64,000 nucleotides of DNA from Hydrogenophaga pseudoflava NBRC 102511 (lineage in GTDB: Bacteria > Pseudomonadota > Gammaproteobacteria > Burkholderiales > Burkholderiaceae_C): positions 62,001 through 126,000 of the forward strand of contig NZ_BCWQ01000003.1 in the NCBI RefSeq assembly GCF_001592285.1, read 5' to 3'. Numbering within the stretch: position 1 is the stretch's first letter; every line of letters begins with the position of its first letter. This document shows positions 1-64,000 of the stretch, one piece after another. The translations under genes were made by a program, and so were the position numbers. The notes under the pieces are model-generated. The model was not told where the DNA came from. It ran no database searches and worked only from the letters and a program-made list of their open reading frames with translations.

Positions 1-15
1 TAAGCGGCTGTTCGG

Positions 16-621
16 TCAGGCGTCGATCTGCATCGCCGGGCGCGCCTGCACCTTCTGCAGCCAGGCGTTGGTGACCGGGTGCTGGTCCACCGGCGCGCCG
101 AGGTAGACGCTGTAGCCAATCACGGAGGCCACGATCAGGTCGGCCAACGTGTACGCATCGCCCAGCAACCAGGGCTTCTGGCTCAGGCGCCCATCGAGCA
201 CGGTGAGCAGCTCGTCCAGGGCCTTGTGCGCCGCGGTGCCGTGGGCGTCGTCGGGTGTGCCCATGTTTTTCGCGGCCTGCAGGCGGTAGAGCTGCGCGCC
301 GTAGGTCACATAGGACCAGATGCTCCACGACATCGCCTGCAGGTGTTCGGGCGTGCCGCCGGCCGGCCACAGGCCGCTTTGCACGCCAAAGGTGTGGCCC
401 AGCCACAGCTCGATCGCCAGCGCCTCGAACATCGGCGCGCCGTCCACCGTCATCGTGGGCACCTTGCCGTTGGGGTTCAAGGCCAGGTAGTCGGGCCGGC
501 GCTGCTCGCCGGTGGTGATGTCGACCTTGACGCGCTCGTGCGGCACGCCGAGTTCGGCGAGGGCGCAGGCAACCGGTGTGGCGCTGGACATGGGGTGCCA
601 GTAGAGAACGATCTGGGGCAT
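16..621 (-). CDS. Glutathione S-transferase family protein
   Basis: A 201-residue cytosolic GST-fold protein. The N-terminal thioredoxin-like half begins MPQIVLYWHPMSSAT and carries the NPNGKVPTMTVDG segment (the cis-Pro glutathione-binding loop); the C-terminal half is alpha-helical with the usual WLLGDAYTLADL cap motif. The start at 621 was chosen because AAGGAG lies just upstream and homologous GSTs begin at this strand; an in-frame upstream start at 696 would add 25 atypical residues. The substrate is unknown. It is divergent from the WYL regulator at 738, which may control it (inference). Family certain, function generic. Confidence 0.9.
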   Translation of the reverse strand: MPQIVLYWHPMSSATPVACALAELGVPHERVKVDITTGEQRRPDYLALNPNGKVPTMTVDGAPMFEALAIELWLGHTFGVQSGLWPAGGTPEHLQAMSWSIWSYVTYGAQLYRLQAAKNMGTPDDAHGTAAHKALDELLTVLDGRLSQKPWLLGDAYTLADLIVASVIGYSVYLGAPVDQHPVTNAWLQKVQARPAMQIDA

Positions 622-737
622 GAGAGGCTCCTTGATGAAGATGTGAACAGCGGGCCCGGCACCGCGCCGAACCCGTGGCTGCAATGTCGCGCCCATTGCG
701 GACAGTTTTGGCCCTCAATCAAAGTTAGAGTGCGGCC

Positions 738-1706
738 ATGCTGTCATCGTCCTCACGCCTGCTGCGCGTCCTCTCGCTGCTGCAGACCCGCAGCCACTGG
801 GCCGGCCCCGAGCTGGCCGAGCGGCTTGAGGTTCACCCGCGCACGCTGCGGCGCGACATCGACCGGCTGCGCCAGCTCGGCTACCCCATCCACGCCAGCA
901 GCGGCGTGGCGGGCGGCTATGCGTTTCGCGCGGGGCAGTCGCTGCCGCCGCTGCTGCTGGACGACGAAGAGGCGCTGGCCGTGGCCATTGCCCTGCAGAT
1001 CGCCGCGGCCGGCACCGTGAGCGGCGTGGAAGAAAGCTCGCTGCGCGCGCTGGTGAAACTGGAACAGGTGATGCCCACCCGCCTGCGCCGCCGCACGGGC
1101 GCACTGCGCTCGGCCATCGTGCCGGTGCAGCGCATGGGGCCCACCATCGACGCCAGCGTGCTCGCCACCCTGGCCACGGCCTGCCGCGACCAGTTGCAAG
1201 TGGGGTTCAGCTACCGCGACCTGCGCGGCCAGGCCAGCGTGCGCCAGGTGCAGCCGCACGGGCTGGTGCACACCGGCCACCACTGGTACCTCGTGGCCTG
1301 GGACCCGGCGCGCGACGACTGGCGCACCTTCCGCATCGACCGCGTGCAGGGCACACCCCGCACCGGCGCGCACTTCGCGCCACGCCCGCCGCCCGCGGGC
1401 GACCTGCGCGCCTACGTCACCGGGGCCATGGCCGGCGTGCACCAGCAGGGCGAGCAGGCGCGCGTGGTGCTGCACCAGCCGCGCGAGGTGATGGCGAAAA
1501 CCATTCCCCCATCCGCCGCCACGCTGGAAGCGATCGACGACGCACACTGCCTCATGCTCTGCGGCACCGGCCAACTGGACTCGCTGGTCTACTGGCTCAT
1601 GGCGCTGGACGTGGAGTTTGATGTGCTGGAGCCGCCCGCGCTGAAGGAGCGGCTGCGCCGGGCGAGTGAGCGGGTGGGAAGGAGTTTGGCGCGGGGTGGG
1701 GGGTAG
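738..1706 (+). CDS. YafY-type WYL-domain transcriptional regulator
   Basis: A 322-residue DNA-binding regulator. Residues about 5-60 form an HTH_11-type winged helix (LAERLEVHPRTLRRDIDRLR), followed by the GGYAF wing typical of YafY proteins. The middle to C-terminal part is a WYL domain; the diagnostic Trp-Tyr-Leu is seen in HHWYLVAWD. WYL domains bind ligands such as nucleotides in several defence and stress regulators. It is divergent from the GST gene with a shared gap of about 115 bases, so autoregulation and control of the GST are plausible. It borders the AT-rich island but its GC-rich codon use matches the chromosome, so it probably belongs to the backbone. Confidence 0.88.
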   Translation: MLSSSSRLLRVLSLLQTRSHWAGPELAERLEVHPRTLRRDIDRLRQLGYPIHASSGVAGGYAFRAGQSLPPLLLDDEEALAVAIALQIAAAGTVSGVEESSLRALVKLEQVMPTRLRRRTGALRSAIVPVQRMGPTIDASVLATLATACRDQLQVGFSYRDLRGQASVRQVQPHGLVHTGHHWYLVAWDPARDDWRTFRIDRVQGTPRTGAHFAPRPPPAGDLRAYVTGAMAGVHQQGEQARVVLHQPREVMAKTIPPSAATLEAIDDAHCLMLCGTGQLDSLVYWLMALDVEFDVLEPPALKERLRRASERVGRSLARGGG

Positions 1707-1981
1707 GTCTCGGCGGCTGTGGCGAAAAGTTTGGGTCTACTTTAGGCTCAAGTGGTCTTCTGCGTCACGCGCTCATCCTTAAAGGCGTCCATGTGTTTCG
1801 ATAGTCGGCCGCGTGGGACCCAACATACAACGCAAGCGACCCAGGCATCCTTCATCGAAATTCCCGACGTCCATGAACATGAGGTACGCTATCAACCGCA
1901 GTTACTCATTAACCAATTCACTGCATTTGGGTATTCGCTGACATACTCATTTCCTATAACGCACAGAAAAGGAGGAGTGCA
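1707..1981. other. Left flank and leader of the AT-rich island
   Basis: 275 bases in which composition drops sharply from the GC-rich backbone. The 3' end holds a very strong ribosome binding site, AAGGAGG at 1969-1975, seven bases before the helicase ATG. TATAAC at 1955-1960 could be a -10 element, but no convincing -35 box stands at standard spacing. An 81-codon open frame here (1752-1997) runs into the helicase start and has no family character. No tRNA or direct repeat marking an attachment site was found. Confidence 0.45.
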
Positions 1982-3394
1982 ATGCGCGCTTTGTTAGACG
2001 TCATCCCCACTGCGGAACAACTCGCTCTGTTCTCGCGAATCAGGACCGGCACGGAAATCATCAGAGGTGCAGCCGGAAGTGGCAAGACCACGACCGCACT
2101 CCTCAAGCTACGTGCTGCCGTCGGCTTCTATCTCAATCGACAGCGTCGCATGAAGGACGCATCACCTGTCCGTGTACTGGTGCTCACTTTCAACCGTACA
2201 TTGCGCGGCTATGTGGCAGAGCTTGCCAATCGTCAAATTGCCAGTGGTGACGAGGTGATTCTTGAAATTGACACTTTTTCGCGTTGGGCAAAGGGGCTGC
2301 TCGGAAATCCCGAGATGATCGAGCATGACGAGTCGGAGGACTTGCTCAGTCGTGGAGCTGGGGTACTTAATTTGCCTGTTGCTTTCGTCCGTGAAGAGGC
2401 GCGTTATGTCATGGAGCGTTTCCTGCCCAATGACTTGCCAACATATTTAGGCACACGCCGAGACGGTCGAGGCACCATGCCACGGATGGAGCGGTCAACG
2501 CGGGAAACTCTACTCGATCAGGTGATCTATCCGTATCTCGAATACAAGCAGACGTCAGGCAAGTTAGATTGGAACGACTTGGCGATTCGACTTGCATCGG
2601 AAAAACAGGCAGCGTACGACATTGTGATCGTCGATGAAACACAAGACTTCTCGGCCAATGAGATTCGTGCAATCATGAATCAGTTGTCGGAAAATCACAC
2701 GGTGACATTTGTCTTGGATTCGACTCAGCGCATTTATCCACGAAAATTCAATTGGGCCGAAGTCGGTGTGAATCTGAGTGCAGAAACAAGTCACAAACTG
2801 ACCTCAAATTACAGAAATACCAAGCAGATTGCGCAGTTTGCGGCCTCAATACTCTCTGGAATGACCGTTGATGACGATGGGACGATACCAAATTTCAGCA
2901 GCGCGTCGCGACAGGGGGAGGTGCCTACTGTCATTACAGGGCGGTTCACGGCACAGATGGCTTTCGCAATCCAAAAGATCAAAACATCGATCGATCTATC
3001 AAAAGAGTCGGTTGCCTTCCTACATGCAAAGGGCGGTCGCTGGTTTAATGAACTCAAAGATTGTCTTGCTCGGGAGGAGCTTCCTTATGTTTCCATCGCG
3101 CGGAAATCTGATTGGCCGGAAGGTGTGGAAAACATTGCATTGAGCACCTTGCATTCCGCCAAAGGTCTTGAATTTGATCATATTTTTATTCTTGGCCTTA
3201 ATGCTGAGGTCGTACCGGTTGATGACGAGAGCTCTGATATCCCAGATGCAGAAAAATTGAACGCCATTCGTAGGCTCGTTGCAATGGGTATTGGGAGAGC
3301 GCGGCAGACAGTGACGATTGGATATAAAGCATCTGATGCACCAGGAGTCGCTGCATTTTTTGACGACGCTGTATGTCGAAAGATTGCACTGTGA
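1982..3394 (+). CDS. UvrD/SF1-type helicase-like ATPase (defence-island)
   Basis: A 470-residue superfamily 1 helicase-like protein. A Q-motif-like TAEQ lies near residue 10, Walker A GAAGSGKT at 29-36, motif Ia VLTFNRTL near 69-76, Walker B/motif II DETQD at 218-222, motif III VLDSTQRIYP near 245, motif V LSTLHSAKGLEFDHIF at 387-402 and motif VI GIGRARQ at 436-442. It is shorter than UvrD/Rep (about 700 residues), so the 1B/2B insertions must be reduced. Start fixed by AAGGAGG. Its stop overlaps the DarT-like gene by four bases, implying translational coupling. Probable role: sensing or unwinding DNA for the ADP-ribosylation module that follows (inference). Composition is foreign to the flanks. 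Confidence 0.82.
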   Translation: MRALLDVIPTAEQLALFSRIRTGTEIIRGAAGSGKTTTALLKLRAAVGFYLNRQRRMKDASPVRVLVLTFNRTLRGYVAELANRQIASGDEVILEIDTFSRWAKGLLGNPEMIEHDESEDLLSRGAGVLNLPVAFVREEARYVMERFLPNDLPTYLGTRRDGRGTMPRMERSTRETLLDQVIYPYLEYKQTSGKLDWNDLAIRLASEKQAAYDIVIVDETQDFSANEIRAIMNQLSENHTVTFVLDSTQRIYPRKFNWAEVGVNLSAETSHKLTSNYRNTKQIAQFAASILSGMTVDDDGTIPNFSSASRQGEVPTVITGRFTAQMAFAIQKIKTSIDLSKESVAFLHAKGGRWFNELKDCLAREELPYVSIARKSDWPEGVENIALSTLHSAKGLEFDHIFILGLNAEVVPVDDESSDIPDAEKLNAIRRLVAMGIGRARQTVTIGYKASDAPGVAAFFDDAVCRKIAL

Positions 3395-4032
3395 GCATTT
3401 CTAGTTTCATTGCCCAGCGCGGCATCAGAGAGTTGCTTCACTTCACTACCAATCGCGGGGCTTTGGGCATCTTGGCGTCTAAGGCTCTAAAATCCAGAGA
3501 GAGGCTGGGTGCAGATCCTCAATTGGAGAAAATCTTTTTCCCCAATGCCGAGAACCGCTCACGCGATGCGCAGTGGCTCGATTATGTGAATCTTTCCGTA
3601 TCACAGATCAACGAGAGGTTCTTCTCCATTTCTGCAAGAAACTGGCACAGGGATAAGGATTTCTGGTGGGCAATCATTTCTATTCATCCCGATGTGATGA
3701 CCCACGATGGCGTTTACTTCACGACCACAAATAATATGTACTCAGGTGTGCGCCGACAGAGTGGGTTGATAGGTTTGGAGTCTATGTTTGCGCCTCGAGT
3801 CACCCAGTGGGCGGGAAATGTTGTAACGCGATCCACGAATGCCCCGCTGAATGCGCCGACCTGCAATCAGGCCGAAGTCTTGTATCCAGCACAGTTGTCC
3901 ACGCAGTATGTTCGCTGTATCTACACTCACAGCGGGAGGGATGCGGATGAGTTGGCTGGGCAAATGGCGGCCGTGGGCCATGAGCCAATTGCAATTGAGG
4001 TACGACCAGAGCTTTTTGGAGAGATCACATGA
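3391..4032 (+). CDS. DarT-like (DUF4433) DNA ADP-ribosyltransferase
   Basis: A 213-residue protein from GTG 3391 (4-base GTGA overlap with the helicase); ATG 3373 is an alternative adding six residues. It matches the DarT fold: N-terminal LLHFTTNRGALGIL (the H-x-T NAD-binding motif), LDYVNLSVSQIN, VYFTTTNNMYSGVRR, and CNQAEVLYP whose Glu (168 from the ATG start, 162 from GTG) aligns with the catalytic Glu of DarT. DarT enzymes transfer ADP-ribose from NAD to bases in single-stranded DNA and block replication, and are neutralised by a hydrolase antitoxin. Here the partner is not a DarG macrodomain but the ARH protein directly downstream. Base specificity (thymidine or guanosine) cannot be read from sequence alone. 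Confidence 0.83.
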   Translation: MSISSFIAQRGIRELLHFTTNRGALGILASKALKSRERLGADPQLEKIFFPNAENRSRDAQWLDYVNLSVSQINERFFSISARNWHRDKDFWWAIISIHPDVMTHDGVYFTTTNNMYSGVRRQSGLIGLESMFAPRVTQWAGNVVTRSTNAPLNAPTCNQAEVLYPAQLSTQYVRCIYTHSGRDADELAGQMAAVGHEPIAIEVRPELFGEIT

Positions 4033-5702
4033 CTCACGGCACACCATTGGATAGAAGAGAGCGCACCATCTCTTCGGCTTTGTGGGCGGCGTATGGTGAT
4101 GCTATTGGCTTTACGACCGAATTGGCGGATGCTTCCTTGGTGAAGCGGCGTACCGGCCAGGCAGGTCCTGTAGCTACCACCGTGCCATGGCAGCGCCTCA
4201 TTGGGGGGCGCTTCGGTGCACTCATTGACTTGCCTGCAGGCACGTACTCTGACGATACGCAATTGCGGCTAGCAACCGGGCGATCCATTCGCCACGACGG
4301 TTTCTTTGATGTTGAGTCGTTTGCAAAGATCGAGCTGCCAGTGTGGCTCGCGTATTCGTTGGGAAGTGGGATAGGGAGCAAGACGGCGGCTTCATCGCTT
4401 AGCAGTAGCTCTACCACGTGGTACAGCAACTTCTTCCGAACCACCAAGGCAACATACGTTGACGGTGGGGGGAACGGTGCTGCGATGCGTGTGCAGCCGC
4501 ATGTATGGGCTGCTACCGACCTCCGAAAACCTAGCAGCTACCTAGGCGACGTGGTAAGGAATTCCATTGCTACTCATGGACATGTGCGTGGGATTGCGGG
4601 TGCAATGATCCACGCTGAGGCACTTGCGTTTGTGTTTCGCGAAGGCAAACTCCCGAATCCAGATCAATGGATGACCTTTAGTTCGACCGTGCGCCTGCTT
4701 CCTGAAATTGTTCATAGTGACAGTGATCTGCGTACATTCTGGCTACCCACATGGCAACGCGAAAGCGGATGCTCTATTGAGGATGCTTCATTCACCGTAG
4801 CAGATGAGTGGCGTGAGTCTTGCGCAATTGCAGGGAGTTCGCCGCTGGAGACGCGAGAGGACTACATAGTAGTGGTTGAGCGGCTCTCTGGCCTCCGTCC
4901 AGAAGAACGGGGTTCGGGTCTCAAGGCTTCATTGTTTTCGCTTTGCGCTGCATGGGCGTTGAGAAGGCGAAGCCCGAGTGAGACACTCGATTTAGTTGCC
5001 AATCTTTTAAATAGTGACACAGACACGATTGCCACTATGGCGGGAGCATTGATCGGGGCGCTGCCTGCGCAGCCACTTCCCGAAGGGGTGGTTCAAGATT
5101 CTGACTACATTCGTAGCGAGGCAGTGCGACTCTTTGATGTGAGCCAGCGACAGAGTAAGCAAAGCTTTACGTATCCCGACTTGTTGCACTGGCAGCTACC
5201 GAAATCACCTCTCGATGTGCTAGGTCGAGAAGAAGAACGCTTCGCGCTTCACGGTCTTGGTCTTGTTGAAGCCCTCAACGAGCCCTATGCAACAAGGCAG
5301 GCGGACACCGCATATCAATGGTTCAGACTACCATTTGGTCAAACGGTGTTGTGCAAGCGTCGCTCGGTTCCGCGTCCAATCCCGCCCACAGCATTGCCAA
5401 CACCGGAGCCGCTCCTGGCGGCCGTGAATACACGAAACAGGTACGCCATGCATAATCAAGAATTGTTCACCTCGAAGCCGGAAGAGGAATTGAAGAACGA
5501 AGTTCCCAGTGAGCAACACACGCAATCGCTTGATGTTGCAACCGACGAGGCGATTATTCGTTCGGAATTCAATCCCGTTGTCATCGGGCGACAGTTACTC
5601 AGTTATGCCGATGCAGAGAATGGACTTGAACTTGCGGTGGCCTATGCTGCGATTGTCGTCAAGGCAAGGCAGGCGAGGCTGAAGCGCAACAAATCGCGAT
5701 AG
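4029..5702 (+). CDS. ADP-ribosylglycohydrolase (ARH/DraG family), probable antitoxin
   Basis: A 557-residue protein. The ARH core shows all expected dinuclear-metal motifs: GDAIGF at 23-28, YSDDTQL at 73-79 (Asp75, Asp76, Thr77), GNGAAMR at 148-154 and SDTDTIATMAGALIGAL from 329 (Asp330, Asp332, Thr333). ARH enzymes remove ADP-ribose from protein or DNA targets. A C-terminal extension of about 180 residues after the core is unrecognised. ATG overlaps the DarT-like stop (ATGA) and GGAGAG lies just upstream, so toxin and hydrolase are coupled. Inferred role: reversal of DNA ADP-ribosylation by the upstream enzyme, replacing the DarG macrodomain or NADAR antitoxin of known DarT pairs. Confidence 0.85.
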   Translation: MTHGTPLDRRERTISSALWAAYGDAIGFTTELADASLVKRRTGQAGPVATTVPWQRLIGGRFGALIDLPAGTYSDDTQLRLATGRSIRHDGFFDVESFAKIELPVWLAYSLGSGIGSKTAASSLSSSSTTWYSNFFRTTKATYVDGGGNGAAMRVQPHVWAATDLRKPSSYLGDVVRNSIATHGHVRGIAGAMIHAEALAFVFREGKLPNPDQWMTFSSTVRLLPEIVHSDSDLRTFWLPTWQRESGCSIEDASFTVADEWRESCAIAGSSPLETREDYIVVVERLSGLRPEERGSGLKASLFSLCAAWALRRRSPSETLDLVANLLNSDTDTIATMAGALIGALPAQPLPEGVVQDSDYIRSEAVRLFDVSQRQSKQSFTYPDLLHWQLPKSPLDVLGREEERFALHGLGLVEALNEPYATRQADTAYQWFRLPFGQTVLCKRRSVPRPIPPTALPTPEPLLAAVNTRNRYAMHNQELFTSKPEEELKNEVPSEQHTQSLDVATDEAIIRSEFNPVVIGRQLLSYADAENGLELAVAYAAIVVKARQARLKRNKSR

Positions 5703-5989
5703 TTAATGTGTTCATGATTTATTGAGGCGAAGTTTTTGGGTCGTTTCAGATACATAACTTTCAGGATTCGCGTGTCTTGATTTGCCATTGCATCCAATCC
5801 TGACATTACCGTTCTCTTGGGCGCAGTCCATAGCATGGCAAGCAACACTAAGCTGGCGAACAGACTCTGGTAGAGATGCCTTGAACTTCCGCTTCTGTTC
5901 GATAGTGGCTGTATCTATCTTCATCTTTGAATAGATACTCCCGCTGCGTTTTGGTCAGTCGCACCCAGAGCGGGTGCTTAACGTCAGTC
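5703..5989. other. Right flank of the AT-rich island; no intact gene
   Basis: 287 bases of mixed composition. Two short minus-strand open frames, 5712-5924 and one ending at 5848, look like decayed coding sequence (for example HPLWVRLTKTQREYLF near 5930-5980) but match no family I know. AT-rich sequence ends at about 5990, where the allophanate hydrolase gene stops. I see no tRNA, terminal inverted repeat or obvious attachment duplication. Confidence 0.35.
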
Positions 5990-7822
5990 CTACCGAGCAA
6001 GCCACTCCCGCCAGCTCCCCAGCTCGGTGATCTCGGTCCCACCCTCGACCCCGATCGCCTCGCACACAAACCCGCTCACCCACGTCCCATCGGCCAGCTT
6101 CACCTTGCCGATGCCCAGCGGGGCGGGGATGCCGTCGACGAAGCTGCCGAAGTGTTCGGCGGGCAGTTCCCAGACTTCCATGTCGATCGCGGCGCCGCCT
6201 TCGTTGACGCGCACCATGCCGGGCCGCTGGACCGGGCCGCCGGCGAGGGCGTAGAACTTGTATTCGGGCGCGGACTGCACCGCGCCGAGCAGGCGCGCGC
6301 CGCGCTGGGTGAGTTGCCAATTGAGCGGCAGGCCGCTGAGGTGGGCGCCGCAGACGGCGACCTTGACGGTGCCGGCAGTGTTGGAGCCTTTGGGCAGGTC
6401 GGCGCTGTGGATGGCGGGGGTGTCGGCCAACTTCGCTGATGTGGCGCCGAGTGACAGCGCGGCCTGCGCGCGGTGGAAGCGATCGGCCAGGCGCAGAAGG
6501 GGCACGTCCTTGAACGCGGGGGCGGCCAGGGTCACGCCCCAGGGCAGGCCTTGCGCGTCGCCGCTGGCCTGGAAGCCGGCGGGCACCGCGACGGCGGCGT
6601 AGTCCAGCAGGTTCATGAAGTTGGTGTAGTAGCCCAGGTTGCTGTTCAGGCGGATCGGGTCGGCCTGCATGTCGGCGATGCGGTAGATGGTGCCGGCGGT
6701 GGGCGTGAGCAGGCAGTCGATGTCGTTCCACACCGCGTCACACACGTGCTTTAGGGCCTTGAGGCGGTAGCTGGCCGCAAAGGCGTCGGCCGCGGTCTTG
6801 GTCTTGCCGCCTTCGATGATGGTGCGCACGGGCGGGAACACGGCGCCCGGCTGCGCGTCGATGAAGTCCTGGATGGCGACGTAGCGCTCGGCCACCCACG
6901 GGCCTTCGTAGAGCAGGCGCGCGGCGTCGAGGAAGGGCGTGAGGTCGATCTCGACGGCGGTGCCGCCGAGGGCCTTGAGGCGTTCGACCGACTCGGCGAA
7001 CAGCGCGGCCGCGGCGTCGTTGCCGAAGAAGTTGAGGTCCTGCGGGCGCGGCACGCCGAAGCGGAAGGGGCCGGCCGAAAAGTCCACGCCGAAGGGCTTG
7101 GCCGCGCGGCTGAAGGCGTCGGCCGCGTCGGGCACCGCAGCCACGGCCAGCACGGCCTGCGCATCAGCCGCGGTGAGCGCGAAGATGGAGACGGTGTCCA
7201 CCGACCGGCAGGCCGGCACCACGCCGGTGGCGGACAGCAGGCCGATGGTGGGCTTGAGGCCGATGAGGTTGTTGAAGCTGGCGGGCACGCGGCCCGAGCC
7301 GGCCGTGTCGGTGCCCAGCGAGAAGCTGACCCAGCCCTTGGCCACGCTCACGGCCGAACCGCTGCTGGAGCCGCCCGAAACGAAGTCAGGGTTGAAGGCG
7401 TTGCGGCAGGCGCCGTAGGGCGAGCGGGTGCCGTTGAGGCCGGTGGCGAACTGGTCGAGGTTGGCCTTGCCCAGCGGCACGGCGCCGGCCGCAATCAGCT
7501 GCTGCACGAGGAAGGCGCTTTCCGTGGGCGTGTACGCGTATTCGGGGCAGCCCGCGGTGGTGGGGATGTGCGCGAGGTCGATGTTGTCCTTGATCGCAAA
7601 CGGCACGCCGTACAGCGGCAGGCTGTCGGGGTCCACGCCATCGAGGTGCGAAACGTAGGGCTCGATCTCGGCGTCGGTCAGGCGGTGGATGAAGGCGTGG
7701 TTCGCGTCGGTGGCGCAGCGGCGCATGGCCTCGGCGATGACGGCGCGCACGGGGGTGCCGGCGGCGTAGGCGGCGCGCAGGCTGGCGAGGTCGAAGGACA
7801 GGTCTTGCAGGTTCGTGGTCAT
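5990..7822 (-). CDS. atzF: Allophanate hydrolase
   Basis: A 610-residue amidase-signature enzyme that hydrolyses allophanate to ammonia and CO2. The catalytic Ser-cisSer-Lys set is visible: Lys in PFAIKDNID, the Ser-rich GGSSSGSAVSVAKG loop and TDTAGSGRVPAS. After about residue 450 comes the allophanate hydrolase C-terminal domain (VAVCGAHLSGLPLNWQL onward), which distinguishes the family from plain amidases. GGAG precedes the ATG. It is the last gene of the riboswitch-1 operon, 27 bases after the carboxylase, and performs the final nitrogen-releasing step of guanidine assimilation. Confidence 0.95.
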   Translation of the reverse strand: MTTNLQDLSFDLASLRAAYAAGTPVRAVIAEAMRRCATDANHAFIHRLTDAEIEPYVSHLDGVDPDSLPLYGVPFAIKDNIDLAHIPTTAGCPEYAYTPTESAFLVQQLIAAGAVPLGKANLDQFATGLNGTRSPYGACRNAFNPDFVSGGSSSGSAVSVAKGWVSFSLGTDTAGSGRVPASFNNLIGLKPTIGLLSATGVVPACRSVDTVSIFALTAADAQAVLAVAAVPDAADAFSRAAKPFGVDFSAGPFRFGVPRPQDLNFFGNDAAAALFAESVERLKALGGTAVEIDLTPFLDAARLLYEGPWVAERYVAIQDFIDAQPGAVFPPVRTIIEGGKTKTAADAFAASYRLKALKHVCDAVWNDIDCLLTPTAGTIYRIADMQADPIRLNSNLGYYTNFMNLLDYAAVAVPAGFQASGDAQGLPWGVTLAAPAFKDVPLLRLADRFHRAQAALSLGATSAKLADTPAIHSADLPKGSNTAGTVKVAVCGAHLSGLPLNWQLTQRGARLLGAVQSAPEYKFYALAGGPVQRPGMVRVNEGGAAIDMEVWELPAEHFGSFVDGIPAPLGIGKVKLADGTWVSGFVCEAIGVEGGTEITELGSWREWLAR

Positions 7823-7849
7823 GGGTGGGCTCCGCTGATTCGGTTCTGT

Positions 7850-10800
7850 TCAGTCTTCGGTGACGAGGACCAGCACGTCCTGGCCGGCGGCCACGGGCGC
7901 GCCTTCGCGGCACATGAGGCGGTGCACGGTGGCGTCCTGCGGCGCGAGCACGCTGAATTCCATCTTCATGGACTCGACGACGAGCAGCACGTCGCCCGCG
8001 GCCACGCGCTGGCCTTCGCTGACCAGCACCTTCCACACGCTGCCGGGCACGCTGCTGGCCAGCGGGCGGCCGCCGGGCGGCAGGTCCAGTTCCACACTCG
8101 CATCGGCCGCGGCCACGTCGGCGTCGCCTGCGTAGCTCAGCTGGCCGCTCGCGGCCCAGCGCTCGCGCTCGGCGTCGAACGACGCCTGCTGTTGCGCCTT
8201 GAAGGCGCCGATGCTTTGGGCGTTGTCGGCCAGGAAGCGGCGGTAGTCGCGCAGGCTGAACGTGGTCTCTTCGACCTGCAGCGCGTAGCCGCCGTGCGGG
8301 AAGGCGGCGCGGATGCGCAGCAGCTCGTCCTGATCGACCGGCACGAAGCGGATCTGGTCGAAGAAGCGCAGCAGCCAGGGCTGCTCGAACACCGAGCCGG
8401 GCTCGCCATGCCGCCAGCGGTTCCACATCTGCAGCGTGCGGCCGACGAACTGGTAGCCGCCGGGGCCTTCCATGCCGTAGACGCAGAGGTAGGCGCCGCC
8501 GATGCCGACGGCGTTCTCGGGCGTCCAGGTGCGCGCGGGGTTGTACTTGGTGGTCACCAGGCGGTGGCGCGGGTCCACCGGCGTGGCCACCGGCGCGCCC
8601 AGGTACACGTCGCCCAGGCCCAGCACCAGGTAGCTGGCGTCGAACACGACCTTGAACACGTCGTCGATGCTGTCCAGCCCGTTGATGCGGCGGATGAACT
8701 CGATGTTGCTCGGGCACCAGGGCGCGTCGGGCCGCACCGACTGCATGTACTTCTCGATGGCGAGTTTGGTCTGCGGGTCGTCCCAGCTGAGCGGCAGGTG
8801 CACGATGCGGCTGGGCACTTCCATGTCGTCCACCGCGGGCAGCGCGGCTTCGGCCTCGACCAGCACCTTCAACAGCTCGGCGCGCGACACCTTGGATGGA
8901 TCGAAGTGCAGCTGCAGCGAACGGATGCCGGGCGTCATGTCCACGATGCCGGGCAGGGTGCCCGCTGCCATGCGCGCTTGCAGCGCCTGCATGAGCACGT
9001 GCACGCGCAGGCGCAGTTCGATGTCGAGCACCAGCGGGCCGAACTCGACCAGCAGGTAACGGTCGCCGGCCTGGCGCACCACCATGGCGGGCACGGCCTC
9101 GTCTTCGCGCGCGGGGTCTTCGTGGACGACCGGCGTGGGGTGGGCCGTGGCGTCGTCGGTGGGCGTGGCGGGCAGGGGCTGCGTGAGCGAGGTCAGCGCG
9201 GCCTCGACCATCGCGCTGCGGTCCAGCGCCTGATCGAGCGAGAGGCGGTGGAAGCGCACCGTGTCGCCAGGGCGCAGCTGGCCGAGCTTCCAGAGTTCGG
9301 CGTCCACCACCACGGCGGGGCAGACGAAACCACCGAGGCTGGGGCCGTCGGGGCCGAGGATGACCGGCATGTCGCCGGTGAAGTCGATGGCGCCGATGGC
9401 GTAGGCGTTGTCGTGGATGTTCGACGGGTGCAGGCCGGCCTCGCCGCCATCGGCCCGCGCCCATTGCGGCTTGGGGCCGATCAGGCGCACGCCGGTGCGG
9501 CTGGAGTTGTAGTGCACCTCCCAGTCGGTGGCGAAGAAGGTGGTCACGTCCTCGGGCGTGAAAAAGTCGGGCGCGCCGTGCGGGCCGTAGAGCACGCCCA
9601 CGTCCCAGTGGTGGGTGAAGGCGGGCACGGTGTCGGGGGCGGCGCTCACGTCTGCGGTGCCGGCGCCGGGCGCGGCCAGGTGCAGCACGTCGCCGGTGCG
9701 CAGGTGGCGGCCGGCGTGGCCGCCGAACTGGCCGAGCGTGAAGGTGCTGCGGCTGCCCAGGTACAGCGGCACGTCGAAGCCGCCGCCCACGGCCAGGCAC
9801 AGGCGCGCGCCGGCCTCGGCCCGGCCGATGGCGAGCACGCTGCCGGCAGCCACACGGTGGCTCTGCCACATCGGCAGCGGCGCGCCGTCGAGCAGCACCT
9901 TCACCGGCGCGCCGGTCACGGCGATCACCGCGTCGGCGTTGAAGCGCAGCGTGGGGCCGGAGAGCGTGATCTCCAGCGCGGCCGCGTCGTCGGCATTGCC
10001 CACCAGGCGGTTGGCCATGCGGTGGGCGTAGGCGTCCATGGGGCCGCTGGGCGGCACGCCCACGTCCCAGTGACCCAGGCGGCCCGGCCAGTCCTGCACG
10101 CTGGTCTGCACGCCGGGCTCGACCACTTCGACGGTCGCGGGGCGGAAGTGGAAGCTGTTGAGGAAGCGCGTGACCTGCCGGCCCTCGCGGAACACCGGGT
10201 CGCGCACCACCTGGCGCAGGTAGCCCAGGTTGGTCTCGATGCCAGCCAGGCGCGTGGCGGCCAGTGCGGCGTCCAACTTCGCCAGCGCCTGCTCGCGGTC
10301 GGGCGCGGTGACGATGAGCTTGGCCAGCATGGGGTCGTACCAGGCGGGCACCTCGGTGCCGCGCTCGACCCAGCCGTCCACGCGGGCGTCTTGCGGAAAC
10401 ACCACCTCGGTCAGCAGACCGGCGCTGGGCTGGAAGTTCTTCGCGGGGTCTTCGGCGTACAGCCGCACCTGGATGGACGCGCCCTGCGGCGTGGGCGCCA
10501 GCGTGGCCAGCGGCGGCAGGTCGCCGGCGGCGAGTTGCACCATCCACGCGACCAGATCGACCCCCGTGACCTGCTCGGTCACGCCGTGTTCCACCTGCAG
10601 GCGCGTGTTGACTTCGAGGAAATAGAACTGGCCGGTGGCCGCGTCGTACACAAACTCCACCGTGCCGGCCGAGCGGTAGTTCACCGCCTGCGCCAGCCGC
10701 ACCGCGGTGGCGTGCAGTTCGGCGCGCTGCGCGTCCGTCAGACCCGGCGCGGGCGTCTCTTCGATCACCTTCTGGTTGCGGCGTTGCACCGAGCAGTCGC

Positions 10801-11476
10801 GCTCGCCCAGCGCGAGCACCGTGCCCGCGCCGTCGCCGAACACCTGCACCTCGATGTGGCGCGCCTGCTCGACGTACTTTTCCAGGAAGAGTCCAGCGTC
10901 CTTGAAGTTGGCGCTGGCCAGGCGCTGCACGGATGCGAACGCGTCGCTGAGTTCGTCTTCGCTCCACACCAGGCGCATGCCGATGCCGCCGCCGCCGGCC
11001 GTGCTCTTGAGCATGACCGGGTAGCCGATGCGCAGCGCCTCGGCGCGGGCCTGAGCCGCGTCGGCCAGCAGGCCGGTGCCGGGCAGCAGCGGCACGCCGC
11101 GCTGTTCGGCCAGGTTCCGCGCCGTGTGCTTGAGGCCGAAGGCGCGCATCTGCTCGGGCGTAGGGCCAATGAAGGCGATGCCCGCGTCTTCGCAGGCCTG
11201 GGCAAAGCCCGGGTTCTCGGACAGGAAGCCGTAGCCGGGGTGGATGGCCTCGGCACCGCACTCGCGGGCGATCTGCAGGATGCGCTCGGCCTTGAGGTAG
11301 CTCTCGGCCGCGGGCGCGGGGCCGAGCAGGTAGGCCTCGTCGGCCTCGCGCACATGGCGGGCCTGCGCGTCGGCTTCGGAATACACGGCCACGCTCTGCA
11401 CACCCAGGGCTTTGAGCGTGCGGATGATGCGGCAGGCGATGGCGCCGCGGTTGGCGATCAGGACCTTGCGGAACAT
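7850..11476 (-). CDS. Guanidine carboxylase (urea carboxylase family)
   Basis: A 1208-residue biotin-dependent carboxylase. Residues 1 to about 450 are biotin carboxylase ([18 protein letters not shown] start, [13 protein letters not shown] loop, [10 protein letters not shown]). The central part comprises KipA/KipI-like carboxyltransferase domains ([15 protein letters not shown] onward). The C-terminus is a biotinyl domain whose ESMKMEFS lysine carries biotin about 40 residues from the end. Annotated in databases as urea carboxylase, but the guanidine-I riboswitch, the DUF1989 deiminase pair and the allophanate hydrolase show that guanidine is the likely substrate, giving carboxyguanidine. 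GGAGA precedes the ATG. Enzyme family certain; guanidine preference is inference from context. Confidence 0.93.
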
Positions 11477-11489
11477 GGGCTCTCCGGTG

Positions 11490-11533
11490 GCAGGCCGTCC
11501 TGCCGAGGGGTGTCGCGCAGCAGGCCGTCCTGC
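11490..11533 (-). repeat. Two identical 14-base hairpin repeats in the operon
   Basis: GCAGGCCGTCCTGC occurs at 11490-11503 and again at 11520-11533, exactly 30 bases apart. Each copy can fold as a GCAGG/CCTGC stem with a four-base loop. They fill most of the 79-base gap between the second deiminase subunit gene and the carboxylase gene, the largest gap in the operon. A role in transcript processing or stability is possible but unproven. Confidence 0.6.
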
Positions 11534-11555
11534 TGGCCGGTGGCAAGGAAGGGGG

Positions 11556-12224
11556 TCAGGCCGGGTCCCAGACGATCAGCTGGATCGGCGTGGGGTTGTA
11601 GGCGTTGCAGGGGTTGTTGAGCTGCGGGCAGTTGCTGATCAGCACCCACAGGTCCATCTCGGCGCGCATCTCCACGTACTTGCCGGGGCCGGACACGCCG
11701 TCGTCGAACTTCAGCCCGCCTTCGCCGGTCACCGGCACGTTCATGAAGAAGTTGATGTTGGGCACCAGGTCGCGCTTGGTGAGGCCCATGTCGGCGCGCT
11801 GCAGGGCGATGAGGTAGTTGTCGCGGCAGCTGTGCATGAACTTCTTCTGCAGCGCGTAGCGCACGGTGTTGCTCTCGGCTGCGCATGCACCCCCCAGCGT
11901 GTCGTGCCGGCCGCAGGTGTCGGCCACGATCGTGAGCATGGGCCGCGCCTCGTTGCTGCGGATCACCGAGCCGGTGGTCAGGTAGATGCCGCCCTGGTGC
12001 AGCATGGTGTCGGTGGCGCTGTAGTGCTCGGCCAGGTCGTCGCGGTTGTAGAAGATCACGTCGGCGGCCTGGTTGCCTTCGAGGTCGACGATGCGCAGGG
12101 TCTGGCCCTGGTTGACGGCGAACAGGATGGGCTCGCCCGCGGGGTGGCGCTGGTTCATCACGGCGGTGGCCGGGTCGAGCGCGCTTTCCTGGATGCGGAT
12201 GTCGGTGGCGGTGATGGCGTTCAT
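11556..12224 (-). CDS. Carboxyguanidine deiminase subunit (UAAP2, DUF1989)
   Basis: A 222-residue DUF1989 protein, formerly called urea amidolyase-associated protein 2. Family features: [47 protein letters not shown] with clustered Cys/His able to bind metal, and [13 protein letters not shown]. Published work assigns the UAAP1/UAAP2 pair to a heteromeric carboxyguanidine deiminase (CgdAB) that converts carboxyguanidine to allophanate plus ammonia. GAGGAG precedes the ATG. It sits between the partner subunit and the carboxylase in the riboswitch-1 operon, exactly where the pathway needs it. Subunit letter left unassigned. Confidence 0.9.
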
Positions 12225-12240
12225 GTCGTCGTCTCCTCGC

Positions 12241-13095
12241 TCACAGGTAGAGCATGTCGCTGTTGTGCAGCGCGCGCGCGTTCTCTGGGCGGAAGGCGCG
12301 GCAGGCGTCGTTGGCCGGCGCGGCGCCGCAGCGCCAGGCCAGCAGGCCGACCTTCTTGGGCGACCATTCGGTGGACGGGTCCAGCGGGTGCGGCGCGCTG
12401 GAGACCGCGACGATCACGTCCATGTCGAAGCGCAGCTCGACGAAGTCGCCCGCGCGGCTGTGGTCCTTCGCGAAATGGAAGCGGCCCTGTTCGTCGACGC
12501 TGACCTTGCTGAACAGGTTGACCGGCGCCACGAGGTCGCGCTTGGTCAGGCCGTACTTGCCGATCTCGATCAGCAGCCCGTCCTTGCCCGAGCGGTGCAT
12601 GGCGTTGCGCGCCTTTTCGTAGGGCAGCGCGCCGTACTTCGCGTCCATCAGCTCGTTGTCCAGCAGCGCGCCCAGCGGGTCGTGCCAGCCCAGGCTGTCG
12701 GCGGTGACGCTGGCCATGCTGCGGCCCATGTCGCTCATCAGCACATGGCCCTTGCCGTAGTGCGCGGTGTGCTGCGCCTTGAGGCTGTCGGGCATGTTGT
12801 AGCGCTCCAGCTTTTCCAGCGCGGAGTACATGACCACGCTCACGTTGGCGCCGGCTTCCAGCGCCACGAAGCGGATCGCGCTGCCGCGCGGCATGCGCCA
12901 GCCCCAGTGGCTGCCGCCGGGCATCGCCTCGCTCCACATCGCGTGGCCGGTGTGCACGCCCGCCAGCGCCGCTTGCGGGAAGCGCTGCCACAGCGCGGGC
13001 GCGTCCACCGGCATGGCGGCCGGCGGGTTGGAGGGGATCACGCTCAGCGGGTCGGTGAGCGTCTCGGGCAGGGGGTAGGTGTTGGTGGGTGTCAT
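12241..13095 (-). CDS. Carboxyguanidine deiminase partner subunit (UAAP1, DUF1989)
   Basis: A 284-residue DUF1989 protein, paralogous to the next gene. It contains GSAIRFVALEAGANVSVVMYS, HYGKGHVLMSDMGRSMASVT, DSLGWHDPLGALLDN, NLFSKVSVDEQG and DFVELRFDMDVIVAVSSAPHPLD, all typical of UAAP1. Together with the 222-residue subunit it should form the carboxyguanidine deiminase feeding allophanate hydrolase. Its ATG overlaps the ABC ATPase stop by four bases, so it is translated as part of the transporter-enzyme operon. Confidence 0.9.
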   Translation of the reverse strand: MTPTNTYPLPETLTDPLSVIPSNPPAAMPVDAPALWQRFPQAALAGVHTGHAMWSEAMPGGSHWGWRMPRGSAIRFVALEAGANVSVVMYSALEKLERYNMPDSLKAQHTAHYGKGHVLMSDMGRSMASVTADSLGWHDPLGALLDNELMDAKYGALPYEKARNAMHRSGKDGLLIEIGKYGLTKRDLVAPVNLFSKVSVDEQGRFHFAKDHSRAGDFVELRFDMDVIVAVSSAPHPLDPSTEWSPKKVGLLAWRCGAAPANDACRAFRPENARALHNSDMLYL

Positions 13096-13952
13096 ACGGT
13101 CTCCGCGGTCAGGCCACTGAGGCGCTGCAGTTGTTCAAGGTCAGTCTTCATGCCCGAGGTTTCCCGGATTCGTTCGAGGATCTCGCGCTTGAGGCGCAGG
13201 AACTCGGGCGCGTGCTTGAGGTCCTGGTCGCGCTGGTCGCCGAAGGGCACGTCGTAGACGGTGTCGATGCGGCCCGGGCGCGGCGCCATCAGCACCACGC
13301 GGCCGCCGAGGTAGATGGCTTCTTCCACGTCGTGGGTGACAAAGACGATGGTCGCGCGCTCCAGCCGGTGCACGTGGCGGATCAGGTCGTGCATCACCTC
13401 GCGCGTCTGCGCGTCCAGCGCGCCGAAGGGCTCGTCCATCAGCAGGATGCCGGGCCGGCCCATCAGCGCGCGCGCGATCGCCACGCGCTGCTGCATGCCG
13501 CCCGAGAGCTGGTTGGGCCAGGCGTTGGCCGAGGCCTGCAGGCCCATCAGGCGCAGCAGCGCGTCGGCCCGGCCCGAGGCCGCCTCGACCTGGGCCGAGG
13601 TGTGGTCCTTGCGGTGCGCGGCGAGCTGGCGGCAGAACTTGATGTTCTCCATCACCGACATCCAGGGGTAGAGGCTGTAGTGCTGGAACACCATGGCGCG
13701 GTCGATGTCGGGGCCGGTGACGGGCCGGCCGTCCACCAGCAGCTCGCCGCTGGTGTGCGTTTCCAGCCCGCCGATGGTGCGCAGCAGCGTGCTCTTGCCG
13801 CAGCCCGATGCGCCGACGAAGGTGACGAACTCGTTGTGCGCGATGTCGAGATTGATGTGCTCCAGTGCGTTCAGCGGCGCGCCGTCGAAGCGCTTGTGCA
13901 GGTCGCGGATCTGGATCTTGGGGACCAGGGGGTTGAAGGCGGGAAAGCGCAT
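13092..13952 (-). CDS. ABC transporter ATPase, NitT/TauT type (guanidine uptake)
   Basis: A 286-residue ATP-binding subunit starting MRFPAFNPLVPKIQIRDLHK. Walker A GASGCGKST at 47-55, a Q-loop in VFQHYSLYPW, signature LSGGMQQR, Walker B ILLMDEPFGALD and the switch His in VFVTHDVEEA are all intact. Sequence type is that of nitrate/taurine/aliphatic sulfonate importers. It is five bases downstream of the permease and overlaps UAAP1. No binding-protein gene is present in this operon; the one at 26356-27396 under a second guanidine riboswitch is the likely partner. A longer open frame upstream is ruled out because it runs through the permease gene in another frame. Confidence 0.92.
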   Translation of the reverse strand: MRFPAFNPLVPKIQIRDLHKRFDGAPLNALEHINLDIAHNEFVTFVGASGCGKSTLLRTIGGLETHTSGELLVDGRPVTGPDIDRAMVFQHYSLYPWMSVMENIKFCRQLAAHRKDHTSAQVEAASGRADALLRLMGLQASANAWPNQLSGGMQQRVAIARALMGRPGILLMDEPFGALDAQTREVMHDLIRHVHRLERATIVFVTHDVEEAIYLGGRVVLMAPRPGRIDTVYDVPFGDQRDQDLKHAPEFLRLKREILERIRETSGMKTDLEQLQRLSGLTAETV

Positions 13953-13957
13953 GGCGG

Positions 13958-14836
13958 TCAGCCTTTCAGGTAGAGCCAGGGGAACGCCTTGCGGTGGGCG
14001 AGGCGGAACAGCTGGTCCGTGGCCAGGCCGATGAGGCCGATGACGATGATTCCCGCGAAGATGGTGTCGGTCTGCAGGAAGCGCTGCGCGCGCAGGATGG
14101 CGTAGCCCAGGCCCGAGTTGGCCGCCACCAGCTCGGCCACCACCAGGTAGGTCCAGGCCCAGCCCATCGTGATGCGCAGCGTGTCCAGCAGCGCGGGCTT
14201 GGCGCTGGGCAGGATGACTTTTTCGATCAGCTCGCTGCGGGTCGCGCCCATGGTCTGCGCGGCCTCGACCTGCGCGGCCGGCACACGCCGCACGTCCTCG
14301 GCCACCATCAGCACCATCTGGAAAAAGGTGCCGATGAAGATGATGGCGATCTTGGAGCCCTCGTCGATGCCCACCCACAGCATCACCAGCGGAATGAAGG
14401 CCACTGCCGGCATGTAGCGGATGAAGTCGGTCAGCGGCTCCAGCAGCGCCTGCACCGAGCGGAACGAGCCGATGAACAGGCCCAGCGGCAGGGCAATCAC
14501 CGCCGACAGCAGAAAGCCCGCGACCACGCGGTAGGTGCTGATCGCCATGTCGTTGAGCAGGTCGTTCTCGGTCAGCCACACCCAGAACTTGCCCAGCACC
14601 GCCGCGGGCGAGGGCATGAAGGTCGGGTCCAGCCCGCCCCAGGCGGCCAGCGCGGCCCAGGCCAGCAGCGGCAGCACGAGGCCGGAGAGCGCGAGCACCC
14701 AGTAGGCGCGGCGGTTGATGGGCGCGCGCACCGTCCAGAGCGAGGACAGCGGGCGGCGCGCTGGCGGTGGCGCGGGCACCGCAGACGCCGTGGCCGGCGG
14801 CACCAGCAACGGCAGCGAAGGGGGAGACGTGGACAT
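13958..14836 (-). CDS. ABC transporter permease, NitT/TauT type
   Basis: A 292-residue inner-membrane permease with about six hydrophobic segments and the EAA-type cytoplasmic loop (VEAAQTMGATRSELIEKVILPSA) that contacts the ATPase. A Pro/Ala-rich N-terminus of about 30 residues precedes the first membrane segment. AGGAG lies just upstream of the ATG at 14836. It is the first gene after guanidine-I riboswitch 1 and so the first step (uptake) of the guanidine pathway. Substrate inferred from the riboswitch and downstream enzymes. Confidence 0.9.
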   Translation of the reverse strand: MSTSPPSLPLLVPPATASAVPAPPPARRPLSSLWTVRAPINRRAYWVLALSGLVLPLLAWAALAAWGGLDPTFMPSPAAVLGKFWVWLTENDLLNDMAISTYRVVAGFLLSAVIALPLGLFIGSFRSVQALLEPLTDFIRYMPAVAFIPLVMLWVGIDEGSKIAIIFIGTFFQMVLMVAEDVRRVPAAQVEAAQTMGATRSELIEKVILPSAKPALLDTLRITMGWAWTYLVVAELVAANSGLGYAILRAQRFLQTDTIFAGIIVIGLIGLATDQLFRLAHRKAFPWLYLKG

Positions 14837-14904
14837 GCGCGGGCTCCTGTTCGGGGGGACGACGGCCAGAGAGGCTCGCGCAACCGCATCAGCGGCATGC
14901 CAGC

Positions 14905-15023
14905 TTCTCCCGGGCTTTTGTCCCTCCGTGGAGCCACACGATCGTGGCCGACCGCTCTCGGACCAGGCGGCGCTGCGGACTACATATATATGTGTCGGTG
15001 TGCAGCGCCCGGAACCCTAGCGG
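14905..15023 (-). promoter_or_regulatory. Guanidine-I (ykkC) riboswitch 1
   Basis: Read on the minus strand, all three hallmark conserved segments of the ykkC/guanidine-I aptamer are present in order: CTAGGGTTCCG at 15020-15010, CTGGTCCGAGAGCGG at 14966-14952, and GGGACAAAAGCCCGGGAGA at 14924-14906. An AT-rich hairpin loop (ACATATATATGT) sits between the first two. The aptamer ends about 70 bases before the permease ATG. Guanidine-I riboswitches turn expression on when guanidine is bound. I could not see a clear intrinsic terminator in the expression platform, so the mechanism (transcription or translation) is undecided. Confidence 0.93.
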
Positions 15024-15291
15024 TCATTCAAGGCTGCGACGTGGGATACACGACGCCTCTCTGGCCAGAGACTAAGCAAGTTAGATGCCAGAAAAAAACA
15101 GGCCCTACAAGGTGCTCTGCACCAAGTAGGGGCACACACGTTTGATGTACGGCCTGCTCAAGAAGACTCCGATTGTGTTAGACCGCCGATAAACCTGATT
15201 TCGCGTGTTGCTCGCAGAGCTGCTTTCTGTGCTCATTGCTTAACAACATGGACTACCATCCCTTCTCATATCAAGCCATTGGAGCCGAAAA
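15024..15291. other. Intergenic region between riboswitch 1 and the DUF4365-like gene
   Basis: 268 bases that should hold the divergent promoters of the guanidine operon (minus strand) and the nuclease-like gene (plus strand). Composition falls toward AT-rich from about 15150. GGAG at 15281-15284 stands seven bases before the downstream ATG. No convincing sigma-70 pair, repeat or RNA was identified. Confidence 0.4.
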
Positions 15292-16839
15292 ATGAGAGAC
15301 CTTGGTCAGATGGGAGAGAGCACCTTCAGACTTTGGTGCAACCAAGCAGGTCTTGTTGCAAATGATTCGAAGATCGATAGAACTGGTTGGGACTACCTTG
15401 TTGAATTCTCAATACCAACAAAAACCACTCCGACAACGCTTCATCACCCTGCAATAGAGTGCAAGGTTCAAGTCAAAGCCACTGACAATAATTCTAGAAA
15501 AATATCAATAACGCTATCCAATCTTCGGCGCCTCGCTACGGCCCAGATGCCGACCTTTGTAATAGTGATCGAATTTGACAAGAAGGAGGTAGCACAACGA
15601 GCCTTTTTAGTACATATTGACGAGAAAATGATTACAAAGATCCTTCGGCGATTGCATGAACGAGAAACTATTCAAGAGTTATTCGATCATCACAAAAGCT
15701 CAATGCAAATTAGCTATGGCGAAGAAAACGAAATCCCATACCTCAACGGCGAATCACTCAAAGCAGGCATAGAACGATTCATTCCCAACGGAATGAGCGC
15801 ATACGTAGCCGACAAAAATAAGCATCTCGCATCGACGGGCTTTGAAAAAGGATACGCCCACATACGATTTAGCACTGATGGCGAGCAGGGGGCCATTGAT
15901 CTAATTGACGTATCCATAGGGCTAAAGCAGTCTACAAAAATATCAAATTTCACAGGCTTTCATTCAAGATTCGGCATTACAAGCAAGAAGCCTATATTCG
16001 AGAGCGACTCCGGAATCCTGGAGATGCCGGACATAAAACCAACGACAATCGGGACAATCTGCTTTAGAGAATCAAAGCTTTTGCCGGGACTGGTTTTCCC
16101 ATGCAAGGTCTATTCGTCACCCTTAAATCTGGCAGTCCCAAGAAAACTAGAAAAATTCCGCATCGATGGCGAACACTTCGATATCAGCATGAATCCCCAT
16201 ACGGGCGCTGCCCAATATCGATTCAAAACAGACGAAAATACTGAACTGCCCATCACGCAACTCAGGGACGTCATTCGGCTAATGCGGCTAATGACCACCT
16301 CCGGCAAAAAAGTTCTTGTCAGCATTTTCTTAGATGGGGCAGATAAGGTCGAATTTTCATTCGACTCACCAAAGCAGGATTTCGAATTCTCGGAACTACT
16401 GGATGCTCTTGAGTCATCAGTAAAGATATGCCAACAGTTTGACCTAGGCCAACCAATAAAGGCCTCCCTAAAGAACATTGGAGGCAATGGAAAATCAATT
16501 ATTAATTTTTGTGCAATATTCGATACCAAACAGCCTGTTTTCCGATGTGACTTTTCAGTGCAAGGCGACGGATTTGACGAAAATAAGCCTGTCGCATGCA
16601 TTAACCTAGTATCCATAAACATCGGAGATCATGTTTTGGGCGCACTTGTTGTTACGAAGGGCCGCGCACTCTCTTTGGAGCCCAATCGCTATTCACTAAT
16701 ATCGAGCACCGCCGAAATAAAGCTGAAAATCACCTCGGACGAGCGAGGAACAATAAACAAAGATGACCTAATTGAAGCAGTCAAGACCATCGAAGCCGAC
16801 TACCTAAATAATTTCCAAGTCATCACGTTGCCGATCTAG
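15292..16839 (+). CDS. DUF4365-like nuclease-domain protein, orphan defence candidate
   Basis: A 515-residue, AT-rich gene unlike its GC-rich neighbours, suggesting recent transfer. The N-terminal 110 residues resemble DUF4365/PD-(D/E)XK nucleases: Glu9, a GWDYLVEF strand with Asp34, then ECKVQVK at 56-62 (candidate E/Q-x-K catalytic lysines), followed by SITLSNLRRL. The remaining 400 residues are beta-rich, with no transmembrane segment and no family I recognise; they may form a sensor. It is a single gene, divergent from guanidine operon 1, with no methylase or partner nearby. A defence role is an inference from domain type and composition. The nuclease assignment is moderate. Confidence 0.6.
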   Translation: MRDLGQMGESTFRLWCNQAGLVANDSKIDRTGWDYLVEFSIPTKTTPTTLHHPAIECKVQVKATDNNSRKISITLSNLRRLATAQMPTFVIVIEFDKKEVAQRAFLVHIDEKMITKILRRLHERETIQELFDHHKSSMQISYGEENEIPYLNGESLKAGIERFIPNGMSAYVADKNKHLASTGFEKGYAHIRFSTDGEQGAIDLIDVSIGLKQSTKISNFTGFHSRFGITSKKPIFESDSGILEMPDIKPTTIGTICFRESKLLPGLVFPCKVYSSPLNLAVPRKLEKFRIDGEHFDISMNPHTGAAQYRFKTDENTELPITQLRDVIRLMRLMTTSGKKVLVSIFLDGADKVEFSFDSPKQDFEFSELLDALESSVKICQQFDLGQPIKASLKNIGGNGKSIINFCAIFDTKQPVFRCDFSVQGDGFDENKPVACINLVSINIGDHVLGALVVTKGRALSLEPNRYSLISSTAEIKLKITSDERGTINKDDLIEAVKTIEADYLNNFQVITLPI

Positions 16840-16941
16840 GGTTATGTATTCCATGCGATCAATTTCGCACTGCACCGGAAAGTCGGCACAGCGAACATTT
16901 CGGCTTCACGCCCTCCTGCTCAAATCGGAGGAGTACTGCTT

Positions 16942-17400
16942 TTGGAAACTTCGCTCCAAAGCGTTTTAAATCCCATGACCCCCTGGCAACTCCAGCAAAT
17001 GATCAAAGCCTCCGGCTGGCCCCTGGCCTCGGAGCATCTCGCGCCCGGCTCCGATTTCAATGCGCGGCTGGAGGGCGGGCTGGTGCCGCTGCATTGGGCC
17101 TGTGCGGGCGGCAAGGCGGGGGTGGTCAAGTTCATGATCGAGCACGGCGCCAACGTGCTGGACGCGGCCGATGACGGGCAGACGCCGCTGACGATGGCGG
17201 TGGACTCGGGCAGCTTTCAGGTGCTGATGCTGGTGATCGACAAGCTCAAGGCGCTGGGCGCGCCGCCGCCGGACGAGGCGCTGCGCCGGCAGATGGCCGA
17301 GACCTTCGGCCAGAGCCACACCGACGCGAAGAACCGGTTGCTGCAGACGCTGCGCGACTGGGACCGCCTCGCGAAGAAGCAGCGCCCGCCGGCGGGCTGA
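16942..17400 (+). CDS. Ankyrin-repeat protein
   Basis: A 152-residue cytosolic protein with two recognisable ankyrin units (GLVPLHWACAGGKAGVVKFM, then DGQTPLTMAVDSGSFQVLML) and a helical C-terminus. The start is a TTG at 16942 because GGAGGAG (16927-16933) lies eight bases upstream; the in-frame ATG at 16975 has no ribosome binding site. It binds an unknown protein partner. GC-rich backbone composition resumes here. It is convergent with the enoyl-CoA hydratase gene. Confidence 0.75.
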   Translation: METSLQSVLNPMTPWQLQQMIKASGWPLASEHLAPGSDFNARLEGGLVPLHWACAGGKAGVVKFMIEHGANVLDAADDGQTPLTMAVDSGSFQVLMLVIDKLKALGAPPPDEALRRQMAETFGQSHTDAKNRLLQTLRDWDRLAKKQRPPAG

Positions 17401-17415
17401 ACCGCGCCGAGGGCT

Positions 17416-18129
17416 CTACGCCCCGGCGTCGCCCTGGCCCAGCCGGCGCTGCACCGCCGACTCTTCATCTACCGCCCGCTCGAAGCGCTCCAGTCCGATC
17501 TGGTTGAGCACACGCTTGAACTCGCAGGCCACCTCGGGCTTCAGCTCGGCGACCCGCCGCGCTGCGGCGAGCGACACCGCGTCGAGTTCGTCCGGCGGCA
17601 CGCAGCGGTAGACCAGGCCCCAGGCCAGCGCCTGCGCGGCGTCGAAGGGCTCGCCCAGCAGCGTCAGCGCCTTGGCGCGCATGGGGCCGATGGCGGCGGG
17701 CAGAGTGGCCACCAGGCCACCGGTGACGAAGACGCCGAGCGAGGCTTCGGGCAGCTTGAACTTCGCGCTGTCGGCGGCGAAGACGATGTCGGCGTTCATC
17801 GTCCATTCGAAGCCCGCGCCGACCGTCCAGCCGTGCACTGCAGCAATCACCGGGCAGCGGTGCGCGACGATGGCGCGCGAGACGGCCTGCACGAGTTCCA
17901 GGTCTTTGTCGGTCGGCGCGGCGCTCACGTCGCGGCCGGCGCAGAAGGCGCGGCCGTTGCCGCGCAGGCGGATGGCGCGCACCGCGGGGTCGGTGGCCGC
18001 CGTGTTGAGCGCTTCAAGCAGGGCCTCGGCCAGCGGGTTGTGGATGGCGTTGAGCTTGTCCGGGCGGTTGAGCGTGAGCGTGAGGACGCCGGCGTCGGTG
18101 GTGTGCAGGAGTGTGGATGTGGCGGGCAT
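17416..18129 (-). CDS. Enoyl-CoA hydratase/isomerase family protein
   Basis: A 237-residue crotonase-fold protein. Family marks: LTLNRPDKLNAIHNPLAEAL, RAIRLRGNGRAFCAGRD (oxyanion hole) and HGWTVGAGFEWTMNADIVFAAD. The usual second catalytic Glu position lies in the KLPEASLGVF segment. It is shorter than typical hydratases (about 260 residues). The start at 18129 was chosen because the upstream extension is low-quality sequence. The substrate is unknown; beta-oxidation or aromatic CoA-ester degradation is likely. Confidence 0.87.
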   Translation of the reverse strand: MPATSTLLHTTDAGVLTLTLNRPDKLNAIHNPLAEALLEALNTAATDPAVRAIRLRGNGRAFCAGRDVSAAPTDKDLELVQAVSRAIVAHRCPVIAAVHGWTVGAGFEWTMNADIVFAADSAKFKLPEASLGVFVTGGLVATLPAAIGPMRAKALTLLGEPFDAAQALAWGLVYRCVPPDELDAVSLAAARRVAELKPEVACEFKRVLNQIGLERFERAVDEESAVQRRLGQGDAGA

Positions 18130-18246
18130 GGCGCAGGCTAGCAGGGTTTGGCGTGTAGGACCTGTCCTACCAGCAGACTGCGCGTTCACCGATGCCGGGG
18201 CAACGGCATGACCAACAGAATGAATCACAACCGAAAGGAGTGCCTC

Positions 18247-18459
18247 ATGACACAACAGACTGGATTCATCGTTGGCAAGGTCGAGTTCCGCCCGGGCGAT
18301 GGCGCCCTGATGCGCATCCCGAAAGGCCCGGTGGAGATCGAGACCACCAAACTCGAAGCCACCCTGAGCTGGGTGGAAGGCGAAACCCACGGGGCTGCGG
18401 CCATGCCGCTGGCGGACTTCAAACGCTACGTGACCCAGGGTGCGATTGCACTGCACTGA
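18247..18459 (+). CDS. Small conserved-looking protein of unknown function
   Basis: A 70-residue soluble protein beginning MTQQTGFIVGKVEFRPGDG, rich in beta-type segments and without signal peptide or membrane helix. GAAAGGAG stands seven bases before the ATG at 18247, which decides this start over the in-frame ATG at 18222. It has the length and composition of a real small gene but I do not recognise the family. It is transcribed in the same direction as the downstream glycine-zipper lipid-envelope protein, about 100 bases away. Confidence 0.6.
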   Translation: MTQQTGFIVGKVEFRPGDGALMRIPKGPVEIETTKLEATLSWVEGETHGAAAMPLADFKRYVTQGAIALH

Positions 18460-18558
18460 ACGCGGTGGGGGCGTGAACAGCGGTGTGCGATTGACACCGT
18501 TTGTCACGCCCTCGCGGGCGGGCGGCACTACATTGCGCGCCCTGAAAGGAACATAAAA

Positions 18559-19113
18559 ATGGACAAGTCGTTGATCAAGGGCATGGCCGTGGGTGGCATC
18601 GCCACGGTGGTGCTGGGGGCCGGCGCGGTCTCCGGGTACCGCACGCTGGCGCAGCCCAAGGAGGCCGAGGTGGTGGCCGTGAAGCAGGTGCTGCAGACCG
18701 TGTCGACACCGCAGGTGCGCTGCGAGAACGTGCAGGTGCGCCGGCAGGCGCCGGTGAAGGATGAGCACCGCATCGCCGGCACGGTGATCGGCGGTGTGGC
18801 GGGCGGCCTGCTGGGCAACCAGATCGGTGGTGGCAACGGCAAGAAGGTGGCCACGGTGGCGGGCGCGGTGGCCGGGGGCTACGCCGGTAACCGGGTGCAA
18901 AAAAATCTGCAGGAAAACGACGTGGTCACGACCACGGAGCAGCGCTGCAAGACGGTGCAGCAGAAGTCGCAGCGGCTGGTGGGTTACGACGTGACCTACC
19001 GCCTCAACGGCCAGGAGGGCAAGACGCGCACGTCTTTTGAACCCGGCGCCACGCTGCCGGTGAAGGACGGGCAGGTGGTGACCACGCCGCCGCCGACGGA
19101 GGCGCGCTCGTAA
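18559..19113 (+). CDS. Glycine-zipper 2TM domain envelope protein
   Basis: A 184-residue protein with an N-terminal membrane or signal segment (IATVVLGAGAVSGY) and a clear glycine zipper, IAGTVIGGVAGGLLGNQIGG then GKKVATVAGAVAGGYAGN, as in SlyB/17-kDa-antigen proteins. The C-terminal CKTVQQKSQRLVGYDVTYRLNGQEG segment is the usual beta domain of this family. No lipobox Cys is seen. Likely located in the cell envelope; precise role unknown. AAAGGAAC precedes the ATG. Confidence 0.85.
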   Translation: MDKSLIKGMAVGGIATVVLGAGAVSGYRTLAQPKEAEVVAVKQVLQTVSTPQVRCENVQVRRQAPVKDEHRIAGTVIGGVAGGLLGNQIGGGNGKKVATVAGAVAGGYAGNRVQKNLQENDVVTTTEQRCKTVQQKSQRLVGYDVTYRLNGQEGKTRTSFEPGATLPVKDGQVVTTPPPTEARS

Positions 19114-19132
19114 GCCGGCCCGGGCGCCGCGC

Positions 19133-19939
19133 TCACGCCGTCAGCGTGAGCAGGATGTCGGCGTACCAGGCGCAGTTCAGCCCCAGGGATTCGTCCTGCA
19201 CACGGTCGCGGTTGCCCATGTCCATGCGCGCCGAGTGCACGCCCAGCAGCTGCCATGGCAGTGGTGCGCCGTCGCGCGTCATGCCGTGGTGACGCGTCAC
19301 CACCGGCGCCCCGCTGGTGCCGCGGTGGGTGCGCGCGTCGGTGAGAAAGAAGCCCCGGCCCTGGAAGCGCACACCAAACGGTGAGGCGATGGCCGCGTGG
19401 CGCAGGACCGGCAGCTGGTACACCGTGTCGCGAAAGCCCAGCGGGAAGCCGGCGATGCACAGGGCCGCATCGATGGGCACGCTGTCGAAGTCGCCGGGCA
19501 GGTGCTCCGGCGTGAAGGCGAAGACGATGGCCCCTTCGGGCAAGGCCTCCCGGTCAATCTCCAGCACGCCCACGTCGATCTCGCCACCGCCGTCGGTGCC
19601 CTGGCGCCAGACGGCCGTCCCGTTCGCATACAGCAGCATGGAAAACTCGGTGCAGCGCGAGAGGTTCTGGGCGTCCAGGTGCAGCGTGATCGCCAACCGG
19701 CTGGGGTGGTGGTGGCTGGGTTCGTCGATCAGCACATGGCGGCTGGTCACAAGGAACAGGCGGTCGTCGCGCTGGAAGAAGAAGCCGGAGGCGTTGGTCA
19801 GGGCGATGTCACCGTCGTAGGTGGTGATGCCTGGCGTGGCGAGGAACAGCGGGTCCACGGCGGGTGTGGGAGCGGTCGACCGGTCGGCAGGAGCTGCGTT
19901 CATGCCCGCAGTGTCGGCGCTTTCGGGTGTCTGTGCCAT
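19133..19939 (-). CDS. Trypsin-like serine protease domain protein
   Basis: A 268-residue trypsin-fold protein with an intact triad by position: His68 in VTSRHVLID, Asp122 in GEIDVGVLE and Ser209 in HRGTSGAPVV. It lacks PDZ domains and a recognisable signal peptide, so it appears cytosolic, unlike DegP. Such short trypsin-like proteins occur in several bacterial defence and stress contexts. It starts only ten bases downstream of the metallo-beta-lactamase gene and could be the last gene of riboswitch operon 2, though function gives no link. An internal start at Met13 is possible. Confidence 0.78.
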   Translation of the reverse strand: MAQTPESADTAGMNAAPADRSTAPTPAVDPLFLATPGITTYDGDIALTNASGFFFQRDDRLFLVTSRHVLIDEPSHHHPSRLAITLHLDAQNLSRCTEFSMLLYANGTAVWRQGTDGGGEIDVGVLEIDREALPEGAIVFAFTPEHLPGDFDSVPIDAALCIAGFPLGFRDTVYQLPVLRHAAIASPFGVRFQGRGFFLTDARTHRGTSGAPVVTRHHGMTRDGAPLPWQLLGVHSARMDMGNRDRVQDESLGLNCAWYADILLTLTA

Positions 19940-19949
19940 GTGGGTGCTG

Positions 19950-20717
19950 CTATGACCCGGGCGGGCGGTCCAGGTAGGCCCGCACCAGTTCCTTGAGCCG
20001 ATCGCGCCCGAAGCTCGGGTCGTGGCCGGCGTGCACCACGTTCACCGGCAGGCCGAGCAGGCGTTCCATGGTGCGCGCGTAGGCCGCGCGGTCGGAGTGC
20101 GGCAGGGCGTCGAGCAGCGGGCCGTCGTAGACCGCATCGCCGGAAAACAGCGTGCCGGTGGCCGCCTCCCACAGGCCGATGCTGCCGGGCGAGTGGCCGG
20201 GCAGGTGCAGCACCTCGAAGTGGCGGTTGCCCAGGTCGATGACGTCGCCGTCTTCGAGCTCGCGCGTGACGGTGGCCTGTTTGATCTCCCAGGCCGAGAG
20301 GTCGTAGTCCGGCCGGGGCAGCGCGGTGAGCGCGGCGCCGCCGGTTTCGTAACCGGGCGCCGCGAAGTCCAGGTGCTGGAGGTCGATGTCGCCCAGCGTG
20401 TAGGCCGGGTCGGCGCCGCGCAGGCCGGGCGCTTCGAGCCGGTGGCACCAGCACTCGGCGAATTCGTGGTGGCCGCCCACGTGGTCCAGGTGCACGTGCG
20501 TGGCGAGTGCCGCGACGCGATGGCCGAACAGGTGGCGCGAGGCCTGGTAGAGGCTGCTCACGCCCAGGCCGGTGTCGACCACGAGGTCGATGTCGCGGCC
20601 GCGGATGTGCCAGATGTTGCAGCGGAGCAGCGGCACGACGTGGGGCTCGGTGATCAGCGTGAGGCCGTCGCCGAGGGAACGGAATTCAAACCAGTCGCCC
20701 TCGAGGGTGGGGAGCAT
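19950..20717 (-). CDS. Metallo-beta-lactamase fold hydrolase
   Basis: A 255-residue MBL-fold enzyme. The metal motif THVHLDHVGGH gives His74, His76, Asp78 and His79; further ligands lie in HLPGHSPGSIG and LFSGDAVYDG, with a C-terminal HAGHDPSFG. The sequence type is that of glyoxalase II/quorum-lactonase relatives; the substrate is unknown. It follows the 209-residue unknown gene by 27 bases in riboswitch operon 2. A role hydrolysing an ester, thioester or lactam intermediate is possible (inference). Confidence 0.85.
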   Translation of the reverse strand: MLPTLEGDWFEFRSLGDGLTLITEPHVVPLLRCNIWHIRGRDIDLVVDTGLGVSSLYQASRHLFGHRVAALATHVHLDHVGGHHEFAECWCHRLEAPGLRGADPAYTLGDIDLQHLDFAAPGYETGGAALTALPRPDYDLSAWEIKQATVTRELEDGDVIDLGNRHFEVLHLPGHSPGSIGLWEAATGTLFSGDAVYDGPLLDALPHSDRAAYARTMERLLGLPVNVVHAGHDPSFGRDRLKELVRAYLDRPPGS

Positions 20718-20744
20718 CGTGGGCCTGTGGTGGTGGCGACCAGT

Positions 20745-21374
20745 CTAGGCCGGCGCTTCGCTGAACACCAGCTCGAAGTCGAGCAACGCATCGGCTGCGG
20801 CCGGGTGGCGCTGCACCAGTTCGGCCAGGGTTTCGTCGGGCCGCAGGTCGGCCGGCCAGGCGGCGCGGCGTGGGCGCACGGTGAGGGTGTATCGGCCGGC
20901 CGTGAAGCGCATCGCGCCGGTGGGCTGGCCCTGGCCATCCACCTCGGCCTGCGCGGCATGGGGGCCGGTGGAGCCGGGCAGGCGCTCCCACACCTCCAGG
21001 TAGCGGCCGTGCACGCCGGTCTCGATCACGCGCTCGCTGGTCTCGAACACCATGTACCCCGCGTCGGGCGTGCTGCGCGGCGGCTGCACGTCCCAGTGGC
21101 GGTGCCAGGTGCAGATGTCGGGCTGGCCATTCACACCATGCGTGATGCGCGTGAGGCCGCAGAAGCCCTGCAGCAACGCGCGGCCGGCGGACGTCGCTGG
21201 GTCGATGCCCGCGGGCACGCGCAGGTCGGCGTGCCAGCCCTCGGTCTGCAGCCAGTGCACCTGCGTGGTGGTGTCGCGGCCCTCCGGCGTTTCCAGCAGG
21301 GTGCGTTGCCAGACGCCGCGGTAGGCGGCGGGCACGGGTTCGTCGGGTGCGGGCAGGTCGATCCAGTGGGTCAT
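20745..21374 (-). CDS. Unrecognised 209-residue protein of guanidine operon 2
   Basis: A 209-residue soluble protein beginning MTHWIDLPAPDEPVPAAYRG. It shows GVWQRTLLET, a THVHW-like TTQVHWLQTEGWHADLRVP strand, GFCGLTRIT and GYMVFETSERVIETG, suggesting a beta-barrel (lipocalin-like or HRI1-like) ligand-binding fold. I do not recognise a family with certainty and see no catalytic motif. Start at 21374, five bases after the isochorismatase-like gene's stop. Co-transcription with a creatininase and two hydrolases suggests a binding or enzymatic role in the same pathway. Confidence 0.7.
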   Translation of the reverse strand: MTHWIDLPAPDEPVPAAYRGVWQRTLLETPEGRDTTTQVHWLQTEGWHADLRVPAGIDPATSAGRALLQGFCGLTRITHGVNGQPDICTWHRHWDVQPPRSTPDAGYMVFETSERVIETGVHGRYLEVWERLPGSTGPHAAQAEVDGQGQPTGAMRFTAGRYTLTVRPRRAAWPADLRPDETLAELVQRHPAAADALLDFELVFSEAPA

Positions 21375-21378
21375 GGGT

Positions 21379-22056
21379 TCACGCCGCTTCCCGGTTCGCG
21401 CGCGGCAGCGCGTTGAGCGCGGCCGCGGCCTCGGCCGTGCTGCAGACGCCGCCGAAGATGCCGCCCTCGACACCGATCATGGCCAGGGCCGGGGCCTGCA
21501 GCTCGGGCTGGCTGGCGGCGGTGGCGTCGCCCACGGTGGTGCAGACAAAGCCGCGGTCGATGGCTTCGCGCAGGGTGGAGTGCACGCACACCTCGGTGGT
21601 GACGCCGCACAGCAGCAGGCGGCGGACGCCGAAGGCGCCGAGCAGCGCGCCCAGCGTGGTCTTGTGGAAGGCGCCGTAGCCGGGCTTGTCGATCACGTGT
21701 TCGCAGGCCAGCGGGCGCAGCTCGGGCACGAAGTCGTGGCCCTGTTCGCCGCGCACCAGCAACCGGCCCAGGGGCCCGGGGCCGCCGATGCGCGCCCCGG
21801 CCGCCACACTGCGCGCGAGCTTGGCCGGCGGGCAGTCCGAGAGGTCGGGCAGGTGGCCTTCGCGCGTGTGGAAGATGTGCAGACCGGCGCCGCGCGCGGC
21901 CACCAGCAGCGCCTTCACCTGGCCCACCACGGCCTGCATGCGAGAGATGTCCAGACCGGCCTGTTGCGCGTAACCGCCGGGGCTGCAGAAGTCGCGCTGC
22001 ATGTCGATGACGATCAGCGCGGTGGCCTGGGGGTCGAGGTCTTGCAGGTTGGTCAT
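21379..22056 (-). CDS. Isochorismatase-like cysteine hydrolase
   Basis: A 225-residue isochorismatase-like hydrolase with an intact Asp18 (IVIDMQRDF), Lys124 (VIDKPGYGAFHKT) and Cys157 (GVTTEVCVHST) triad, so an amide-type hydrolase rather than true isochorismatase. This superfamily includes biuret hydrolase, ureidoacrylate hydrolase and guanylurea hydrolase. Its ATG overlaps the creatininase stop by four bases. Being in a guanidine-riboswitch operon, an acyl- or carbamoyl-guanidine type substrate is an attractive but unproven idea. Confidence 0.85.
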   Translation of the reverse strand: MTNLQDLDPQATALIVIDMQRDFCSPGGYAQQAGLDISRMQAVVGQVKALLVAARGAGLHIFHTREGHLPDLSDCPPAKLARSVAAGARIGGPGPLGRLLVRGEQGHDFVPELRPLACEHVIDKPGYGAFHKTTLGALLGAFGVRRLLLCGVTTEVCVHSTLREAIDRGFVCTTVGDATAASQPELQAPALAMIGVEGGIFGGVCSTAEAAAALNALPRANREAA

Positions 22057-22838
22057 GGTCGGGTGAATCCGGTGGTGATGGCCTCGGCCATGCGGCGCGC
22101 GACCTCGTCGGCCAGCAGCTTGCCCTTGGCGGCGTCGGAACCTTTGGCCGACGACAGCACGCCCGAGGGCGGCACCCAGTCGGTGCGACTGGGATACATG
22201 TCGTAGGGCGGGAAGTCGGCCGGCCCGTCGTCGGGCAGCAGGTCCATGCGCACCAGGCTGGGGTGGTGGTGCAGCATCATGGACGTCTCCAGCACGGCCG
22301 CGTGTTCGAGCGCGAAGCCGGGGAAGCCGTCGGGGAACACGTCGCCCAGGGTCTCGGGCGTCATGAAGTCCCAGTACTCCAGCCGCATCACCTGCAGCGC
22401 ACAGGCCGGGTCGGCCGCTTTGGCGTCGCGCAGGCCAAGGTCGATGCCTTCGATCAGGAACCACTGGTTTTCGTAGTGGCCGTTGACGACGACGAGCTTG
22501 TCGACGCCATGGCGCGCGAACTCGCGCACCGCGTCGCGGATCTGGCCGATGAGGGTGGCGGCGTCGACGCTGGTGGTGCCGCAGAAGTGCTGGCCGCCGC
22601 CGCACTTGGGCTGCGACTTGTAGCCGTAGCTCAGCGTGGGCGCGACCAGACCGCCCACGCGCGCGGCCGTGTCGGCCGCGACGGCGCTGGCCAGCAGGCC
22701 GTCGGTGCCCAGCGGCAGGTGCGGGCCGTGCTGCTCCAGCGCGCCCACCGGCAGCAGCACGGGCGGGTGCCCGGCGCGGATGCGCTGCTGGTAGTCGACC
22801 CAGGAGAGCTGGTTCATCCAGACGGTGGTGGTGTTCAT
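22053..22838 (-). CDS. Creatininase (creatinine amidohydrolase)
   Basis: A 261-residue enzyme very close to Pseudomonas creatininase in length and motif order: LPVGALEQHGPH, YGYKSQPKCGGGQHFCGTTS, VVVNGHYENQWFLIEGIDL, YWDF and ADFPPYDMYPSRT. All metal ligands are present with a constant +1 offset from the Pseudomonas putida numbering as I recall it: Glu35, His37, Asp46, His121, Glu123. The enzyme interconverts creatinine and creatine, or opens a similar cyclic guanidine. The ATG overlaps the EamA stop (ATGA) and the stop overlaps the next gene. A creatinase gene is not in the window. It links the operon to guanidino compounds, matching its riboswitch. Confidence 0.9.
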   Translation of the reverse strand: MNTTTVWMNQLSWVDYQQRIRAGHPPVLLPVGALEQHGPHLPLGTDGLLASAVAADTAARVGGLVAPTLSYGYKSQPKCGGGQHFCGTTSVDAATLIGQIRDAVREFARHGVDKLVVVNGHYENQWFLIEGIDLGLRDAKAADPACALQVMRLEYWDFMTPETLGDVFPDGFPGFALEHAAVLETSMMLHHHPSLVRMDLLPDDGPADFPPYDMYPSRTDWVPPSGVLSSAKGSDAAKGKLLADEVARRMAEAITTGFTRP

Positions 22839-23779
22839 GGCGTGCGGGGGCCGGTGGCGGCGATGGGGTGGGAGGGTGTCTCGGTCATGGTCGGTTCGGC
22901 GGGCGGGAACAGGGCCTCGGCCAGCGCCGCGAAGGTGATCAGCGCGCCGCCGGCCCAGCCCATGGGGCTCAGGCTTTCGCCACCGAATGCAATGGCCGTG
23001 CCCACCGAGACCAGCAGCTCGGCCAGCAGGATCACGCCGGCGCGGCTGCTCTCCAGGTGGCTCACGCCGTACTGCCAGGTCACGGTGGCCAGCAGCATCC
23101 AGCCGAAGCCGTAGGCCAGCAGCGCCAGCCACAGCCACGCACCGATGACGGGCAGCTCGCGCCCCGTGACCGCGGTGGCGATGCCCGAGAGCAGGCCGCA
23201 GCCGACGAAGACGGCGAAGGTCTTGGTGCGCAGCGGCACGCGGTGCGCGGCGCGCGCGATCACGTTGTTGGCGGCGAAGGCGAAGCCGGCCGAGAGCGAG
23301 AGCGCGTCGACCCAGGTGAAGGCCAGCGCCTCGCCGCCGATGCCCGGCCCGCCGAGCACCAGCCACAGCCCGACGACCGCACCGGCCACCGCGGCCCAGC
23401 GCGCGGGCGGGATGCGTTCCTTCAGGAACAGCCAGCCGCCCAGCACCGACCACACCGGCGAGAGGTAGAACAGGAACATCACCCGCGCCACGTCGCCCAG
23501 CATCACCGCGTTCACGAACGAGGTGTTGGCCCAGCCGCCGACCAGCGTGAGCGCGAGCACCAGGCCCCACTGGGCGCGCCAGGCGGTGCGGTCGCGCCAG
23601 AGCACGACCAGCGCCAGCAGCCCCACCGAGCCGTAGGTGAGCAGCGAGACCAGCGGGCCGGGCAGGCCCTGCGCGATGAAGCCTTTGAGCGGCATCCAGG
23701 TCAGGCCCCAGAGCGTGGCCGAGAACAGCAGCACGGCGGTGGCAACGCGGTCGGTGGGGTGGGCGGGCAGCAGGGTCAT
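22835..23779 (-). CDS. EamA/DMT-family transporter
   Basis: A 314-residue inner-membrane protein with ten hydrophobic segments arranged as two five-helix EamA repeats (LLFSATLWGLTWMPLKGF; LSLSAGFAFAANNVIARAA). DMT proteins move small metabolites; the related SMR-type guanidine exporters are shorter (about 110 residues), so this is not one of them. In a guanidine-riboswitch operon it may export or import a guanidino compound or a pathway product. The start at 23779 was chosen because upstream residues belong to the preceding SDR in another frame; no clear ribosome binding site is seen. Confidence 0.87.
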   Translation of the reverse strand: MTLLPAHPTDRVATAVLLFSATLWGLTWMPLKGFIAQGLPGPLVSLLTYGSVGLLALVVLWRDRTAWRAQWGLVLALTLVGGWANTSFVNAVMLGDVARVMFLFYLSPVWSVLGGWLFLKERIPPARWAAVAGAVVGLWLVLGGPGIGGEALAFTWVDALSLSAGFAFAANNVIARAAHRVPLRTKTFAVFVGCGLLSGIATAVTGRELPVIGAWLWLALLAYGFGWMLLATVTWQYGVSHLESSRAGVILLAELLVSVGTAIAFGGESLSPMGWAGGALITFAALAEALFPPAEPTMTETPSHPIAATGPRTP

Positions 23780-23789
23780 GGGGGAGGGT

Positions 23790-24551
23790 TCAGGGCATCG
23801 CCGAGCCGCCGTTGGGGCCCAGCACCTGCCCGGTGTAGAAGCGTGAGAGGTCACTGGCGAGGAAGAGCACGCTGTCGGCGATCTCCTCCGGTGCACCGAG
23901 CCGGTGCTGCGGGATCGCCAGCTCTTTCTCCACCCACTCGGCGCTCATGTGTTCGAGCGAGACCATGGCGGTGGCCACCGGGCCGGGCGCCACCGCGTTG
24001 GCGCGGATGTGCTGCGGCGCGAACTCGCGCGCCAGCGATTTGGTGAGGCCGATCACGCCGGCCTTGGCAGCGCAATACGGCGCGTAGCGCTCGCGGCCCA
24101 GGATGCCGAGATCGGACGCGATGTTGACGATGGCGCCCTGGCCCTTTGAAAGCATGCCGGGGATGACCGCACGGCAGACCAGGAACACGGCCTTGAGGTC
24201 CACCGCCAGCATCCGGTCCCAGTCGGCCTCGGTGGTCTCCAGAAAGGGCTTCTCCTGAATGATGCCGGCGTTGTTCACCAGCACGTCCACGGCGCCCACG
24301 GCGTCGGCCATGCGCTGCACCGGGGCGGCGTCGCTCACGTCGGCCTCGACGGCCTGCGCATGGCCGCCGGCCAAGACGATCTCGCGCACCACGGCGTCGG
24401 CCGCGTCCACCTGCCCGAGGTGGTTGACCCACACGAACGCACCCGCCTGCGCCAGGCGCAGTGCGCAGGCGCGGCCGATGCCGGTGGCCGCACCGGTGAC
24501 CAGGGCCGTGCGGCCCTGCAACGACATCGTGGGGAGCGTCGAGACCGTCAC
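23790..24551 (-). CDS. SDR-family oxidoreductase (operon 2, second)
   Basis: A 253-residue short-chain dehydrogenase from a GTG at 24551 (GTGA overlap with the preceding SDR stop; GAGGTG upstream). ATG at 24527 is the alternative. Cofactor loop TGAATGIG, NNAG, active-site Ser in NIASDLGIL and YCAAK (Tyr-x-x-x-Lys) are intact, with the C-terminal GQVLGPNGGSAMP typical of FabG-like enzymes. It probably oxidises or reduces a hydroxyl intermediate produced by the upstream hydroxylase-like protein (inference). Confidence 0.88.
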   Translation of the reverse strand: MTVSTLPTMSLQGRTALVTGAATGIGRACALRLAQAGAFVWVNHLGQVDAADAVVREIVLAGGHAQAVEADVSDAAPVQRMADAVGAVDVLVNNAGIIQEKPFLETTEADWDRMLAVDLKAVFLVCRAVIPGMLSKGQGAIVNIASDLGILGRERYAPYCAAKAGVIGLTKSLAREFAPQHIRANAVAPGPVATAMVSLEHMSAEWVEKELAIPQHRLGAPEEIADSVLFLASDLSRFYTGQVLGPNGGSAMP

Positions 24552-25333
24552 AGCATCACCTCGCCGTGGCTGGGACACAGGCACTGGCCGGTGAGCGCCG
24601 CCGACCCGTCGCTGGCCAGGAAGAGAAAACTGCCGGCCAGATCGTCCGGCGTGAGCATGACCGGCACGGCCTGGCGCGACAGGATCTCGCGTTCCACCTC
24701 GGCTTCGCTGCAGCCCCGCTCCAGTGCCATGGCCGCGAGCGATCGCATGGCGGCGTCTGTGCGCACCCAGCCGGGGCAGACCGCGTTGACGCGGATGCCG
24801 CGCGGGCCCAGTTCCAGCGCCAGCGAGCGCGTGAGGCCGACGATGGCGTGCTTGCTGGCGCTGTAGGCCGAGAAGCCGGCCACGCCGATGCGGCCCCAGA
24901 TGGACGACTGGTGGATCACGCTGGCGCCGCGCGGCAACACTGGCAACAGCGCGCGCGTGAGCCGCCACATGCCGCTGACGTTGTTGTCCAGCAGCGCGGC
25001 CCAGCGGGCGTTGGCGTCGTCGGCACCGTCGTCGACGGGCGTCGGGTATTCGGTGCCGGCGTTGTGGACCAGCACGTCGAGCCGGCCGAAGCATTCCGCC
25101 ACCTGCGCGGCGACGGCGGCCACCGCGGCATCGCTGCCCAGCTCGCACACCGCGCTGTGCACCTGGTGGCTGTGCAGGGATTCGACCAGCGCGTCCAGCG
25201 GCGCGGCCTCGCGGTCCAGCAGCAGCAACCGGGCGCCCTGTGCGAGGAAGGCCCGCGCCAGCGCCTGGCCGATGCCGCCGGCCGCGCCGGTGATGAGCAC
25301 GGTGCGGCCTTCCAGGCCGTAACGGACCGTCAT
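24548..25333 (-). CDS. SDR-family oxidoreductase (operon 2, first)
   Basis: A 261-residue short-chain dehydrogenase. Cofactor motif TGAAGGIG, HNAG (in place of NNAG), catalytic Ser in HQSSIWGRIG and YSASK are present; CPGWVRTD follows. Its ATG overlaps the stop of the desaturase-like gene (ATGA). It is only a distant paralogue of the next SDR, so the two are not a simple recent duplication. It probably acts on a different step of the same pathway. Confidence 0.88.
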   Translation of the reverse strand: MTVRYGLEGRTVLITGAAGGIGQALARAFLAQGARLLLLDREAAPLDALVESLHSHQVHSAVCELGSDAAVAAVAAQVAECFGRLDVLVHNAGTEYPTPVDDGADDANARWAALLDNNVSGMWRLTRALLPVLPRGASVIHQSSIWGRIGVAGFSAYSASKHAIVGLTRSLALELGPRGIRVNAVCPGWVRTDAAMRSLAAMALERGCSEAEVEREILSRQAVPVMLTPDDLAGSFLFLASDGSAALTGQCLCPSHGEVML

Positions 25334-26340
25334 ACCGCGGTGAGGAAAGACACGCCCACGGCGCCGATGAAGCCGTCGGCCCGGCCCGGCGTGCCGGGTG
25401 GCAGCACCTGGCCGTAGTCCTTGGCCAGCACGCGCGTGACGCGGTGGCGGTGGTAGGCGCGCAGCAGCTCGCCCACGGTCACCACCTGCGGGCTCTTGTC
25501 GGCATACAGCTGCTGGTGCAGCGCGGGCAGCTGGTACCAGGGCGCGACGGGACGTTCGTGGTGCGCGTTGTGGAAGCCGAAGTTCAGCCACACCAGGTTG
25601 AGCCACTTGGCGTCCATACCCACCACGTCGCTGTAGGTGTTGGCCTGCTCGTAGGCGCGGTCGCGCACCTTGTCCTGCGGAATCGGCTTGTCGTCCAGGA
25701 TGGGGTAGGCGTCGTAGGTGTGCTGAAAACAGTCGGCAAAGCGCAGCAGGTGCACGAACAGCAGGTAGGCCAGTGCGTACAGCGCCAGCGCCTTGAGCGA
25801 CCACCATCCGAGCAGCACCCAGGCGGTCAGCCGCACCACGGCCACGCCGAGGATGCGGCCGCGCGCCGCCTTCTTGCGCTCGTCCATGAAGGGCAGGGCG
25901 ACCACGAAGCCGCGCATCACGAACTCCACCGCCGGGATGTGCAGCCACTCCAGCGCCAGCACCACGCGCCGTACCAGCGGGTGCGCGCGCAGGAAGGCCT
26001 GGTGATCGAAGGTGATGACATCGGCACGCTCGACGTGGTGGCGCATGTGCTTGCGGCGCAGGTCGTCGAAGCTGGCGTAGGCGCTGCCGTTGATCCAGCT
26101 CATGGCCACGCCCCAGCGCTCGTTGGCCTGCGGCGTGCGGAAGATGGCCTGGTGGGCGAACTCGTGGATGAAGTAGGCCGACCAGGTGAGGGTGAGCGCG
26201 ACCAGCAGCACGCCGGTGGCATTCAGCCACCAGGCGCTCTGGCCGAGCATCCAGATGCCGGCGGGCCAGCCCAGCACGGTCACCGCGAGGGCGAGCGTGT
26301 TGGGCAGCGCGCCGTCGGCGTGCCGGTACAGGGCGGGCAT
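25330..26340 (-). CDS. Membrane di-iron desaturase/hydroxylase-like protein
   Basis: A 336-residue integral membrane protein of the fatty acid desaturase superfamily. Three His boxes are clear: HEFAH at 59-63, HMRHH at 98-102 and HNAHH at 257-261, with hydrophobic helices at about 16-55 and 165-205. The superfamily also contains alkane, xylene and amine hydroxylases. Placement after the binding-protein gene in a guanidine-riboswitch operon, before two SDRs and a creatininase, argues against a lipid substrate and for hydroxylation of a guanidino compound (inference). No electron-transfer partner gene is in the operon. Confidence 0.87.
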   Translation of the reverse strand: MPALYRHADGALPNTLALAVTVLGWPAGIWMLGQSAWWLNATGVLLVALTLTWSAYFIHEFAHQAIFRTPQANERWGVAMSWINGSAYASFDDLRRKHMRHHVERADVITFDHQAFLRAHPLVRRVVLALEWLHIPAVEFVMRGFVVALPFMDERKKAARGRILGVAVVRLTAWVLLGWWSLKALALYALAYLLFVHLLRFADCFQHTYDAYPILDDKPIPQDKVRDRAYEQANTYSDVVGMDAKWLNLVWLNFGFHNAHHERPVAPWYQLPALHQQLYADKSPQVVTVGELLRAYHRHRVTRVLAKDYGQVLPPGTPGRADGFIGAVGVSFLTAV

Positions 26341-26355
26341 GACGCGCCTCGTGCC

Positions 26356-27396
26356 TTACTTGGCCAGGGCCTTGACCAGCGAAGCGTCGAAGGTCGCCTC
26401 GGTGGCCGGGATGGCGCTGATCTGGCCCTTGGCCTTGAGCAGCTGGCCGATCACCTCGCCGCTGGCGTAGTAGGAGGTGGTTTCCTTGGCCGGCAGGAAG
26501 GCCTTGGGCATCTCGGCCAGCGGGATGTTGTACACGCCGCTCATCTGTTCCTTGGCTTCCTTGGCCGAGACACCCATGAACTTGCCGATGATCTTGGCGG
26601 CCTCGTCGGGCTTGGCCTTCATGTAGGCCATGCCGTCGAGGTAGGCCTTGATGAGACCGGTGATCTCGGCCGGCTTGGCCTTGATGACCTTGTCGTCGAA
26701 CACCAGCACGTCGGCGATCAGGCCGGGCGCGTCCTTGGACGAGAACACCACCTTGAACTTTTTGCCGCCGCCCTGGCCCAGCACCTGCGACAGGCTGGGC
26801 TCGTAGGTCACGCCGATGGGCAGCTGGCCCGAGGCCATCGCGGCGGGCACGGCTTCGGGCGTCATGCTGACGGGGCTGATGTCCTTCTCGCCCAGGCCGT
26901 TGATCTTGAGCGCGTAGGACAGCAGGAAGTCGCTCGGCGAGAGCGGGTTGTAGCCCACCTTCTTGCCCTTGAAGTCCTTGACCGACTGGATGGACGCGTC
27001 GGCCACGATGGCGTCGCCGCCGTTGGAGTAGTCGATGGGCATGACCACCTTCATGGCCTTGCCGGCCGCCACCTGGCCGACCACCTGGTCGTAGGTCAGC
27101 ATGCCGCCGTCGACCGCGCCGGACGCGATGGCGGGCGGGATCAGCGCCGGGTCGGTGAAGACCTGCAGCGAGACCTTGAGGTTGTACTTCTTGAACAGGT
27201 CCAGCGACTCGGCCACGTAGAACGGGCCGTAGCCGATCCACACCACGGTGGCGATCTTCATGTTGGTGGGGGCGGCCATCGCGGCGGCCGTGGCCAGCGA
27301 GAGCGCCACGCCCAGCGCGGGCTTGAACAGCCGGCCGAGCAGGGACGACGAAGGGGTGGACGCTGCGGGAGAGGAGAAGAGACCAGCCAGTTTCAT
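26356..27396 (-). CDS. ABC transporter substrate-binding protein, NMT1/NitT-TauT type
   Basis: A 346-residue periplasmic binding protein. The N-terminus has a signal peptide (LGVALSLATAAAMAA, cleavage near AMA-AP), then MKIATVVWIGYGPFYVAESLDLF, typical of the NMT1/SsuA fold, and a hinge region GAVDGGMLTYDQVVGQVAAG. The start at 27396 has GGAG six bases upstream; ATG 27408 would add four residues. First gene after guanidine-I riboswitch 2. No permease or ATPase follows, while riboswitch operon 1 has both and no binding protein, so they probably form one importer. Confidence 0.9.
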   Translation of the reverse strand: MKLAGLFSSPAASTPSSSLLGRLFKPALGVALSLATAAAMAAPTNMKIATVVWIGYGPFYVAESLDLFKKYNLKVSLQVFTDPALIPPAIASGAVDGGMLTYDQVVGQVAAGKAMKVVMPIDYSNGGDAIVADASIQSVKDFKGKKVGYNPLSPSDFLLSYALKINGLGEKDISPVSMTPEAVPAAMASGQLPIGVTYEPSLSQVLGQGGGKKFKVVFSSKDAPGLIADVLVFDDKVIKAKPAEITGLIKAYLDGMAYMKAKPDEAAKIIGKFMGVSAKEAKEQMSGVYNIPLAEMPKAFLPAKETTSYYASGEVIGQLLKAKGQISAIPATEATFDASLVKALAK

Positions 27397-27445
27397 GTGA
27401 AGCTCCATGTGGTGTGGGACGGGCGCAGGAGAGACGATCTGATGT

Positions 27446-27540
27446 CGTTCTCCCGGGCTTTTGTCCCTCCGTGGAGCCTGCGATGAGGCCGGCCCACTCT
27501 CGGACCAGACCCTGCGCTGCCGCAGACGGAACCCTAGTGG
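27446..27540 (-). promoter_or_regulatory. Guanidine-I (ykkC) riboswitch 2
   Basis: On the minus strand the same conserved blocks occur as in riboswitch 1: CTAGGGTTCCG at 27537-27527, CTGGTCCGAGAG at 27508-27497 and GGGACAAAAGCCCGGGAGA at 27467-27449. The peripheral stems differ from copy 1 and the whole aptamer is more compact (about 95 rather than 119 bases), so this is not a recent exact duplication. The aptamer ends about 50 bases upstream of the binding-protein ATG. It places the desaturase-SDR-creatininase operon under guanidine control. Confidence 0.93.
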
Positions 27541-27733
27541 ACCTACGCACGAGCCGCTGCAACCACCGGTCACAGACCGCTCATCCATGCTGATACCCCC
27601 CAATGCATGGAGCGTGCCAGGGTTGGCGGGGCCTTTGAACGCGCACGACGCACCAAAGCGCGACAGAAACCGGTCGGCGCGGGCCACTCATGAACAGACT
27701 TGGTGCGCCGGACCCTGGCGCACCGGGTGGCGC
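27541..27733. other. Intergenic region upstream of riboswitch 2
   Basis: About 190 bases between the riboswitch and the end of the UbiB-type gene. It should contain the promoter of operon 2 reading leftward. I see no unambiguous -35/-10 pair and no terminator hairpin for the UbiB-type gene. Confidence 0.35.
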
Positions 27734-29434
27734 TCAGTCGTCGCCCAGGTCCTTGCCGTGGCTGCTGCGCCAGATGGCGCGCACCAGCCACAGGCCGCCG
27801 GCAAACGCGCTGGCAAAGCCGATGAAGCCGAACGCCGGCAAGCCAAACAGGGTCGGTCCACCCTGCACCGTCATCACGATCGAGGAGCCGACGATGAGCG
27901 CGGCAATGATCAGCGCCATCGCCAGCCGGTTGGCCGCGCGGTCGATCTGGTCGCCCACCCGCTTGAGGTGGGCGATGTCGATGCCCACATGCATCTTGCC
28001 GCGGCGCGCATTGCGCAGCAGCCGCGTGACGTCGTCGGGCAGCTGCTCGGCCACCGAGAGCACCCGGCGCAGCGTCTTCCAGGCCCGCGTGGCCATGGCC
28101 TTGGGCTGGTAGCGCGCGCGCACCACCTGCTTGAGCAGGGGCAGCGCCTCGCTGGTCATGTGGAAGTCCGGGTCCAGCCCGCGACCCATGCCTTCGAGCG
28201 TGATGAAGGCCTTGATCAGCAGCGCCAGGTCGGACGGCAGGCCCAGCTGGTGGCCGCGCAGGATGCCCGTCACGTCGCCCAGCATCTGGCCCAGGTTGAG
28301 CTCGGCCAGCGGCGCGCCGTGGTACTGGTCGACGAAGGTCTCGATCTCGGTTTCCAGCGAGGACAGGTTGGCGGTGTGCGCGTCGCCGGCCCAGTCCAGC
28401 AGCACGTCGGCCACGGTGCGCGGGTCGCGCTCGACCAGGCCCATCAGCAGCTGCAGCAGCTCCTCGCGGCGGCGCGCCGAGAGGCGGCCGACCATGCCGA
28501 AGTCGATGAAGGCGATGCGGTTGTCCGGCAGGTAGAACACGTTCCCGGGGTGCGGGTCGGCGTGGAACAGACCGTCCTGCACGATCTGCTTGAGCACCGC
28601 CTGGGCGCCGCGGCGCGCCAGCAGGGCGCGGTCCAGCCCGGTTTCGTCGAGCTGGGCCAGCTCGTGGCCTGCGATGCCCTGGACGAAGTCCTGCACGTTC
28701 ACGCGCGCGCGGGTGAAGTCCCAGTGCACCCTGGGCACCACGATCCAGGGCAGGCCAGCCATGTTGGTGGCAATGCGCTCGGCGTTGCGGCACTCGCTGG
28801 CCAGGTCCAGTTCGCGGCGCAGCGACTGCGCCAGCTCGCGCACCAGCTGCTGCGGGCGGTAGGGCTTGAGGGCGGGCAGCTCGGCCTCGGCCAGCGCCGC
28901 CAGGCGGCCCATCAGCCGCAGGTCGGCCTCGATGGTGCGGTCGATACCCGGGCGGCGGATCTTGACCACCACCTCGGTGCCGTCGTGCAGCTGGGCGCGG
29001 TGCACCTGCGCGATGGAGGCCGCCGCCAGCGGTTCGGTGTCGAAGCGCGCGAACACCGCCTCGGGCTCGCCGCCCAGGTCTTCGCGCAGCTGCGGCCGAA
29101 GCTCGTCCAGCGGCAGGCCGGGCACGTTGCTGTGCAGCTTCTCGAACTCGGCGATGTACTCGGGGCCGAACAGGTCGGCGCGCCCGGCGAGGATCTGGCC
29201 CAGCTTGACAAAGGTCGGCCCCAGCTCTTCGAGCACCAGGCGCAGCTGCACCGGCGGCTCCAGCTTCGCCAGGTCGGCCGCGTGCTCCCAGCGCAGCGCG
29301 TGGCCGGCGCGCTCCAGCCGGTCGGCCAGGCCCAGCCGGCGCACGCTGTCGCCGAAGCCGTGGCGGATGAGCACACCCAGAATCTGGTTGAGGCGGCCCA
29401 TGTCGCGGGCCGAACCCAGGGTTTCGATCAGCAT
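27734..29434 (-). CDS. ubiB: ABC1/UbiB-family atypical kinase
   Basis: A 566-residue protein of the ABC1/ADCK/UbiB kinase-like family required for ubiquinone synthesis. The family KxGQ motif is in FVKLGQILAGR, the Ala-rich loop in AAASIAQVHRAQL, and the catalytic region in DGLFHADPHPGNVFYL and FIDFGMVGRL. Two C-terminal membrane helices (ALIIAALIVGSSIVM; FGFIGFASAFAGGLWLV) anchor it. Length matches UbiB (about 545). It is not near other ubi genes; the gene name is given by family and could be a paralogue. Confidence 0.87.
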   Translation of the reverse strand: MLIETLGSARDMGRLNQILGVLIRHGFGDSVRRLGLADRLERAGHALRWEHAADLAKLEPPVQLRLVLEELGPTFVKLGQILAGRADLFGPEYIAEFEKLHSNVPGLPLDELRPQLREDLGGEPEAVFARFDTEPLAAASIAQVHRAQLHDGTEVVVKIRRPGIDRTIEADLRLMGRLAALAEAELPALKPYRPQQLVRELAQSLRRELDLASECRNAERIATNMAGLPWIVVPRVHWDFTRARVNVQDFVQGIAGHELAQLDETGLDRALLARRGAQAVLKQIVQDGLFHADPHPGNVFYLPDNRIAFIDFGMVGRLSARRREELLQLLMGLVERDPRTVADVLLDWAGDAHTANLSSLETEIETFVDQYHGAPLAELNLGQMLGDVTGILRGHQLGLPSDLALLIKAFITLEGMGRGLDPDFHMTSEALPLLKQVVRARYQPKAMATRAWKTLRRVLSVAEQLPDDVTRLLRNARRGKMHVGIDIAHLKRVGDQIDRAANRLAMALIIAALIVGSSIVMTVQGGPTLFGLPAFGFIGFASAFAGGLWLVRAIWRSSHGKDLGDD

Positions 29435-29613
29435 GGGGGCATCATAGGATGGAAGGTGGCCTGCTCAGGTGAGACGCAACCTTTCGTCCGGCAGCGGGTG
29501 GATCCCGCCCTGGTCAACTCCAAGCTCATAGAACAGCGGCTTTTTGTCTCTTCTGGATGTGCCGGGTATCCACATACAGCTCAGACGGCTCGTCCTGCGA
29601 GATGAAAGCCGGC

Positions 29614-29871
29614 CTAGGTGGACAGAAGTTCAACGAGCTTCTTCCGAATCCACTGCTCGGATTGTTCGCCGAGATCTCTTCCGCGTGGCCTACAACGATC
29701 AGCTAGACAAATAGCAAGACATTCCACCCGAATGGCTTCCAGCGATGGGTCTTCGATGGGACGGGCAAGAAAAACATCAAAGGCGTCGTGGGCGCCAGAG
29801 TCGTCTAGGTCGAGAACATTGCGGAGAGCGTCTTCCACGTCCTGCTTCGTAAGGCGTACGGTCTTTTGCAT
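29614..29871 (-). CDS. Small AT-richer orphan protein
   Basis: An 85-residue acidic protein beginning MQKTVRLTKQDVEDALRNVL, mostly helical, with no membrane segment. Region 29457-30000 is AT-richer than both flanks, hinting at acquired sequence. No strong ribosome binding site precedes the ATG. The length, acidity and DAFDVFLARPIEDP core are reminiscent of small immunity-type proteins but I recognise no family. Coding status probable, not certain. Confidence 0.5.
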   Translation of the reverse strand: MQKTVRLTKQDVEDALRNVLDLDDSGAHDAFDVFLARPIEDPSLEAIRVECLAICLADRCRPRGRDLGEQSEQWIRKKLVELLST

Positions 29872-30005
29872 CTATGTTGACCTATTTGTCAGAACGCAAG
29901 AGAACCACCATCTTGGCCGTAGAACCCAGTCGCATAACCCCCCCGAAGATTGTTTGACATCAACCCAGCGACGCATCTTACTGAGTGCATGAAAAGGCTT
30001 AACCC

Positions 30006-31535
30006 TCACCGCAACGCCAGCGATTCCCGCTTCCACGCCGCGTCCGGCCAGCGGCTGAACGGTCCCAGGGCTTCGGCGTCGAAGGCGGTGCGTTCGGGCG
30101 TGAGCGTCGCGAGCTTCACCACCTCGAAGCGGCGGATGGTCTTGCCTTCGGCCATCGCTTCGCGCGCCACCAGCAGGCGCTGGCCACCGGGTTCCCAGCC
30201 AGCGAATTCGGCGTAGCCGGTGCCGGGTTGCAGCGCGGCCGGCGGCAGCACCTGCACGCCCCAGCCGCCCGCGTCCTTCTTGAACACCCACAGCTCGCGC
30301 CAGCCGTCGACCGGCTGCACCGCGAGCGCGAGCGCCGTGCCTTCGCGGTTGGGCGCGGCCGAGGCGGCCCAGACCTGGCCCCAGCTGCAGCGCTCGGCCA
30401 GCGCGGGGGCGTCGGCCTTCGCTTTCGGGTCGCGCAGGCCCACGCAGGTCTGGCCGTCGTCGGCGCGGCGGGTGGCAACGGTGAGGCGGCCAGTCGTGGC
30501 GACGGCGGGCGCGGCGGCCCAGCGCACGGCGTTGACGCGCACGGCGGCGGCGTGGAAGCGGGCGAGGTCGTCGTCGACCAGTTCGGCCTTCTCGATGCGG
30601 CCGATGGCGTCGATGGCCTGCTGCGCAGCGCTGCGCGCGGTGTCGGCGCTGTCGCGCTGGGCGCGGGCGTAGGCGATGCGGCTCCAGACTTCGGCCTGCC
30701 GCGTCGCCAGTCGGGCGCGCCAGTGGGGCGGGAGCGAGGGTGCGTCGGCGCGGGCCAGCAGGTCGGCCAGGCCTTCGTCCAGCGCCTCGCGGTCGGCGAT
30801 GCGGGCCGGCTGCTCCAGGCACTCGGCGCGGGTCAACGCCAGCGCGGCGCGGGCCTTGTGTTCGGCACTGGCGGCGGGCATGGCGAGCAGGCGGCGGAAG
30901 GCGTCGCCGTCGTAGCAGACGTTCATGCGGCTGTCGTGCTCTCTTGTGATCAGTTGCACGCCGTGGCGACGCGCGATGTCCAGGTGCGCGGTCAGCAGCG
31001 GGTCGTCGGCGCGGCCGGCGCCGGCTGTGGCGCGTTCGGCCAAGCGCTCGGCCTGGCGGCCGATGGCGTCCATCACGGCTGCGCCCTGCGGCCCCTGCAG
31101 CGCGGCGGCGGGCAGGGCCTGGATGGCGGCGGCGGCCAGCGCCAGGCCCAGCGGCTCGGCGCCGGGCTGTTCGCTCACGAAGTCGAGCAGGGCCAGCAGC
31201 TGCGGCGCCTCGGCCGCGTCGCCGGCCACGCGCATCAGCTGCGTGGCGCGCACATAGCCGCCGCGCTCACGGTGGTGGTCCCACACCTGCAGGAAGTCGC
31301 CCCGGGCGCCGCGGATCTCCAGCGCCTCGCCTCGCCAGAGCAGGGTCTGGCTGGCGGCGCTCTCGCTCGGCGCGGCGCGCAGGGCGACCTTGTCGCGCGT
31401 CACCAGGCCGACGGCGGCGGCGGGTGCGGAGGTCGCAGCGCGTGCAGCGGCGGTGTAGAGCGTGGCGGCCAGCGCGATGGCCAGCGTGCCGGCCCAGAGG
31501 TAGCGCGCCCAGCGGGTCTTCGGTCCGAGGCCCAT
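30006..31535 (-). CDS. Secreted/anchored SH3-domain protein
   Basis: A 509-residue protein starting MGLGPKTRWARYLWAGTLAI, with a hydrophobic signal/anchor at about 10-35 ending AARAATSA. Residues about 45-105 form an SH3_3-type domain (VALRAAPSESAASQTLLWRGEALEIRG). The rest is Ala-rich helical sequence followed by a beta-rich C-terminus with WELL-type repeats (ELWVFKKDAGGWGV). GGGAG stands seven bases before the ATG, chosen over an upstream in-frame start inside the SPFH gene. One base separates it from the SPFH stop, so the two are co-translated. Periplasmic role, function unknown. Confidence 0.75.
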   Translation of the reverse strand: MGLGPKTRWARYLWAGTLAIALAATLYTAAARAATSAPAAAVGLVTRDKVALRAAPSESAASQTLLWRGEALEIRGARGDFLQVWDHHRERGGYVRATQLMRVAGDAAEAPQLLALLDFVSEQPGAEPLGLALAAAAIQALPAAALQGPQGAAVMDAIGRQAERLAERATAGAGRADDPLLTAHLDIARRHGVQLITREHDSRMNVCYDGDAFRRLLAMPAASAEHKARAALALTRAECLEQPARIADREALDEGLADLLARADAPSLPPHWRARLATRQAEVWSRIAYARAQRDSADTARSAAQQAIDAIGRIEKAELVDDDLARFHAAAVRVNAVRWAAAPAVATTGRLTVATRRADDGQTCVGLRDPKAKADAPALAERCSWGQVWAASAAPNREGTALALAVQPVDGWRELWVFKKDAGGWGVQVLPPAALQPGTGYAEFAGWEPGGQRLLVAREAMAEGKTIRRFEVVKLATLTPERTAFDAEALGPFSRWPDAAWKRESLALR

Positions 31536-31536
31536 C

Positions 31537-32838
31537 TCATTGCTCCCCGTGGTCGCCGGCCAGCTCGTCGTCGCGCGATGCCGCTGCGACGTTGCCAATG
31601 AGGTTGTTGCCGATGAAGCCGTTGCTGTTCGGCGGCGCGATGATCACCTGCACCTTGTCGCTCAGGCGGTCGGCCATGGTCTTCTGGATCAGCAGCGGGT
31701 GCCTGGTGATGAGCGCGCCTTCGAGCGCCATCTGTTCGGCGTTGACCTTGCCGATGTTCCTGAGGCGGTAGGCCTCGGCGTCGGCCAGCTTCTGGCGCGC
31801 TTCGGCCTCGCCCTCGGCCTCGATGCGGCGCGCCTGGGCCGCGCCCTCGGCCTGTTTGACGCGCGAGACGCGCGCGGCCTCGGCTTCGAGCTGGCGCTGT
31901 TCGATCTGGCGCTGCTTGAGCGGCAGCACGTGTTTCATCGCCTCTTCCTGCGCCTTGGCCGCGATCACCTGTTCGCGCGCCGCGGCCTCGGCCGCGACCT
32001 CGCGCCGCGCCTTCTCGGCGGCCGCGGTGAGTTCACTTTCCTTCACCTGCTTCTCGCGCAGCTCCAGCGTGTAGCGCATCTTCTCGGCCGACAGGCCTTC
32101 GGTCAGCAGCACCTCCATGCCGCGGCGGTAGTCCTCGGGCAGGTCGATCTGGCCGATGTGCACCGAACGCAGCAGCAGGCCGTCGGCCCTGAGGCGCTCG
32201 CGGATCTGGGTCTCGATGTCCTGTTCGATCTGGGCGCGCTGCGACGAGAAGATCTCGCGCACCGTGTGGCGCGCGACGATCTTGTAGACCGTGGCCTGCA
32301 CGGCGGGTTCGATGATCTGGCCGTCGATGTCCTTCGGGTAGCTCATGGCCTGGGCACCGCCGATGCGCGAGGGGTCGATGGCGTAGCGCACCCGCAGGTC
32401 CATGCCGATGGACAGGCCTTCCACCGTCTGGGCCGGCGCGGCGCCGTCGGCGGTGGCCATGGCCGCCGCAGTCCAGCTGCGGTCCTGCAGCGAGAGGGTG
32501 GCGAGCTGGTGCAGGCCGGGCCAGACCCAGACCGGGCCTTCGCGCCAGACGCTGGTCTCGCCCGTCAGGTTGTTGGTGCGCACGGCCAGGTGGCCGGGCT
32601 CCAGCGGCTGCACCGGTGGGTGCTTCACGAGCGTCCAGGCGGCGCCTGCGGCGACGGCGGCGGTGCCCAGGGTGAGCAGCACGGGGCGCAGGCCGACGCT
32701 GGGCATGGGGCGCATCGGGCGCAGCGGGGGTGTGGAGCCCTCGTCGCCCTCTTCGGTGGCGGCGGCGCGGTCCCCGCGCAGCCATTGGGCCAGCGCCAGG
32801 CGGGTGGAACGGGTGAGGGTCTTGAGTCGGTGCAGCAT
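31537..32838 (-). CDS. SPFH/Band 7 (prohibitin-like) membrane protein
   Basis: A 433-residue protein with a single N-terminal membrane segment (PVLLTLGTAAVAAGAAWTLV, about 50-70), an SPFH domain (LEPGHLAVRTNNLTGE to VHIGQIDLPEDYRRG) and a long charged coiled coil from about 260 to 390 rich in Glu, Ala, Arg and Gln. Such proteins scaffold membrane microdomains or protease complexes. Its partner is probably the SH3-domain protein encoded one base downstream. AGGACCCC-type sequence precedes the ATG, no strong ribosome binding site otherwise. Confidence 0.85.
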   Translation of the reverse strand: MLHRLKTLTRSTRLALAQWLRGDRAAATEEGDEGSTPPLRPMRPMPSVGLRPVLLTLGTAAVAAGAAWTLVKHPPVQPLEPGHLAVRTNNLTGETSVWREGPVWVWPGLHQLATLSLQDRSWTAAAMATADGAAPAQTVEGLSIGMDLRVRYAIDPSRIGGAQAMSYPKDIDGQIIEPAVQATVYKIVARHTVREIFSSQRAQIEQDIETQIRERLRADGLLLRSVHIGQIDLPEDYRRGMEVLLTEGLSAEKMRYTLELREKQVKESELTAAAEKARREVAAEAAAREQVIAAKAQEEAMKHVLPLKQRQIEQRQLEAEAARVSRVKQAEGAAQARRIEAEGEAEARQKLADAEAYRLRNIGKVNAEQMALEGALITRHPLLIQKTMADRLSDKVQVIIAPPNSNGFIGNNLIGNVAAASRDDELAGDHGEQ

Positions 32839-33005
32839 GGGGTCCTCCGGGTGTTGTGGCTGGCGTTCCCAACCGCGGGTTCGCCATGCCCTGCATCGTT
32901 CCCAAGACGCGCGGAAGTCTCAATGCGGCCAGCGGGCGGGTTTGCCGCCGGCCCCGGAAGAAATACTCACAGGGGCCCATTCCGGGCCGCTTCGATAATC
33001 GGCCC

Positions 33006-33701
33006 ATGCCCACCGTTGCCGTGATCGAAGACGACCGCCCCACCAGCGACCAGCTGGCCGGCTGGATCCAGGCCGCCCGCCCCGAACTGACCGTGCACCA
33101 GTGGTTCGACCGCGACAGCGCCGAGGCCGCGCTGGCCCGCGAGCGCTACGAGCTGGTGGTGCTGGACATCGAGCTGGGCCGTGAGCGGCACGCGGGCGTG
33201 GCCATCATCAACACCATCAACAAGCTGCACCAGGGCACGCCGGTGCTGGTGGTCTCGGCCATGCCGGCCGCCATCTACCGCAGCATCATGAAGGCGCTGG
33301 ACGCCTGGGATTACCTGCAGAAGACCACCTTCGACGAGGCCGAGTTCGTCGAGACCTTCCTGGACATCCTGCGCAGCGCGCGGGCGCAGAAGGGCGCGGC
33401 GCCGGTGGCCGCGGCCGACGAGGAACTGAGCCTGGACCCGCTGTGGCAGCGCTCGCCCACCTGGCGCGGCCAGCGCATCAACCTGCCGCTGACCGCGCAG
33501 CGCATCCTGGCCGTGCTGGTGCAGCACAAGGGCCAGACGGTGAGCTACGAGGACCTGTTCGAGGTGGTCAAGAGCGGGCGCAACCGCGACAACGTGCGCA
33601 AGCACGTGAGCGCGATCCGCGACGCGTTCCGCGACCTCGACCCGGGCTTCGACGCCATTGAAAACGTGCCGATGCGCGGCTTCCGCTGGTCACGGCCGTG
33701 A
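33006..33701 (+). CDS. Two-component response regulator, winged-helix output
   Basis: A 231-residue regulator. The receiver domain shows the acidic pair in VIEDDRPT, the phospho-acceptor Asp in LVVLDIELG (near 50) and a switch Ser in LVVSAMPA; the canonical Lys of the fifth strand is in YLQKTTF. A C-terminal OmpR-like winged helix (LPLTAQRILAVLVQHKGQTVSYEDLF; VRKHVSAIRDAF) binds DNA. The stop overlaps the kinase GTG by four bases, so both are translated together. The stimulus is unknown. Confidence 0.9.
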   Translation: MPTVAVIEDDRPTSDQLAGWIQAARPELTVHQWFDRDSAEAALARERYELVVLDIELGRERHAGVAIINTINKLHQGTPVLVVSAMPAAIYRSIMKALDAWDYLQKTTFDEAEFVETFLDILRSARAQKGAAPVAAADEELSLDPLWQRSPTWRGQRINLPLTAQRILAVLVQHKGQTVSYEDLFEVVKSGRNRDNVRKHVSAIRDAFRDLDPGFDAIENVPMRGFRWSRP

Positions 33702-35848
33702 AGTTCGGCCCGCTGGACCTGCCCTCGCTGCCGGCGCTGACGCTGCCGCGGCTGCCGCTGGCGGCGTTCCGGCGGCGCATCGTGTTCCACGGCGTGTTCC
33801 TGCTGCTGGCGTTGGCGGTGGTGGGGCTGGCGCTGACGCTGCTGGCCGAGGAGAAGCAGCGCGCGCGGGCGCGCTACGAGGCGGGCTTCCGGCAGACGCT
33901 CTCCACCCTGGCCGCGCAGCTGCGCCACCCCACCGGGCAGCTGGCGCTGATCAACGCCGACGCGGTGGCGCCTTCGGACGCGGGGCTCTCGCCGGTGGTG
34001 CTGCCGTTCTCCGCGCTCGACTACTCCGACCCGTTCAAGGCGCGGCAGGCGGTGGAAATGAGCGGCTGCGCGGTGCACTGGCCGAACGACGGCGGGCAGC
34101 TGTGTGTGGGTGTGGGCAACAGCGCGTACGCGGGCGGCGTGGTCTACCTGGTGGCCGACCTGGTGCTGCCACCGGCGGTGGCGCGCGAGAAGGGCACGCT
34201 GGAGCTGGACCCGGTGAGCCACGCGGTGATCCGCGCCGAGACCGCCGCCGGCACCGAGCGCTGGGTCGCGCCCTTCGAGGCACCGGGCGACGCACCGGCC
34301 GACCTGGGCGACGGCGGCCTGCGCGGCCGCATCACCGGCTTCGCGGGCGAGGGCACGCTGCTGGTCAAGGGCTCGCGGCCGGTGCGCGACTTCCGCGGCT
34401 GGCTCTGGCAGGAGGCCGGCTGCGCGGTGCCGGGCCAGGCCCTGCCGGACTGCGCGCGCCGCAGCCTGCTCTCGCTGCGCGTGCCGGTCGAGGCCTGGCG
34501 CAAGGCGCTGTTTGCCAAAGGACCACGCACCTGGCCGCCGGCCGACCTGGCGCAGACGCGGCTGCACCTGCAATGGGTGGGGCCGGGCGGGCGGGTGCTG
34601 TTCGACAGCGCGCGGCCGGGCGCGGAACGGGCGTTTTCGCTGCAGCAGCTGGCGGGCACGCTGTCCGAGGGCGAGGTGCTGCGCATCGAGCGCCTGGGCG
34701 CCGACCAGCCGCAGCTGGTGACGCAGCTGCGCGGCCAGGCGCAGGGCGAGGGCGTGGCCGCGCCCTGGCTCACGCGCCTGATCCTGCGGCTGCCCTCCAG
34801 CGACACCCGCACGCAGGTGTCGGCCAGCGAAACCGTCAGCACCTCCAGCGGCCGCTACCAGCTGAGCCTCAGCGGCGAGCTGGCCAGCGTGGACCGCAGC
34901 CTGAGCGCCACCGCCACGCGCGTGAGCGGCTTTGTGGGCGCGATGCTGGCGGCGATCTTCCTGGCCTGGCTGGTGATCGAACTGGGCCTGATCCGGCCGG
35001 TGGCGCTGCTGACCCAGCGCGCGGCGGCGCTGAACTACAACATGCAGGACCCGCAGGTCGAGCGGCGGCTGGGCGATCTGGACGTGAGCGAGTTCCGCGG
35101 ACGCGACGAGATGGGCATCCTGGCCGGCTCGCTGGCGGCGCTGCTGCAGCGGGTGAAGGAGGGCGTGCGGCGCGAGCACCTGCGCAACGAGCAGGAGCGC
35201 GACATGTGGCACGCGGTGGGCCACGAGATCATGTCGCCGCTGCAGTCGCTGATGGTGCTGCACGGCGACGCGGCCGACCCCAGCCACCGCTATGTGCACC
35301 GCATGCAGCAGGCGGTGCGCGCGCTCTACGGCACGGCCTCGCCGAGCGAGGCGATCACCGCGGCCACGGTGGAGGTGGACGCGCTGGACCTGGACACCTT
35401 CCTGCGCCACGTGGCCGAGAACGCGCCCTACGCCGGCATCGCCGATGTGGTCTACGCGCCGGCCGGCGCGCCGGTGTGGGTGCAGGCCGACGAACACTCG
35501 CTGGAGGACGTGGTGACCCACGTGCTGCGCAACGCCGACCGCTACCGCCCCACGGGCACGCCGGTGACGCTGGCGCTGTCGGGCCTGGGCGAGGCGATGG
35601 TGGCGCTGGAGATCCACAACACCGGCCCGGCGATTCCCGAGGCGCTGCTGGACAAGATCTTCGACTACGGCGTGAGCGACGGCGCGGCCAGCGGCGCGCA
35701 GGGCGAGGGCCGCGGCCAGGGCCTGTTCGTCGCACGCACCTACATGGCCAAGATGGGTGGCACCATCACGGCCGCGAACGTCGGCGACGGCGTCAGCTTC
35801 ACGCTGCGCCTGCCGCGCGCCACCTCACGAACGCCCACTTCCGCATGA
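33698..35848 (+). CDS. Membrane sensor histidine kinase
   Basis: A 716-residue kinase from GTG 33698. A first membrane helix at about 27-48 (IVFHGVFLLLALAVVGLALTL), a large periplasmic sensor to about 405, a second helix (VGAMLAAIFLAWLVIEL), a HAMP-like linker, then the H-box VGHEIMSPLQSL carrying the phospho-His. The ATPase domain has LRNADRY (N box), HNTGPAIP (G1) and GRGQGLFVARTYMAKMGG (G2). The sensor domain matches no family I know. It is partner of the response regulator upstream; the exonuclease ATG overlaps its stop. Confidence 0.88.
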   Translation: MKFGPLDLPSLPALTLPRLPLAAFRRRIVFHGVFLLLALAVVGLALTLLAEEKQRARARYEAGFRQTLSTLAAQLRHPTGQLALINADAVAPSDAGLSPVVLPFSALDYSDPFKARQAVEMSGCAVHWPNDGGQLCVGVGNSAYAGGVVYLVADLVLPPAVAREKGTLELDPVSHAVIRAETAAGTERWVAPFEAPGDAPADLGDGGLRGRITGFAGEGTLLVKGSRPVRDFRGWLWQEAGCAVPGQALPDCARRSLLSLRVPVEAWRKALFAKGPRTWPPADLAQTRLHLQWVGPGGRVLFDSARPGAERAFSLQQLAGTLSEGEVLRIERLGADQPQLVTQLRGQAQGEGVAAPWLTRLILRLPSSDTRTQVSASETVSTSSGRYQLSLSGELASVDRSLSATATRVSGFVGAMLAAIFLAWLVIELGLIRPVALLTQRAAALNYNMQDPQVERRLGDLDVSEFRGRDEMGILAGSLAALLQRVKEGVRREHLRNEQERDMWHAVGHEIMSPLQSLMVLHGDAADPSHRYVHRMQQAVRALYGTASPSEAITAATVEVDALDLDTFLRHVAENAPYAGIADVVYAPAGAPVWVQADEHSLEDVVTHVLRNADRYRPTGTPVTLALSGLGEAMVALEIHNTGPAIPEALLDKIFDYGVSDGAASGAQGEGRGQGLFVARTYMAKMGGTITAANVGDGVSFTLRLPRATSRTPTSA

Positions 35849-36465
35849 ACCGCATCGCCGTCATCGACTTTGAAACCACCGGCACCTCGCCGAACCTGGG
35901 CGACCGCGCGACCGAGGTCGCGATCGTGATGACCGAGGGCGGGCGCGTGGTGGACCGCTTCCAGAGCCTGATGAACGCGGGCGTGCGCATCCCGTCCTTC
36001 ATCACGCAGCTGACGGGCATCACGAACGCGATGGTGCAGGCCGCGCCGCCGGCCGCGCAGGTGATGGCCGAGGCCGCACGCTTCGTGGGCGATGCGCCGA
36101 TGGTGGCGCACAACGCGGGTTTCGACCGGCGCTACTGGCAGGCCGAGCTGGCGCTGTGTGGTCTGCCGGCGCTGCAACCCTATGCCTGCACGGTGCTGCT
36201 GTCGCGCCGGCTGTACCCGGAGGCACCGAGCCACAAGCTGGGGCAGTTGGTGGACTGGTTCGGCCTGCCGCGCACGGGCAAGGCGCACCGGGCGCTGGCG
36301 GATGCGGAGATGGCGACGGAGCTGCTGGGGCGCATCCGGCACGACCTGCTTCTCAAGCACGGTGTGGCGCGGCCAGACCACGCGTTTCTTTGTGCTTTGC
36401 AGGCTTGTTCGAAGGCTTCTTTGCCGAAGTTTTTTGCTCGTCAGGCTTCGGTGGCTCTGGCCTGA
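35845..36465 (+). CDS. DEDDh 3'-5' exonuclease (DnaQ/epsilon-like)
   Basis: A 206-residue exonuclease. ExoI motif IDFETTGTSP supplies the DEDD Asp and Glu, ExoII lies in MVAHNAGFDRRYW and ExoIII in HRALADAEMA, the His-x4-Asp form. It resembles the proofreading subunit of DNA polymerase III and RNase T-like proteins and lacks an extra domain. The ATG overlaps the kinase stop (ATGA), an unusual operon partner for a two-component pair. The C-terminal 30 residues are irregular, and a repeat-like element follows. Confidence 0.88.
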   Translation: MNRIAVIDFETTGTSPNLGDRATEVAIVMTEGGRVVDRFQSLMNAGVRIPSFITQLTGITNAMVQAAPPAAQVMAEAARFVGDAPMVAHNAGFDRRYWQAELALCGLPALQPYACTVLLSRRLYPEAPSHKLGQLVDWFGLPRTGKAHRALADAEMATELLGRIRHDLLLKHGVARPDHAFLCALQACSKASLPKFFARQASVALA

Positions 36466-36580
36466 GTTTTCTTTTGTCTTGTTTCTTTCGCGGCGTTGGT
36501 TCAGAGCCGGGTGTGCGAAGCAAGAGGAGACAGGGATGTCCGACTCCCCTGCCTTCTGATGCGTTCACGCACGCCCCTCA

Positions 36581-36730
36581 CAGGGTGATGGCGCCGTCCG
36601 CAGGCGCAGGCCCCATTCGCGCATGCCACAGAGTTGGGCGCGCCCACCCGGTGTTCATGAAGCAATGGCGGCGAACAGGCGAGCGCGCGTGCGAGGTGGG
36701 CCGGAGCCTGCGGGCGGCGCCATCACCCTG
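36581..36730. repeat. Intergenic imperfect inverted repeat, about 150 bp
   Basis: Left arm 36581-36605 (CAGGGTGATGGCGCCGTCCG then CAGGC) and right arm 36706-36730 are reverse complements at 24 of 25 positions, with weaker pairing extending inward to about 34 bases per arm. The element lies in the 302-base gap (36466-36767) between the exonuclease and the binding-protein gene, which are convergent. It holds no gene I would defend. It could act as a strong transcription stop, a structured RNA, or be one copy of a family of intergenic repeats. Confidence 0.7.
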
Positions 36731-36767
36731 GCGCGAGGTCCAAGCCCAGAAAAGACACGAAAGAAGC

Positions 36768-37676
36768 TCAGTCCCGAAGCAACCCAGCCAACGACAGAGT
36801 CCCGGTCACAGCAGGCACAGAAGGCGCCTGCCACGACAGACCCGCCTCCCGCGCCCACACCTGCAGCTCCCCGGAAGCCGAAGCACGCGCCACCACCCGG
36901 TTCACCGCCTCCAGCAGATCCGCCTTCGACGACAGCGCCACCCAGCCCAGGTTGATCCCCAGCGGCCGCGCGGGCCCCGCCTGCAGGGTCGTGCCCGGCT
37001 TGCGCGCCCGGTAGGTGTCGAACGCCGCGGACGGCACCATCAGCGCGTCCACCCGGCCGCTGTCCAGCGCCGCCCAGACATCCTCGCGCTGCCCCAGCGA
37101 CACCATGTCCTTGGCCAGCGCACCGCCGCCGTACATGGCCACCAGCGTGCCTTCGAGCGTGCCCGCCACCGCGGCCACCTTGCGGCCCTTCAGATCACCC
37201 AGCGACACCGCCACGGGCGCACCGGCGCGCTGCACGATCACCAGCGCCGTGCCCTGGTAGGACTGGCTCGGCACCAGCGTGCCCAGCGGCACGAAAGGCC
37301 GCTCGCGCGGCGGCTTGGCGCCCGGGTGGTCCGGTGTCTTGAAACGCTCGCGCGTCGGCGGCCCCAGGTCCGAGGCCAGCAGCGGAAAACCGCTGGCCAG
37401 ATCGCACAGGCCGGCCGAGAGCATGGCGTTGACCTCGTGCGTCAGCATCGCCTCCTTCTCGACCTCGGGCTCGAAGGGCATGAGCTTCAGCTCGCGCCCC
37501 AGCTCGCGCGCCACCGCCTCGGCCAGCTTCACGTCGAAGCCCGTGACCTGGCCCTTGCGCGCCATCGAGAACGGCGGGTTGTCCTCGGCCATGCAGACCG
37601 TCAGCGGCGCCGCCTGCGCCAGCGCCATCACCGGTGCGAGCAGCAGCGACGCCATCAGCGCGCGCGGGGTGTTCAC
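36768..37676 (-). CDS. Periplasmic binding protein of a PQQ dehydrogenase operon (XoxJ/MoxJ-like)
   Basis: A 302-residue SBP_bac_3-type protein. GTG start at 37676 (GTGA overlap with the cytochrome stop) gives a signal peptide, ALMASLLLAPVMALAQAA, followed by PLTVCMAEDNPPFSM, the typical first strand. Extracytoplasmic binding proteins encoded beside methanol/ethanol dehydrogenases (MoxJ/XoxJ) help activate the quinoprotein rather than serve an ABC importer; no permease is nearby. It is the last of three genes: dehydrogenase, cytochrome c, binding protein. Confidence 0.8.
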   Translation of the reverse strand: MNTPRALMASLLLAPVMALAQAAPLTVCMAEDNPPFSMARKGQVTGFDVKLAEAVARELGRELKLMPFEPEVEKEAMLTHEVNAMLSAGLCDLASGFPLLASDLGPPTRERFKTPDHPGAKPPRERPFVPLGTLVPSQSYQGTALVIVQRAGAPVAVSLGDLKGRKVAAVAGTLEGTLVAMYGGGALAKDMVSLGQREDVWAALDSGRVDALMVPSAAFDTYRARKPGTTLQAGPARPLGINLGWVALSSKADLLEAVNRVVARASASGELQVWAREAGLSWQAPSVPAVTGTLSLAGLLRD

Positions 37677-38041
37677 AGCTCTTTCCCTCCACGCGTCGCC
37701 ACGTAGTTCCACAGCAGCTCGATCGCCTCCGGCTCCAGCGCGCCCTTGAACGAGGGCATGTTGCCCTTGCCGTTGGTCACGGAGTTGTAGAAGCGCTCGC
37801 GCTGCTCGGTGGGGAACTTGCGCAGGTCATACACCGTGGTGCCCGCGTTGACCATGTTGCGGCCATGGCACTGCGCGCAGGTGCGGTGGAACTGCTCGCG
37901 GCCTTTTTCCACCGCCTCGGCGGTGAAGGGGGCTGCGGGCGGGATCTCCACCGGCAGCGTCTGGGCCGGCACGGTGTTCGACTGCGCCAGCGCCGCGCCC
38001 GTGAGGGCGAGCGCACACAGGATGGGTTCACGCCAGCGCAT
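37673..38041 (-). CDS. Periplasmic c-type cytochrome
   Basis: A 122-residue protein with a signal peptide (MRWREPILCALALTGAALAQ) and a single haem-binding CAQCH (in FHRTCAQCHGRNM), plus NMPSF supplying a likely methionine ligand. It fits the electron acceptor of the PQQ dehydrogenase whose gene ends three bases upstream (XoxG/exaB-like role). The start at 38041 excludes an extension that would run antiparallel into the dehydrogenase frame. Confidence 0.88.
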   Translation of the reverse strand: MRWREPILCALALTGAALAQSNTVPAQTLPVEIPPAAPFTAEAVEKGREQFHRTCAQCHGRNMVNAGTTVYDLRKFPTEQRERFYNSVTNGKGNMPSFKGALEPEAIELLWNYVATRGGKEL

Positions 38042-38043
38042 CG

Positions 38044-39711
38044 TCAATCGACAGCAAAGGTCCAGACCGACCCGCCGGCGGGCACCTGCGACATGCGCTC
38101 GTCGCCCAGCAGCGCCCACACACCGCCCGCACCCGAGACGATGCTCACGTACTGCTTGCCCTTGTGCTCGAAGGTCACCGGCAGACCGATGATGCCGCTG
38201 CTGGTCTGGAACTCGTAGAGCTTCTTGCCGTTGTTCGCGTCCACCGCGATGAACTCGCCCGTGGCCGCGCCGGTGAACACCAGGCCGCCGCCGGTAGACA
38301 GCGTGCCGGCCATGCTCGGTTGGCCCGGCCACGCCATCTGCCACTTGCTCTTGCCGGTCATCGGGTCGATGGCGCTGAGGTAACCGTGCGGTTCGTTCTT
38401 GGGCATGTTCACGCCGCGGAAGTTCACGCCCAGGTACCACTCGCCCTTCTTGTACTCGGGCTTGGCCAGCTGGTAGGGCCAGCTGATGTTGAGCGTGTTG
38501 GCGTAGGCGAGACCCGTGGACGGGTTCCAGGACATCGGCGTCCAGTTCTTGCCGCCGAGCACGCTGGGGAAGATCTCCACGTCTTCACCGGCGCGCGCCT
38601 TCTTGTCGGTTTCGGTGGGCACCGGGCGGCCGGTCTTGAGGTCGATGCGCTCGGCCCAGTTGACCTTCACATAGGGATTGGCCGCCAGCAGCTCGCCGCT
38701 GGCGCGGTCGAGCACGTAGAAGAAGCCGTTGCGGTTGGCCTGCGCCAGCACCTTGCGGTCCTTGCCGCCGATCTTCATGTCGACCAGCATGCCGACCTCG
38801 GTGGCGTCGTAGTCGTAGGGGTCGTTGGGGCTGAACTGGTAGTGCCACACGAGCTCGCCGGTCTTGGGGCGGATCGCCACGACCGAGGCGATGTAGAGGT
38901 TGTCGCCCTTGCGCGCGTTCGGGTTCCAGGGGCCGCCGTTGCCGGTGCCCCAGTAGACCAGGTCCAGATCGGGGTCGTAGGCACCGGTCAGCCAGGTCGG
39001 TGCGCCGCCCTTGAGGTGCGTGTCGCCGGGCCAGGTGTCGCCGCCCTTCTGGTCGGGCGCAGCGGTGGTGTAGAAGCGCCAGAGCTGCTTGCCGGTGGCC
39101 GGGTCCCAGCCGTCGATGAAGCCGCGCGTGCCGTACTCGCCGCCGGCGATGCCGGTCAGCACCACACCATTGGCAATCAGCGGCGCGCTGGTCATGGCCT
39201 GGCCGTTCTGGTAGTCGGCGGCCTTGCTCTTCCACAGCTGCTTGCCGGTCTTGGCGTCCATCGCCATCACGTGGGCGTCCAGCGTGCTGCGGAACAGCTT
39301 GCCGTCGTAGATGGCGGCACCGCGGTTGAGGATGCCGCAGCAGGCCATCTTGAACACGTCCTGGGGCAGCTCGATCTCCTGCTTCCAGATCTGCTTGCCG
39401 GTGGCCGGGTCGAGCGCAACGGTGCTGTTGTGCGTGGTCACGTACATCACGCCGTTGTGCACGATGGGCTGCGACTCCTGGCCCTGCGGGTTGTTCAGGC
39501 TGTAGGCCCAGACCGGGCGCAGCTTGGCCGCGTTGTTCGTGTTGATCTGCTTGAGCGGGCTGTAGCGCTGGTTGTTGTAGCCCATGCCGTAGGTGAGCAC
39601 GTCGCCGGGCGTGGCGCTGTCGCGCTTGAGGTCGTCCAGGGACTGGGCGTGCAGGCTGGTGGCGAGCAGCGCAAGCGCGGCCGCGCCCGCCCATCGGGTG
39701 GTCTGTTGCAT
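38044..39711 (-). CDS. PQQ-dependent methanol/ethanol-type dehydrogenase, probably lanthanide-dependent
   Basis: A 555-residue quinoprotein with a signal peptide (ALALLATSLHAQ) and eight-bladed propeller repeats (ALDPATGKQIWKQ, AMDAKTGKQLWKS, GWDPATGKQLWRF). The vicinal Cys pair is in MACCGILN. Near the metal site, Asp300-Tyr301-Asp302 (precursor numbering) has the extra Asp two residues after the catalytic Asp that marks lanthanide enzymes such as XoxF and PedH. It oxidises an alcohol in the periplasm and passes electrons to the adjacent cytochrome. AGGAG precedes the ATG. Shorter than XoxF (about 600 residues); substrate unknown. Confidence 0.88.
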   Translation of the reverse strand: MQQTTRWAGAAALALLATSLHAQSLDDLKRDSATPGDVLTYGMGYNNQRYSPLKQINTNNAAKLRPVWAYSLNNPQGQESQPIVHNGVMYVTTHNSTVALDPATGKQIWKQEIELPQDVFKMACCGILNRGAAIYDGKLFRSTLDAHVMAMDAKTGKQLWKSKAADYQNGQAMTSAPLIANGVVLTGIAGGEYGTRGFIDGWDPATGKQLWRFYTTAAPDQKGGDTWPGDTHLKGGAPTWLTGAYDPDLDLVYWGTGNGGPWNPNARKGDNLYIASVVAIRPKTGELVWHYQFSPNDPYDYDATEVGMLVDMKIGGKDRKVLAQANRNGFFYVLDRASGELLAANPYVKVNWAERIDLKTGRPVPTETDKKARAGEDVEIFPSVLGGKNWTPMSWNPSTGLAYANTLNISWPYQLAKPEYKKGEWYLGVNFRGVNMPKNEPHGYLSAIDPMTGKSKWQMAWPGQPSMAGTLSTGGGLVFTGAATGEFIAVDANNGKKLYEFQTSSGIIGLPVTFEHKGKQYVSIVSGAGGVWALLGDERMSQVPAGGSVWTFAVD

Positions 39712-39800
39712 GGATGTCTCCTGTGGGTTGAGGCTGCGCCTCTGGTTGTTGTCTGTCCTCTTTCATTGTGGGAATTTGGGCGCCGCGGATCACGTCCGGG

Positions 39801-39836
39801 TTTTCCCGGTGGGAAAAGTGTTCTGCAGTGGAACAC
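39801..39836. promoter_or_regulatory. Two abutting palindromes in the divergent promoter region
   Basis: TTTTCCC-GGT-GGGAAAA at 39801-39817 and GTGTTC-N7-GAACAC at 39818-39836 are perfect palindromes placed end to end in the 170-base gap between the PQQ dehydrogenase and the GAF/Fis regulator. They are good candidate operators; the second has the spacing expected for a Fis-type dimer. Which regulator binds is inference. Confidence 0.6.
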
Positions 39837-39881
39837 TCACCCACACCGCCGCTTCGGACGCGAGACTTCGCCCCCACCACC

Positions 39882-41084
39882 ATGCGCGCCCCCCACCGAA
39901 CCCTGTCCACCCAGGACCTGCCGCCGCAGCCGTTCTTCCAGACGCCCGAGCAGCGCGCGGCGCTGGCGCGCCAGCGCTTCTTCGAGGAACAGCAGCACCC
40001 CGCCGGTCTGGTGAGCGAGGCGGTGATCCGCTCCTGGGGCCGCAGCCGCACGCTGGGCCACGCCAGCCACAAGATGCCCGCGCTGGACCCGGTCAACCGC
40101 AGCGCGCTGAGCGCCGCGCTGGCGCGCAACCGGCGCCTGCTGGAGGCCGCGCACGGCGACCTGCAGCAGCTCGAAGCCGCGCTCGCAGGCACCGCCAGCC
40201 GCCTGATGCTGACCGACGCGCACGGGGTCATCGTGCACGCCTCGCGCGGCACGGGCGACCCCGAACAGAAGGTGCTGGACGCCGCCACGCGCGTGGGCGT
40301 CCAGCTGGCCGAGGAGGTGCTGGGCACCAACGCGCCGGGCATCGTGGTGCAGACCGGCATGGCCTGCACCGTGCAGTGCTGCGAGCACTTCTACGAGGTG
40401 TTCGGCCAGGTGCGCTGCGCGGCCGCACCGATCCACGACGTGCACGGCCGGCTGGTCGGTGTGCTGGACGTGTCCACCGAATCGCGCGCCTTCGGCTTCG
40501 ACGCCGCGGCCGTGGTCGGCGTGTACGCCACCTCGATCGAGAACCGCCTGCTGCAGGCGCAATCCGACGAGCACCTGGTGCTGCATTTCCAGGCCGCCCC
40601 CGCGCTGCTGGGCACGCCGATGGAGGGACTGGCCGGCGTGGACCACGGCGGTCGCGTGGTCTGGGTCAACGCCACCGGCCACAGCCTGCTGGGCCGCCCG
40701 TCGCGCCAGGAGGTGGCGCCGGTGGAAGAGCTGTTCGGCCACGGGCTGGCGCAGCTGCTGCCCCTGTGCGGCGCCACCGAAGCCCTGCGCCTGCAGCTGC
40801 CCAGCGGCCTGGGCATCTGGGTGCGCGCGACCCTGGGTCTGCGCGATGGCATCGACTTCCGGCACGCGGTCGCCTGGCCGGCCACCGTGCCACCCGCGCC
40901 CGGGCCGGTACCCGCCGCCGAGCCCGAGGCCCCGGCGCCCGCCCCGGCGGCCGCCCCCTCGCTGGCCCAGACCCAGCAGCGCCTGATCGAAGACGCGCTG
41001 CAGGCCAACGGCGGCAACGTCGCGCGCACCGCGCGCCAGCTCGGCGTCTCGCGCGGCCTGGTCTACCGGCACCTGCGGAAATAG
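39882..41084 (+). CDS. AcoR-like GAF/Fis regulator lacking the AAA+ domain
   Basis: A 400-residue regulator. The N-terminal LVSEAVIRSWGRSRTLG segment and the GAF region (VQLAEEVLGTNAPGIVVQ; CCEHFYEVFGQVRCAAAPIHD) are those of AcoR-type sigma-54 activators. A PAS-like part follows, then a Pro/Ala linker and a Fis helix-turn-helix (NGGNVARTARQLGVSRGLVYRHL). The AAA+ domain with GAFTGA, normally between, is absent, so it cannot open sigma-54 promoters by itself. It is divergent from the PQQ dehydrogenase operon, its likely target. The start at ATG 39882 is by homology of the first residues; an upstream start at 39768 is possible. Confidence 0.83.
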   Translation: MRAPHRTLSTQDLPPQPFFQTPEQRAALARQRFFEEQQHPAGLVSEAVIRSWGRSRTLGHASHKMPALDPVNRSALSAALARNRRLLEAAHGDLQQLEAALAGTASRLMLTDAHGVIVHASRGTGDPEQKVLDAATRVGVQLAEEVLGTNAPGIVVQTGMACTVQCCEHFYEVFGQVRCAAAPIHDVHGRLVGVLDVSTESRAFGFDAAAVVGVYATSIENRLLQAQSDEHLVLHFQAAPALLGTPMEGLAGVDHGGRVVWVNATGHSLLGRPSRQEVAPVEELFGHGLAQLLPLCGATEALRLQLPSGLGIWVRATLGLRDGIDFRHAVAWPATVPPAPGPVPAAEPEAPAPAPAAAPSLAQTQQRLIEDALQANGGNVARTARQLGVSRGLVYRHLRK

Positions 41085-41207
41085 GCGACCGCCCGGGTCG
41101 CCCACGCCCACGCTCGGACACCCGGGCGGGTGGCCCCGCGCGTGATAAGGTCAAAAGCGCCACCCGCCAAAAAACCCTTTTTCCACGCCCGAAGGAAGCC
41201 CGCACGG

Positions 41208-42932
41208 ATGCCCCATGACGTCACGCTGATCGCCACCATCGCGACCGCCTTTGGCCTGGCCATGGTGTTCGGACTGCTCGCTGCCCGGCTGAAGCTGCCC
41301 CCGCTGGTGGGCTACCTGCTGGCGGGCATCGTGGTCAGCCCGGCCACGCCGGGTTTCGTGGCCGATGTCGGCCTGGCCGGCCAGCTGGCCGAGATCGGGG
41401 TGATGCTGCTGATGTTCGGGGTGGGTCTGCACTTCTCGCTGGCCGACCTGATGTCGGTCAAGAAGATCGCTGTGCCGGGCGCGGTGGTGCAGATCGCCGT
41501 GGCCACCGCGCTGGGGGGCGGCGTGGCCATGCTCTGGGGCTGGGACCTGGGCGCCGCCATCGTGTTTGGCCTGTGCCTGTCGGTGGCCAGCACGGTGGTG
41601 CTGCTGCGCGCGCTGGAGGCCAAGGGCCTGCTCAAGTCGGTCAACGGCCAGATCGCGGTCGGCTGGCTGGTGGTGGAAGACCTGGTGATGGTGCTGGTTC
41701 TGGTGCTGCTGCCTGCGCTGGCGGGCGTGCTCAAGGCGCACGGCGGGGAGGCCGCGGTGGCGCCCCAGGCCGGCGAGATCTGGACCACGGTGGGCATCAC
41801 CCTGGCCAAGGTCACGGCCTTCGTGGTGCTGATGCTGGTGGTGGGCCGACGGCTGCTGCCCAAGCTGCTGTGGTGGGTGGCGCGCACCGGCTCGCAGGAG
41901 CTGTTCACCCTGGGCGTGGTGGCCATCGCCGTGGGCGTGGCCTTCGGCGCGGCCCTGCTGTTCGACGTGTCCTTCGCGCTGGGCGCCTTCTTCGCCGGCA
42001 TGATGATGCGCGAGTCCGAGTTCAGCCACCGCGCGGCCGACGAGTCGCTGCCGCTGCGCGACGCCTTCGCCGTGCTGTTCTTCGTCTCGGTGGGCATGCT
42101 GTTCGAACCGGCGGTGGTCTTTCAGCAGCCGGTCAAGCTGCTGGCGGTGGTGGCCATTGTCCTGATCGGCAAGACCGTGGCGGCCGTGGCGCTGGTGCTG
42201 CTGTTCCGCTACCCGCTGAACACCGCGCTGACGGTGGGCGCGAGCCTGGCGCAGATCGGCGAGTTCTCCTTCATCCTGGCCGGCCTGGGCGTGGCGCTGG
42301 AGCTGATGCCGCGCGAGGGCCAGAGCCTGGTGCTGGCGGCCGCACTGATCTCGATCGCGGCCAACGCGGCGCTGTTCTCGGCCGTCGAGCCACTGCGGCG
42401 CTGGGTCCTGGCGCGTTCGGCCTTCGCGCGCCAGCTGGAGATGCGCGACGATCCGCTGGCCGAACTGCCGACCTCGACCGACCGCCAGCTGCTCAGCGGC
42501 CAGGTGGTGCTGGTGGGCTATGGCCGCGTGGGCCGGCGCATCGCCCAGGCGCTGCGCGAACACCAGCTGCCGTTCGTGGTGGTGGAGCAGAACCGCGAGA
42601 CGGTGGACGCGCTGCGCCGCGAGGGCATCGCGGCCGTCAGCGGCGACGCCATGACACCCGAGGTGCTGGTGCAGGGCCACATCGCCGAGGCCGCCATGCT
42701 GGTGGTGGCCATCCCCGACGCGGTGGACGTGCGCAAGATGGTGGAGATCGCCCGCACGCTCAACCCCGGCATCGCCGTGGTGCTGCGCACCCACAACGAG
42801 GAAGAGGCCGATCTGCTGCGCAAGGAAAGCCTGGGCACGGTGTTCCTGGGCGAGCACGAGCTGGCGCGCGGCATGACCTCGCACATCCTGGACCGGCTGC
42901 AGGAGACCGCACCCGCAAGGGAGGCCGCATGA
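41208..42932 (+). CDS. CPA2 cation:proton antiporter with TrkA-N domain (YbaL/KefB-like)
   Basis: A 574-residue inner-membrane protein. About twelve hydrophobic segments make up residues 1-400, including the LARLKLPPLVGYLLAGIVVSP start and SVASTVVLLRALEAKGL motif. A RCK/TrkA-N nucleotide-binding domain follows (GQVVLVGYGRVGRRIAQAL with GYGRVG). No KefC-type glutathione signature can be assigned. AAGGAA precedes the ATG. Its stop overlaps the P-type ATPase ATG. First gene of a four-gene ion-handling run. Confidence 0.9.
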   Translation: MPHDVTLIATIATAFGLAMVFGLLAARLKLPPLVGYLLAGIVVSPATPGFVADVGLAGQLAEIGVMLLMFGVGLHFSLADLMSVKKIAVPGAVVQIAVATALGGGVAMLWGWDLGAAIVFGLCLSVASTVVLLRALEAKGLLKSVNGQIAVGWLVVEDLVMVLVLVLLPALAGVLKAHGGEAAVAPQAGEIWTTVGITLAKVTAFVVLMLVVGRRLLPKLLWWVARTGSQELFTLGVVAIAVGVAFGAALLFDVSFALGAFFAGMMMRESEFSHRAADESLPLRDAFAVLFFVSVGMLFEPAVVFQQPVKLLAVVAIVLIGKTVAAVALVLLFRYPLNTALTVGASLAQIGEFSFILAGLGVALELMPREGQSLVLAAALISIAANAALFSAVEPLRRWVLARSAFARQLEMRDDPLAELPTSTDRQLLSGQVVLVGYGRVGRRIAQALREHQLPFVVVEQNRETVDALRREGIAAVSGDAMTPEVLVQGHIAEAAMLVVAIPDAVDVRKMVEIARTLNPGIAVVLRTHNEEEADLLRKESLGTVFLGEHELARGMTSHILDRLQETAPAREAA

Positions 42933-45613
42933 AGACCCCGTGGCACGCCCTGGAAGGCCCCGAGGTGCTGCGGCGCCTGGGCGTGGACCCGGCCGACGGA
43001 CTGGGCGCCGGCGAGGTGGCCCGGCGGCTCGCCCAGCACGGCCCCAACCGCCTGCCCGATCCGCCGCGCCGACCGGCCTGGTTGCGCTTTGCGCTGCAGT
43101 TCCACAACCCGCTGATCTATGTGCTGCTGGCCGCCGGGCTGGCCACGCTGCTGCTGGGCAGCCTGGTGGACGCGGGCGTGATCCTGGGCGTGGTGCTGAT
43201 CAACGCGCTGATTGGCCACATCCAGGAGGGCAAGGCCGAGCAGGCCCTGGCGGCGGTGCGCAGCATGCTGGCCGCGCGCGCCACGGTGCAGCGCGGCGGC
43301 GAGCGCCACCAGATCGACGCCGGGGAGCTGGTGCCGGGCGACATCGTCTGGCTGGAGCCGGGCGACCGCGTGCCGGCCGACCTGCGCCTGCTGCAGGGCC
43401 GCAACCTGCGCACGGTGGAATCGGCGCTGACCGGCGAATCGGCCGCGGTGGACAAGGACACAGGCGCCGCGGCCGAGGGCGCGCCGCTGGGCGACCGCCA
43501 CGGCATGGCCTTCTCGGGCACGCTGGTGGCCTACGGCAGCGGCAGCGGCGTGGTGGTGGCCACCGGCGGCGCCACCGAGATCGGCCACATCGGCCAGCTG
43601 GTCAGCGGCGTGCAGACCCTGGCCACGCCGCTGACGCGCCGGCTCGACCGCTTCGCGCGCCAGATCACCGCCTTCATCCTCGGGGTGTCGGTGCTGACCA
43701 TGGCCTGGGGCCACTTCGTGGCCGGCATGGCGCTGTTCGACCTGTTTCTGGCGGTGGTGGGGCTGGCAGTGGCCGCCATCCCCGAGGGCATGCCGGCGGT
43801 GGTGACCATCGTGCTGGCCATCGGCACCCGGGTGATGGCGCGCAAGAAGGCCATCGTGCGGCGGCTGCCGGCGGTGGAGTCGCTGGGCTCCGTCACCGTC
43901 ATCTGCAGCGACAAGACGGGCACCCTCACCCGCAACGAGATGACCGCGGTGCGCGTGGTGCTGCCGTCGCGCGAGGTCATCGTCAGCGGCACCGGCTACG
44001 CGCCCGAAGGCGGCTTCCACCTTGCGGACGGATCGGTGCTGCACCCTGGCGACGAGCCGGCGCTGATGGCCCTGCTGCACTGCGCGCTGCTGTGCAACGA
44101 CGCGCGCATTCACCGCGAAGACGACAAAGGCTGGGTCCTCACTGGAGACCCCACAGAAGGTGCGCTGACCACCCTGGCGCACAAGGCCGACCTGGACGCC
44201 ACGACCGAAGCCCAGGCCTTCCCCCGGCTGGACGCGATCCCCTTCGAGTCCGAGCGGCAGATCATGGTCACGCTGCACCACGACCACGCCGGCCACCACG
44301 AGCTGCTGCTCAAGGGCGCGCCCGAGCGGGTGCTGGCGCTGTGCACGGGCGAAGCGGGCGGCCGCCCCCTGGACTGCGCGCGCTGGACCGCGGCGGTGGA
44401 GCGCGCCGGCGGCGCGGGTGAGCGCGTGCTGGCACTGGCCCGCTGCGACTGGCCCACAGGGCGCACCGAGGTGGACCTGGCCGACCTCACCCCGCGCTTC
44501 GAGATGCTGGGCCTGGTGGGCATCATCGACCCGCCGCGCGAGGAGGCGGTGGCTGCCGTGGCGGAGTGCCGAGAGGCCGGCATCCGCGTGAAGATGATCA
44601 CCGGCGACCACGCGGTGACGGCCGCGGCCATCGGCCGCCAGCTGGGCCTGCAGGCTGACCGGGCACTGACGGGCGACGCCGTCGCCGCGCTCGACGACGC
44701 GGCGCTGCGCCGCGCCGCCCAGGACACCGACGTGTTCGCGCGCGCCAGCCCCGAGCACAAGCTGCGGCTGATCGCCGCACTGCAGGCCGAGGGCCACCAG
44801 GTGGCCATGACCGGCGACGGCGTGAACGACGCGCCCGCGCTGAAAGCCGCCGATGTGGGCGTGGCCATGGGCGGCAAGGGCACGGACGCGGCGCGCGAGG
44901 CCTCCGACCTGGTGCTGACCGACGACAACTTCGCCACCATCGCGCGCGCCGTGCGCGAGGGCCGGGTGGTCTACGACAACATCAAGAAGTCGCTGATGCA
45001 CATGCTGCCCACCAACGGCGGCGAGGCCGGCGTGATCCTGCTGGCCATCTTCGCGGGCCTGCCGCTGCCGGTGACGGCCGGGCAGATCCTGTGGGTCAAC
45101 ACCGTGACCTCGGTGACGCTGGCGCTGTCGCTGGCCTTCGAGCCGGCCGAGCCGGGCGTGATGCGGCACCCGCCGCGGCCCCCGCAGGAATCCATCATCA
45201 CGCGCGCGCTGGGCGGGCGCATCCTGTTCGTCATCGGGCTGATGATCGCCGCCACCTTCTGGGTGTTCCACTGGGAGCTCGCGCGCGGCACGCCGCTGGA
45301 GACCGCGCGCACCGCGGCGGTCAACACCATCGTGATGTGCGAGCTGTTCTACCTGTTCAACGTGCGCCACTTCACCCGCCATGCCTGGCGGGCCGAGACG
45401 CTGACCGGCAACCCCGTCGCGCTGGGTGTGGCGGCCCTGCTGGTGGGGCTGCAGCTGCTGTTCACCTATGCGCCGCCGCTGCAGCGGCTGTTCCACACCA
45501 CGCCGCTGCACGCCAGCTCCTGGGCCATGATCCTGGCGATGGGGGCGGGCGTGTTCGTGCTGGTGGAGGCCGAGAAGGCGCTGTTGCGTCGCCGCGGTGT
45601 GCGCCGCATCTGA
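42929..45613 (+). CDS. P-type cation-transporting ATPase (Ca2+/PMA-PMR1 type)
   Basis: A 894-residue P2-type ATPase with an N-terminal cation-ATPase domain, TGES in ALTGESAAV, the phosphorylated Asp328 in CSDKTGTLTRNE, KGAPERVL in the nucleotide-binding domain and GDGVNDAPAL. Membrane helix 4 has IPEGMP, where Ca2+ pumps have PEGLP, and TM5-10 are present. The substrate is likely calcium or a similar divalent cation, supported by a CaCA antiporter downstream. ATG overlaps the antiporter stop (ATGA). Confidence 0.9.
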   Translation: MKTPWHALEGPEVLRRLGVDPADGLGAGEVARRLAQHGPNRLPDPPRRPAWLRFALQFHNPLIYVLLAAGLATLLLGSLVDAGVILGVVLINALIGHIQEGKAEQALAAVRSMLAARATVQRGGERHQIDAGELVPGDIVWLEPGDRVPADLRLLQGRNLRTVESALTGESAAVDKDTGAAAEGAPLGDRHGMAFSGTLVAYGSGSGVVVATGGATEIGHIGQLVSGVQTLATPLTRRLDRFARQITAFILGVSVLTMAWGHFVAGMALFDLFLAVVGLAVAAIPEGMPAVVTIVLAIGTRVMARKKAIVRRLPAVESLGSVTVICSDKTGTLTRNEMTAVRVVLPSREVIVSGTGYAPEGGFHLADGSVLHPGDEPALMALLHCALLCNDARIHREDDKGWVLTGDPTEGALTTLAHKADLDATTEAQAFPRLDAIPFESERQIMVTLHHDHAGHHELLLKGAPERVLALCTGEAGGRPLDCARWTAAVERAGGAGERVLALARCDWPTGRTEVDLADLTPRFEMLGLVGIIDPPREEAVAAVAECREAGIRVKMITGDHAVTAAAIGRQLGLQADRALTGDAVAALDDAALRRAAQDTDVFARASPEHKLRLIAALQAEGHQVAMTGDGVNDAPALKAADVGVAMGGKGTDAAREASDLVLTDDNFATIARAVREGRVVYDNIKKSLMHMLPTNGGEAGVILLAIFAGLPLPVTAGQILWVNTVTSVTLALSLAFEPAEPGVMRHPPRPPQESIITRALGGRILFVIGLMIAATFWVFHWELARGTPLETARTAAVNTIVMCELFYLFNVRHFTRHAWRAETLTGNPVALGVAALLVGLQLLFTYAPPLQRLFHTTPLHASSWAMILAMGAGVFVLVEAEKALLRRRGVRRI

Positions 45614-45634
45614 AGAACCTGCGAGGAGAGAGCC

Positions 45635-46546
45635 ATGACCATGACCCGACACATCCTGAGCGCCACCGACCTGTCGGCGCACTCACTGCAGGCGGTGGAC
45701 CGCGCGGCCGACCTGGCCACGACCACCGGCGCCCGCCACACCGTGCTGCACGCGCTGGGGCTGGACGCGCTGGGCCCGCTGCGCAACCTGCTGGGCGAGC
45801 GCGCCGACAGCGTGGCCCACACGGCCGTGCAGCAGCAGCAGGCCGCACTGGCCGCCGCCATGGCCGACCCGGCACGCCACCCGGGGCCGGCGCCCACCCT
45901 GCGGGTGGAAGAGGGCCTGGCCTCGCGCGTGGTGCCGTCGCTGGTGCGCGAGACCGACACCGACCTGGTGGTGGTGGGCGCGCGCGGGCAGAGCCTGCTG
46001 CGCCGCCTGGTGGTGGGTTCCACCGCCTCGCACCTGCTGCGCAGGAGCCATTGCCCGGTGCTGGTGGTCAAAAACCCGTTCCAGCAGCCCTACCGCCGCG
46101 TGCTGCTGCCCATGGACTTCTCGCCCGGTTCCGCGCTGGCGCTGGCACTGGCGCGCGAACTCGCGCCCCGGGCCGGCCTGGTGCTGCTGCACGCCTTCGA
46201 CGTGCCCTTCGAGGGCATGCTGCAGTACGCCGGCGTGTCGCAGGACATCATCCACCAGTACCGCATCGAGGCGCGCGAGCGCGCCCTGCAGCAGCTGCGC
46301 GAGATGGCGGCCGAACAGGGCCTGGCGGCTGGCGACTACACACCGCTGGTCGAACACGGCGACGCCGTGGCGCTGATCACCGGCCACCAGCAACGCCTGG
46401 GCTGCGACCTGGTGGTGATGGGCAAACACGGCACCCATGTGACCGAAGAACTGCTGCTGGGCAGCGTGACCAAGCGGGTGCTCTCCGAGGGCGACGCCGA
46501 CGTGCTGGTGGTAGTCGACAAGCGCGGTCCGCAGGACGCCGGCTGA
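45635..46546 (+). CDS. Tandem universal stress protein
   Basis: A 303-residue cytosolic protein with two UspA domains. Domain 1 starts RHILSATDLSAHS with VVVGARGQSLLRRLVVGSTASHLL; domain 2 starts RRVLLPMDFSPGS with LVVMGKHGTHVTEELLLGSV. The G-2x-G-9x-G(S/T) ATP-binding pattern is visible in both. GAGGAGAG lies before the ATG. It follows the ATPase by 21 bases and may sense ATP for the transport operon (inference). Confidence 0.92.
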   Translation: MTMTRHILSATDLSAHSLQAVDRAADLATTTGARHTVLHALGLDALGPLRNLLGERADSVAHTAVQQQQAALAAAMADPARHPGPAPTLRVEEGLASRVVPSLVRETDTDLVVVGARGQSLLRRLVVGSTASHLLRRSHCPVLVVKNPFQQPYRRVLLPMDFSPGSALALALARELAPRAGLVLLHAFDVPFEGMLQYAGVSQDIIHQYRIEARERALQQLREMAAEQGLAAGDYTPLVEHGDAVALITGHQQRLGCDLVVMGKHGTHVTEELLLGSVTKRVLSEGDADVLVVVDKRGPQDAG

Positions 46547-46559
46547 CGCGGGACAGGCC

Positions 46560-47555
46560 GTGGCGCTGCATCCCGCCCTGCTGTTCCTCGGTGGCCTGGT
46601 CGTGGTGGTGCTGGGCGCCGAGATGCTGCTGCGCGGCGCGACCCGCATTGCGACCCTGCTGCGCATCAGCCCCATCGTCATCGGCCTGACGGTGGTCTCG
46701 GTGGGCACCAGCGCGCCCGAGCTGGCGGTGGGCCTGACCGCCGCGCACGAGGGCAAGGGTCCGCTGGCGGTGGGCAACATCGCCGGCACCAACATCGTCA
46801 ACATCCTGCTCATCCTGGGCCTGAGTGCGGCCATCCGCCCGCTGCCCACGCGTTCGCTGAGCGTGCGGCTGGACGTGCCGGTGATGATTGCCACCGCCGT
46901 GGCCGTGCTCGTCATGGCGATGGACGGCGTGCTCACCCGGGCCGAGGGTCTGGGCCTGCTGCTGGCGGCGGTGGTCTACACCGTGGCGCTGGTGCAGCTG
47001 AGCCGGCAGGAGGCGCCGGACACCCGACTGGCGTTCCGCGACGCGCTGGCCGCGCAGGCGCCTCCGCGGGTGAACCTGCCCACCGGTGCCGCGGCCTGGG
47101 CCTGGAACGGTGCGCTGCTGCTGGCAGGCATGGCGCTGGCGGTGCTGGGCGCCGAGCTGCTGGTGGCCGGCGCAGTCGAACTGGCCAAGGCCTACGGCGT
47201 GTCGGACGCCTTCATCGGCCTGAGCATCGTGGCCATCGGCACTTCGGCGCCGGAGCTGGTGACCACGATGATCTCGACCCTGCGCAACGACCGCGACGTG
47301 GCGATCGGCAACCTCATCGGCAGCAGCATCTACAACGTGCTGGTCATCCTCGGCCTGACCATGGTGGCCGCACCCACCAGCGGGGTGGACGTCAGCGCCG
47401 AGGTGCTGTGGATCGACCTGCCGCTGGCCGCGCTGGTGGCCATCGTCTGTCTGCCGGTGTTCCGCAGCGACCGGCTGGTCTCGCGCCGCGAGGGCATCGG
47501 CTTCGTGCTGGCCTACGCCGCCTATCTGGGCAGCCTGCTGCTCTGGCGGACCTGA
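46560..47555 (+). CDS. Calcium/sodium antiporter (CaCA, YrbG-like)
   Basis: A 331-residue inner-membrane exchanger from GTG 46560. The two alpha repeats are clear: VGTSAPELAVGLTAAH with GNIAGTNIVNILLILG, and IGTSAPELVTTMISTL with GNLIGSSIYNVLVILG. Ten or so membrane segments. It exchanges Ca2+ against Na+ or H+. It ends the ion run, 13 bases after the Usp gene. The ribosome binding site is weak, consistent with translational coupling. Confidence 0.9.
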   Translation: MALHPALLFLGGLVVVVLGAEMLLRGATRIATLLRISPIVIGLTVVSVGTSAPELAVGLTAAHEGKGPLAVGNIAGTNIVNILLILGLSAAIRPLPTRSLSVRLDVPVMIATAVAVLVMAMDGVLTRAEGLGLLLAAVVYTVALVQLSRQEAPDTRLAFRDALAAQAPPRVNLPTGAAAWAWNGALLLAGMALAVLGAELLVAGAVELAKAYGVSDAFIGLSIVAIGTSAPELVTTMISTLRNDRDVAIGNLIGSSIYNVLVILGLTMVAAPTSGVDVSAEVLWIDLPLAALVAIVCLPVFRSDRLVSRREGIGFVLAYAAYLGSLLLWRT

Positions 47556-47602
47556 CACCGTTGGACACCAGCCCCCCGCGGGCATGCCGTAAGCTCGCCG
47601 CC

Positions 47603-48079
47603 ATGCGTCTGGCCCTGCACACCCTGAGTCTCTCCGCCGCCCTGCTGCTGGCTGCCTGCGGCAGCGCACCACCGGCCCGCCCGCCTTCGTCGTCGCTGCC
47701 GCCGCTGTCGGCCGAACACAGCAGCGACCTCGCCATCCACGCCATGGGCCTGGTGGGCACGCCCTACCGCTGGGGCGGCAACACGCCTGAGAGCGGCTTC
47801 GACTGCAGCGGCCTGATCGGCTATGTCTACCGGCACCGCGCCGGTGTGGCGCCGCCGCGCACCGTGGCCCAGCTGTCGGGCTTCGGCCAGGCGGTGGATG
47901 CCGACGAGCTGCGCACCGGCGACCTGGTGATCTTCGGCCGCGACCCGGCCTGGCACGCGGGCATCTACGTCGGCGACGGCCGCTTCGTGCATGCGCCGTC
48001 CAGCGGCGGCACGGTGCGGCTGGACCGGCTGGACAACCGCTACTGGGCGCGCCAGACGGTGCGTTATCGCAGGCCCTGA
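47603..48079 (+). CDS. NlpC/P60 (C40) cell-wall hydrolase lipoprotein
   Basis: A 158-residue outer-membrane-type lipoprotein. The signal ends in a lipobox LLLAAC (Cys at about 19). The C40 domain has the catalytic Cys in ESGFDCSGLIGYV and His in DPAWHAGIYVGDG, with a polar third residue near HAPSSGG. It cleaves peptidoglycan stem peptides. A Pro/Ser-rich linker separates the lipidated Cys from the enzyme domain. Confidence 0.92.
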   Translation: MRLALHTLSLSAALLLAACGSAPPARPPSSSLPPLSAEHSSDLAIHAMGLVGTPYRWGGNTPESGFDCSGLIGYVYRHRAGVAPPRTVAQLSGFGQAVDADELRTGDLVIFGRDPAWHAGIYVGDGRFVHAPSSGGTVRLDRLDNRYWARQTVRYRRP

Positions 48080-48116
48080 CACGGTTTTTCCGGACAAGCC
48101 GGCGACAATCGGAGCC

Positions 48117-49211
48117 ATGCCCCACGTTCACGCCACCCCGCCGCTGTCCACCCACGACACCACCCGCATCGACGACCTGCGCATCGGCGCGGTGCGGCCG
48201 CTGATCACGCCCGCGCTGCTGCAGGAGTGGCTGCCCACGCCGCCGGCCGCCCAGGCCCTGGTGGAGAGCAGCCGCGCCGCGCTCTCGCGCGTGCTGCACG
48301 GGCAGGACGACCGGCTGATCGTGGTGGTCGGGCCGTGTTCGATCCACGACCACGGCCAGGCCATGGACTACGCACGGCGCCTGAAAGAGCAGGCCGATGC
48401 GCTGGCCGAGGACCTGCTGATCGTGATGCGCGTGTACTTCGAGAAGCCGCGCACCACCGTGGGCTGGAAGGGCTACATCAACGATCCGCACCTGGACGGC
48501 AGCTTCGCCATCAACGAAGGCCTGGAGCTGGCGCGCCAGCTGCTGCTGGACGTGCTGGGCGCCGGCCTGCCGGTGGGCACCGAGTTCCTGGACCTGCTCT
48601 CGCCGCAGTTCATCAGCGACCTGGTCAGCTGGGGCGCCATCGGCGCGCGCACCACCGAGAGCCAGAGCCACCGCCAGCTGGCCTCGGGCCTGTCCTGCCC
48701 GGTGGGGTTCAAGAACGGCACCGACGGCAGCGTCAAGGTCGCCAGCGACGCGATCCAGGCCGCGCAGGCGCCGCACGCCTTCATGGGCATGACCAAGATG
48801 GGCCAGGCCGCGATCTTCGAGACCCGTGGCAACCAGGACTGCCACGTCATCCTGCGCGGCGGCAAGGCGCCCAACTACAGCGCCGAGGACGTCAACACCG
48901 CCTGCGCCCTGCTCAAGGCCGCCGGCCAGCGCGAGCAGGTGATGATCGACGTCTCGCACGCCAACAGCAGCAAGCAGCACCGCCGGCAGATCGACGTGGC
49001 GGCCGACGTGGCCGGCCAGATCGCCGCGGGCGATGCGCGCATCACCGGCATCATGATCGATAGCCACCTGTTCGAGGGCCGGCAGGACATCGTGCCCGGC
49101 CAGCCGCTGCTGCCCGGCGTGAGCGTGACCGACGCCTGCATCAGCTTCGAGCAGACCGTACCGGTGCTGCAGGGGCTGGCGGCCGCCGTGCGCCAGCGCC
49201 GCGCCCGCTGA
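48117..49211 (+). CDS. aroG: 3-deoxy-7-phosphoheptulonate synthase (DAHP synthase, AroG class I)
   Basis: A 364-residue class I alpha enzyme condensing phosphoenolpyruvate with erythrose 4-phosphate at the entry of the shikimate pathway. Conserved GPCSIHD (VVVGPCSIHDHGQAMDYARRL), EKPRTTVGWKGYINDP, GARTTESQSHRQLASGLS and VMIDVSHANSSKQ are all intact. Length matches E. coli AroG/F/H. GGAG lies before the ATG at 48117. Feedback type (Phe, Tyr or Trp) cannot be read reliably. Confidence 0.95.
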   Translation: MPHVHATPPLSTHDTTRIDDLRIGAVRPLITPALLQEWLPTPPAAQALVESSRAALSRVLHGQDDRLIVVVGPCSIHDHGQAMDYARRLKEQADALAEDLLIVMRVYFEKPRTTVGWKGYINDPHLDGSFAINEGLELARQLLLDVLGAGLPVGTEFLDLLSPQFISDLVSWGAIGARTTESQSHRQLASGLSCPVGFKNGTDGSVKVASDAIQAAQAPHAFMGMTKMGQAAIFETRGNQDCHVILRGGKAPNYSAEDVNTACALLKAAGQREQVMIDVSHANSSKQHRRQIDVAADVAGQIAAGDARITGIMIDSHLFEGRQDIVPGQPLLPGVSVTDACISFEQTVPVLQGLAAAVRQRRAR

Positions 49212-49219
49212 CGCGCGAC

Positions 49220-50251
49220 ATGCGCCTGCCCTGGCAGACCGCCACGCCCGCGCTGAACCTGGCGCTGCAGGGCGGTGGGGCGCACGGGGCCTTCACTTGG
49301 GGCGTGCTCGACGCGCTGCTGGAGGACGGACAGCTCGCCTTCGACGGCGTCAGCGGCACCAGCGCGGGGGCCATGAACGCGGTGGTGCTGGCCCAGGGCC
49401 TGATGGACGATGGCCGCGAGGGCGCGCGCGCCGCCCTGCGCCGCTTCTGGACCGCCGTGGCCGGCAGCCTGCCGTTCGAGGTGGCGGTGCCGCGGGCCGA
49501 CGGCTCGGGCTACCAGCTGGCGCCGGCGATGCGCCTGATGCTGCAGTGGACCCACCACTTCACGCCCGAACAGCTCAACCCCTTCGACCTCAACCCGCTG
49601 CGCGACGTGCTGCGCCAGCAGCTGGACATCGAGGGCCTGCGCCAGCGATCACCGGTGCGGCTGTTCATCGCCACCACCGAGGCCAACACCGGCCGGCTGC
49701 GGCTGTTCCGCAACGCCGATCTGTCGCTGGACGCGGTGCTGGCCTCGGCCTGCCTGCCGCGCCTGCACCGCAGCGTGCTGATCGACGGTCAGCCGCACTG
49801 GGACGGCGGCTATTCGGCCAACCCCGCCGTCTACCCGCTGCTGCTGGAAACCCCCACGCGCGACACGCTGCTGGTGATGCTCACGCCGCTGCGCTACGCC
49901 GCCACGCCGCAGTCGGCGCAGGACATCGAGCACCGCATGCAGGAGCTGGCCTTCAACGCCACCTTCCTGCGCGAGATGCGCATGTTCGCGCACCTGCGCG
50001 AGCGCATCGCCCACATCGGCTGGTGGCGCCGCGGCCCACTGGAGCGGCGGCTGGCCGGGGCGCGCTTTCACGCCATCGAGCCCGGCCCGGTGCTGGGGGA
50101 ACTGGGGACCGACACCAAGGCCGCCGCCGGCCAGCGCTTCTTCGAGATGCTGTTCGATGCGGGGCGGGGGCAGGGCCGGCAGTGGCTGGACACGCACCGG
50201 GCAGCCGTCGGTCGCCACGGCACTGTCGAACTTGCCGGGCTGTTCGGCTGA
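49220..50251 (+). CDS. Patatin-like phospholipase
   Basis: A 343-residue cytosolic acyl hydrolase. Oxyanion loop GGGAHGAF (18-25), nucleophile Ser48 in GTSAGAMNAV and the dyad Asp in HWDGGYSANP are intact. Families of this type hydrolyse membrane lipids and some act in defence or as toxins, but nothing nearby suggests it here. It follows aroG by eight bases and is probably co-transcribed. Confidence 0.9.
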   Translation: MRLPWQTATPALNLALQGGGAHGAFTWGVLDALLEDGQLAFDGVSGTSAGAMNAVVLAQGLMDDGREGARAALRRFWTAVAGSLPFEVAVPRADGSGYQLAPAMRLMLQWTHHFTPEQLNPFDLNPLRDVLRQQLDIEGLRQRSPVRLFIATTEANTGRLRLFRNADLSLDAVLASACLPRLHRSVLIDGQPHWDGGYSANPAVYPLLLETPTRDTLLVMLTPLRYAATPQSAQDIEHRMQELAFNATFLREMRMFAHLRERIAHIGWWRRGPLERRLAGARFHAIEPGPVLGELGTDTKAAAGQRFFEMLFDAGRGQGRQWLDTHRAAVGRHGTVELAGLFG

Positions 50252-50324
50252 CCCGGGACCGGCGCTGCCGACAATGGTGGGCCCGGATCGCCCTGGCGGG
50301 CCGTCCCCCACCGGAGAAACACCC

Positions 50325-51125
50325 ATGAGCTCTCTCTTGCAAGGCCGCACCGCCCTGGTCACCGGGGGTGCCCGTGGCTTGGGCGCCGGCATGGCGCAGG
50401 CCCTCGCCGCGGCCGGCGCGGCCGTGATGATCGGCGACATTCTTGAGGACACGGGCCGCGAGACGGCCCGGTCGATCGGCGCCACCGGCGGCCGGGCCGC
50501 CTTCGTGCAGCTGGATGTGACCGACGAGGCTGGCTGGCTCGCCGCGATCTATGCCGTCCACACCACCTTCGGCGGCTTCGACATCCTGATCAACAACGCC
50601 GGGATCGAGGAGACCGCGCTGGTGTCGGAGCTGGATGCCGATGCGCTGCGGCGCATGCTGGACGTGAACATCGTCGGCACTGCGCTGGGCCTCAAGCACG
50701 CATTCCGCGCCATGCGCCCGGGCGGCGTGGCCGGGAAAGGAGGGGCCGTGGTCAACGTGGCCTCGGTTGCGGCCACCATCGCCTTCCCGGCGATCGCCGG
50801 CTACTCGGCCACCAAGTCGGCGGTGGACCGGCTCACGCGGGTGGCCGCGATGGAGGCCGGCCAGCTGGGCTACGGCGTGCGGGTGAACTGCATCTACCCG
50901 GGTCTGGTGCCGACCGACATGGGCATGAAACTGGCCGCCGACGTGGTGACAGCCGGGCTGTTCCCGACGCCAGAGGCCGCGGTCGGCGCCATCGTCGCGC
51001 AGACACCGCTGGGGCGCCTGGGCAATGTGGCCGACATGGCCGATGCGGTGGTGTTCCTGTGTTCCGACGCGGCGCGTTTCATCACCGGCGCGGGCCTGCC
51101 GGTGGACGGCGGCATGGGAATGTAA
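50325..51125 (+). CDS. SDR-family oxidoreductase
   Basis: A 266-residue short-chain dehydrogenase with TGGARGLG, NNAG, Ser in NVASVAATI and YSATK, plus a C-terminal GLPVDGGMGM. GGAG precedes the ATG. Sequence type resembles 3-alpha/20-beta-hydroxysteroid dehydrogenase-like SDRs. It stands alone in backbone composition; substrate unknown. Confidence 0.9.
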   Translation: MSSLLQGRTALVTGGARGLGAGMAQALAAAGAAVMIGDILEDTGRETARSIGATGGRAAFVQLDVTDEAGWLAAIYAVHTTFGGFDILINNAGIEETALVSELDADALRRMLDVNIVGTALGLKHAFRAMRPGGVAGKGGAVVNVASVAATIAFPAIAGYSATKSAVDRLTRVAAMEAGQLGYGVRVNCIYPGLVPTDMGMKLAADVVTAGLFPTPEAAVGAIVAQTPLGRLGNVADMADAVVFLCSDAARFITGAGLPVDGGMGM

Positions 51126-51217
51126 ATAGATGTAGCTAAAATGTTTAATCGGGGGGCAGATTGCATCCAATCTTGTGATGCCGGCCGAGCCCAAGTCACA
51201 AACCAGGGAGGGTTGCG

Positions 51218-53005
51218 ATGTTCTGGAAGCTGGGAGGCAGTATTGGCCTGCTCTTCGCGTTGGTGAGCTGCGGCGGCGGGTCCACCTCGTCCACTGAACC
51301 TGTTGATGGCAATGCCAGTCAAGTGCGCACGAGCGACAGCCGGTATGGAACGCCCCAAGACAGCGTCCAGATCCAAATGATGGCCGAAAGGCTGTCTACT
51401 TACTTCGGCAGCGAAAAGGCCAGCCTGACGGATACCACTGCCGCTGCGCCCTCTGAGCATCCGAGAACCTCAAAACTCACCGAAACAGTCCTGAGTGCCC
51501 AGAGCTATCAGCAACAGGGCCTGACGACCTACCGGCGCACTCATCGCTTTCTCAACACGCGCACAGGAGTGCACTTTTACACGTCATCAGACACTGAGAG
51601 GCAACACATACAAGCCACGTTGCCGCATTTCAAATATGAAGGTACAGCCTACAGAGTGATGGTCGGCCCGGCCGACTTTGCAGTCCCGGTCTATCGGTTC
51701 TACAACCGTGTTTCCGGCACTCATCTCTACACGGCCAGCGAGTCAGAGAAAAACAAGGTCATTCGAGAGCTGAGTGATGTCTACACTTTTGAAGGCGGCG
51801 CATGGTTCGCACGTCCCGATCCATATCCAGGCTGGGTGCCGGTCTATCGCTTCTTCAATCGCCAGACGGGCACCCATTTCTATACGCACAACGAAGTCGA
51901 GCGCGCCCATGTGCTGGCGACCCTGCCCCACTATGCGCTAGAAGGCGTTGCGTATTGGGTGCGCAGCGATGCTGCCGTAGACCCGCAGACCTGGCAACCG
52001 CCCGCCGGGGCAACTCCTGATGTGGGCAACTATGTGTACTTCGAGAGTCAGGCCGGCGATTTTGTTGGTCTGGGTGAACAACATCTCTGGACAGCCACCA
52101 ACAGCCGCATCCAGATGATCAACCGCTATGACAAGATCCTTGAGCTCGCAGGCGAGGGTATTGCGAAGGTGGGTGGCTACCTCTTCTTTCCATCTGCACT
52201 GAGCGAATGGAAAGTAGGCTTCTACCCCAATGCAACCAGAGCCAACTGGATGTTGAACACGGCCCAGCCGAACCCTGGGCCGGGTCTCGACTTCTCGATG
52301 GGCGGCCGCGGCTGCAACGAGACAACCGGCTGGATCTACATCGACAGCGTGTCCCACGACCCGGATGGCACCCTGGCTGCATTCGAGCTGCGTTTCGAGC
52401 AACTGTGCCAGTGGAGCACCGATGTGCTTCGAGGCAAGGTCCGGTGGTCCAAGTACGACACGGTTATGCCTCCCGGCCCCGTGGTCCCGGCACCTAGCAA
52501 CCTCTGGCGCCCGGCGACTGAAGCGGTGCCGAACAGTGGCAGCTTTGTCTACTTTGAGGGTGGCGCGGCCGGCAATGCGCAACAACCGAGCTATGCGCGC
52601 CTGATTCGCGGATCGGACACCCCGACCGGGCAACTGGGTTTTTCCGGCAACGGAAATGTGTTCGGTGGCCTGGTCATGCAGACCACTGCAGACGATGAAA
52701 CGCTTATGTTCGCTTTTCAGTCCATGTGGTTCACACCAAGGTTGGTTCCTGGCCTCTACAGCGACGTCACTCGCACGCCCGAGCCGAATCCAGCTCGCGG
52801 GAATCTGGATTTCTTCTACCAGAAGTACAGCAATCCACAAATGTCTTTGTCTTGTGGGACGCAGTGGAGCACCGGCTGGTTTGTGGTCGACGAAGTTAGC
52901 TACTCCGGAGACTCAATCTCCAGCATCCAGATTCGTTTCGAGCGCAACTGCCTAAGCTCGCAGCAAGTGACCAGAGGAATGATCCGCTGGCAGGCAGGGG
53001 ACTAA
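51218..53005 (+). CDS. Lipoprotein with DUF5648-type repeats
   Basis: A 595-residue surface or periplasmic lipoprotein with lipobox ALVSC (Cys at about 19), then a Ser/Thr linker. Residues about 105-255 hold three copies of an approximately 45-residue repeat around FLNTRTGVHFYTSSDTER, FYNRVSGTHLYTASESEK and FFNRQTGTHFYTHNEVER, as in DUF5648. The C-terminal half has two related beta domains (GNYVYFESQAGDF; GSFVYFEGGAAGN) each ending in a Cys-containing strand. Composition is a little less GC-rich than the flanks. Function unknown; DUF5648 is seen in cell-surface and peptidase proteins. Confidence 0.75.
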   Translation: MFWKLGGSIGLLFALVSCGGGSTSSTEPVDGNASQVRTSDSRYGTPQDSVQIQMMAERLSTYFGSEKASLTDTTAAAPSEHPRTSKLTETVLSAQSYQQQGLTTYRRTHRFLNTRTGVHFYTSSDTERQHIQATLPHFKYEGTAYRVMVGPADFAVPVYRFYNRVSGTHLYTASESEKNKVIRELSDVYTFEGGAWFARPDPYPGWVPVYRFFNRQTGTHFYTHNEVERAHVLATLPHYALEGVAYWVRSDAAVDPQTWQPPAGATPDVGNYVYFESQAGDFVGLGEQHLWTATNSRIQMINRYDKILELAGEGIAKVGGYLFFPSALSEWKVGFYPNATRANWMLNTAQPNPGPGLDFSMGGRGCNETTGWIYIDSVSHDPDGTLAAFELRFEQLCQWSTDVLRGKVRWSKYDTVMPPGPVVPAPSNLWRPATEAVPNSGSFVYFEGGAAGNAQQPSYARLIRGSDTPTGQLGFSGNGNVFGGLVMQTTADDETLMFAFQSMWFTPRLVPGLYSDVTRTPEPNPARGNLDFFYQKYSNPQMSLSCGTQWSTGWFVVDEVSYSGDSISSIQIRFERNCLSSQQVTRGMIRWQAGD

Positions 53006-53022
53006 CCGCCGCCGCCCTGCCT

Positions 53023-53277
53023 TCAGCGGGGCTTGCGCGGCGCCATCGGGCCGCGGCCCTCGATGTGGCGGAAGTTGATGCGGCCCTTGCTCAGGTCGTA
53101 GGGCGAGAGTTCGAGCGAGACCCGGTCACCCGCCAGGATGCGGATGTGGTTCTTCTTCATCTTGCCGGCGGAGTAGGCGATCAGCTGGTGACCGTTGTCC
53201 AGCGTGACGCGAAAACGGGTGTCGGGCAGCACCTCGTTGACGATGCCCATCATGTCGATCAGTTCTTCCTTGGCCAT
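53023..53277 (-). CDS. infA: Translation initiation factor IF-1
   Basis: An 84-residue OB-fold protein beginning [20 protein letters not shown], with the ribosome-binding [20 protein letters not shown] and [14 protein letters not shown] segments. It binds the 30S A site during initiation. It is longer than E. coli IF-1 (72 residues) by a basic tail (GPMAPRKPR). Betaproteobacteria often have two infA genes; this one is outside the ribosomal protein operon and could be the second, stress-associated copy (inference). Confidence 0.92.
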
Positions 53278-53309
53278 GGTGTGGTTCTCCTGGAGTCGTG
53301 GGATTCGGA

Positions 53310-53594
53310 TCAGTTGGTACGGATCGCGGGGCGCGCGGTCTCGCGCACCCAGTCGATGCCCTGGGCCATGGCGTATCTTGCCGCGGCCTCGTGGGTAGCG
53401 AAATCTTCGGTAAAGCGCATCACGCGGTCGGTGCTGGCGCTGCCGGTGCCGCTGGCGATGGATACGAAGGCGGCAAAGCGCCCGTCCGCCAGGGCCCGTG
53501 GGCGGGCGCTGATGCGGTAACGCCCCAGGGTCAGGGGGGCGGAGGAACAAGGGGTCCGCACCACAGGGGCGGACGCGGGAAACGTCTGGATCAT
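53310..53594 (-). CDS. Small hypothetical protein upstream of infA
   Basis: A 94-residue soluble protein from ATG 53594, beginning [16 protein letters not shown] and ending with a helical [20 protein letters not shown]. The central [23 protein letters not shown] looks like a two- or three-strand sheet. No family recognised. It is 32 bases upstream of infA on the same strand and probably co-transcribed with it. Confidence 0.62.
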
Positions 53595-53961
53595 CAAGAA
53601 CTTCTATGGGCAGGACCTGCGGCTGGGCCGCCGGCCCGACAAGGCCCGACATACACGGTGGCAGCCCCAGGGTGCCGGGGTGCCCAACTGCGCCAACCCG
53701 AAGCACCGCACCGCATCAGCGGCATCGGGGCTTTCTGGTACCAGCCCTCGGCAGAGGCATGGGAAGAGCAGCGGGGAAAAAGTGCCTCGCCGGGGGACCG
53801 CGTTGGGTGCGGTGAGGGCTTGGCTCGCGATGGAGGGGCTGGACAGACCGACCCTCTGCCGGGGTGGTGGGCCGCGCCAGGGGCGCTGCAACCGGGTCTG
53901 TCGCCCAAGGCGAAGCCGCTAATGTACCACGATGTGGAAAAAATTGCCATGTGGGGCCGGT
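53595..53961. other. 367-base gap, no defensible gene
   Basis: GC-rich sequence between the small gene upstream of infA and the end of the DUF4124-like gene, both on the minus strand. Several open frames cross it on both strands but none has start signals or family content. I see no clear terminator, repeat or RNA. It should contain the infA-operon promoter reading leftward. Confidence 0.4.
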
Positions 53962-54822
53962 TCAACGGCCACAGCGCAGGCGGAACTGTTCGTCGCGCGC
54001 CTTCTTGCGGTCGCGCCGGACCGAGTCCTGCTCCCTTGGCGGAAGTGGCTGGCGCGCGTAGTCGTCCAGCACAGCCACGAGGTTGTCCAGGCGCCTGCAA
54101 TCTTCCGCCTTCTTCTGGGCAGCATTCGGGGGGGCGACAGGGCCGACACCGGTCGGCCGCGGCGCAACCCCCTTGGTGGGCCTGGCCAGGGCTTCCCGGT
54201 TGCGGGCAAACACGATCTGTTCGGCCAGCGAAAGGTTCGCGGGCACCGTGTGCATGCTGACGATCTCGGCGCCGCGGTGCTGGCAATGCACCACCGACCA
54301 GAACCGGCCGGCACCGCGGCAGCGGTAGAGCGTGGTGCCCTGCGCGCCCTCGACGTTCAGCGCGGTCGTGGTGTCGACCGGGTGGCCGCGCATGCCGGCC
54401 GGGCAGGGGCCATCGGTGTAGGTCACTTGGCTGGCGTTCTCGCAGCGGTGCACCGACGACGACGGCTCCGCGGTTTGCGCCGGCAGCGACTCGGCCACCG
54501 AAGCCGGACCGGCGGCAGCGGGAATGGCGGTTGCCGCAGGGGCGGGTGTCTGTGCGGACGCGGCCTCCACGGCTGGCAGCCCGGCGACCGCGGAGGGACG
54601 CGACCAAGGCCAGTTGACCAGCACGTACAGCCCCAGCACCACCACCGCGGCCAGCAACCCGATGGTCAGGCCGCTCATGCCGTCTCGCTCGGGCGGACGG
54701 AACGCGGTGTCGGATACCTGGTGCGGCGTTGGCGGCGCCAAAGGCGCGGGCCGGGAAGGCGGGATGCCGGGCGTGGTGTCCGGCCCGTTGTCGGGTTCGG
54801 GAGTTGTGTCGGGCGTCGCCAT
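53962..54822 (-). CDS. DUF4124-like membrane-anchored protein
   Basis: A 286-residue protein (ATG 54822; an in-frame GTG at 54831 adds three residues). A Pro-rich cytoplasmic N-terminus, one membrane helix at about 50-70 (GLTIGLLAAVVVLGLYVLV), an Ala/Pro linker, then a DUF4124-like region VHRCENASQVTYTDGPCPAG with the usual Cys pair. The C-terminus is charged and helical (KKAEDCRRLDNLVAVLDDYA). DUF4124 proteins are typical of beta/gammaproteobacterial envelopes; function unknown. Confidence 0.75.
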   Translation of the reverse strand: MATPDTTPEPDNGPDTTPGIPPSRPAPLAPPTPHQVSDTAFRPPERDGMSGLTIGLLAAVVVLGLYVLVNWPWSRPSAVAGLPAVEAASAQTPAPAATAIPAAAGPASVAESLPAQTAEPSSSVHRCENASQVTYTDGPCPAGMRGHPVDTTTALNVEGAQGTTLYRCRGAGRFWSVVHCQHRGAEIVSMHTVPANLSLAEQIVFARNREALARPTKGVAPRPTGVGPVAPPNAAQKKAEDCRRLDNLVAVLDDYARQPLPPREQDSVRRDRKKARDEQFRLRCGR

Positions 54823-54840
54823 CGCAGCCACCAGGGTCGC

Positions 54841-56331
54841 TCACTGTTCGACCACGGTCTTGACCACCTGTCCCACCGGTGGGTCGCTGCGCCCCCAGGT
54901 GCCGTTGAGCAGCTGCAGGCGCTTTTCGGTCAGGGGCGACTGGCGGGCCAGTTCGGTGAAGCCGCCGCGCGGCAGCGGCACGGTCTGCACCACCCAGGGC
55001 CGGGCGGCCTGCTGGTCGGCCGCGGTCATGGCGCGAAAGGACTTCTCGGCCGACACCAGGCCGGGCATGGCACGGTTGCGCGCGGCGGCGTCGGCCGCGA
55101 GGTAGAGCATCACGTAGCTGTTGTTCTTCGGGCCGGTGACCACGGTGGCTTCGATTGCCTGGGACTGTCCGTTCTGCGCCTTGCGGACGCCGACGAAATG
55201 GGTCGCGGCAAAGCCGTTGATCTGGCCGCGCGTCACCTTGCCCTCGCTGGGTTGCAGGGCGTTGCGGATGATCTCGTCGTGCGTGCTGCCGGCCCGGGGC
55301 GGCATGGCGACCATGCGCAGTGCGGCGTCGCCCTGCGGTGCGACGATGGTCAGCGCCTCGGGCTCATTCTGGATGCGCCAGCCGGCCGGCGCCGTCATCG
55401 CCAGGCCCAGCCCTGCGTGGTAGAAGTTCTGGCCACGCGTCAGCCCCTGTTCGGGGCTCTCGCCGAAGCGCATGCCCCGGACCACCTGCAGGAAGCGCTG
55501 CGCGCCGTCGGAGGCGTAGCTGCCCTGGTACTTCGCGGCGTTCTGGCTGATCTGCTGCAGGCGCTGGTCGTTGCTGGGGTGGGAGGACAGCCAGTTGGCG
55601 CCCTCGGGCGCAGGGCGGCCTTCGGCGCGCGCCTCTTCGACGGCGAAGGCCTCCTGCAGCTTGAGCACCCGGATCACGTCGATCATGTTGCGCGGGTCGT
55701 AGTTGCTGCGCGCCAGGTACTCGGCGCCCAGGCTGTCGGCCTGCAGCTCCTGCTCGCGGCTGTACTTCGCGACGTACCCGGCCGCCACGCCCTGCGCCAT
55801 CTGCCCGAACATCTCGGTGCCGCCCGAGACCCCGACCTTGCTCTCCAGCACCGCGCCCAGCACCGTCGCCGCCAGCACTCCCAGGCCCGCGGTCTGCTGG
55901 CGCGTGGCGCGCTGCGCGCCGTGTCGGGCGGTGACGTGGCCGATCTCGTGGCCGATCACGCCGGCCATGTCGGCCTCGCTTTCCATGTAGGCCAGGATGC
56001 CGCGCGTGATGTAGACGTAGCCGCCGGGCAGCGCGAAGGCGTTGATCTCCGGGCTGTCGAGCACGGTGAAGGTCCAGGGGATGTTGGCGCGGTGCGACTG
56101 CTTCGCCAGCTTCTGGCCGACCTCGTTCACATAGGCCTGCAGGCGCTCGTCCTTGTAGACGCCGTACTCCTTGAGCACCTCGTCGTGGGCCTTCTTGCCC
56201 TCAGCCAGTTCGGTGCGCTCGTCCATGACCGTGCGCTCGGACTGGCCGGTGACGGGGTTGACCACGGTGGTGCCGCAGCCGGCCAGCAGGGTCGCGGCCA
56301 GCAGCAGGGCGCTGGCGAGAAGTCTCGGCAT
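54841..56331 (-). CDS. M48-family metalloprotease lipoprotein (BepA/LoiP-like)
   Basis: A 496-residue periplasmic zinc protease. The signal ends in a lipobox LLAGC. The HEIGH zinc motif lies in MAGVIGHEIGHVTARH, with the third Glu ligand in the following helix (ELQADSLGAEYLA). The C-terminal 200 residues form a conserved extra domain ending near the membrane-linked TTVVE. BepA/LoiP enzymes degrade misassembled outer-membrane proteins. It is upstream of, and apparently co-oriented with, the DUF4124-like gene nine bases away. Confidence 0.9.
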   Translation of the reverse strand: MPRLLASALLLAATLLAGCGTTVVNPVTGQSERTVMDERTELAEGKKAHDEVLKEYGVYKDERLQAYVNEVGQKLAKQSHRANIPWTFTVLDSPEINAFALPGGYVYITRGILAYMESEADMAGVIGHEIGHVTARHGAQRATRQQTAGLGVLAATVLGAVLESKVGVSGGTEMFGQMAQGVAAGYVAKYSREQELQADSLGAEYLARSNYDPRNMIDVIRVLKLQEAFAVEEARAEGRPAPEGANWLSSHPSNDQRLQQISQNAAKYQGSYASDGAQRFLQVVRGMRFGESPEQGLTRGQNFYHAGLGLAMTAPAGWRIQNEPEALTIVAPQGDAALRMVAMPPRAGSTHDEIIRNALQPSEGKVTRGQINGFAATHFVGVRKAQNGQSQAIEATVVTGPKNNSYVMLYLAADAAARNRAMPGLVSAEKSFRAMTAADQQAARPWVVQTVPLPRGGFTELARQSPLTEKRLQLLNGTWGRSDPPVGQVVKTVVEQ

Positions 56332-56380
56332 TGTGGTGGGCTCCTGTCCGCGGCCTTCGCCGCCATGGAAGCCATGATAG

Positions 56381-56821
56381 TCAGCTCAGCGGTGCGAGGG
56401 CGCGCAGCTGCGCCAGAAAAACCGGTGGCACGTCGGCCGGCTTGCGCGTGGCGGGGTCGATGAAGACGATGCCGATCTTGCCGCGCGCGACCTCGCGGCC
56501 GGTGTCCACGCAGTCCATGCAGTAGGCCAGGTCGAGGCCGCAGCGGCTGAAATCCTGCGGCAGCATGCGCACCCGCATGGTCTCGCCGTGGAAGCCCTCG
56601 GACTTGTACTGAGCCACCAGGTCGCCCACCACGATGGGACAGCCCGCCACATTGGACTCGCGGTAACCGAGGGACTTGAAGAAGCGCACCCGCGCCTCGG
56701 ACACCAGGGTCAGCAGCTGGGCGTTGTCCAGGTGCCCGCCCTGGTTGACGTGGCTGATGTAGATCTGGATCTGCGTCGAGAAGACGAAGTGCCCGGGCAG
56801 GTCGAACTGGATGCGGCTCAA
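56381..56821 (-). CDS. Acyl-CoA thioesterase (4HBT hotdog fold)
   Basis: A 146-residue hotdog-fold thioesterase. The start is a TTG at 56821, giving MSRIQFDLPGHFVFSTQIQI; no ATG is available nearby. The helix HVNQGGHLDNAQLLTLVSEARVRF carries the YbgC-type active-site region, with Asn/Asp-equivalent residues. It follows minE by 18 bases on the same strand. It hydrolyses acyl-CoA of unknown chain length in the cytosol. Confidence 0.85.
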   Translation of the reverse strand: MSRIQFDLPGHFVFSTQIQIYISHVNQGGHLDNAQLLTLVSEARVRFFKSLGYRESNVAGCPIVVGDLVAQYKSEGFHGETMRVRMLPQDFSRCGLDLAYCMDCVDTGREVARGKIGIVFIDPATRKPADVPPVFLAQLRALAPLS

Positions 56822-56839
56822 GGGACTACCCGCCCGTGT

Positions 56840-57106
56840 TCACTTGCGGTCCGGCAGCTCGATCTTGACTTCCAGCACCTCCAGGTCGTCCTGGCGCTCC
56901 AGGTGGACCTTGATGTCGTCCTGGTTGATCTGGATGTACTTGCTGATCACGGCCACCAGCTCGCGCTGAAGGGCCGGCAGGTAGTCGGGCGTGGAGGCGT
57001 TGCGGCCGGCGCGCTCGTGCGCCAGGATGATCTGCAGGCGTTCCTTGGCGACGCTGGCGGTCTTCTTCTTCTCGCCCAGCAGAAAAGAGAGGAAGGACAT
57101 GCTCAT
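56840..57106 (-). CDS. minE: Cell division topological specificity factor MinE
   Basis: An 88-residue MinE. The N-terminal amphipathic [22 protein letters not shown] is the membrane/MinD-binding region, and the C-terminal [11 protein letters not shown] is the dimer sheet. It displaces MinD from the membrane, producing pole-to-pole oscillation. The ATG overlaps the minD stop (ATGA). Confidence 0.96.
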
Positions 57107-57918
57107 TTGCTCCCGAACAGGCGCTTGAAGAAGCCGGGCTTCTCGGCGTCGATGAAGCGCAGCGGCTTGTCCGCCCCCAGGAAGCGGTCGATGACGTCGC
57201 TGTAGGCCTCGGCCACGTCGGTGCCCTTGAGGTGGATCGCCGGTGTGCCCTGGTTGGAGGCCTGCAGCACGTTCTCGCTCTCGGGGATCACGCCGATCAG
57301 CTGGATGCGCAGGATGTCCTGGATGTCCTCCAGGCTGAGCATCTGGCCGTCGGCCACGCGGTTGGGGTTGTAACGGGTGATCAGCAGGTGTTCCTTGATC
57401 GGCTCCTTGCCCTCGATGGCGCGCTTGGTCTTGCTGCCCAGCATGCCCAGGATGCGGTCGGAGTCGCGCACGGAAGACACCTCGGGATTGGTCACCACCA
57501 GGGCCTCGTCGGCGTAGTGCATGGCCAACAGGGCACCGGTCTCGATGCCGGCCGGCGAGTCGCAGACGATGTAGTCGAAACCCATGCCGGTCAGGTCGTT
57601 CAGCACCTTCTCGACGCCTTCCTGCGTCAGGGCGTCCTTGTCGCGGGTCTGGCTGGCGGCCAGGATGAACAGGTTGTCGCAGGTCTTGTCCTTGATCAGG
57701 GCCTGGTTCAGATTGGCCTCGCCGTGGATGACGTTGACCAGGTCATAGACCACACGCCGCTCGCAACCCATGATGAGGTCGAGGTTGCGCAGGCCGACGT
57801 CGAAGTCGATGACGGCGGTCTTGTGGCCGCGCAGGGCCAGGCCGGCGGCGAAGCTGGCGCTGGTCGTGGTCTTGCCCACGCCGCCTTTGCCGGAAGTGAC
57901 GACAACGATCTTGGTCAT
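57103..57918 (-). CDS. minD: Septum site-determining ATPase MinD
   Basis: A 271-residue deviant Walker ATPase. [20 protein letters not shown] gives the signature Lys of the deviant P loop; [20 protein letters not shown] and VCDSPAGIE are switch regions; the C-terminal amphipathic helix (PGFFKRLFG) targets the membrane. It recruits MinC and MinE. It lies 18 bases after minC. Confidence 0.97.
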
Positions 57919-57936
57919 GGTGAGGGTTCCTCGGGT

Positions 57937-58713
57937 TCAGGGATTCAGGGATTCGATGACGAGCTTGTCGCCCTCGGGGCCGGAGACCAGGCGCACCTGC
58001 CCGGGTTTGCCGAGCACCTCGGCCGGCAGCGGGGTGTCGCTGGTGCGGTAGATACCAGCGATGGAAATCAGCTCGGGGTCCATGGACATCGCGAAGATGC
58101 GGGCCTCGGCGTTGCCGCGCGCGCCGGCAATGGCCTTGCCGCGCAGCGGCGCGTAGACGTGGATGTGGCCGTCGGCGATGACCTCGGCACCGGGGTTGAC
58201 CATGGCCAGAACGACCAGGTCGCGGCCCCGCGCATAGACCTGCTGGCCGGAGCGCAGCGGCTTGTCGATGACCAGGGCGCTCGGCGGTGTGGTGGGAACA
58301 GGGGCCGGCGCGGCGGGGGCGGCCTGCTGGACGGGCGCCTCGGGCGTGCGCGCGGCGGCGCTGCGCTGCACGGTGGCGTCCTGGGCCGGCATCAGGCCGG
58401 CCAGCTCGGCGGCGGCGGTCTGGGCGTCGTTGCCACCGCGCACCGCCACCGGCTCCAGCCGGAACCGGCGCAACAGCGAGACCAGCGCGGGGAAATCGAC
58501 CGGGCTGTCGGCCTGTTCGCCCGCCTGCAGCGGACCCAGGTCGACCAGCAGCGGGTCGTGGTCGAAGAAATCGGGGATGTCGCCGTAGCGCTGGGTCATT
58601 TCCTCGGCCAGCTGGCCGAGGTCGGCGGTCTTGAGCAGCAAAGCCACCAGCGGCAGCTGGGCGCTCTTGATTTCGAAACTGGTCGGGGCGCTGGCGCTGA
58701 GGACAGTGGACAT
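57937..58713 (-). CDS. minC: Septum formation inhibitor MinC
   Basis: A 258-residue FtsZ inhibitor. The N-terminal FtsZ-binding domain (FEIKSAQLPLVALLLKTADL) and C-terminal beta-helix (VYARGRDLVVLAMVNPGAEVIADGHIHVYAPLRGKAIAG) are separated by an Ala/Pro linker at about 108-150. First gene of the minCDE operon. It is divergent from the UbiA-family gene. Confidence 0.95.
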   Translation of the reverse strand: MSTVLSASAPTSFEIKSAQLPLVALLLKTADLGQLAEEMTQRYGDIPDFFDHDPLLVDLGPLQAGEQADSPVDFPALVSLLRRFRLEPVAVRGGNDAQTAAAELAGLMPAQDATVQRSAAARTPEAPVQQAAPAAPAPVPTTPPSALVIDKPLRSGQQVYARGRDLVVLAMVNPGAEVIADGHIHVYAPLRGKAIAGARGNAEARIFAMSMDPELISIAGIYRTSDTPLPAEVLGKPGQVRLVSGPEGDKLVIESLNP

Positions 58714-58833
58714 GAATCCGGCGGGGAACAGATGGCCGGAAAGGGTCCGGCCAGGTCGGCGGGCAGTTTACCAGCCGACCACCGGCGGACTGGCGGCGCT
58801 GCGTGTCCACATGTGTCAGGCACACTGCGCGCC

Positions 58834-59781
58834 ATGGACGCGCGCGATACCCCCCCTGGTTCCTCCAGCTGGCGCCCCGGGCTCTGGTGGCGCATGACCC
58901 GGCCGGCCTTCCTGCTGCTGACCGTGGTGGCCTGCGCCCTGGGCACGGCGACGGCCTCGGCCTGCGGCTGCGGGCTGGACCTCCCGCTGGCCATCGGCAC
59001 CACGGCGCTGGCGGTGATGGCGCACGCCGCCGGCAACGTGCTCAACGACCTGCACGACGCGCGCAGCGGCGCCGACGCCGGCAACACCGGCGGCCTCTTT
59101 CCCTTCACCGGCGGCTCGCGCCTGATCCAAAACGGCGAAACCAGCGAGCGCGAGACCGCCGATCTGGCCAGGGCCCTGTTGCTGCTGCTGGTGCCCGGCG
59201 GCCTGCTGCTGGCGGTGAAGGCGGGGGGCGGTGTGATCGGGCTGGGGCTGGCCGGCCTGCTGCTCGTCTGGGCCTATTCGGCGCCGCCGCTGAAGCTGAT
59301 GTCGCGCGGCCTGGGCGAACTCACCGTGGCGCTGGCCTGGTTCCTGGTGGTGCTGGGTGCCGATTTCGTCCAGCGGCGCCAGTTCTTCGTGATCCCGGCC
59401 AGCGTGGCCCTGAACTTCGCGGCCATGGTGGCGGCCTTGCTGCTGATCAACGGGGTGCCGGACGCCGCCGCCGACGCCCGGGTCGGCAAGCGCACGCTGG
59501 CGGTCCGGCTGGGCCCCACCGGCGCCTGGGCGCTGTACACCGCGCTCACGCTCGGGGCACACGCGTGGCTGGCGGCATCGGTGTGGCTGCTGATTCCGCC
59601 AGTGCCTGCGCTGGGGGGGCTGGTCTCGCTGCCGCTGTCGTTGTTCGCCTCGGGCTGGCTGTTCCACCACCGGCACCAGACCGTCCGTCTGCGCCCGGCC
59701 CTTGCCACGACGGTGGCGGCCACCTTGCTGCACGGCCTGGGCATGGCGGCTGGTTTTGCCTGGCTGGGCTGGAACCACTGA
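58834..59781 (+). CDS. UbiA-family prenyltransferase
   Basis: A 315-residue membrane protein with about eight helices. The first prenyl-diphosphate Mg-binding motif is in VLNDLHDARSGADAGN and the second in DAAADARVGKRTLAVRLGP. Length and motif order match MenA/UbiA relatives; the acceptor quinone cannot be decided. The start at 58834 follows the real MenA/UbiA N-terminus; a much longer in-frame frame upstream is antisense to minD and minC and is not coding. Confidence 0.87.
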   Translation: MDARDTPPGSSSWRPGLWWRMTRPAFLLLTVVACALGTATASACGCGLDLPLAIGTTALAVMAHAAGNVLNDLHDARSGADAGNTGGLFPFTGGSRLIQNGETSERETADLARALLLLLVPGGLLLAVKAGGGVIGLGLAGLLLVWAYSAPPLKLMSRGLGELTVALAWFLVVLGADFVQRRQFFVIPASVALNFAAMVAALLLINGVPDAAADARVGKRTLAVRLGPTGAWALYTALTLGAHAWLAASVWLLIPPVPALGGLVSLPLSLFASGWLFHHRHQTVRLRPALATTVAATLLHGLGMAAGFAWLGWNH

Positions 59782-59798
59782 GAAGTTTTCAACAACTC

Positions 59799-59953
59799 TG
59801 TTGATAACTTTTTAAGAACACCATGGTTATCCACAATCGAAGCGGCTGTCGCCAAGTTGTTCCTTTTTCGACTGAACAGCGTCAGAACTTTTCGAACAGC
59901 GTTTTCAGGCCTCCAGTGTTTTGATTTCAAAGGAAAAAACAGGCTTGTCCACA
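59799..59953. promoter_or_regulatory. DnaA-box-like sites in an AT-rich intergenic region
   Basis: A perfect DnaA box TTATCCACA lies at 59827-59835. Single-mismatch sites flank it: TTGTCCACA at 59945-59953 and, on the minus strand, TTATCAACA at 59807-59799. The surrounding 59782-60018 is clearly AT-richer than the neighbourhood, with runs such as TTTTTAAG. No dnaA, dnaN or gidA is near, so a DnaA-titration or regulatory site is more likely than oriC. Confidence 0.45.
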
Positions 59954-60018
59954 CCAGATGCCGCCCTCTACTACTACAACGAATTAGAGATATTGGAATA
60001 GTTAAACAAGATAGGGAC

Positions 60019-60057
60019 AAAAAAAGCGCCGCCGGAAGGGGTTCCGGGGCGCTTTTT
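60019..60057 (-). terminator. Strong intrinsic terminator
   Basis: An almost perfect long stem: AAAAAGCGCC...GGCGCTTTTT enclosing GCCGGAAGGGGTTCCGG. It has T runs on both strands. It lies 30 bases after the stop of the acyl-CoA synthetase gene on the minus strand and would also stop rightward transcription from the UbiA-family gene. Confidence 0.88.
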
Positions 60058-60086
60058 GACGGGTGTTCAGCCGCGCTGGTGGCCGT

Positions 60087-62765
60087 TCAGAGGGTGTGGG
60101 TGACGAGCTTGAAGTCCGGGTCTTCCGCGAAGGGCTTGATCTGGAAGCCCAGGCCCTTCATGAGCTTGAGCATGCCGGGGTTGTTGGCCAGCACCAGGCC
60201 CTCGATTTCGGCCAGCCCCTTGTCCCGGGCCTCTTCCATGATGCTGAGCATCAGGCGCGATCCCAGGCCCTTGCCGTTGAAGTCGTCGGCCACCACCAGC
60301 GAGAACTCGCAGCTCGATTTGTCCGGGTTGGTGATGTAGCGCGAGACACCCACGACGCGCTCGGTCTCGACGATCTCGCCGTCCTCGCCCGCCTTGCGCT
60401 CGCGGTGGATGGCCACCAGGGCCATCTCGCGGTCGTAGTCGATCAGGGTCAGGCGCGAGAGCATGGACGGCGGCAGCTCGGTCATGCTGGAGACGAAGCG
60501 GTAGTAGCGGCTCTCGGGCGAGAGGTTCTGCACCAGGTCCTGCAGCATCTGGGCGTCGTCCGGGTGGATCGGGCGGATGGTGTACTCGCCGCCGCCGCGC
60601 AGCGGCCAGACCTGCTCGTAGCGCGCCGGGTAGGGCAGGATGGCCAGGTGGGCGTAGTTGCGCGCCGTGGCCGGCGCGCTCTCGATCACGATGCGGGCGT
60701 CCACCGCCACCGCGCCGTCCTCGTCGACGATGATGGGGTTGATGTCCATCTCGCGCAGCTGGGGCAGCTCGCAGACCATCTCGGAGACGCGCAGCAGCAC
60801 GTGTTCCAGCGCGTCCATGTCGACCGCCGAGGCGCCGCGCCACTCGCCCAGGGTGTCGGCCACGCGCGAGCGCTCGATCAGGCGGCGCGCCAGGAACTGG
60901 TTGAGCGGCGGCAGCTCCATGGCCTGGTCGCCGATCAGCTCGATCATGGTGCCTCCGGCGCCGAAGGCGACCACCGGGCCAAAGGGGTCGTCGGTCTTGA
61001 GGCCGATGTAGAGCTCGCGGCCGCGCTTGCTGCGCGCCATCTTCTGGATCGTCACGCCGTTGATCCGGGCGCCGGGCTGCAGCCTGGCCACGCTCTGGAT
61101 CATGGTGTTGTAGACGTCGCGCACCGCGGTCGCGTTCATCACGTTGAGTGCCACGCCGTTGACGTCGCTCTTGTGGCTGATGTCGGGCGAGTCGATCTTC
61201 AGCGCCACCGGGTAGCCCAGCTGGGTCGCGATCATCATGGCCTCGTTGGGCGAGCGCGCCAGGATGGTCTGGGTGACCGGGATGTGGAAGGCCGAGAGCA
61301 GGGCCTTGGACTCCATCTCCGTCAGCACCTTGCGGCGCTCGGTCAGCACGTTCTCGATGATCAGGCGTGCGCCCTCGATGTCGGGGTTGGCCAGGGTGGA
61401 GAGCGGCGGCGGCGTCTGCTGCAGCAGCTGCTGGTTCTGATAGAAGCTGGCGATGTTGCCGAAGGCGCCCACCGCTGCCTCGGGCGTGCGGAAGCTTGGA
61501 ATGGCGGCCTTGCCCAGCACCTCGCGCGCCTCGCCGACGGACGCATCGCCCATCCAGCAGCACAGCAGGGGCTTGTTCATGCGCGCCTTGGCCTCGGCCA
61601 TCACGCGCGCCACGTCGGTGGCGTCGACGCCGGCCTTGGGCGAGTGCACCACCAGCACGCCGTCGACCGAGCGGTCCTGACCGGCGGCGTGGAGGGCGGC
61701 CAGGTAGTGTTCGGCGACGGCTTCTTCGGACAGGTCGACCAGGTCGCTCAGCGAAGCCAGCGGGGGCAGCTTGGGCTTCAGTTCGGCCATGGTCTCGGGC
61801 GAGAGCTTGCCCAGCTGCAGCGCGATCTCGCTGACCCAGTCGGCCGCCAGCACGCCGGGGCCGCCGCCGTTGGTGATGATGGCCAGCCGCTTGCCCACCG
61901 GGCGGTAGCGCGAGGCCAGGCACTTGGCGGCCGAAAACAGTTCGACGAAGGAGCGCACCCGCACCGCACCCGCACGGCGCAGGGCGGCGTCGAACACGTC
62001 GTCGCTGCCGACGATGGCACCGCTGTGAGTCTGGGCGGCTTCGTTGCCGGCGGTCTTGCGGCCGGCCTTGAGCACCACCACCGGCTTGGCGTTGGCGGCG
62101 GCGCGCAGCGCGCTCATGAAGCGGCGCGCGTTGGAGATGCCTTCAAGATAGACGACGATGCTGTGCGTTTGTGCGTCGGACGCCAGGAAATCGAGCACCT
62201 GGGCGATGTCGACCGAGGTCTTGGGGCCCAATGAGACCACGGTGGAGAAGCCGACGCCGTTCTGGGTGGCCCAGTCCAGGATGGACGAGGTCAGGGCGCC
62301 CGACTGCGACACCAGGGCCAGCGGACCGACCGCCGCCAGCGGGCCGGCGACGCTGGCGTTCAGGCCGCTGCGCGGGCGCTGGAAGCCTAGGCTGTTGGGG
62401 CCGAGCAGGTGCATGCCGTGGCGCCGCGCCACCTGGTGCATCTCGCCCGCGATCTCGGCGTTGGCACCGCTGCCCACCACCAGGGCGGCCTTGCACTTGA
62501 TGCGGCCGGCCACTTCCAGCGCCGACAGGGCCTCGGCCGGCGGCAGCGCGATGATGGCCAGGTCGGCCCGGGTCTGGGCCAGGTCGGCCAGGGTGCCGCT
62601 GGTGTGGATGTCCAGGAAGACCAGTGTGCCCGAGAAGCGCTGGCCGGTCAGCGCGGCGCAGAGGGTGCGCGCGTGGGCGATCTGGCTGTCCGGGTCTTCG
62701 TGGTTGCCGGCGAAGACGGCGATGGACTCGGGCTGGAAGAGGGGGGTGAGGTAGTGTTTGTCCAT
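60087..62765 (-). CDS. ADP-forming acyl-CoA synthetase/GNAT acetyltransferase fusion (Pat-like)
   Basis: A 892-residue protein starting MDKHYLTPLFQPESIAVFAG. Domain order: CoA-binding Rossmann (1-130), succinyl-CoA ligase-like flavodoxin parts with the phospho-His in QTHSGAIVGSDD, ATP-grasp (about 480-700, VALKIDSPDISHKSDVNGV, AFGAGGTMIEL), and a C-terminal GNAT domain (YTIRPIHPDDAQMLQDL; GKGLGSRLMLSIMEEARDKGL). This is the Pat/PatZ layout; such proteins acetylate acetyl-CoA synthetase and other lysines, and some lack ligase activity. The start at 62765 is chosen over an upstream in-frame extension overlapping the next gene. Confidence 0.92.
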   Translation of the reverse strand: MDKHYLTPLFQPESIAVFAGNHEDPDSQIAHARTLCAALTGQRFSGTLVFLDIHTSGTLADLAQTRADLAIIALPPAEALSALEVAGRIKCKAALVVGSGANAEIAGEMHQVARRHGMHLLGPNSLGFQRPRSGLNASVAGPLAAVGPLALVSQSGALTSSILDWATQNGVGFSTVVSLGPKTSVDIAQVLDFLASDAQTHSIVVYLEGISNARRFMSALRAAANAKPVVVLKAGRKTAGNEAAQTHSGAIVGSDDVFDAALRRAGAVRVRSFVELFSAAKCLASRYRPVGKRLAIITNGGGPGVLAADWVSEIALQLGKLSPETMAELKPKLPPLASLSDLVDLSEEAVAEHYLAALHAAGQDRSVDGVLVVHSPKAGVDATDVARVMAEAKARMNKPLLCCWMGDASVGEAREVLGKAAIPSFRTPEAAVGAFGNIASFYQNQQLLQQTPPPLSTLANPDIEGARLIIENVLTERRKVLTEMESKALLSAFHIPVTQTILARSPNEAMMIATQLGYPVALKIDSPDISHKSDVNGVALNVMNATAVRDVYNTMIQSVARLQPGARINGVTIQKMARSKRGRELYIGLKTDDPFGPVVAFGAGGTMIELIGDQAMELPPLNQFLARRLIERSRVADTLGEWRGASAVDMDALEHVLLRVSEMVCELPQLREMDINPIIVDEDGAVAVDARIVIESAPATARNYAHLAILPYPARYEQVWPLRGGGEYTIRPIHPDDAQMLQDLVQNLSPESRYYRFVSSMTELPPSMLSRLTLIDYDREMALVAIHRERKAGEDGEIVETERVVGVSRYITNPDKSSCEFSLVVADDFNGKGLGSRLMLSIMEEARDKGLAEIEGLVLANNPGMLKLMKGLGFQIKPFAEDPDFKLVTHTL

Positions 62766-62772
62766 ATTTCTT

Positions 62773-63699
62773 TCAGTCGGCCCCGATGAGGACCCTGACA
62801 TGTGCGGCCACGCTGCGGGCCAGGGGGCTGAGCACGTAGCCACCTTCGAGGCAGGAGATGACACGGCCGTGGCAGTGTTTTTCGGCGACTTTCATCAGTT
62901 GTTGTGTCACCCAGGCGTAGTCGGCCTCGACCAGGCCGAGGTTGCCCATGTCGTCCTCGCGGTGGGCGTCGAAGCCGGCGGAGATGTAGATCAGCTGGGG
63001 CCGGAAGGCCTCGAGTGCGGGAAGCCAGTGCTCGGTGACCGCGGCGCGGAAGGCGTCGCTGCCGGAGCGGCTGGGCAGCCCGACGTTGACCATGTTGGGG
63101 CCGGTCGCGTTCTCGCCGTTGAAGGGGTAGAGCCCCTTCTCGAAGATCGAGCACATCAGCACACGCTCGTCGCCGCGGAAGATGTCTTCGCTGCCATTGC
63201 CGTGGTGCACGTCGAAGTCGATCAGCGCCACGCGCTCCAGGTGGTGCACGTCCAGCGCGTGCCGGATGCCGACGGCCACGTTGTTGAAGAAGCAGAAGCC
63301 CATGGCGGCCGAGCGTTCGGCGTGGTGGCCGGGCGGGCGGATGTTGCAGAAGGCGGTGGGTGCTTCGCCGGCCAGCACCAGGTCGGTGGCCTGCACGGCC
63401 GCACCGGCGGCGCGCAGCGCGGCCTGCAGGGTGTGGGGGCACATGTTGGTGTCGGGGTCGACCGCGCGCAGGCCTTCGGTGGGTGCGGCATCGAAGATTT
63501 CCTTGACGTAGAGCGAGGCGTGGGCGCGGCCAAGCTGTTCCTCGGTGGCCAGCGGCGCGTCGTAGGGGACCATGTAGTCCAGCAGCCCCTTGACCAGCAG
63601 GTGGTCATTGATGGCACCCAGGCGCTCCGGGCACTCGGGGTGGTGCGCGCCCATGTCGTGGCGGGCGCAGTCGGCGTGGCTGATGAAGGCGGACAGCAT
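62773..63699 (-). CDS. Histone deacetylase-family (acetylpolyamine/acetoin-type) hydrolase
   Basis: A 308-residue arginase/deacetylase-fold zinc enzyme. Tandem His in PPGHHAERSAAMGFCFFNN, zinc ligands in LIDFDVHHGNGSEDIF and the Asp in ISAGFDAH, with a closing CLEGGYVL. Bacterial members deacetylate polyamines or small amides. It is immediately upstream of the acyl-CoA synthetase/acetyltransferase gene (7-base gap), pairing a deacetylase with a lysine acetyltransferase in one operon. Confidence 0.93.
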   Translation of the reverse strand: MLSAFISHADCARHDMGAHHPECPERLGAINDHLLVKGLLDYMVPYDAPLATEEQLGRAHASLYVKEIFDAAPTEGLRAVDPDTNMCPHTLQAALRAAGAAVQATDLVLAGEAPTAFCNIRPPGHHAERSAAMGFCFFNNVAVGIRHALDVHHLERVALIDFDVHHGNGSEDIFRGDERVLMCSIFEKGLYPFNGENATGPNMVNVGLPSRSGSDAFRAAVTEHWLPALEAFRPQLIYISAGFDAHREDDMGNLGLVEADYAWVTQQLMKVAEKHCHGRVISCLEGGYVLSPLARSVAAHVRVLIGAD

Positions 63700-63839
63700 G
63701 GTTCGGGTCTCCTCGGGCGGCGGATGCCTGCCGGGCGACTGCGCGCCCGTGCAGATTGACTTGTGTCAATCTAGACCCGAAGCCTGACGGCTGCCTTGAC
63801 GCAACGCAACCAGAACAAGCAGGAACCCCTTGGCCCCTT

Positions 63840-63920
63840 TCCAGAATGCGGCGGAACTGGCTTCGCCAGGCCGCTCGCATTGCCCCCTGGGGGGTGACGC
63901 CGAAGGCGGCGCGGGGGGGG
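63840..63920. repeat. Intergenic C/G-run repeat-like element
   Basis: TTGCCCCCTGGGGGGTGACG followed by CCGAAGGCGGCGCGGGGGGGG resembles intergenic elements of comparable layout that I associate with Comamonadaceae genomes. It can fold and may act as a terminator for the gene that ends at 63921. Only one copy is visible here, so the repeat call rests on recollection. Confidence 0.35.
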
Positions 63921-64000
63921 TTAACGGAGCCCGGTGAGAGAGGCTGCGACCGCCCGTTTGAACGGCGTGAAACGCTCCCCGAGTTCCACCATGCCGCGGC
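63921..64000 (-). CDS. C-terminal end of an unidentified gene (partial)
   Basis: The last 80 bases contain a minus-strand open frame that enters from beyond the window and ends in TAA at 63923-63921. The final residues read RGMVELGERFTPFKRAVAAS and then LTGLR. Codon use fits the backbone. Too short to assign a family. Confidence 0.4.
   Translation of the reverse strand, partial: RGMVELGERFTPFKRAVAASLTGLR

Follow-up and report, generated by a model that had tools for sequence, protein, structure and literature searches.

Gene content and predicted riboswitch control

The window analysed here is a 64,000-nucleotide stretch of Hydrogenophaga pseudoflava NBRC 102511 (NZ_BCWQ01000003.1, positions 62,001 to 126,000), to which all coordinates refer. 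Two guanidine-I aptamers were found in the 4.5 Mb genome; both lie in the window, one at the head of each of two operons. Operon 2, our main subject, has the following features.

27448..27548 (−): guanidine-I riboswitch aptamer, head of operon 2 (Rfam RF00442, 83.2 bits)
26356..27396 (−): SBP, periplasmic substrate-binding protein of the NMT1/SsuA type (PF09084, E 1.3e-25)
25330..26340 (−): FADS, membrane di-iron protein of the desaturase/hydroxylase type, proposed N-alkylguanidine hydroxylase (PF00487, E 2e-32)
24548..25333 (−): SDR1, short-chain dehydrogenase (PF13561, E 1.4e-52)
23790..24551 (−): SDR2, short-chain dehydrogenase with a GTG start (PF13561, E 8.3e-60)
22835..23779 (−): EamA-family transporter (PF00892, two stretches)
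22053..22838 (−): CRN, creatininase-family amidohydrolase with an altered pocket (TIGR04448)
21379..22056 (−): ISO, isochorismatase-like cysteine hydrolase, guanylurea-hydrolase-like (PF00857)
20745..21374 (−): UNK, MgdL-family protein, proposed N-(hydroxyalkyl)guanidine lyase (34% identical to MgdL)
19950..20717 (−): MBL, metallo-beta-lactamase-fold hydrolase (PF00753)

The aptamer exceeds the Rfam gathering score of 63 (E 2.4e-13) and lies 51 nt from the SBP start on the same strand; the distance is 48–58 nt in 23 of the 26 leaders compared, the window included. It is a predicted guanidine-I riboswitch, that is, a guanidine-binding ON switch. The preliminary description, which placed such an aptamer ahead of nine minus-strand genes, was thus borne out, and Pfam agrees with its names for eight of them (NMT1, FA_desaturase, two SDRs, EamA, Creatininase, Isochorismatase and Lactamase_B). 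The ninth protein, UNK, had no Pfam match at E ≤ 0.001. The claim that most junctions overlap by four bases was overstated, since only four of the eight do (+15, −4, −4, +10, −4, −4, +4 and +27 bases). A trypsin-like gene at 19939-19133 was considered as a further member and rejected, as no more than 2 of the 20 loci from the genus have it next to the set. Scans of 19000-28000 for consensus promoters and terminators gave signals no more frequent than in shuffled sequence. On folding the leader, GGCUCCA pairs with GGAG ahead of the SBP start, an arrangement compatible with translational control; we give this pairing no weight because its z-score is only −1.44 and the GGCUCCA stretch lies inside the aptamer match.

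Operon 1 carries the predicted genes for guanidine assimilation.

14905..15031 (−): guanidine-I aptamer of operon 1 (RF00442, 87.7 bits)
13092..14836 (−): ABC permease and ATPase (NCBIfam matches, all below cut-off)
11556..13095 (−): CgdB and CgdA, carboxyguanidine deiminase subunits (TIGR03425, 324 bits, and TIGR03424, 335 bits, both above cut-off)
11490..11536 (−): guanidine-II aptamer upstream of the carboxylase gene (RF01068, 32.2 bits, barely above the gathering score of 32)
5990..11476 (−): urea/guanidine carboxylase and allophanate hydrolase (TIGR02712, 1901 bits, and TIGR02713, 788 bits, both above cut-off)

NCBIfam labels the pair at 11556..13095 as urea amidolyase associated proteins, which we take to be CgdB and CgdA. 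The permease gene is the first after the aptamer, and operon 1 has no binding-protein gene of its own. The SBP of operon 2 has eight NCBIfam matches, every one below cut-off, and, at E ≤ 1e-10, just one other genomic match, which is 24% identical.

Recurrence in related genomes

Within the genus, 32 of 67 genomes are FADS-positive, and in all 20 loci fetched from these the gene set occurs in the same order, with SDR1 missing in one. An upstream guanidine-I aptamer is present in 27/27 scanned loci where an SBP gene directly precedes the FADS gene. The conserved set and its upstream aptamers therefore make the operon 2 arrangement more than chance. CgdA accompanies FADS in each of the 32 FADS-positive genomes, and it also occurs in 13 of 14 further genomes that carry a relative of FADS or UNK. 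Shared ancestry is ignored in these and all later co-occurrence counts. The gene set is patchily distributed over numerous Burkholderiales genera and reaches one other family of the class.

A putative lyase and its probable partner oxygenase

UNK is a homologue of MgdL, which was reported in 2025 as an N-(hydroxymethyl)guanidine lyase (PMC12508155, excerpts), and so of a hemiaminal-lyase family; lyase activity is predicted. The two proteins share 34% identity across 161 aa (E 6e-20, from a search against few subject sequences), and the A1 profile gives 151 bits. UNK D50 and R52 correspond to MgdL D49 and R51, invariant in 31/31 aligned copies (numbering checked on L137 and L135) and both essential by mutation in the excerpts of PMC12508155. 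L137 contains the gene-specific portion of each of the four published mgdH/mgdL primers, and the comparison was therefore made with MgdL itself. Because MgdL accepted only a narrow range of the substrates tried (PMC12508155, excerpts), UNK, at 34% identity, may act on another compound, which counts against the reading favoured below. Profile searches returned no solved relative of UNK. Its model (pLDDT 97.4) gave weak lipocalin-like barrels in a fold search (best 4qrl, E 3.2e-3, TM 0.36 over the query), and 16 of the 31 A1 members match the HRI1 family PF16815 at E ≤ 1 (best 3.1e-6); UNK itself and MgdL do not.

FADS belongs to the membrane di-iron desaturase/hydroxylase family: it shares with the AlkB/desaturase-type enzymes both the PF00487 profile and three histidine boxes (H59/H63, H98/H101/H102 and H257/H260/H261), invariant in 18/18 proteins. 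It differs from them in being genetically tied to guanidine metabolism and in having no solved-structure match at E ≤ 0.001. By sequence a single chance match was obtained (E 0.48), and the model (pLDDT 78) gave a best PDB match of E 4.3e-3 and TM 0.60 to a chain with an uninformative title. UNK-family loci without FADS hold an MgdH-like dioxygenase in 10 of the 12 fetched. Among the loci compared, MgdH-like proteins occur in 9 and FADS in 112, and because none of the FADS loci holds an MgdH-like protein at E ≤ 1e-20, FADS probably replaces MgdH in hydroxylating the carbon adjoining a guanidine nitrogen. Pfam detected no 2OG domain in any of the nine proteins of operon 2. To our knowledge 2-oxoglutarate dioxygenases are the only enzymes known for N-alkylguanidine hydroxylation, and a di-iron enzyme would be unlike them.

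Operon 2 would work like the MgdH/MgdL system of Vreelandella boliviensis, yet we do not class it as a member since the partner oxygenase differs. They share a guanidine-I switch and a guanidine-II aptamer ahead of the carboxylase gene; genes for guanidine carboxylase, CgdAB and allophanate hydrolase together with those for an ABC transporter; and a member of the MgdL family in which the Asp and Arg are the same (PMC12508155, excerpts). The MgdH oxygenase is a 2-OG/Fe(II) dioxygenase in the same excerpts, whereas that of the window is the membrane di-iron-type FADS; the window also adds two SDRs, CRN, ISO, EamA and MBL, and has these genes in an operon of their own, headed by a second aptamer.

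The accessory hydrolases and dehydrogenases

ISO shares 56% identity with the pMET-2 plasmid's guanylurea hydrolase and 47–48% with two biuret hydrolases, and in all 18 ISO proteins compared (the window and 17 chosen loci) the proven guanylurea hydrolase is the nearer. ISO keeps its Asp, Lys and Cys positions, whose roles we presume, and the two share a Glu where both biuret hydrolases have Gln. Biuret hydrolysis was rejected for ISO on this lower identity and on NF050097 (245 bits, cut-off 370); guanylurea activity is putative. The pMET-2 gene (GuuH type, BB_00025) adjoins nucleoside deaminase and ABC genes and, unlike operon 2, has no desaturase, SDR or creatininase gene annotated within 4 kb (PMC9800807).

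CRN scores 358 bits against the NCBIfam creatininase model, above its cut-off of 235, and is 48% identical to Pseudomonas putida creatininase (1J2T, 1V7Z; identity measured on 1j2t). It keeps W154, H178 and what we take to be the metal site (E34, H36, D45, H120 and E122, kept in 22/22 operon CRN proteins). All 22, however, differ from that enzyme at three positions presumed to lie at the substrate: S78C, W174F (Y in L129) and D175A. CRN differs in its setting as well, standing with SDR genes under a guanidine switch. SDR and CRN are both present or both absent in 62/62 clusters, with about five joint changes on the tree, and both are absent in nine that retain FADS, ISO, X and UNK. Given these consistent pocket changes and the loss of the module, the creatininase label is not taken at face value. 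The joint gain and loss of SDR and CRN instead suggests a second exit from the hemiaminal, by oxidation to a putative acylguanidine and then hydrolysis. These module rules are limited to the closer clusters. L123 and the distant L044 show neither ISO nor CRN; in L047 and L050, also distant, a divergent member of the creatininase family (about 26%) occurs with no SDR. Both exceptions also count against our preferred reading below.

X is a different, AiiA-like MBL protein found in 45 of the 62 clusters. A homologue of the window MBL (45% identical) adjoins an mgdH-like gene in L155. Variants include FADS-ISO-X-UNK in L088 and FADS-SDR2-CRN in L076.

Proposed pathway and alternatives

We favour, with a probability of roughly 0.68, a role for operon 2 in the oxidative N-dealkylation of N-alkylguanidines, most simply methylguanidine, with the guanidine fed to operon 1. 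Homologies, residue conservation, co-occurrence and the riboswitch association are observed; from these we infer every reaction and the substrate. An ABC transporter made of the operon 2 SBP and the operon 1 permease and ATPase would import the substrate or guanidine. FADS would hydroxylate the carbon on the guanidine nitrogen to give an N-(hydroxyalkyl)guanidine hemiaminal, which UNK could split to guanidine and an aldehyde. Alternatively, the SDRs may oxidise the hemiaminal to an N-acylguanidine such as N-formylguanidine, to be hydrolysed by CRN or ISO to guanidine and an acid; this exit is the weakest part of the explanation. The guanidine carboxylase pathway of operon 1 would assimilate the guanidine, which by binding the aptamer would turn the operon on, an induction by product. 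For the more specific proposal that a membrane di-iron family hydroxylates N-alkylguanidines and that the hemiaminal has an aldehyde-free second route, through SDR, N-acylguanidine and a re-purposed creatininase or guanylurea-hydrolase relative, we hold only a tentative expectation, short of even odds.

Several observations count against N-dealkylation. No electron donor such as ferredoxin or rubredoxin was detected by Pfam among the nine window proteins, and FADS matched no solved structure at E ≤ 0.001, as noted above. L132 and L134 are UNK-family loci with neither oxygenase, and UNK is absent near FADS in L043, L048, L076 and L123 though sequence continues. Methylguanidine alone needs just FADS and UNK, leaving EamA, X/MBL and the two SDRs unexplained.

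Operon 2 could instead be a funnel for several unrelated guanidino compounds, with ISO acting on guanylurea, FADS and UNK on alkylguanidines, SDR and CRN on a cyclic acylguanidine and X/MBL on an ester or lactone, guanidine being the common product and inducer. The separable modules of L088 and L076 and the closeness of ISO to guanylurea hydrolase speak for this, but a compact operon under one switch, conserved as a unit across numerous genera, agrees no less well with a single pathway, and SDR and CRN alongside FADS may point to shared intermediates; we consider a funnel rather doubtful. That two SDRs, and the AiiA/pyridoxolactonase-like X of relatives, suggest more carbon than a methyl group would fit a larger natural alkylguanidine, arginine-derived or terpenoid, whose carbon chain is degraded by the SDRs and the lactonase-like protein. 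We regard this as unlikely: the SDR genes are absent from the nine clusters above, and none of the nine window proteins was identified by Pfam as a thiolase, an acyl-CoA dehydrogenase or a CoA ligase.

Creatinine or creatine as substrate seems to us more unlikely still. CRN would open creatinine to creatine, from which FADS and UNK would cut N-CH2 and N-CH3 in turn to yield glyoxylate, formaldehyde and guanidine, or FADS would make 5-hydroxycreatinine (creatol), to be oxidised and hydrolysed towards methylguanidine. The CRN score and its conserved metal-site residues agree with this, and aqueous creatinine exposed to carbon materials and oxygen does yield creatol and N-methylguanidine (PMC3775425, excerpts). 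The altered pocket in all 22 CRN proteins and the clusters that dispense with SDR and CRN argue against it. Finally, the fatty acid desaturase Pfam family of FADS would allow it to act on membrane lipids, with operon 2 a non-catabolic guanidine stress response. This is barely credible when the usual partner of FADS is a homologue of a guanidine-hemiaminal lyase, an MgdH-like protein replaces FADS elsewhere, and FADS accompanies CgdA.

The preferred N-dealkylation reading retains part of the preliminary description, in which a larger, substituted or cyclic guanidine was broken down by oxidation and hydrolysis to guanidine for operon 1. Homology and context (UNK with MgdL, ISO with guanylurea hydrolase, FADS with CgdA) favour such a breakdown of a substituted guanidine. 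That the substrate is larger is unproven, the best precedent, methylguanidine, being small, and the pocket changes of CRN and the loss of its module leave a cyclic substrate such as creatinine unsupported.

We know of one alkylguanidine-stripping pathway, whose oxygenase is soluble and unrelated to FADS. Its methylguanidine demethylase was published in October 2025 (PMC12508155, excerpts). Among the literature matches listed we recognised no description of the operon 2 gene set, which is larger than the mgdH-mgdL pair, though an earlier mention is possible. Three predictions follow from the set: that alkylguanidines are hydroxylated by a di-iron enzyme, that the lyase works through an already known catalytic pair, and that acylguanidines are hydrolysed by a creatininase-family protein. 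If true, a key oxygenase would have undergone non-homologous replacement, and the true role of the 'creatininase' in these operons may become clear; L076, with FADS, SDR and creatininase and no lyase nearby, would then be the second, aldehyde-free route alone. The finding bears on how methylguanidine, guanylurea and related waste compounds are broken down.

Organisation of the two operons

Rfam confirms the guanidine-I aptamer that the preliminary description placed before nine minus-strand genes (operon 2). Its general idea, that these genes break down a substituted guanidine to guanidine for assimilation by operon 1, is judged right on homology and gene context. Operon 1 encodes an ABC permease and ATPase, the carboxyguanidine deiminase subunits CgdB and CgdA, a carboxylase and allophanate hydrolase. 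Across the whole genome (4.5 Mb) no third guanidine-I aptamer was found. Four of the eight junctions in operon 2 are four-base overlaps.

Aptamers and operon 2 genes in the window
27548-27448, minus strand, guanidine-I aptamer of operon 2 (Rfam, 83.2 bits; gathering score 63)
27396-26356, minus strand, SBP, periplasmic binding protein, first gene after the aptamer
26340-25330, minus strand, FADS, membrane di-iron desaturase/hydroxylase-type enzyme
25333-24548, minus strand, SDR1, short-chain dehydrogenase
24551-23790, minus strand, SDR2, short-chain dehydrogenase
23779-22835, minus strand, EamA protein
22838-22053, minus strand, CRN, creatininase-family protein
22056-21379, minus strand, ISO, isochorismatase-like hydrolase
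21374-20745, minus strand, UNK
20717-19950, minus strand, MBL, metallo-beta-lactamase-fold hydrolase
15031-14905, minus strand, guanidine-I aptamer heading operon 1 (Rfam)
11536-11490, minus strand, guanidine-II aptamer (Rfam, score barely above threshold)

A lyase family shared by MgdH and a putative second oxygenase

UNK, which matches no Pfam or NCBIfam model at E <= 0.001, belongs to the family of MgdL, the N-(hydroxymethyl)guanidine lyase that partners the methylguanidine dioxygenase MgdH. An alignment of 31 UNK copies, picked for diversity, served as the search query; family members turned up in 7 of 369 class genomes and 14 of 398 phylum genomes, own genus counted. Twelve loci with a family member and no FADS were fetched (L132-L137 and L155-L160), and ten encode an MgdH-like 2-OG dioxygenase, which is absent from L132 and L134. 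In L133 and L135 (the dioxygenase of the latter identified by Pfam) the ABC genes are followed by CgdB, CgdA, the carboxylase, the dioxygenase and the UNK relative, the same as the mgdH-mgdL arrangement of Vreelandella boliviensis (PMC12508155). Since L137 contains the gene-specific parts of all four mgdH/mgdL primers given in PMC12508155, we take it to be mgdH-mgdL itself. Its MgdL reads D49-I-R51, D49 and R51 being residues that the authors mutated (PMC12508155), and this Asp/Arg pair is invariant in all 31 aligned copies. The alignment profile scores MgdL at 151 bits; compared directly, MgdL and the window UNK share 34% identity across 161 aa (E 6e-20 against a small subject set). The AlphaFold2 model of UNK is largely beta (pLDDT 97.4), with weak best PDB matches to lipocalin-like barrels; a profile search for a solved relative found none. 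Pfam HRI1 was matched at E <= 1 by 16 of the 31 copies (best 3.1e-6), the window UNK and MgdL themselves having no match to it.

FADS is a PF00487 protein whose histidine boxes are invariant in 18 of 18 chosen sequences. When loci of ~3-21 kb were compared, some genomes being counted twice and L137 left out, MgdH-like proteins occurred in 9, FADS in 112 and both in none. Because the two oxygenases partner one lyase family and each keeps company with guanidine carboxylase genes, the most economical inference from sequence is that FADS would perform the MgdH step, hydroxylating the carbon attached to the guanidine nitrogen. No electron donor is encoded among the nine window proteins, and the FADS structure model, only fair at pLDDT 78, matched nothing in the PDB at E <= 0.001. 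The reading of operon 2 to which we commit is a predicted oxidative N-dealkylation of an alkylguanidine. Methylguanidine is the leading single candidate substrate, at a little short of even odds, and a larger substrate, or several, in place of methylguanidine alone is possible.

Elsewhere in the MgdL family, one gene lies beside a second, more distant dioxygenase (L136, 8805-10384), and in L157 (5254-10430) MgdH-like and SBP-like genes, two of each, accompany another. These arrangements suggest additional guanidine substrates.

Conservation and spread

The nearest named relatives are Hydrogenophaga, the FADS of H. flava being 96% identical. FADS was found in 32 of 67 genus genomes, own genome counted, and longer loci (roughly 19 kb) were fetched from 20 of the 32. 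All 20 keep SBP-FADS-SDR2-EamA-CRN-ISO-UNK, and 19 keep SDR1 too; CgdB/CgdA do not lie on the fetched ~19 kb in 17 of them. At genome level CgdA is present in 32/32 FADS-positive versus 3/35 FADS-negative genus genomes (Fisher p 6e-16, ancestry ignored). Of 14 further genomes that carry a relative of FADS or UNK, 13 also have CgdA; the exception, in which it was not found, is G232, the genome with the most distant FADS.

Rfam was run on 35 loci. A guanidine-I aptamer lies upstream in all 27 with SBP immediately before FADS (14 within the genus, 2 in f161, another family of the same class, and 11 in other loci from outside the genus). Among the eight arranged differently, L050 and L158 have the aptamer, and within the fetched stretches of L048, L132, L135, L155, L156 and L157 Rfam gave none. 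Of 26 leaders, 23 place the aptamer 48-58 nt from the start codon; the other three (2-40 nt) have start codons picked by script.

FADS is patchy in broader sampling, with 7 of 200 family genomes positive at E <= 1e-100 and 11 of 369 class genomes at E <= 1e-40, own genome included in both. Three f161 genomes carry SBP-FADS-(SDR1)-SDR2-EamA-CRN-ISO-(X)-UNK-permease-ATPase as a single run, X being an AiiA-like MBL protein, and both of those scanned have the aptamer. The gene set was probably transferred between families. One locus, L129 (8926-19707), has two FADS and two SBP copies within one run.

Two possible exits from the FADS product

A pattern-based scan of a collection of named genomes gave 86 relatives, of which the best 80 loci, many from the same genomes as the genus set, are all titled as Burkholderiales or unplaced Betaproteobacteria/Pseudomonadota. 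In 62 of them FADS and UNK lie on one stretch (clusters); of the 18 left out, 16 end short of the UNK position, and L076 and L123 continue without UNK. SDR and CRN are both present in 53 clusters and both missing from nine, with no discordant case in the 62, and on the 62-cluster FADS tree this state changes about five times (4-7 in bootstraps; two changes forced by well-supported branches). ISO is absent from six clusters, all with CRN. In Aquabacterium, SDR2-CRN is what distinguishes the sister loci L088 and L098, and the local set of Tepidimonas L076 is limited to SBP-FADS-SDR2-CRN. A strict module rule is broken by L123 and the distant L044, which lack both ISO and CRN, and by the distant L047 and L050, with a divergent creatininase-family protein and no SDR.

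Because SDR and CRN switch jointly, L088 and L098 differ by SDR2-CRN and L076 keeps FADS-SDR2-CRN, two onward routes from the FADS product are plausible. By the first it would be fragmented by UNK; by a second, hypothetical one it would be oxidised by SDR and then hydrolysed by CRN (or ISO).

CRN exceeds the NCBIfam creatininase cut-off and shares 48% identity with creatininase of P. putida. The residues that we take to form the metal site are kept in all 22 proteins compared, and all 22 carry S78C, W174F (Y in L129) and D175A, at positions that we presume to have roles in P. putida creatininase. Another creatininase-family protein, ~26-29% identical to CRN, is found in the distant guanidine clusters L047, L050, L132 and L155, next to what we take to be a glutamine-synthetase-like protein in L047, L132 and L155. 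X occurs in 45 of the 62 clusters and resembles AHL and pyridoxolactone lactonases, under cut-off in 4/4 sequences tested; in the window, and likewise in 11 of the 62, another MBL protein replaces it after UNK, and six clusters have neither on the stretch.

The plasmid-record matches of ISO with known function include a cysteine hydrolase of pMET-2 (CP098607.1) adjoining a nucleoside deaminase gene, consistent with BB_00025; a Nitrosospira plasmid protein outside this characterised group is slightly nearer to ISO. BB_00025 hydrolyses guanylurea at 11 umol/min/mg and has very low biuret activity (PMC9800807). The window ISO shares 56% identity with BB_00025 versus 47-48% with two biuret hydrolases, and all 18 operon ISO proteins (window and 17 chosen) are nearer to BB_00025. 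Where both biuret hydrolases have Gln, ISO has Glu (18/18), and where they have Lys it has Tyr (17/18; Phe in L129), differences that may reflect a guanidinium substrate. On pMET-2 itself (L140, 2540-6248) the guanylurea hydrolase gene belongs to what looks like a single run, with genes for a binding protein, the nucleoside deaminase, the hydrolase, a permease and an ATPase.

Transport, regulation and neighbouring genes

The ABC permease and ATPase of operon 1 (13092-14836, minus strand) come without a binding-protein gene, and operon 2 begins with one. Since the genome has a single further match to this SBP at E <= 1e-10, 24% identical, the operon 1 transporter probably borrows the SBP of operon 2.

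Of the V. boliviensis switches, guanidine-I is guanidine-specific and guanidine-II binds methylguanidine too (PMC12508155). The window likewise pairs the two classes, its guanidine-II aptamer lying upstream of the carboxylase. Given this specificity and the same two classes in the window, induction by the product would, by analogy, be the natural model.

Between the operons, on the strand opposite to both (15292-16839, plus strand), lies a gene for a protein of 515 aa that matches DUF4365 weakly, under cut-off. At 1982-5702 (plus strand) three genes encode a UvrD/GajB-like helicase, a DarT-family ADP-ribosyltransferase (PF14487, E 4e-21) and an ADP-ribosylglycohydrolase (PF03747, E 2e-30), a run resembling a toxin-antitoxin or defence cassette of the DarT type plus helicase.

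The type of pathway proposed here for operon 2 has been known since 2025. Within the literature searched, and as far as those searches reach, we found no description of the apparent replacement of the oxygenase, of the possible second exit or of an operon of this size.

Follow-up and report, generated by a model that had tools for sequence, protein, structure and literature searches.

A candidate composite promoter with two conserved control sites between a PQQ alcohol dehydrogenase gene and a GAF/HTH_8 regulator gene in Hydrogenophaga

The window, i.e., the whole 64,000-nt stretch of Hydrogenophaga pseudoflava NBRC 102511 DNA (NZ_BCWQ01000003.1) that was analyzed and to whose positions our coordinates refer unless a genome label precedes them, contains a minus-strand gene for a PQQ-dependent alcohol dehydrogenase and a divergent plus-strand gene for a regulator, separated by a gap of 170 bp (Table 1). 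The 400-aa regulator carries a C-terminal, Fis-type HTH_8 domain (PF02954: 38.3 bits, cut-off 22); PF02954 and PF01590 were the only Pfam domains found in it at E ≤ 0.001, a threshold at which an AAA+ sigma54-interaction domain gave no match. Its named relatives belong to Hydrogenophaga flava (95%) and H. pseudoflava (94%), the loci of which both recur in our genus search, and among 67 Hydrogenophaga genomes, 36 had a relative at E ≤ 1e-60, as did 33 of 200 genomes sampled from the family (own genome included). The dehydrogenase gene is followed by genes for a cytochrome c (PF13442) and a substrate-binding protein (PF00497), the latter with weak similarity to MoxJ (TIGR03870 and TIGR03871 both below cut-off). 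The dehydrogenase itself contains the sequence PYDYDATE, with an Asp two residues past the catalytic Asp, a feature that marks PQQ alcohol dehydrogenases of the lanthanide-dependent type.

Table 1. Genes and putative control elements at the locus (window coordinates; a dot marks features without assigned strand).
Feature	Position	Strand	Remarks
PQQ-dependent alcohol dehydrogenase (methanol/ethanol family), putative target	38044..39711	-	TIGR03075 651 bits, cut-off 480
Putative -10 of the dehydrogenase promoter, CACAAT	39765..39770	-	columns 39765, 39766 and 39769 invariant in 35/35 loci
Putative weak -35, GTGATC	39788..39793	-	17 bp from -10; column 39791 invariant, 39792 at 94% (35 loci)
Box A, CGGGTTTTCCC (CGGGnTTTCCC)	39797..39807	.	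about -39 to -49 from the predicted dehydrogenase start
Left palindrome as first drawn, TTTTCCC-GGT-GGGAAAA	39801..39817	.	left arm falls within box A, right arm within spacer that is not conserved
Box B, TGTTCTGCAGTGGAACA	39819..39835	.	putative operator of the GAF/HTH_8 regulator; 11/12 positions fit the consensus TGTTCC-N5-GGAACA
Regulator, 400 aa, GAF + HTH_8	39882..41084	+	PF02954 and PF01590 above cut-off

The original prediction had described two different perfect palindromes in this gap that abut with no spacer, an arrangement said to be rarely accidental. Both inverted repeats are present where they were drawn, the left one as listed in Table 1 and the right one as GTGTTC-TGCAGTG-GAACAC at 39818-39836; their arms are indeed perfect, and their centers of 3 and 7 nt are not palindromic. 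As drawn, the repeats do abut, but the right one grows to 39817-39837 with arms of 7, such that base 39817 is common to both. When the 170-bp gap was subjected to 3000 dinucleotide shuffles, 6% of these had at least two inverted repeats (arms ≥6, spacer ≤8), and of 4000 base shuffles only 0.3% had a pair abutting within 2 nt; yet five pairs abutting within 2 nt occur among the 322 repeats of the 64-kb window, and for this reason abutment alone is weak evidence. Nor can the two palindromes simply be called different, since both are built on a TTC-N7-GAA skeleton, which has five matches in the 64 kb, three of them in this gap (three per gap: 0 of 4000 base shuffles).

Phylogenetic footprinting gave a strong signal for the right palindrome, for a left box that is shifted with respect to the predicted one, and for a -35/-10-like pair, but not for the left palindrome as drawn. 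That palindrome was found at 3 of 30 genus loci, namely those of the window and its two closest relatives, in which it is identical, and the positions of its right arm (39811-39817) are variable spacer in other species (column count, 35 aligned loci). Being confined to these three loci and having an unconserved right arm, it was rejected as a binding site of its own. Of the two palindromes, then, the right one was drawn correctly and the left one was not, and conservation as a palindromic unit is limited to the right one. The underlying idea of two distinct conserved elements side by side stands, with the difference that the left element is not TTTTCCCGGTGGGAAAA but CGGGnTTTCCC (box A), which covers the left arm of the misdrawn repeat; these true elements do not abut, as 11 nt (10 in one subclade) separate box A from box B.

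In the 35 aligned loci, 10 of the 11 box A columns hold one base at 34 or all 35 loci, and position 39801 varies. The rows of this count were chosen for, and aligned on, the core TGTTC-N7-GAACA, which is why the ten core columns are invariant; the box A, -10, and -35 columns lie outside the selected core, so their conservation was not imposed by the selection. The conserved columns fit a -35/-10 pair with a 17-bp spacer. The usual site of a class II activator adjoins the -35 element, and the center of box A, at about -44.5 when counted from the predicted start, compares with the class II position near -42, abutting the -35. Box A, with the geometry GGG-N4-CCC, differs from box B and proved too unspecific as a genome-wide marker when used alone (13 places in the window's own genome vs. 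6 for the reversed pattern).

Box B, a 17-bp element nested in the right palindrome (GTGTTC-N7-GAACAC), consists of 6-bp arms around 5 bp, which is the geometry of the NtrC box when its consensus is set against the published box. Its core, TGTTC-N7-GAACA, lies between the regulator gene and the neighboring gene in 27 of the 27 next-best genus loci (L039-L065), which were picked by regulator protein similarity alone and blind to the motif; in 26 of these the neighbor matches the dehydrogenase query divergently, the exception being L050. Overall, 36 genus genomes gave 38 regulator matches, and 32 of these have the core upstream of the regulator gene (30 of the 38 matches were returned as loci and the rest were retrieved separately or seen in L021; L037 and L038 were left out as duplicates of L035 and L036). 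The six matches without it are two in G114, one each in G252, G220, and G239, and one on contig C13 of G211; the second copy of G114 (L104) has no exact core upstream. By eye, the diverged regulator copies in G220, G239, G252, and G114 have a variant A+B pattern upstream, and in the diverged group L021, L101, L102, and L103, CAGTAYTTWCCCTAG followed by the half-site GTACACA was seen upstream of the regulator gene. The divergent gene in L101 and in G220 reads, also by eye, as an AMP-dependent ligase.

The box B core alone is widespread: it occurs in 63 of the 67 genus genomes, 27 of which lack the regulator, and at three further places in the window's genome, so specificity must rest on the A+B pair. 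An identical core without box A lies at G000:C8:51132-51148 (L067), just after an aldehyde-dehydrogenase-like frame and a small reading frame and before another frame (by eye), and the same 17-mer is kept at G212:C17:235380-235396. A search for the composite (B-N9..13-A) in the 67 Hydrogenophaga genomes returned 40 places in 35 genomes (in G239, on contig C31), with spacings of N11 (28 places), N10 (11 places), and N13 (1 place), and the reversed-pattern control gave a single match in the 67 genomes. The composite was present in 35 of the 36 genomes with the regulator (E ≤ 1e-60) and absent from all 31 that lack the regulator (Fisher p ~3e-18, kinship ignored). G221 is the sole regulator-bearing genome without an exact composite: at its regulator locus (L050), box B is accompanied by an altered box A and the flank gave no dehydrogenase match, and its dehydrogenase orthologue (91%), located away from the regulator gene (L086), has no composite.

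The association extends to other genera, where 28 regulator loci were scored; the A+B score was 15-20 of 20 in all 19 loci with a divergent dehydrogenase gene and ≤13 in all nine without one (judged on 1500-base flanks, and counting here L020, which has the end of a same-strand dehydrogenase upstream), the maximum of the null, taken from coding sequence of the same loci, being 14. With exact TGTTCC and GGAACA arms, a strict pattern that the window's own site fails, a search of 399 family genomes (5 of them from Hydrogenophaga) found 7 genomes, and all 7 loci had regulator and dehydrogenase matches. In L088 and L089, where regulator and dehydrogenase genes are arranged in tandem in that order, the composite lies before the dehydrogenase gene, and in L094 it precedes a PQQ dehydrogenase gene and the regulator gene is on another contig, i.e., the composite follows the dehydrogenase when the genes are rearranged; the orthologue at L086 of G221 speaks against this. 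The gap seems to house a pair of control sites that form a regulatory module well conserved in evolution.

A second element of the box A type (GGGnWWnCCC) lies between box B and the regulator gene in 26 of the 30 genus loci; it is absent from the window and its two nearest relatives (L035 and L036) and from L043. In 18 of the 30 loci this element precedes a (G/C)ATACT hexamer by 25-26 bp, at a variable distance to box B, and in the remaining 8 loci with the element no (G/C)ATACT was found at that distance. Counted on the sequence, the corresponding distance from box A to the -10 of the dehydrogenase promoter is 27 bp. This arrangement suggests that one factor acts from a class II position at both promoters and that box B goes with the dehydrogenase promoter; since such elements lie near -10-like hexamers of both genes, the regulator gene is probably driven by the box A factor as well.

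Composites were also seen away from the main site. Extra N10 composites, with the same spacing as the main site of the species concerned, occur at G202:C34:280491 (L090), G207:C49:25589 (L091), G230:C28:73425, and G234:C1:63479. The one in G202 lies before a gene for an AMP-binding fatty-acid-CoA ligase (PF00501; best NCBIfam match NF009233, below cut-off, in an incomplete reading frame), and the neighboring gene in G207 looks like this ligase by eye. Next to the diverged regulator copy of G211, an N13 composite (G211:C13:46580-46619; L105 2781-2820) precedes a gene for a GMC oxidoreductase (PF00732). A path from alcohol to acid to acyl-CoA is a plausible common theme of the putative regulon. 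When H. flava (L035 2051-4000) was compared with the window (38044-39881), the regulator was 95% identical and the control region was kept nearly whole, and the adjoining dehydrogenase was a different one (40% identity); it looks as if the promoter had been retained and the enzyme behind it exchanged.

The reading that we favor, and hold to be rather likely, is that the gap contains a composite sigma70-type activator promoter of the PQQ alcohol dehydrogenase operon, with box B as the operator of the regulator and box A as the site of a second factor. From the observed sequence, conservation, spacing, and co-occurrence, we infer which protein binds which box, dimer binding, activation rather than repression, the start site, and the inducer. 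The GAF domain would probably sense an alcohol-related signal, whereupon a dimer of the regulator would bind box B, centered near -69; a second protein would occupy box A in a class II-like manner, touching the weak -35; and the two would jointly recruit sigma70 RNA polymerase to the -35/-10 pair. Box B is assigned to the neighboring regulator because its NtrC-box geometry is that expected of an HTH_8 dimer and because of the EtgR precedent described below. As A and B are nearly always found together, their distribution does not separate the assignment of proteins to boxes; neither does the recognition helix, as its SRGxxYR core was kept throughout (all 43 of 44 compared loci that gave a tail; L026 gave none). 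The earlier suggestion of the Fis-type protein plus a second factor thus survives in outline, two factors seeming the better reading of the locus.

Three other arrangements were weighed against this one. The left palindrome, read as TTTTCC-CGGTG-GGAAAA, agrees with the box B consensus in 10 of 12 positions, and the window and its two nearest relatives share it unchanged, so that in this small clade it might be a second, tandem box B at which two dimers of the one regulator sit side by side. We consider this unlikely: the palindrome is missing from 27 of the 30 genus loci, where box A stays conserved, the 18-bp spacing of the centers is not a whole number of helical turns, and the GGG-N4-CCC geometry of box A is unlike that of box B. 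An exchange of roles, with box A as the regulator's own site and box B as that of another factor, would agree with the similar distances of box A-type elements from the -10-like hexamers of the dehydrogenase gene and, in 18 of 30 genus loci, of the regulator gene. This is improbable to our minds, as the geometry to be expected for an HTH_8 dimer, that of the published NtrC box, is found in box B, and the regulator-side element is missing in the window's clade, where the regulator is kept. The direction of regulation is not legible from the sequence, and the regulator could repress through box B, e.g., by looping, instead of activating; no result directly favors repression, and box B, near -69, lies upstream of the putative -35 at a near-fixed offset, as an activator site would, and overlaps neither the -35 nor the -10, which makes repression very unlikely.

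In the favored two-factor reading, the box A factor may be a response regulator of the LuxR type, by analogy with the PQQ systems of Pseudomonas. One candidate of this kind was considered and rejected. At G000:C10:87086-91119 (L129, L072), a LuxR-type response regulator and a histidine-kinase-like frame lie beside another PQQ dehydrogenase (45%), recalling Pseudomonas Ped/Exa. This PQQ-linked regulator matched in 10 of the 67 genomes at E ≤ 1e-40, with close copies only in the window's genome and in G211 (77%), and it was dismissed because its distribution does not track that of the composite in 35 genomes. An upstream two-component pair in the window itself (32967-33701 and 33698-35848) was likewise set aside; its regulator has an OmpR-type C-terminus.

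More broadly, it is possible, and we propose it only tentatively, that an AAA-less relative of NtrC and DhaR works free of sigma54 at sigma70 promoters, through an NtrC-geometry box placed 10-11 bp from its partner's GGGnTTnCCC; that the resulting two-factor module serves the PQQ alcohol dehydrogenases of Hydrogenophaga and of further genera in the family; and that this module, being placed also before fatty-acid-CoA ligase and GMC-type oxidoreductase genes, governs an alcohol-to-acyl-CoA regulon. In this case, a protein resembling a sigma54 activator but without the motor domain would appear to act at an ordinary promoter. The boxes are testable candidates for the operator and the partner site of a putative PQQ alcohol oxidation regulator that 36 of 67 Hydrogenophaga and 33 of 200 sampled family genomes encode, and the sequence rule TGTTC-N7-GAACA, N10-11, GGGnWWnCCC could yield candidate targets in a genome. 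In the open-licence literature, we found no description of this two-box system; a search there with the box strings and alcohol dehydrogenase operator matched only a Corynebacterium iron regulator (PMC1382209), and the available part of PMC8784404 holds no matching operator.

Among known systems, NtrC, which carries an AAA+ domain and acts at sigma54 promoters, binds its box via a C-terminal Fis-type helix-turn-helix; the regulator described here has no AAA+ match, and the conserved columns at its locus fit a -35/-10 pair instead. The E. coli NtrC box, TGCACCAnnnTGGTGCA, is a 17-bp inverted repeat of two 6-bp arms around 5 bp (PMC8743547), and box B shares this 6-N5-6 geometry but not the arm sequence. 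The regulator also resembles DhaR/AcoR in that its residues 38-271 align with the DhaR model, that it has a C-terminal HTH_8, and that the solved DhaR chain 4lrx matches it (E 4e-6); it differs in its equivalog score (70.8 vs. a cut-off of 551), in its length of only 400 aa, and in giving no AAA+ match. For box A, the NreC box, TAGGG-N4-CCCTA, has a similar GGG-N4-CCC core. In Pseudomonas, PQQ alcohol dehydrogenases are under layered control by the LuxR-type AgmR/ErbR and by PedS2-PedR2, which may be a model for the box A factor; upstream of these, the available sections of that account place the sigma54-dependent response regulator CbrB and describe no AAA-less Fis-type regulator (PMC12997753). 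Another parallel is EtgR of Paracoccus denitrificans, a protein annotated as Fis-family and shown to activate alcohol-oxidation genes, which, like the regulator here, adjoins such genes and is required for growth on ethylene glycol; EtgR drives NAD-dependent dehydrogenases (PMC12214560), whereas the putative target at our locus is a PQQ enzyme.
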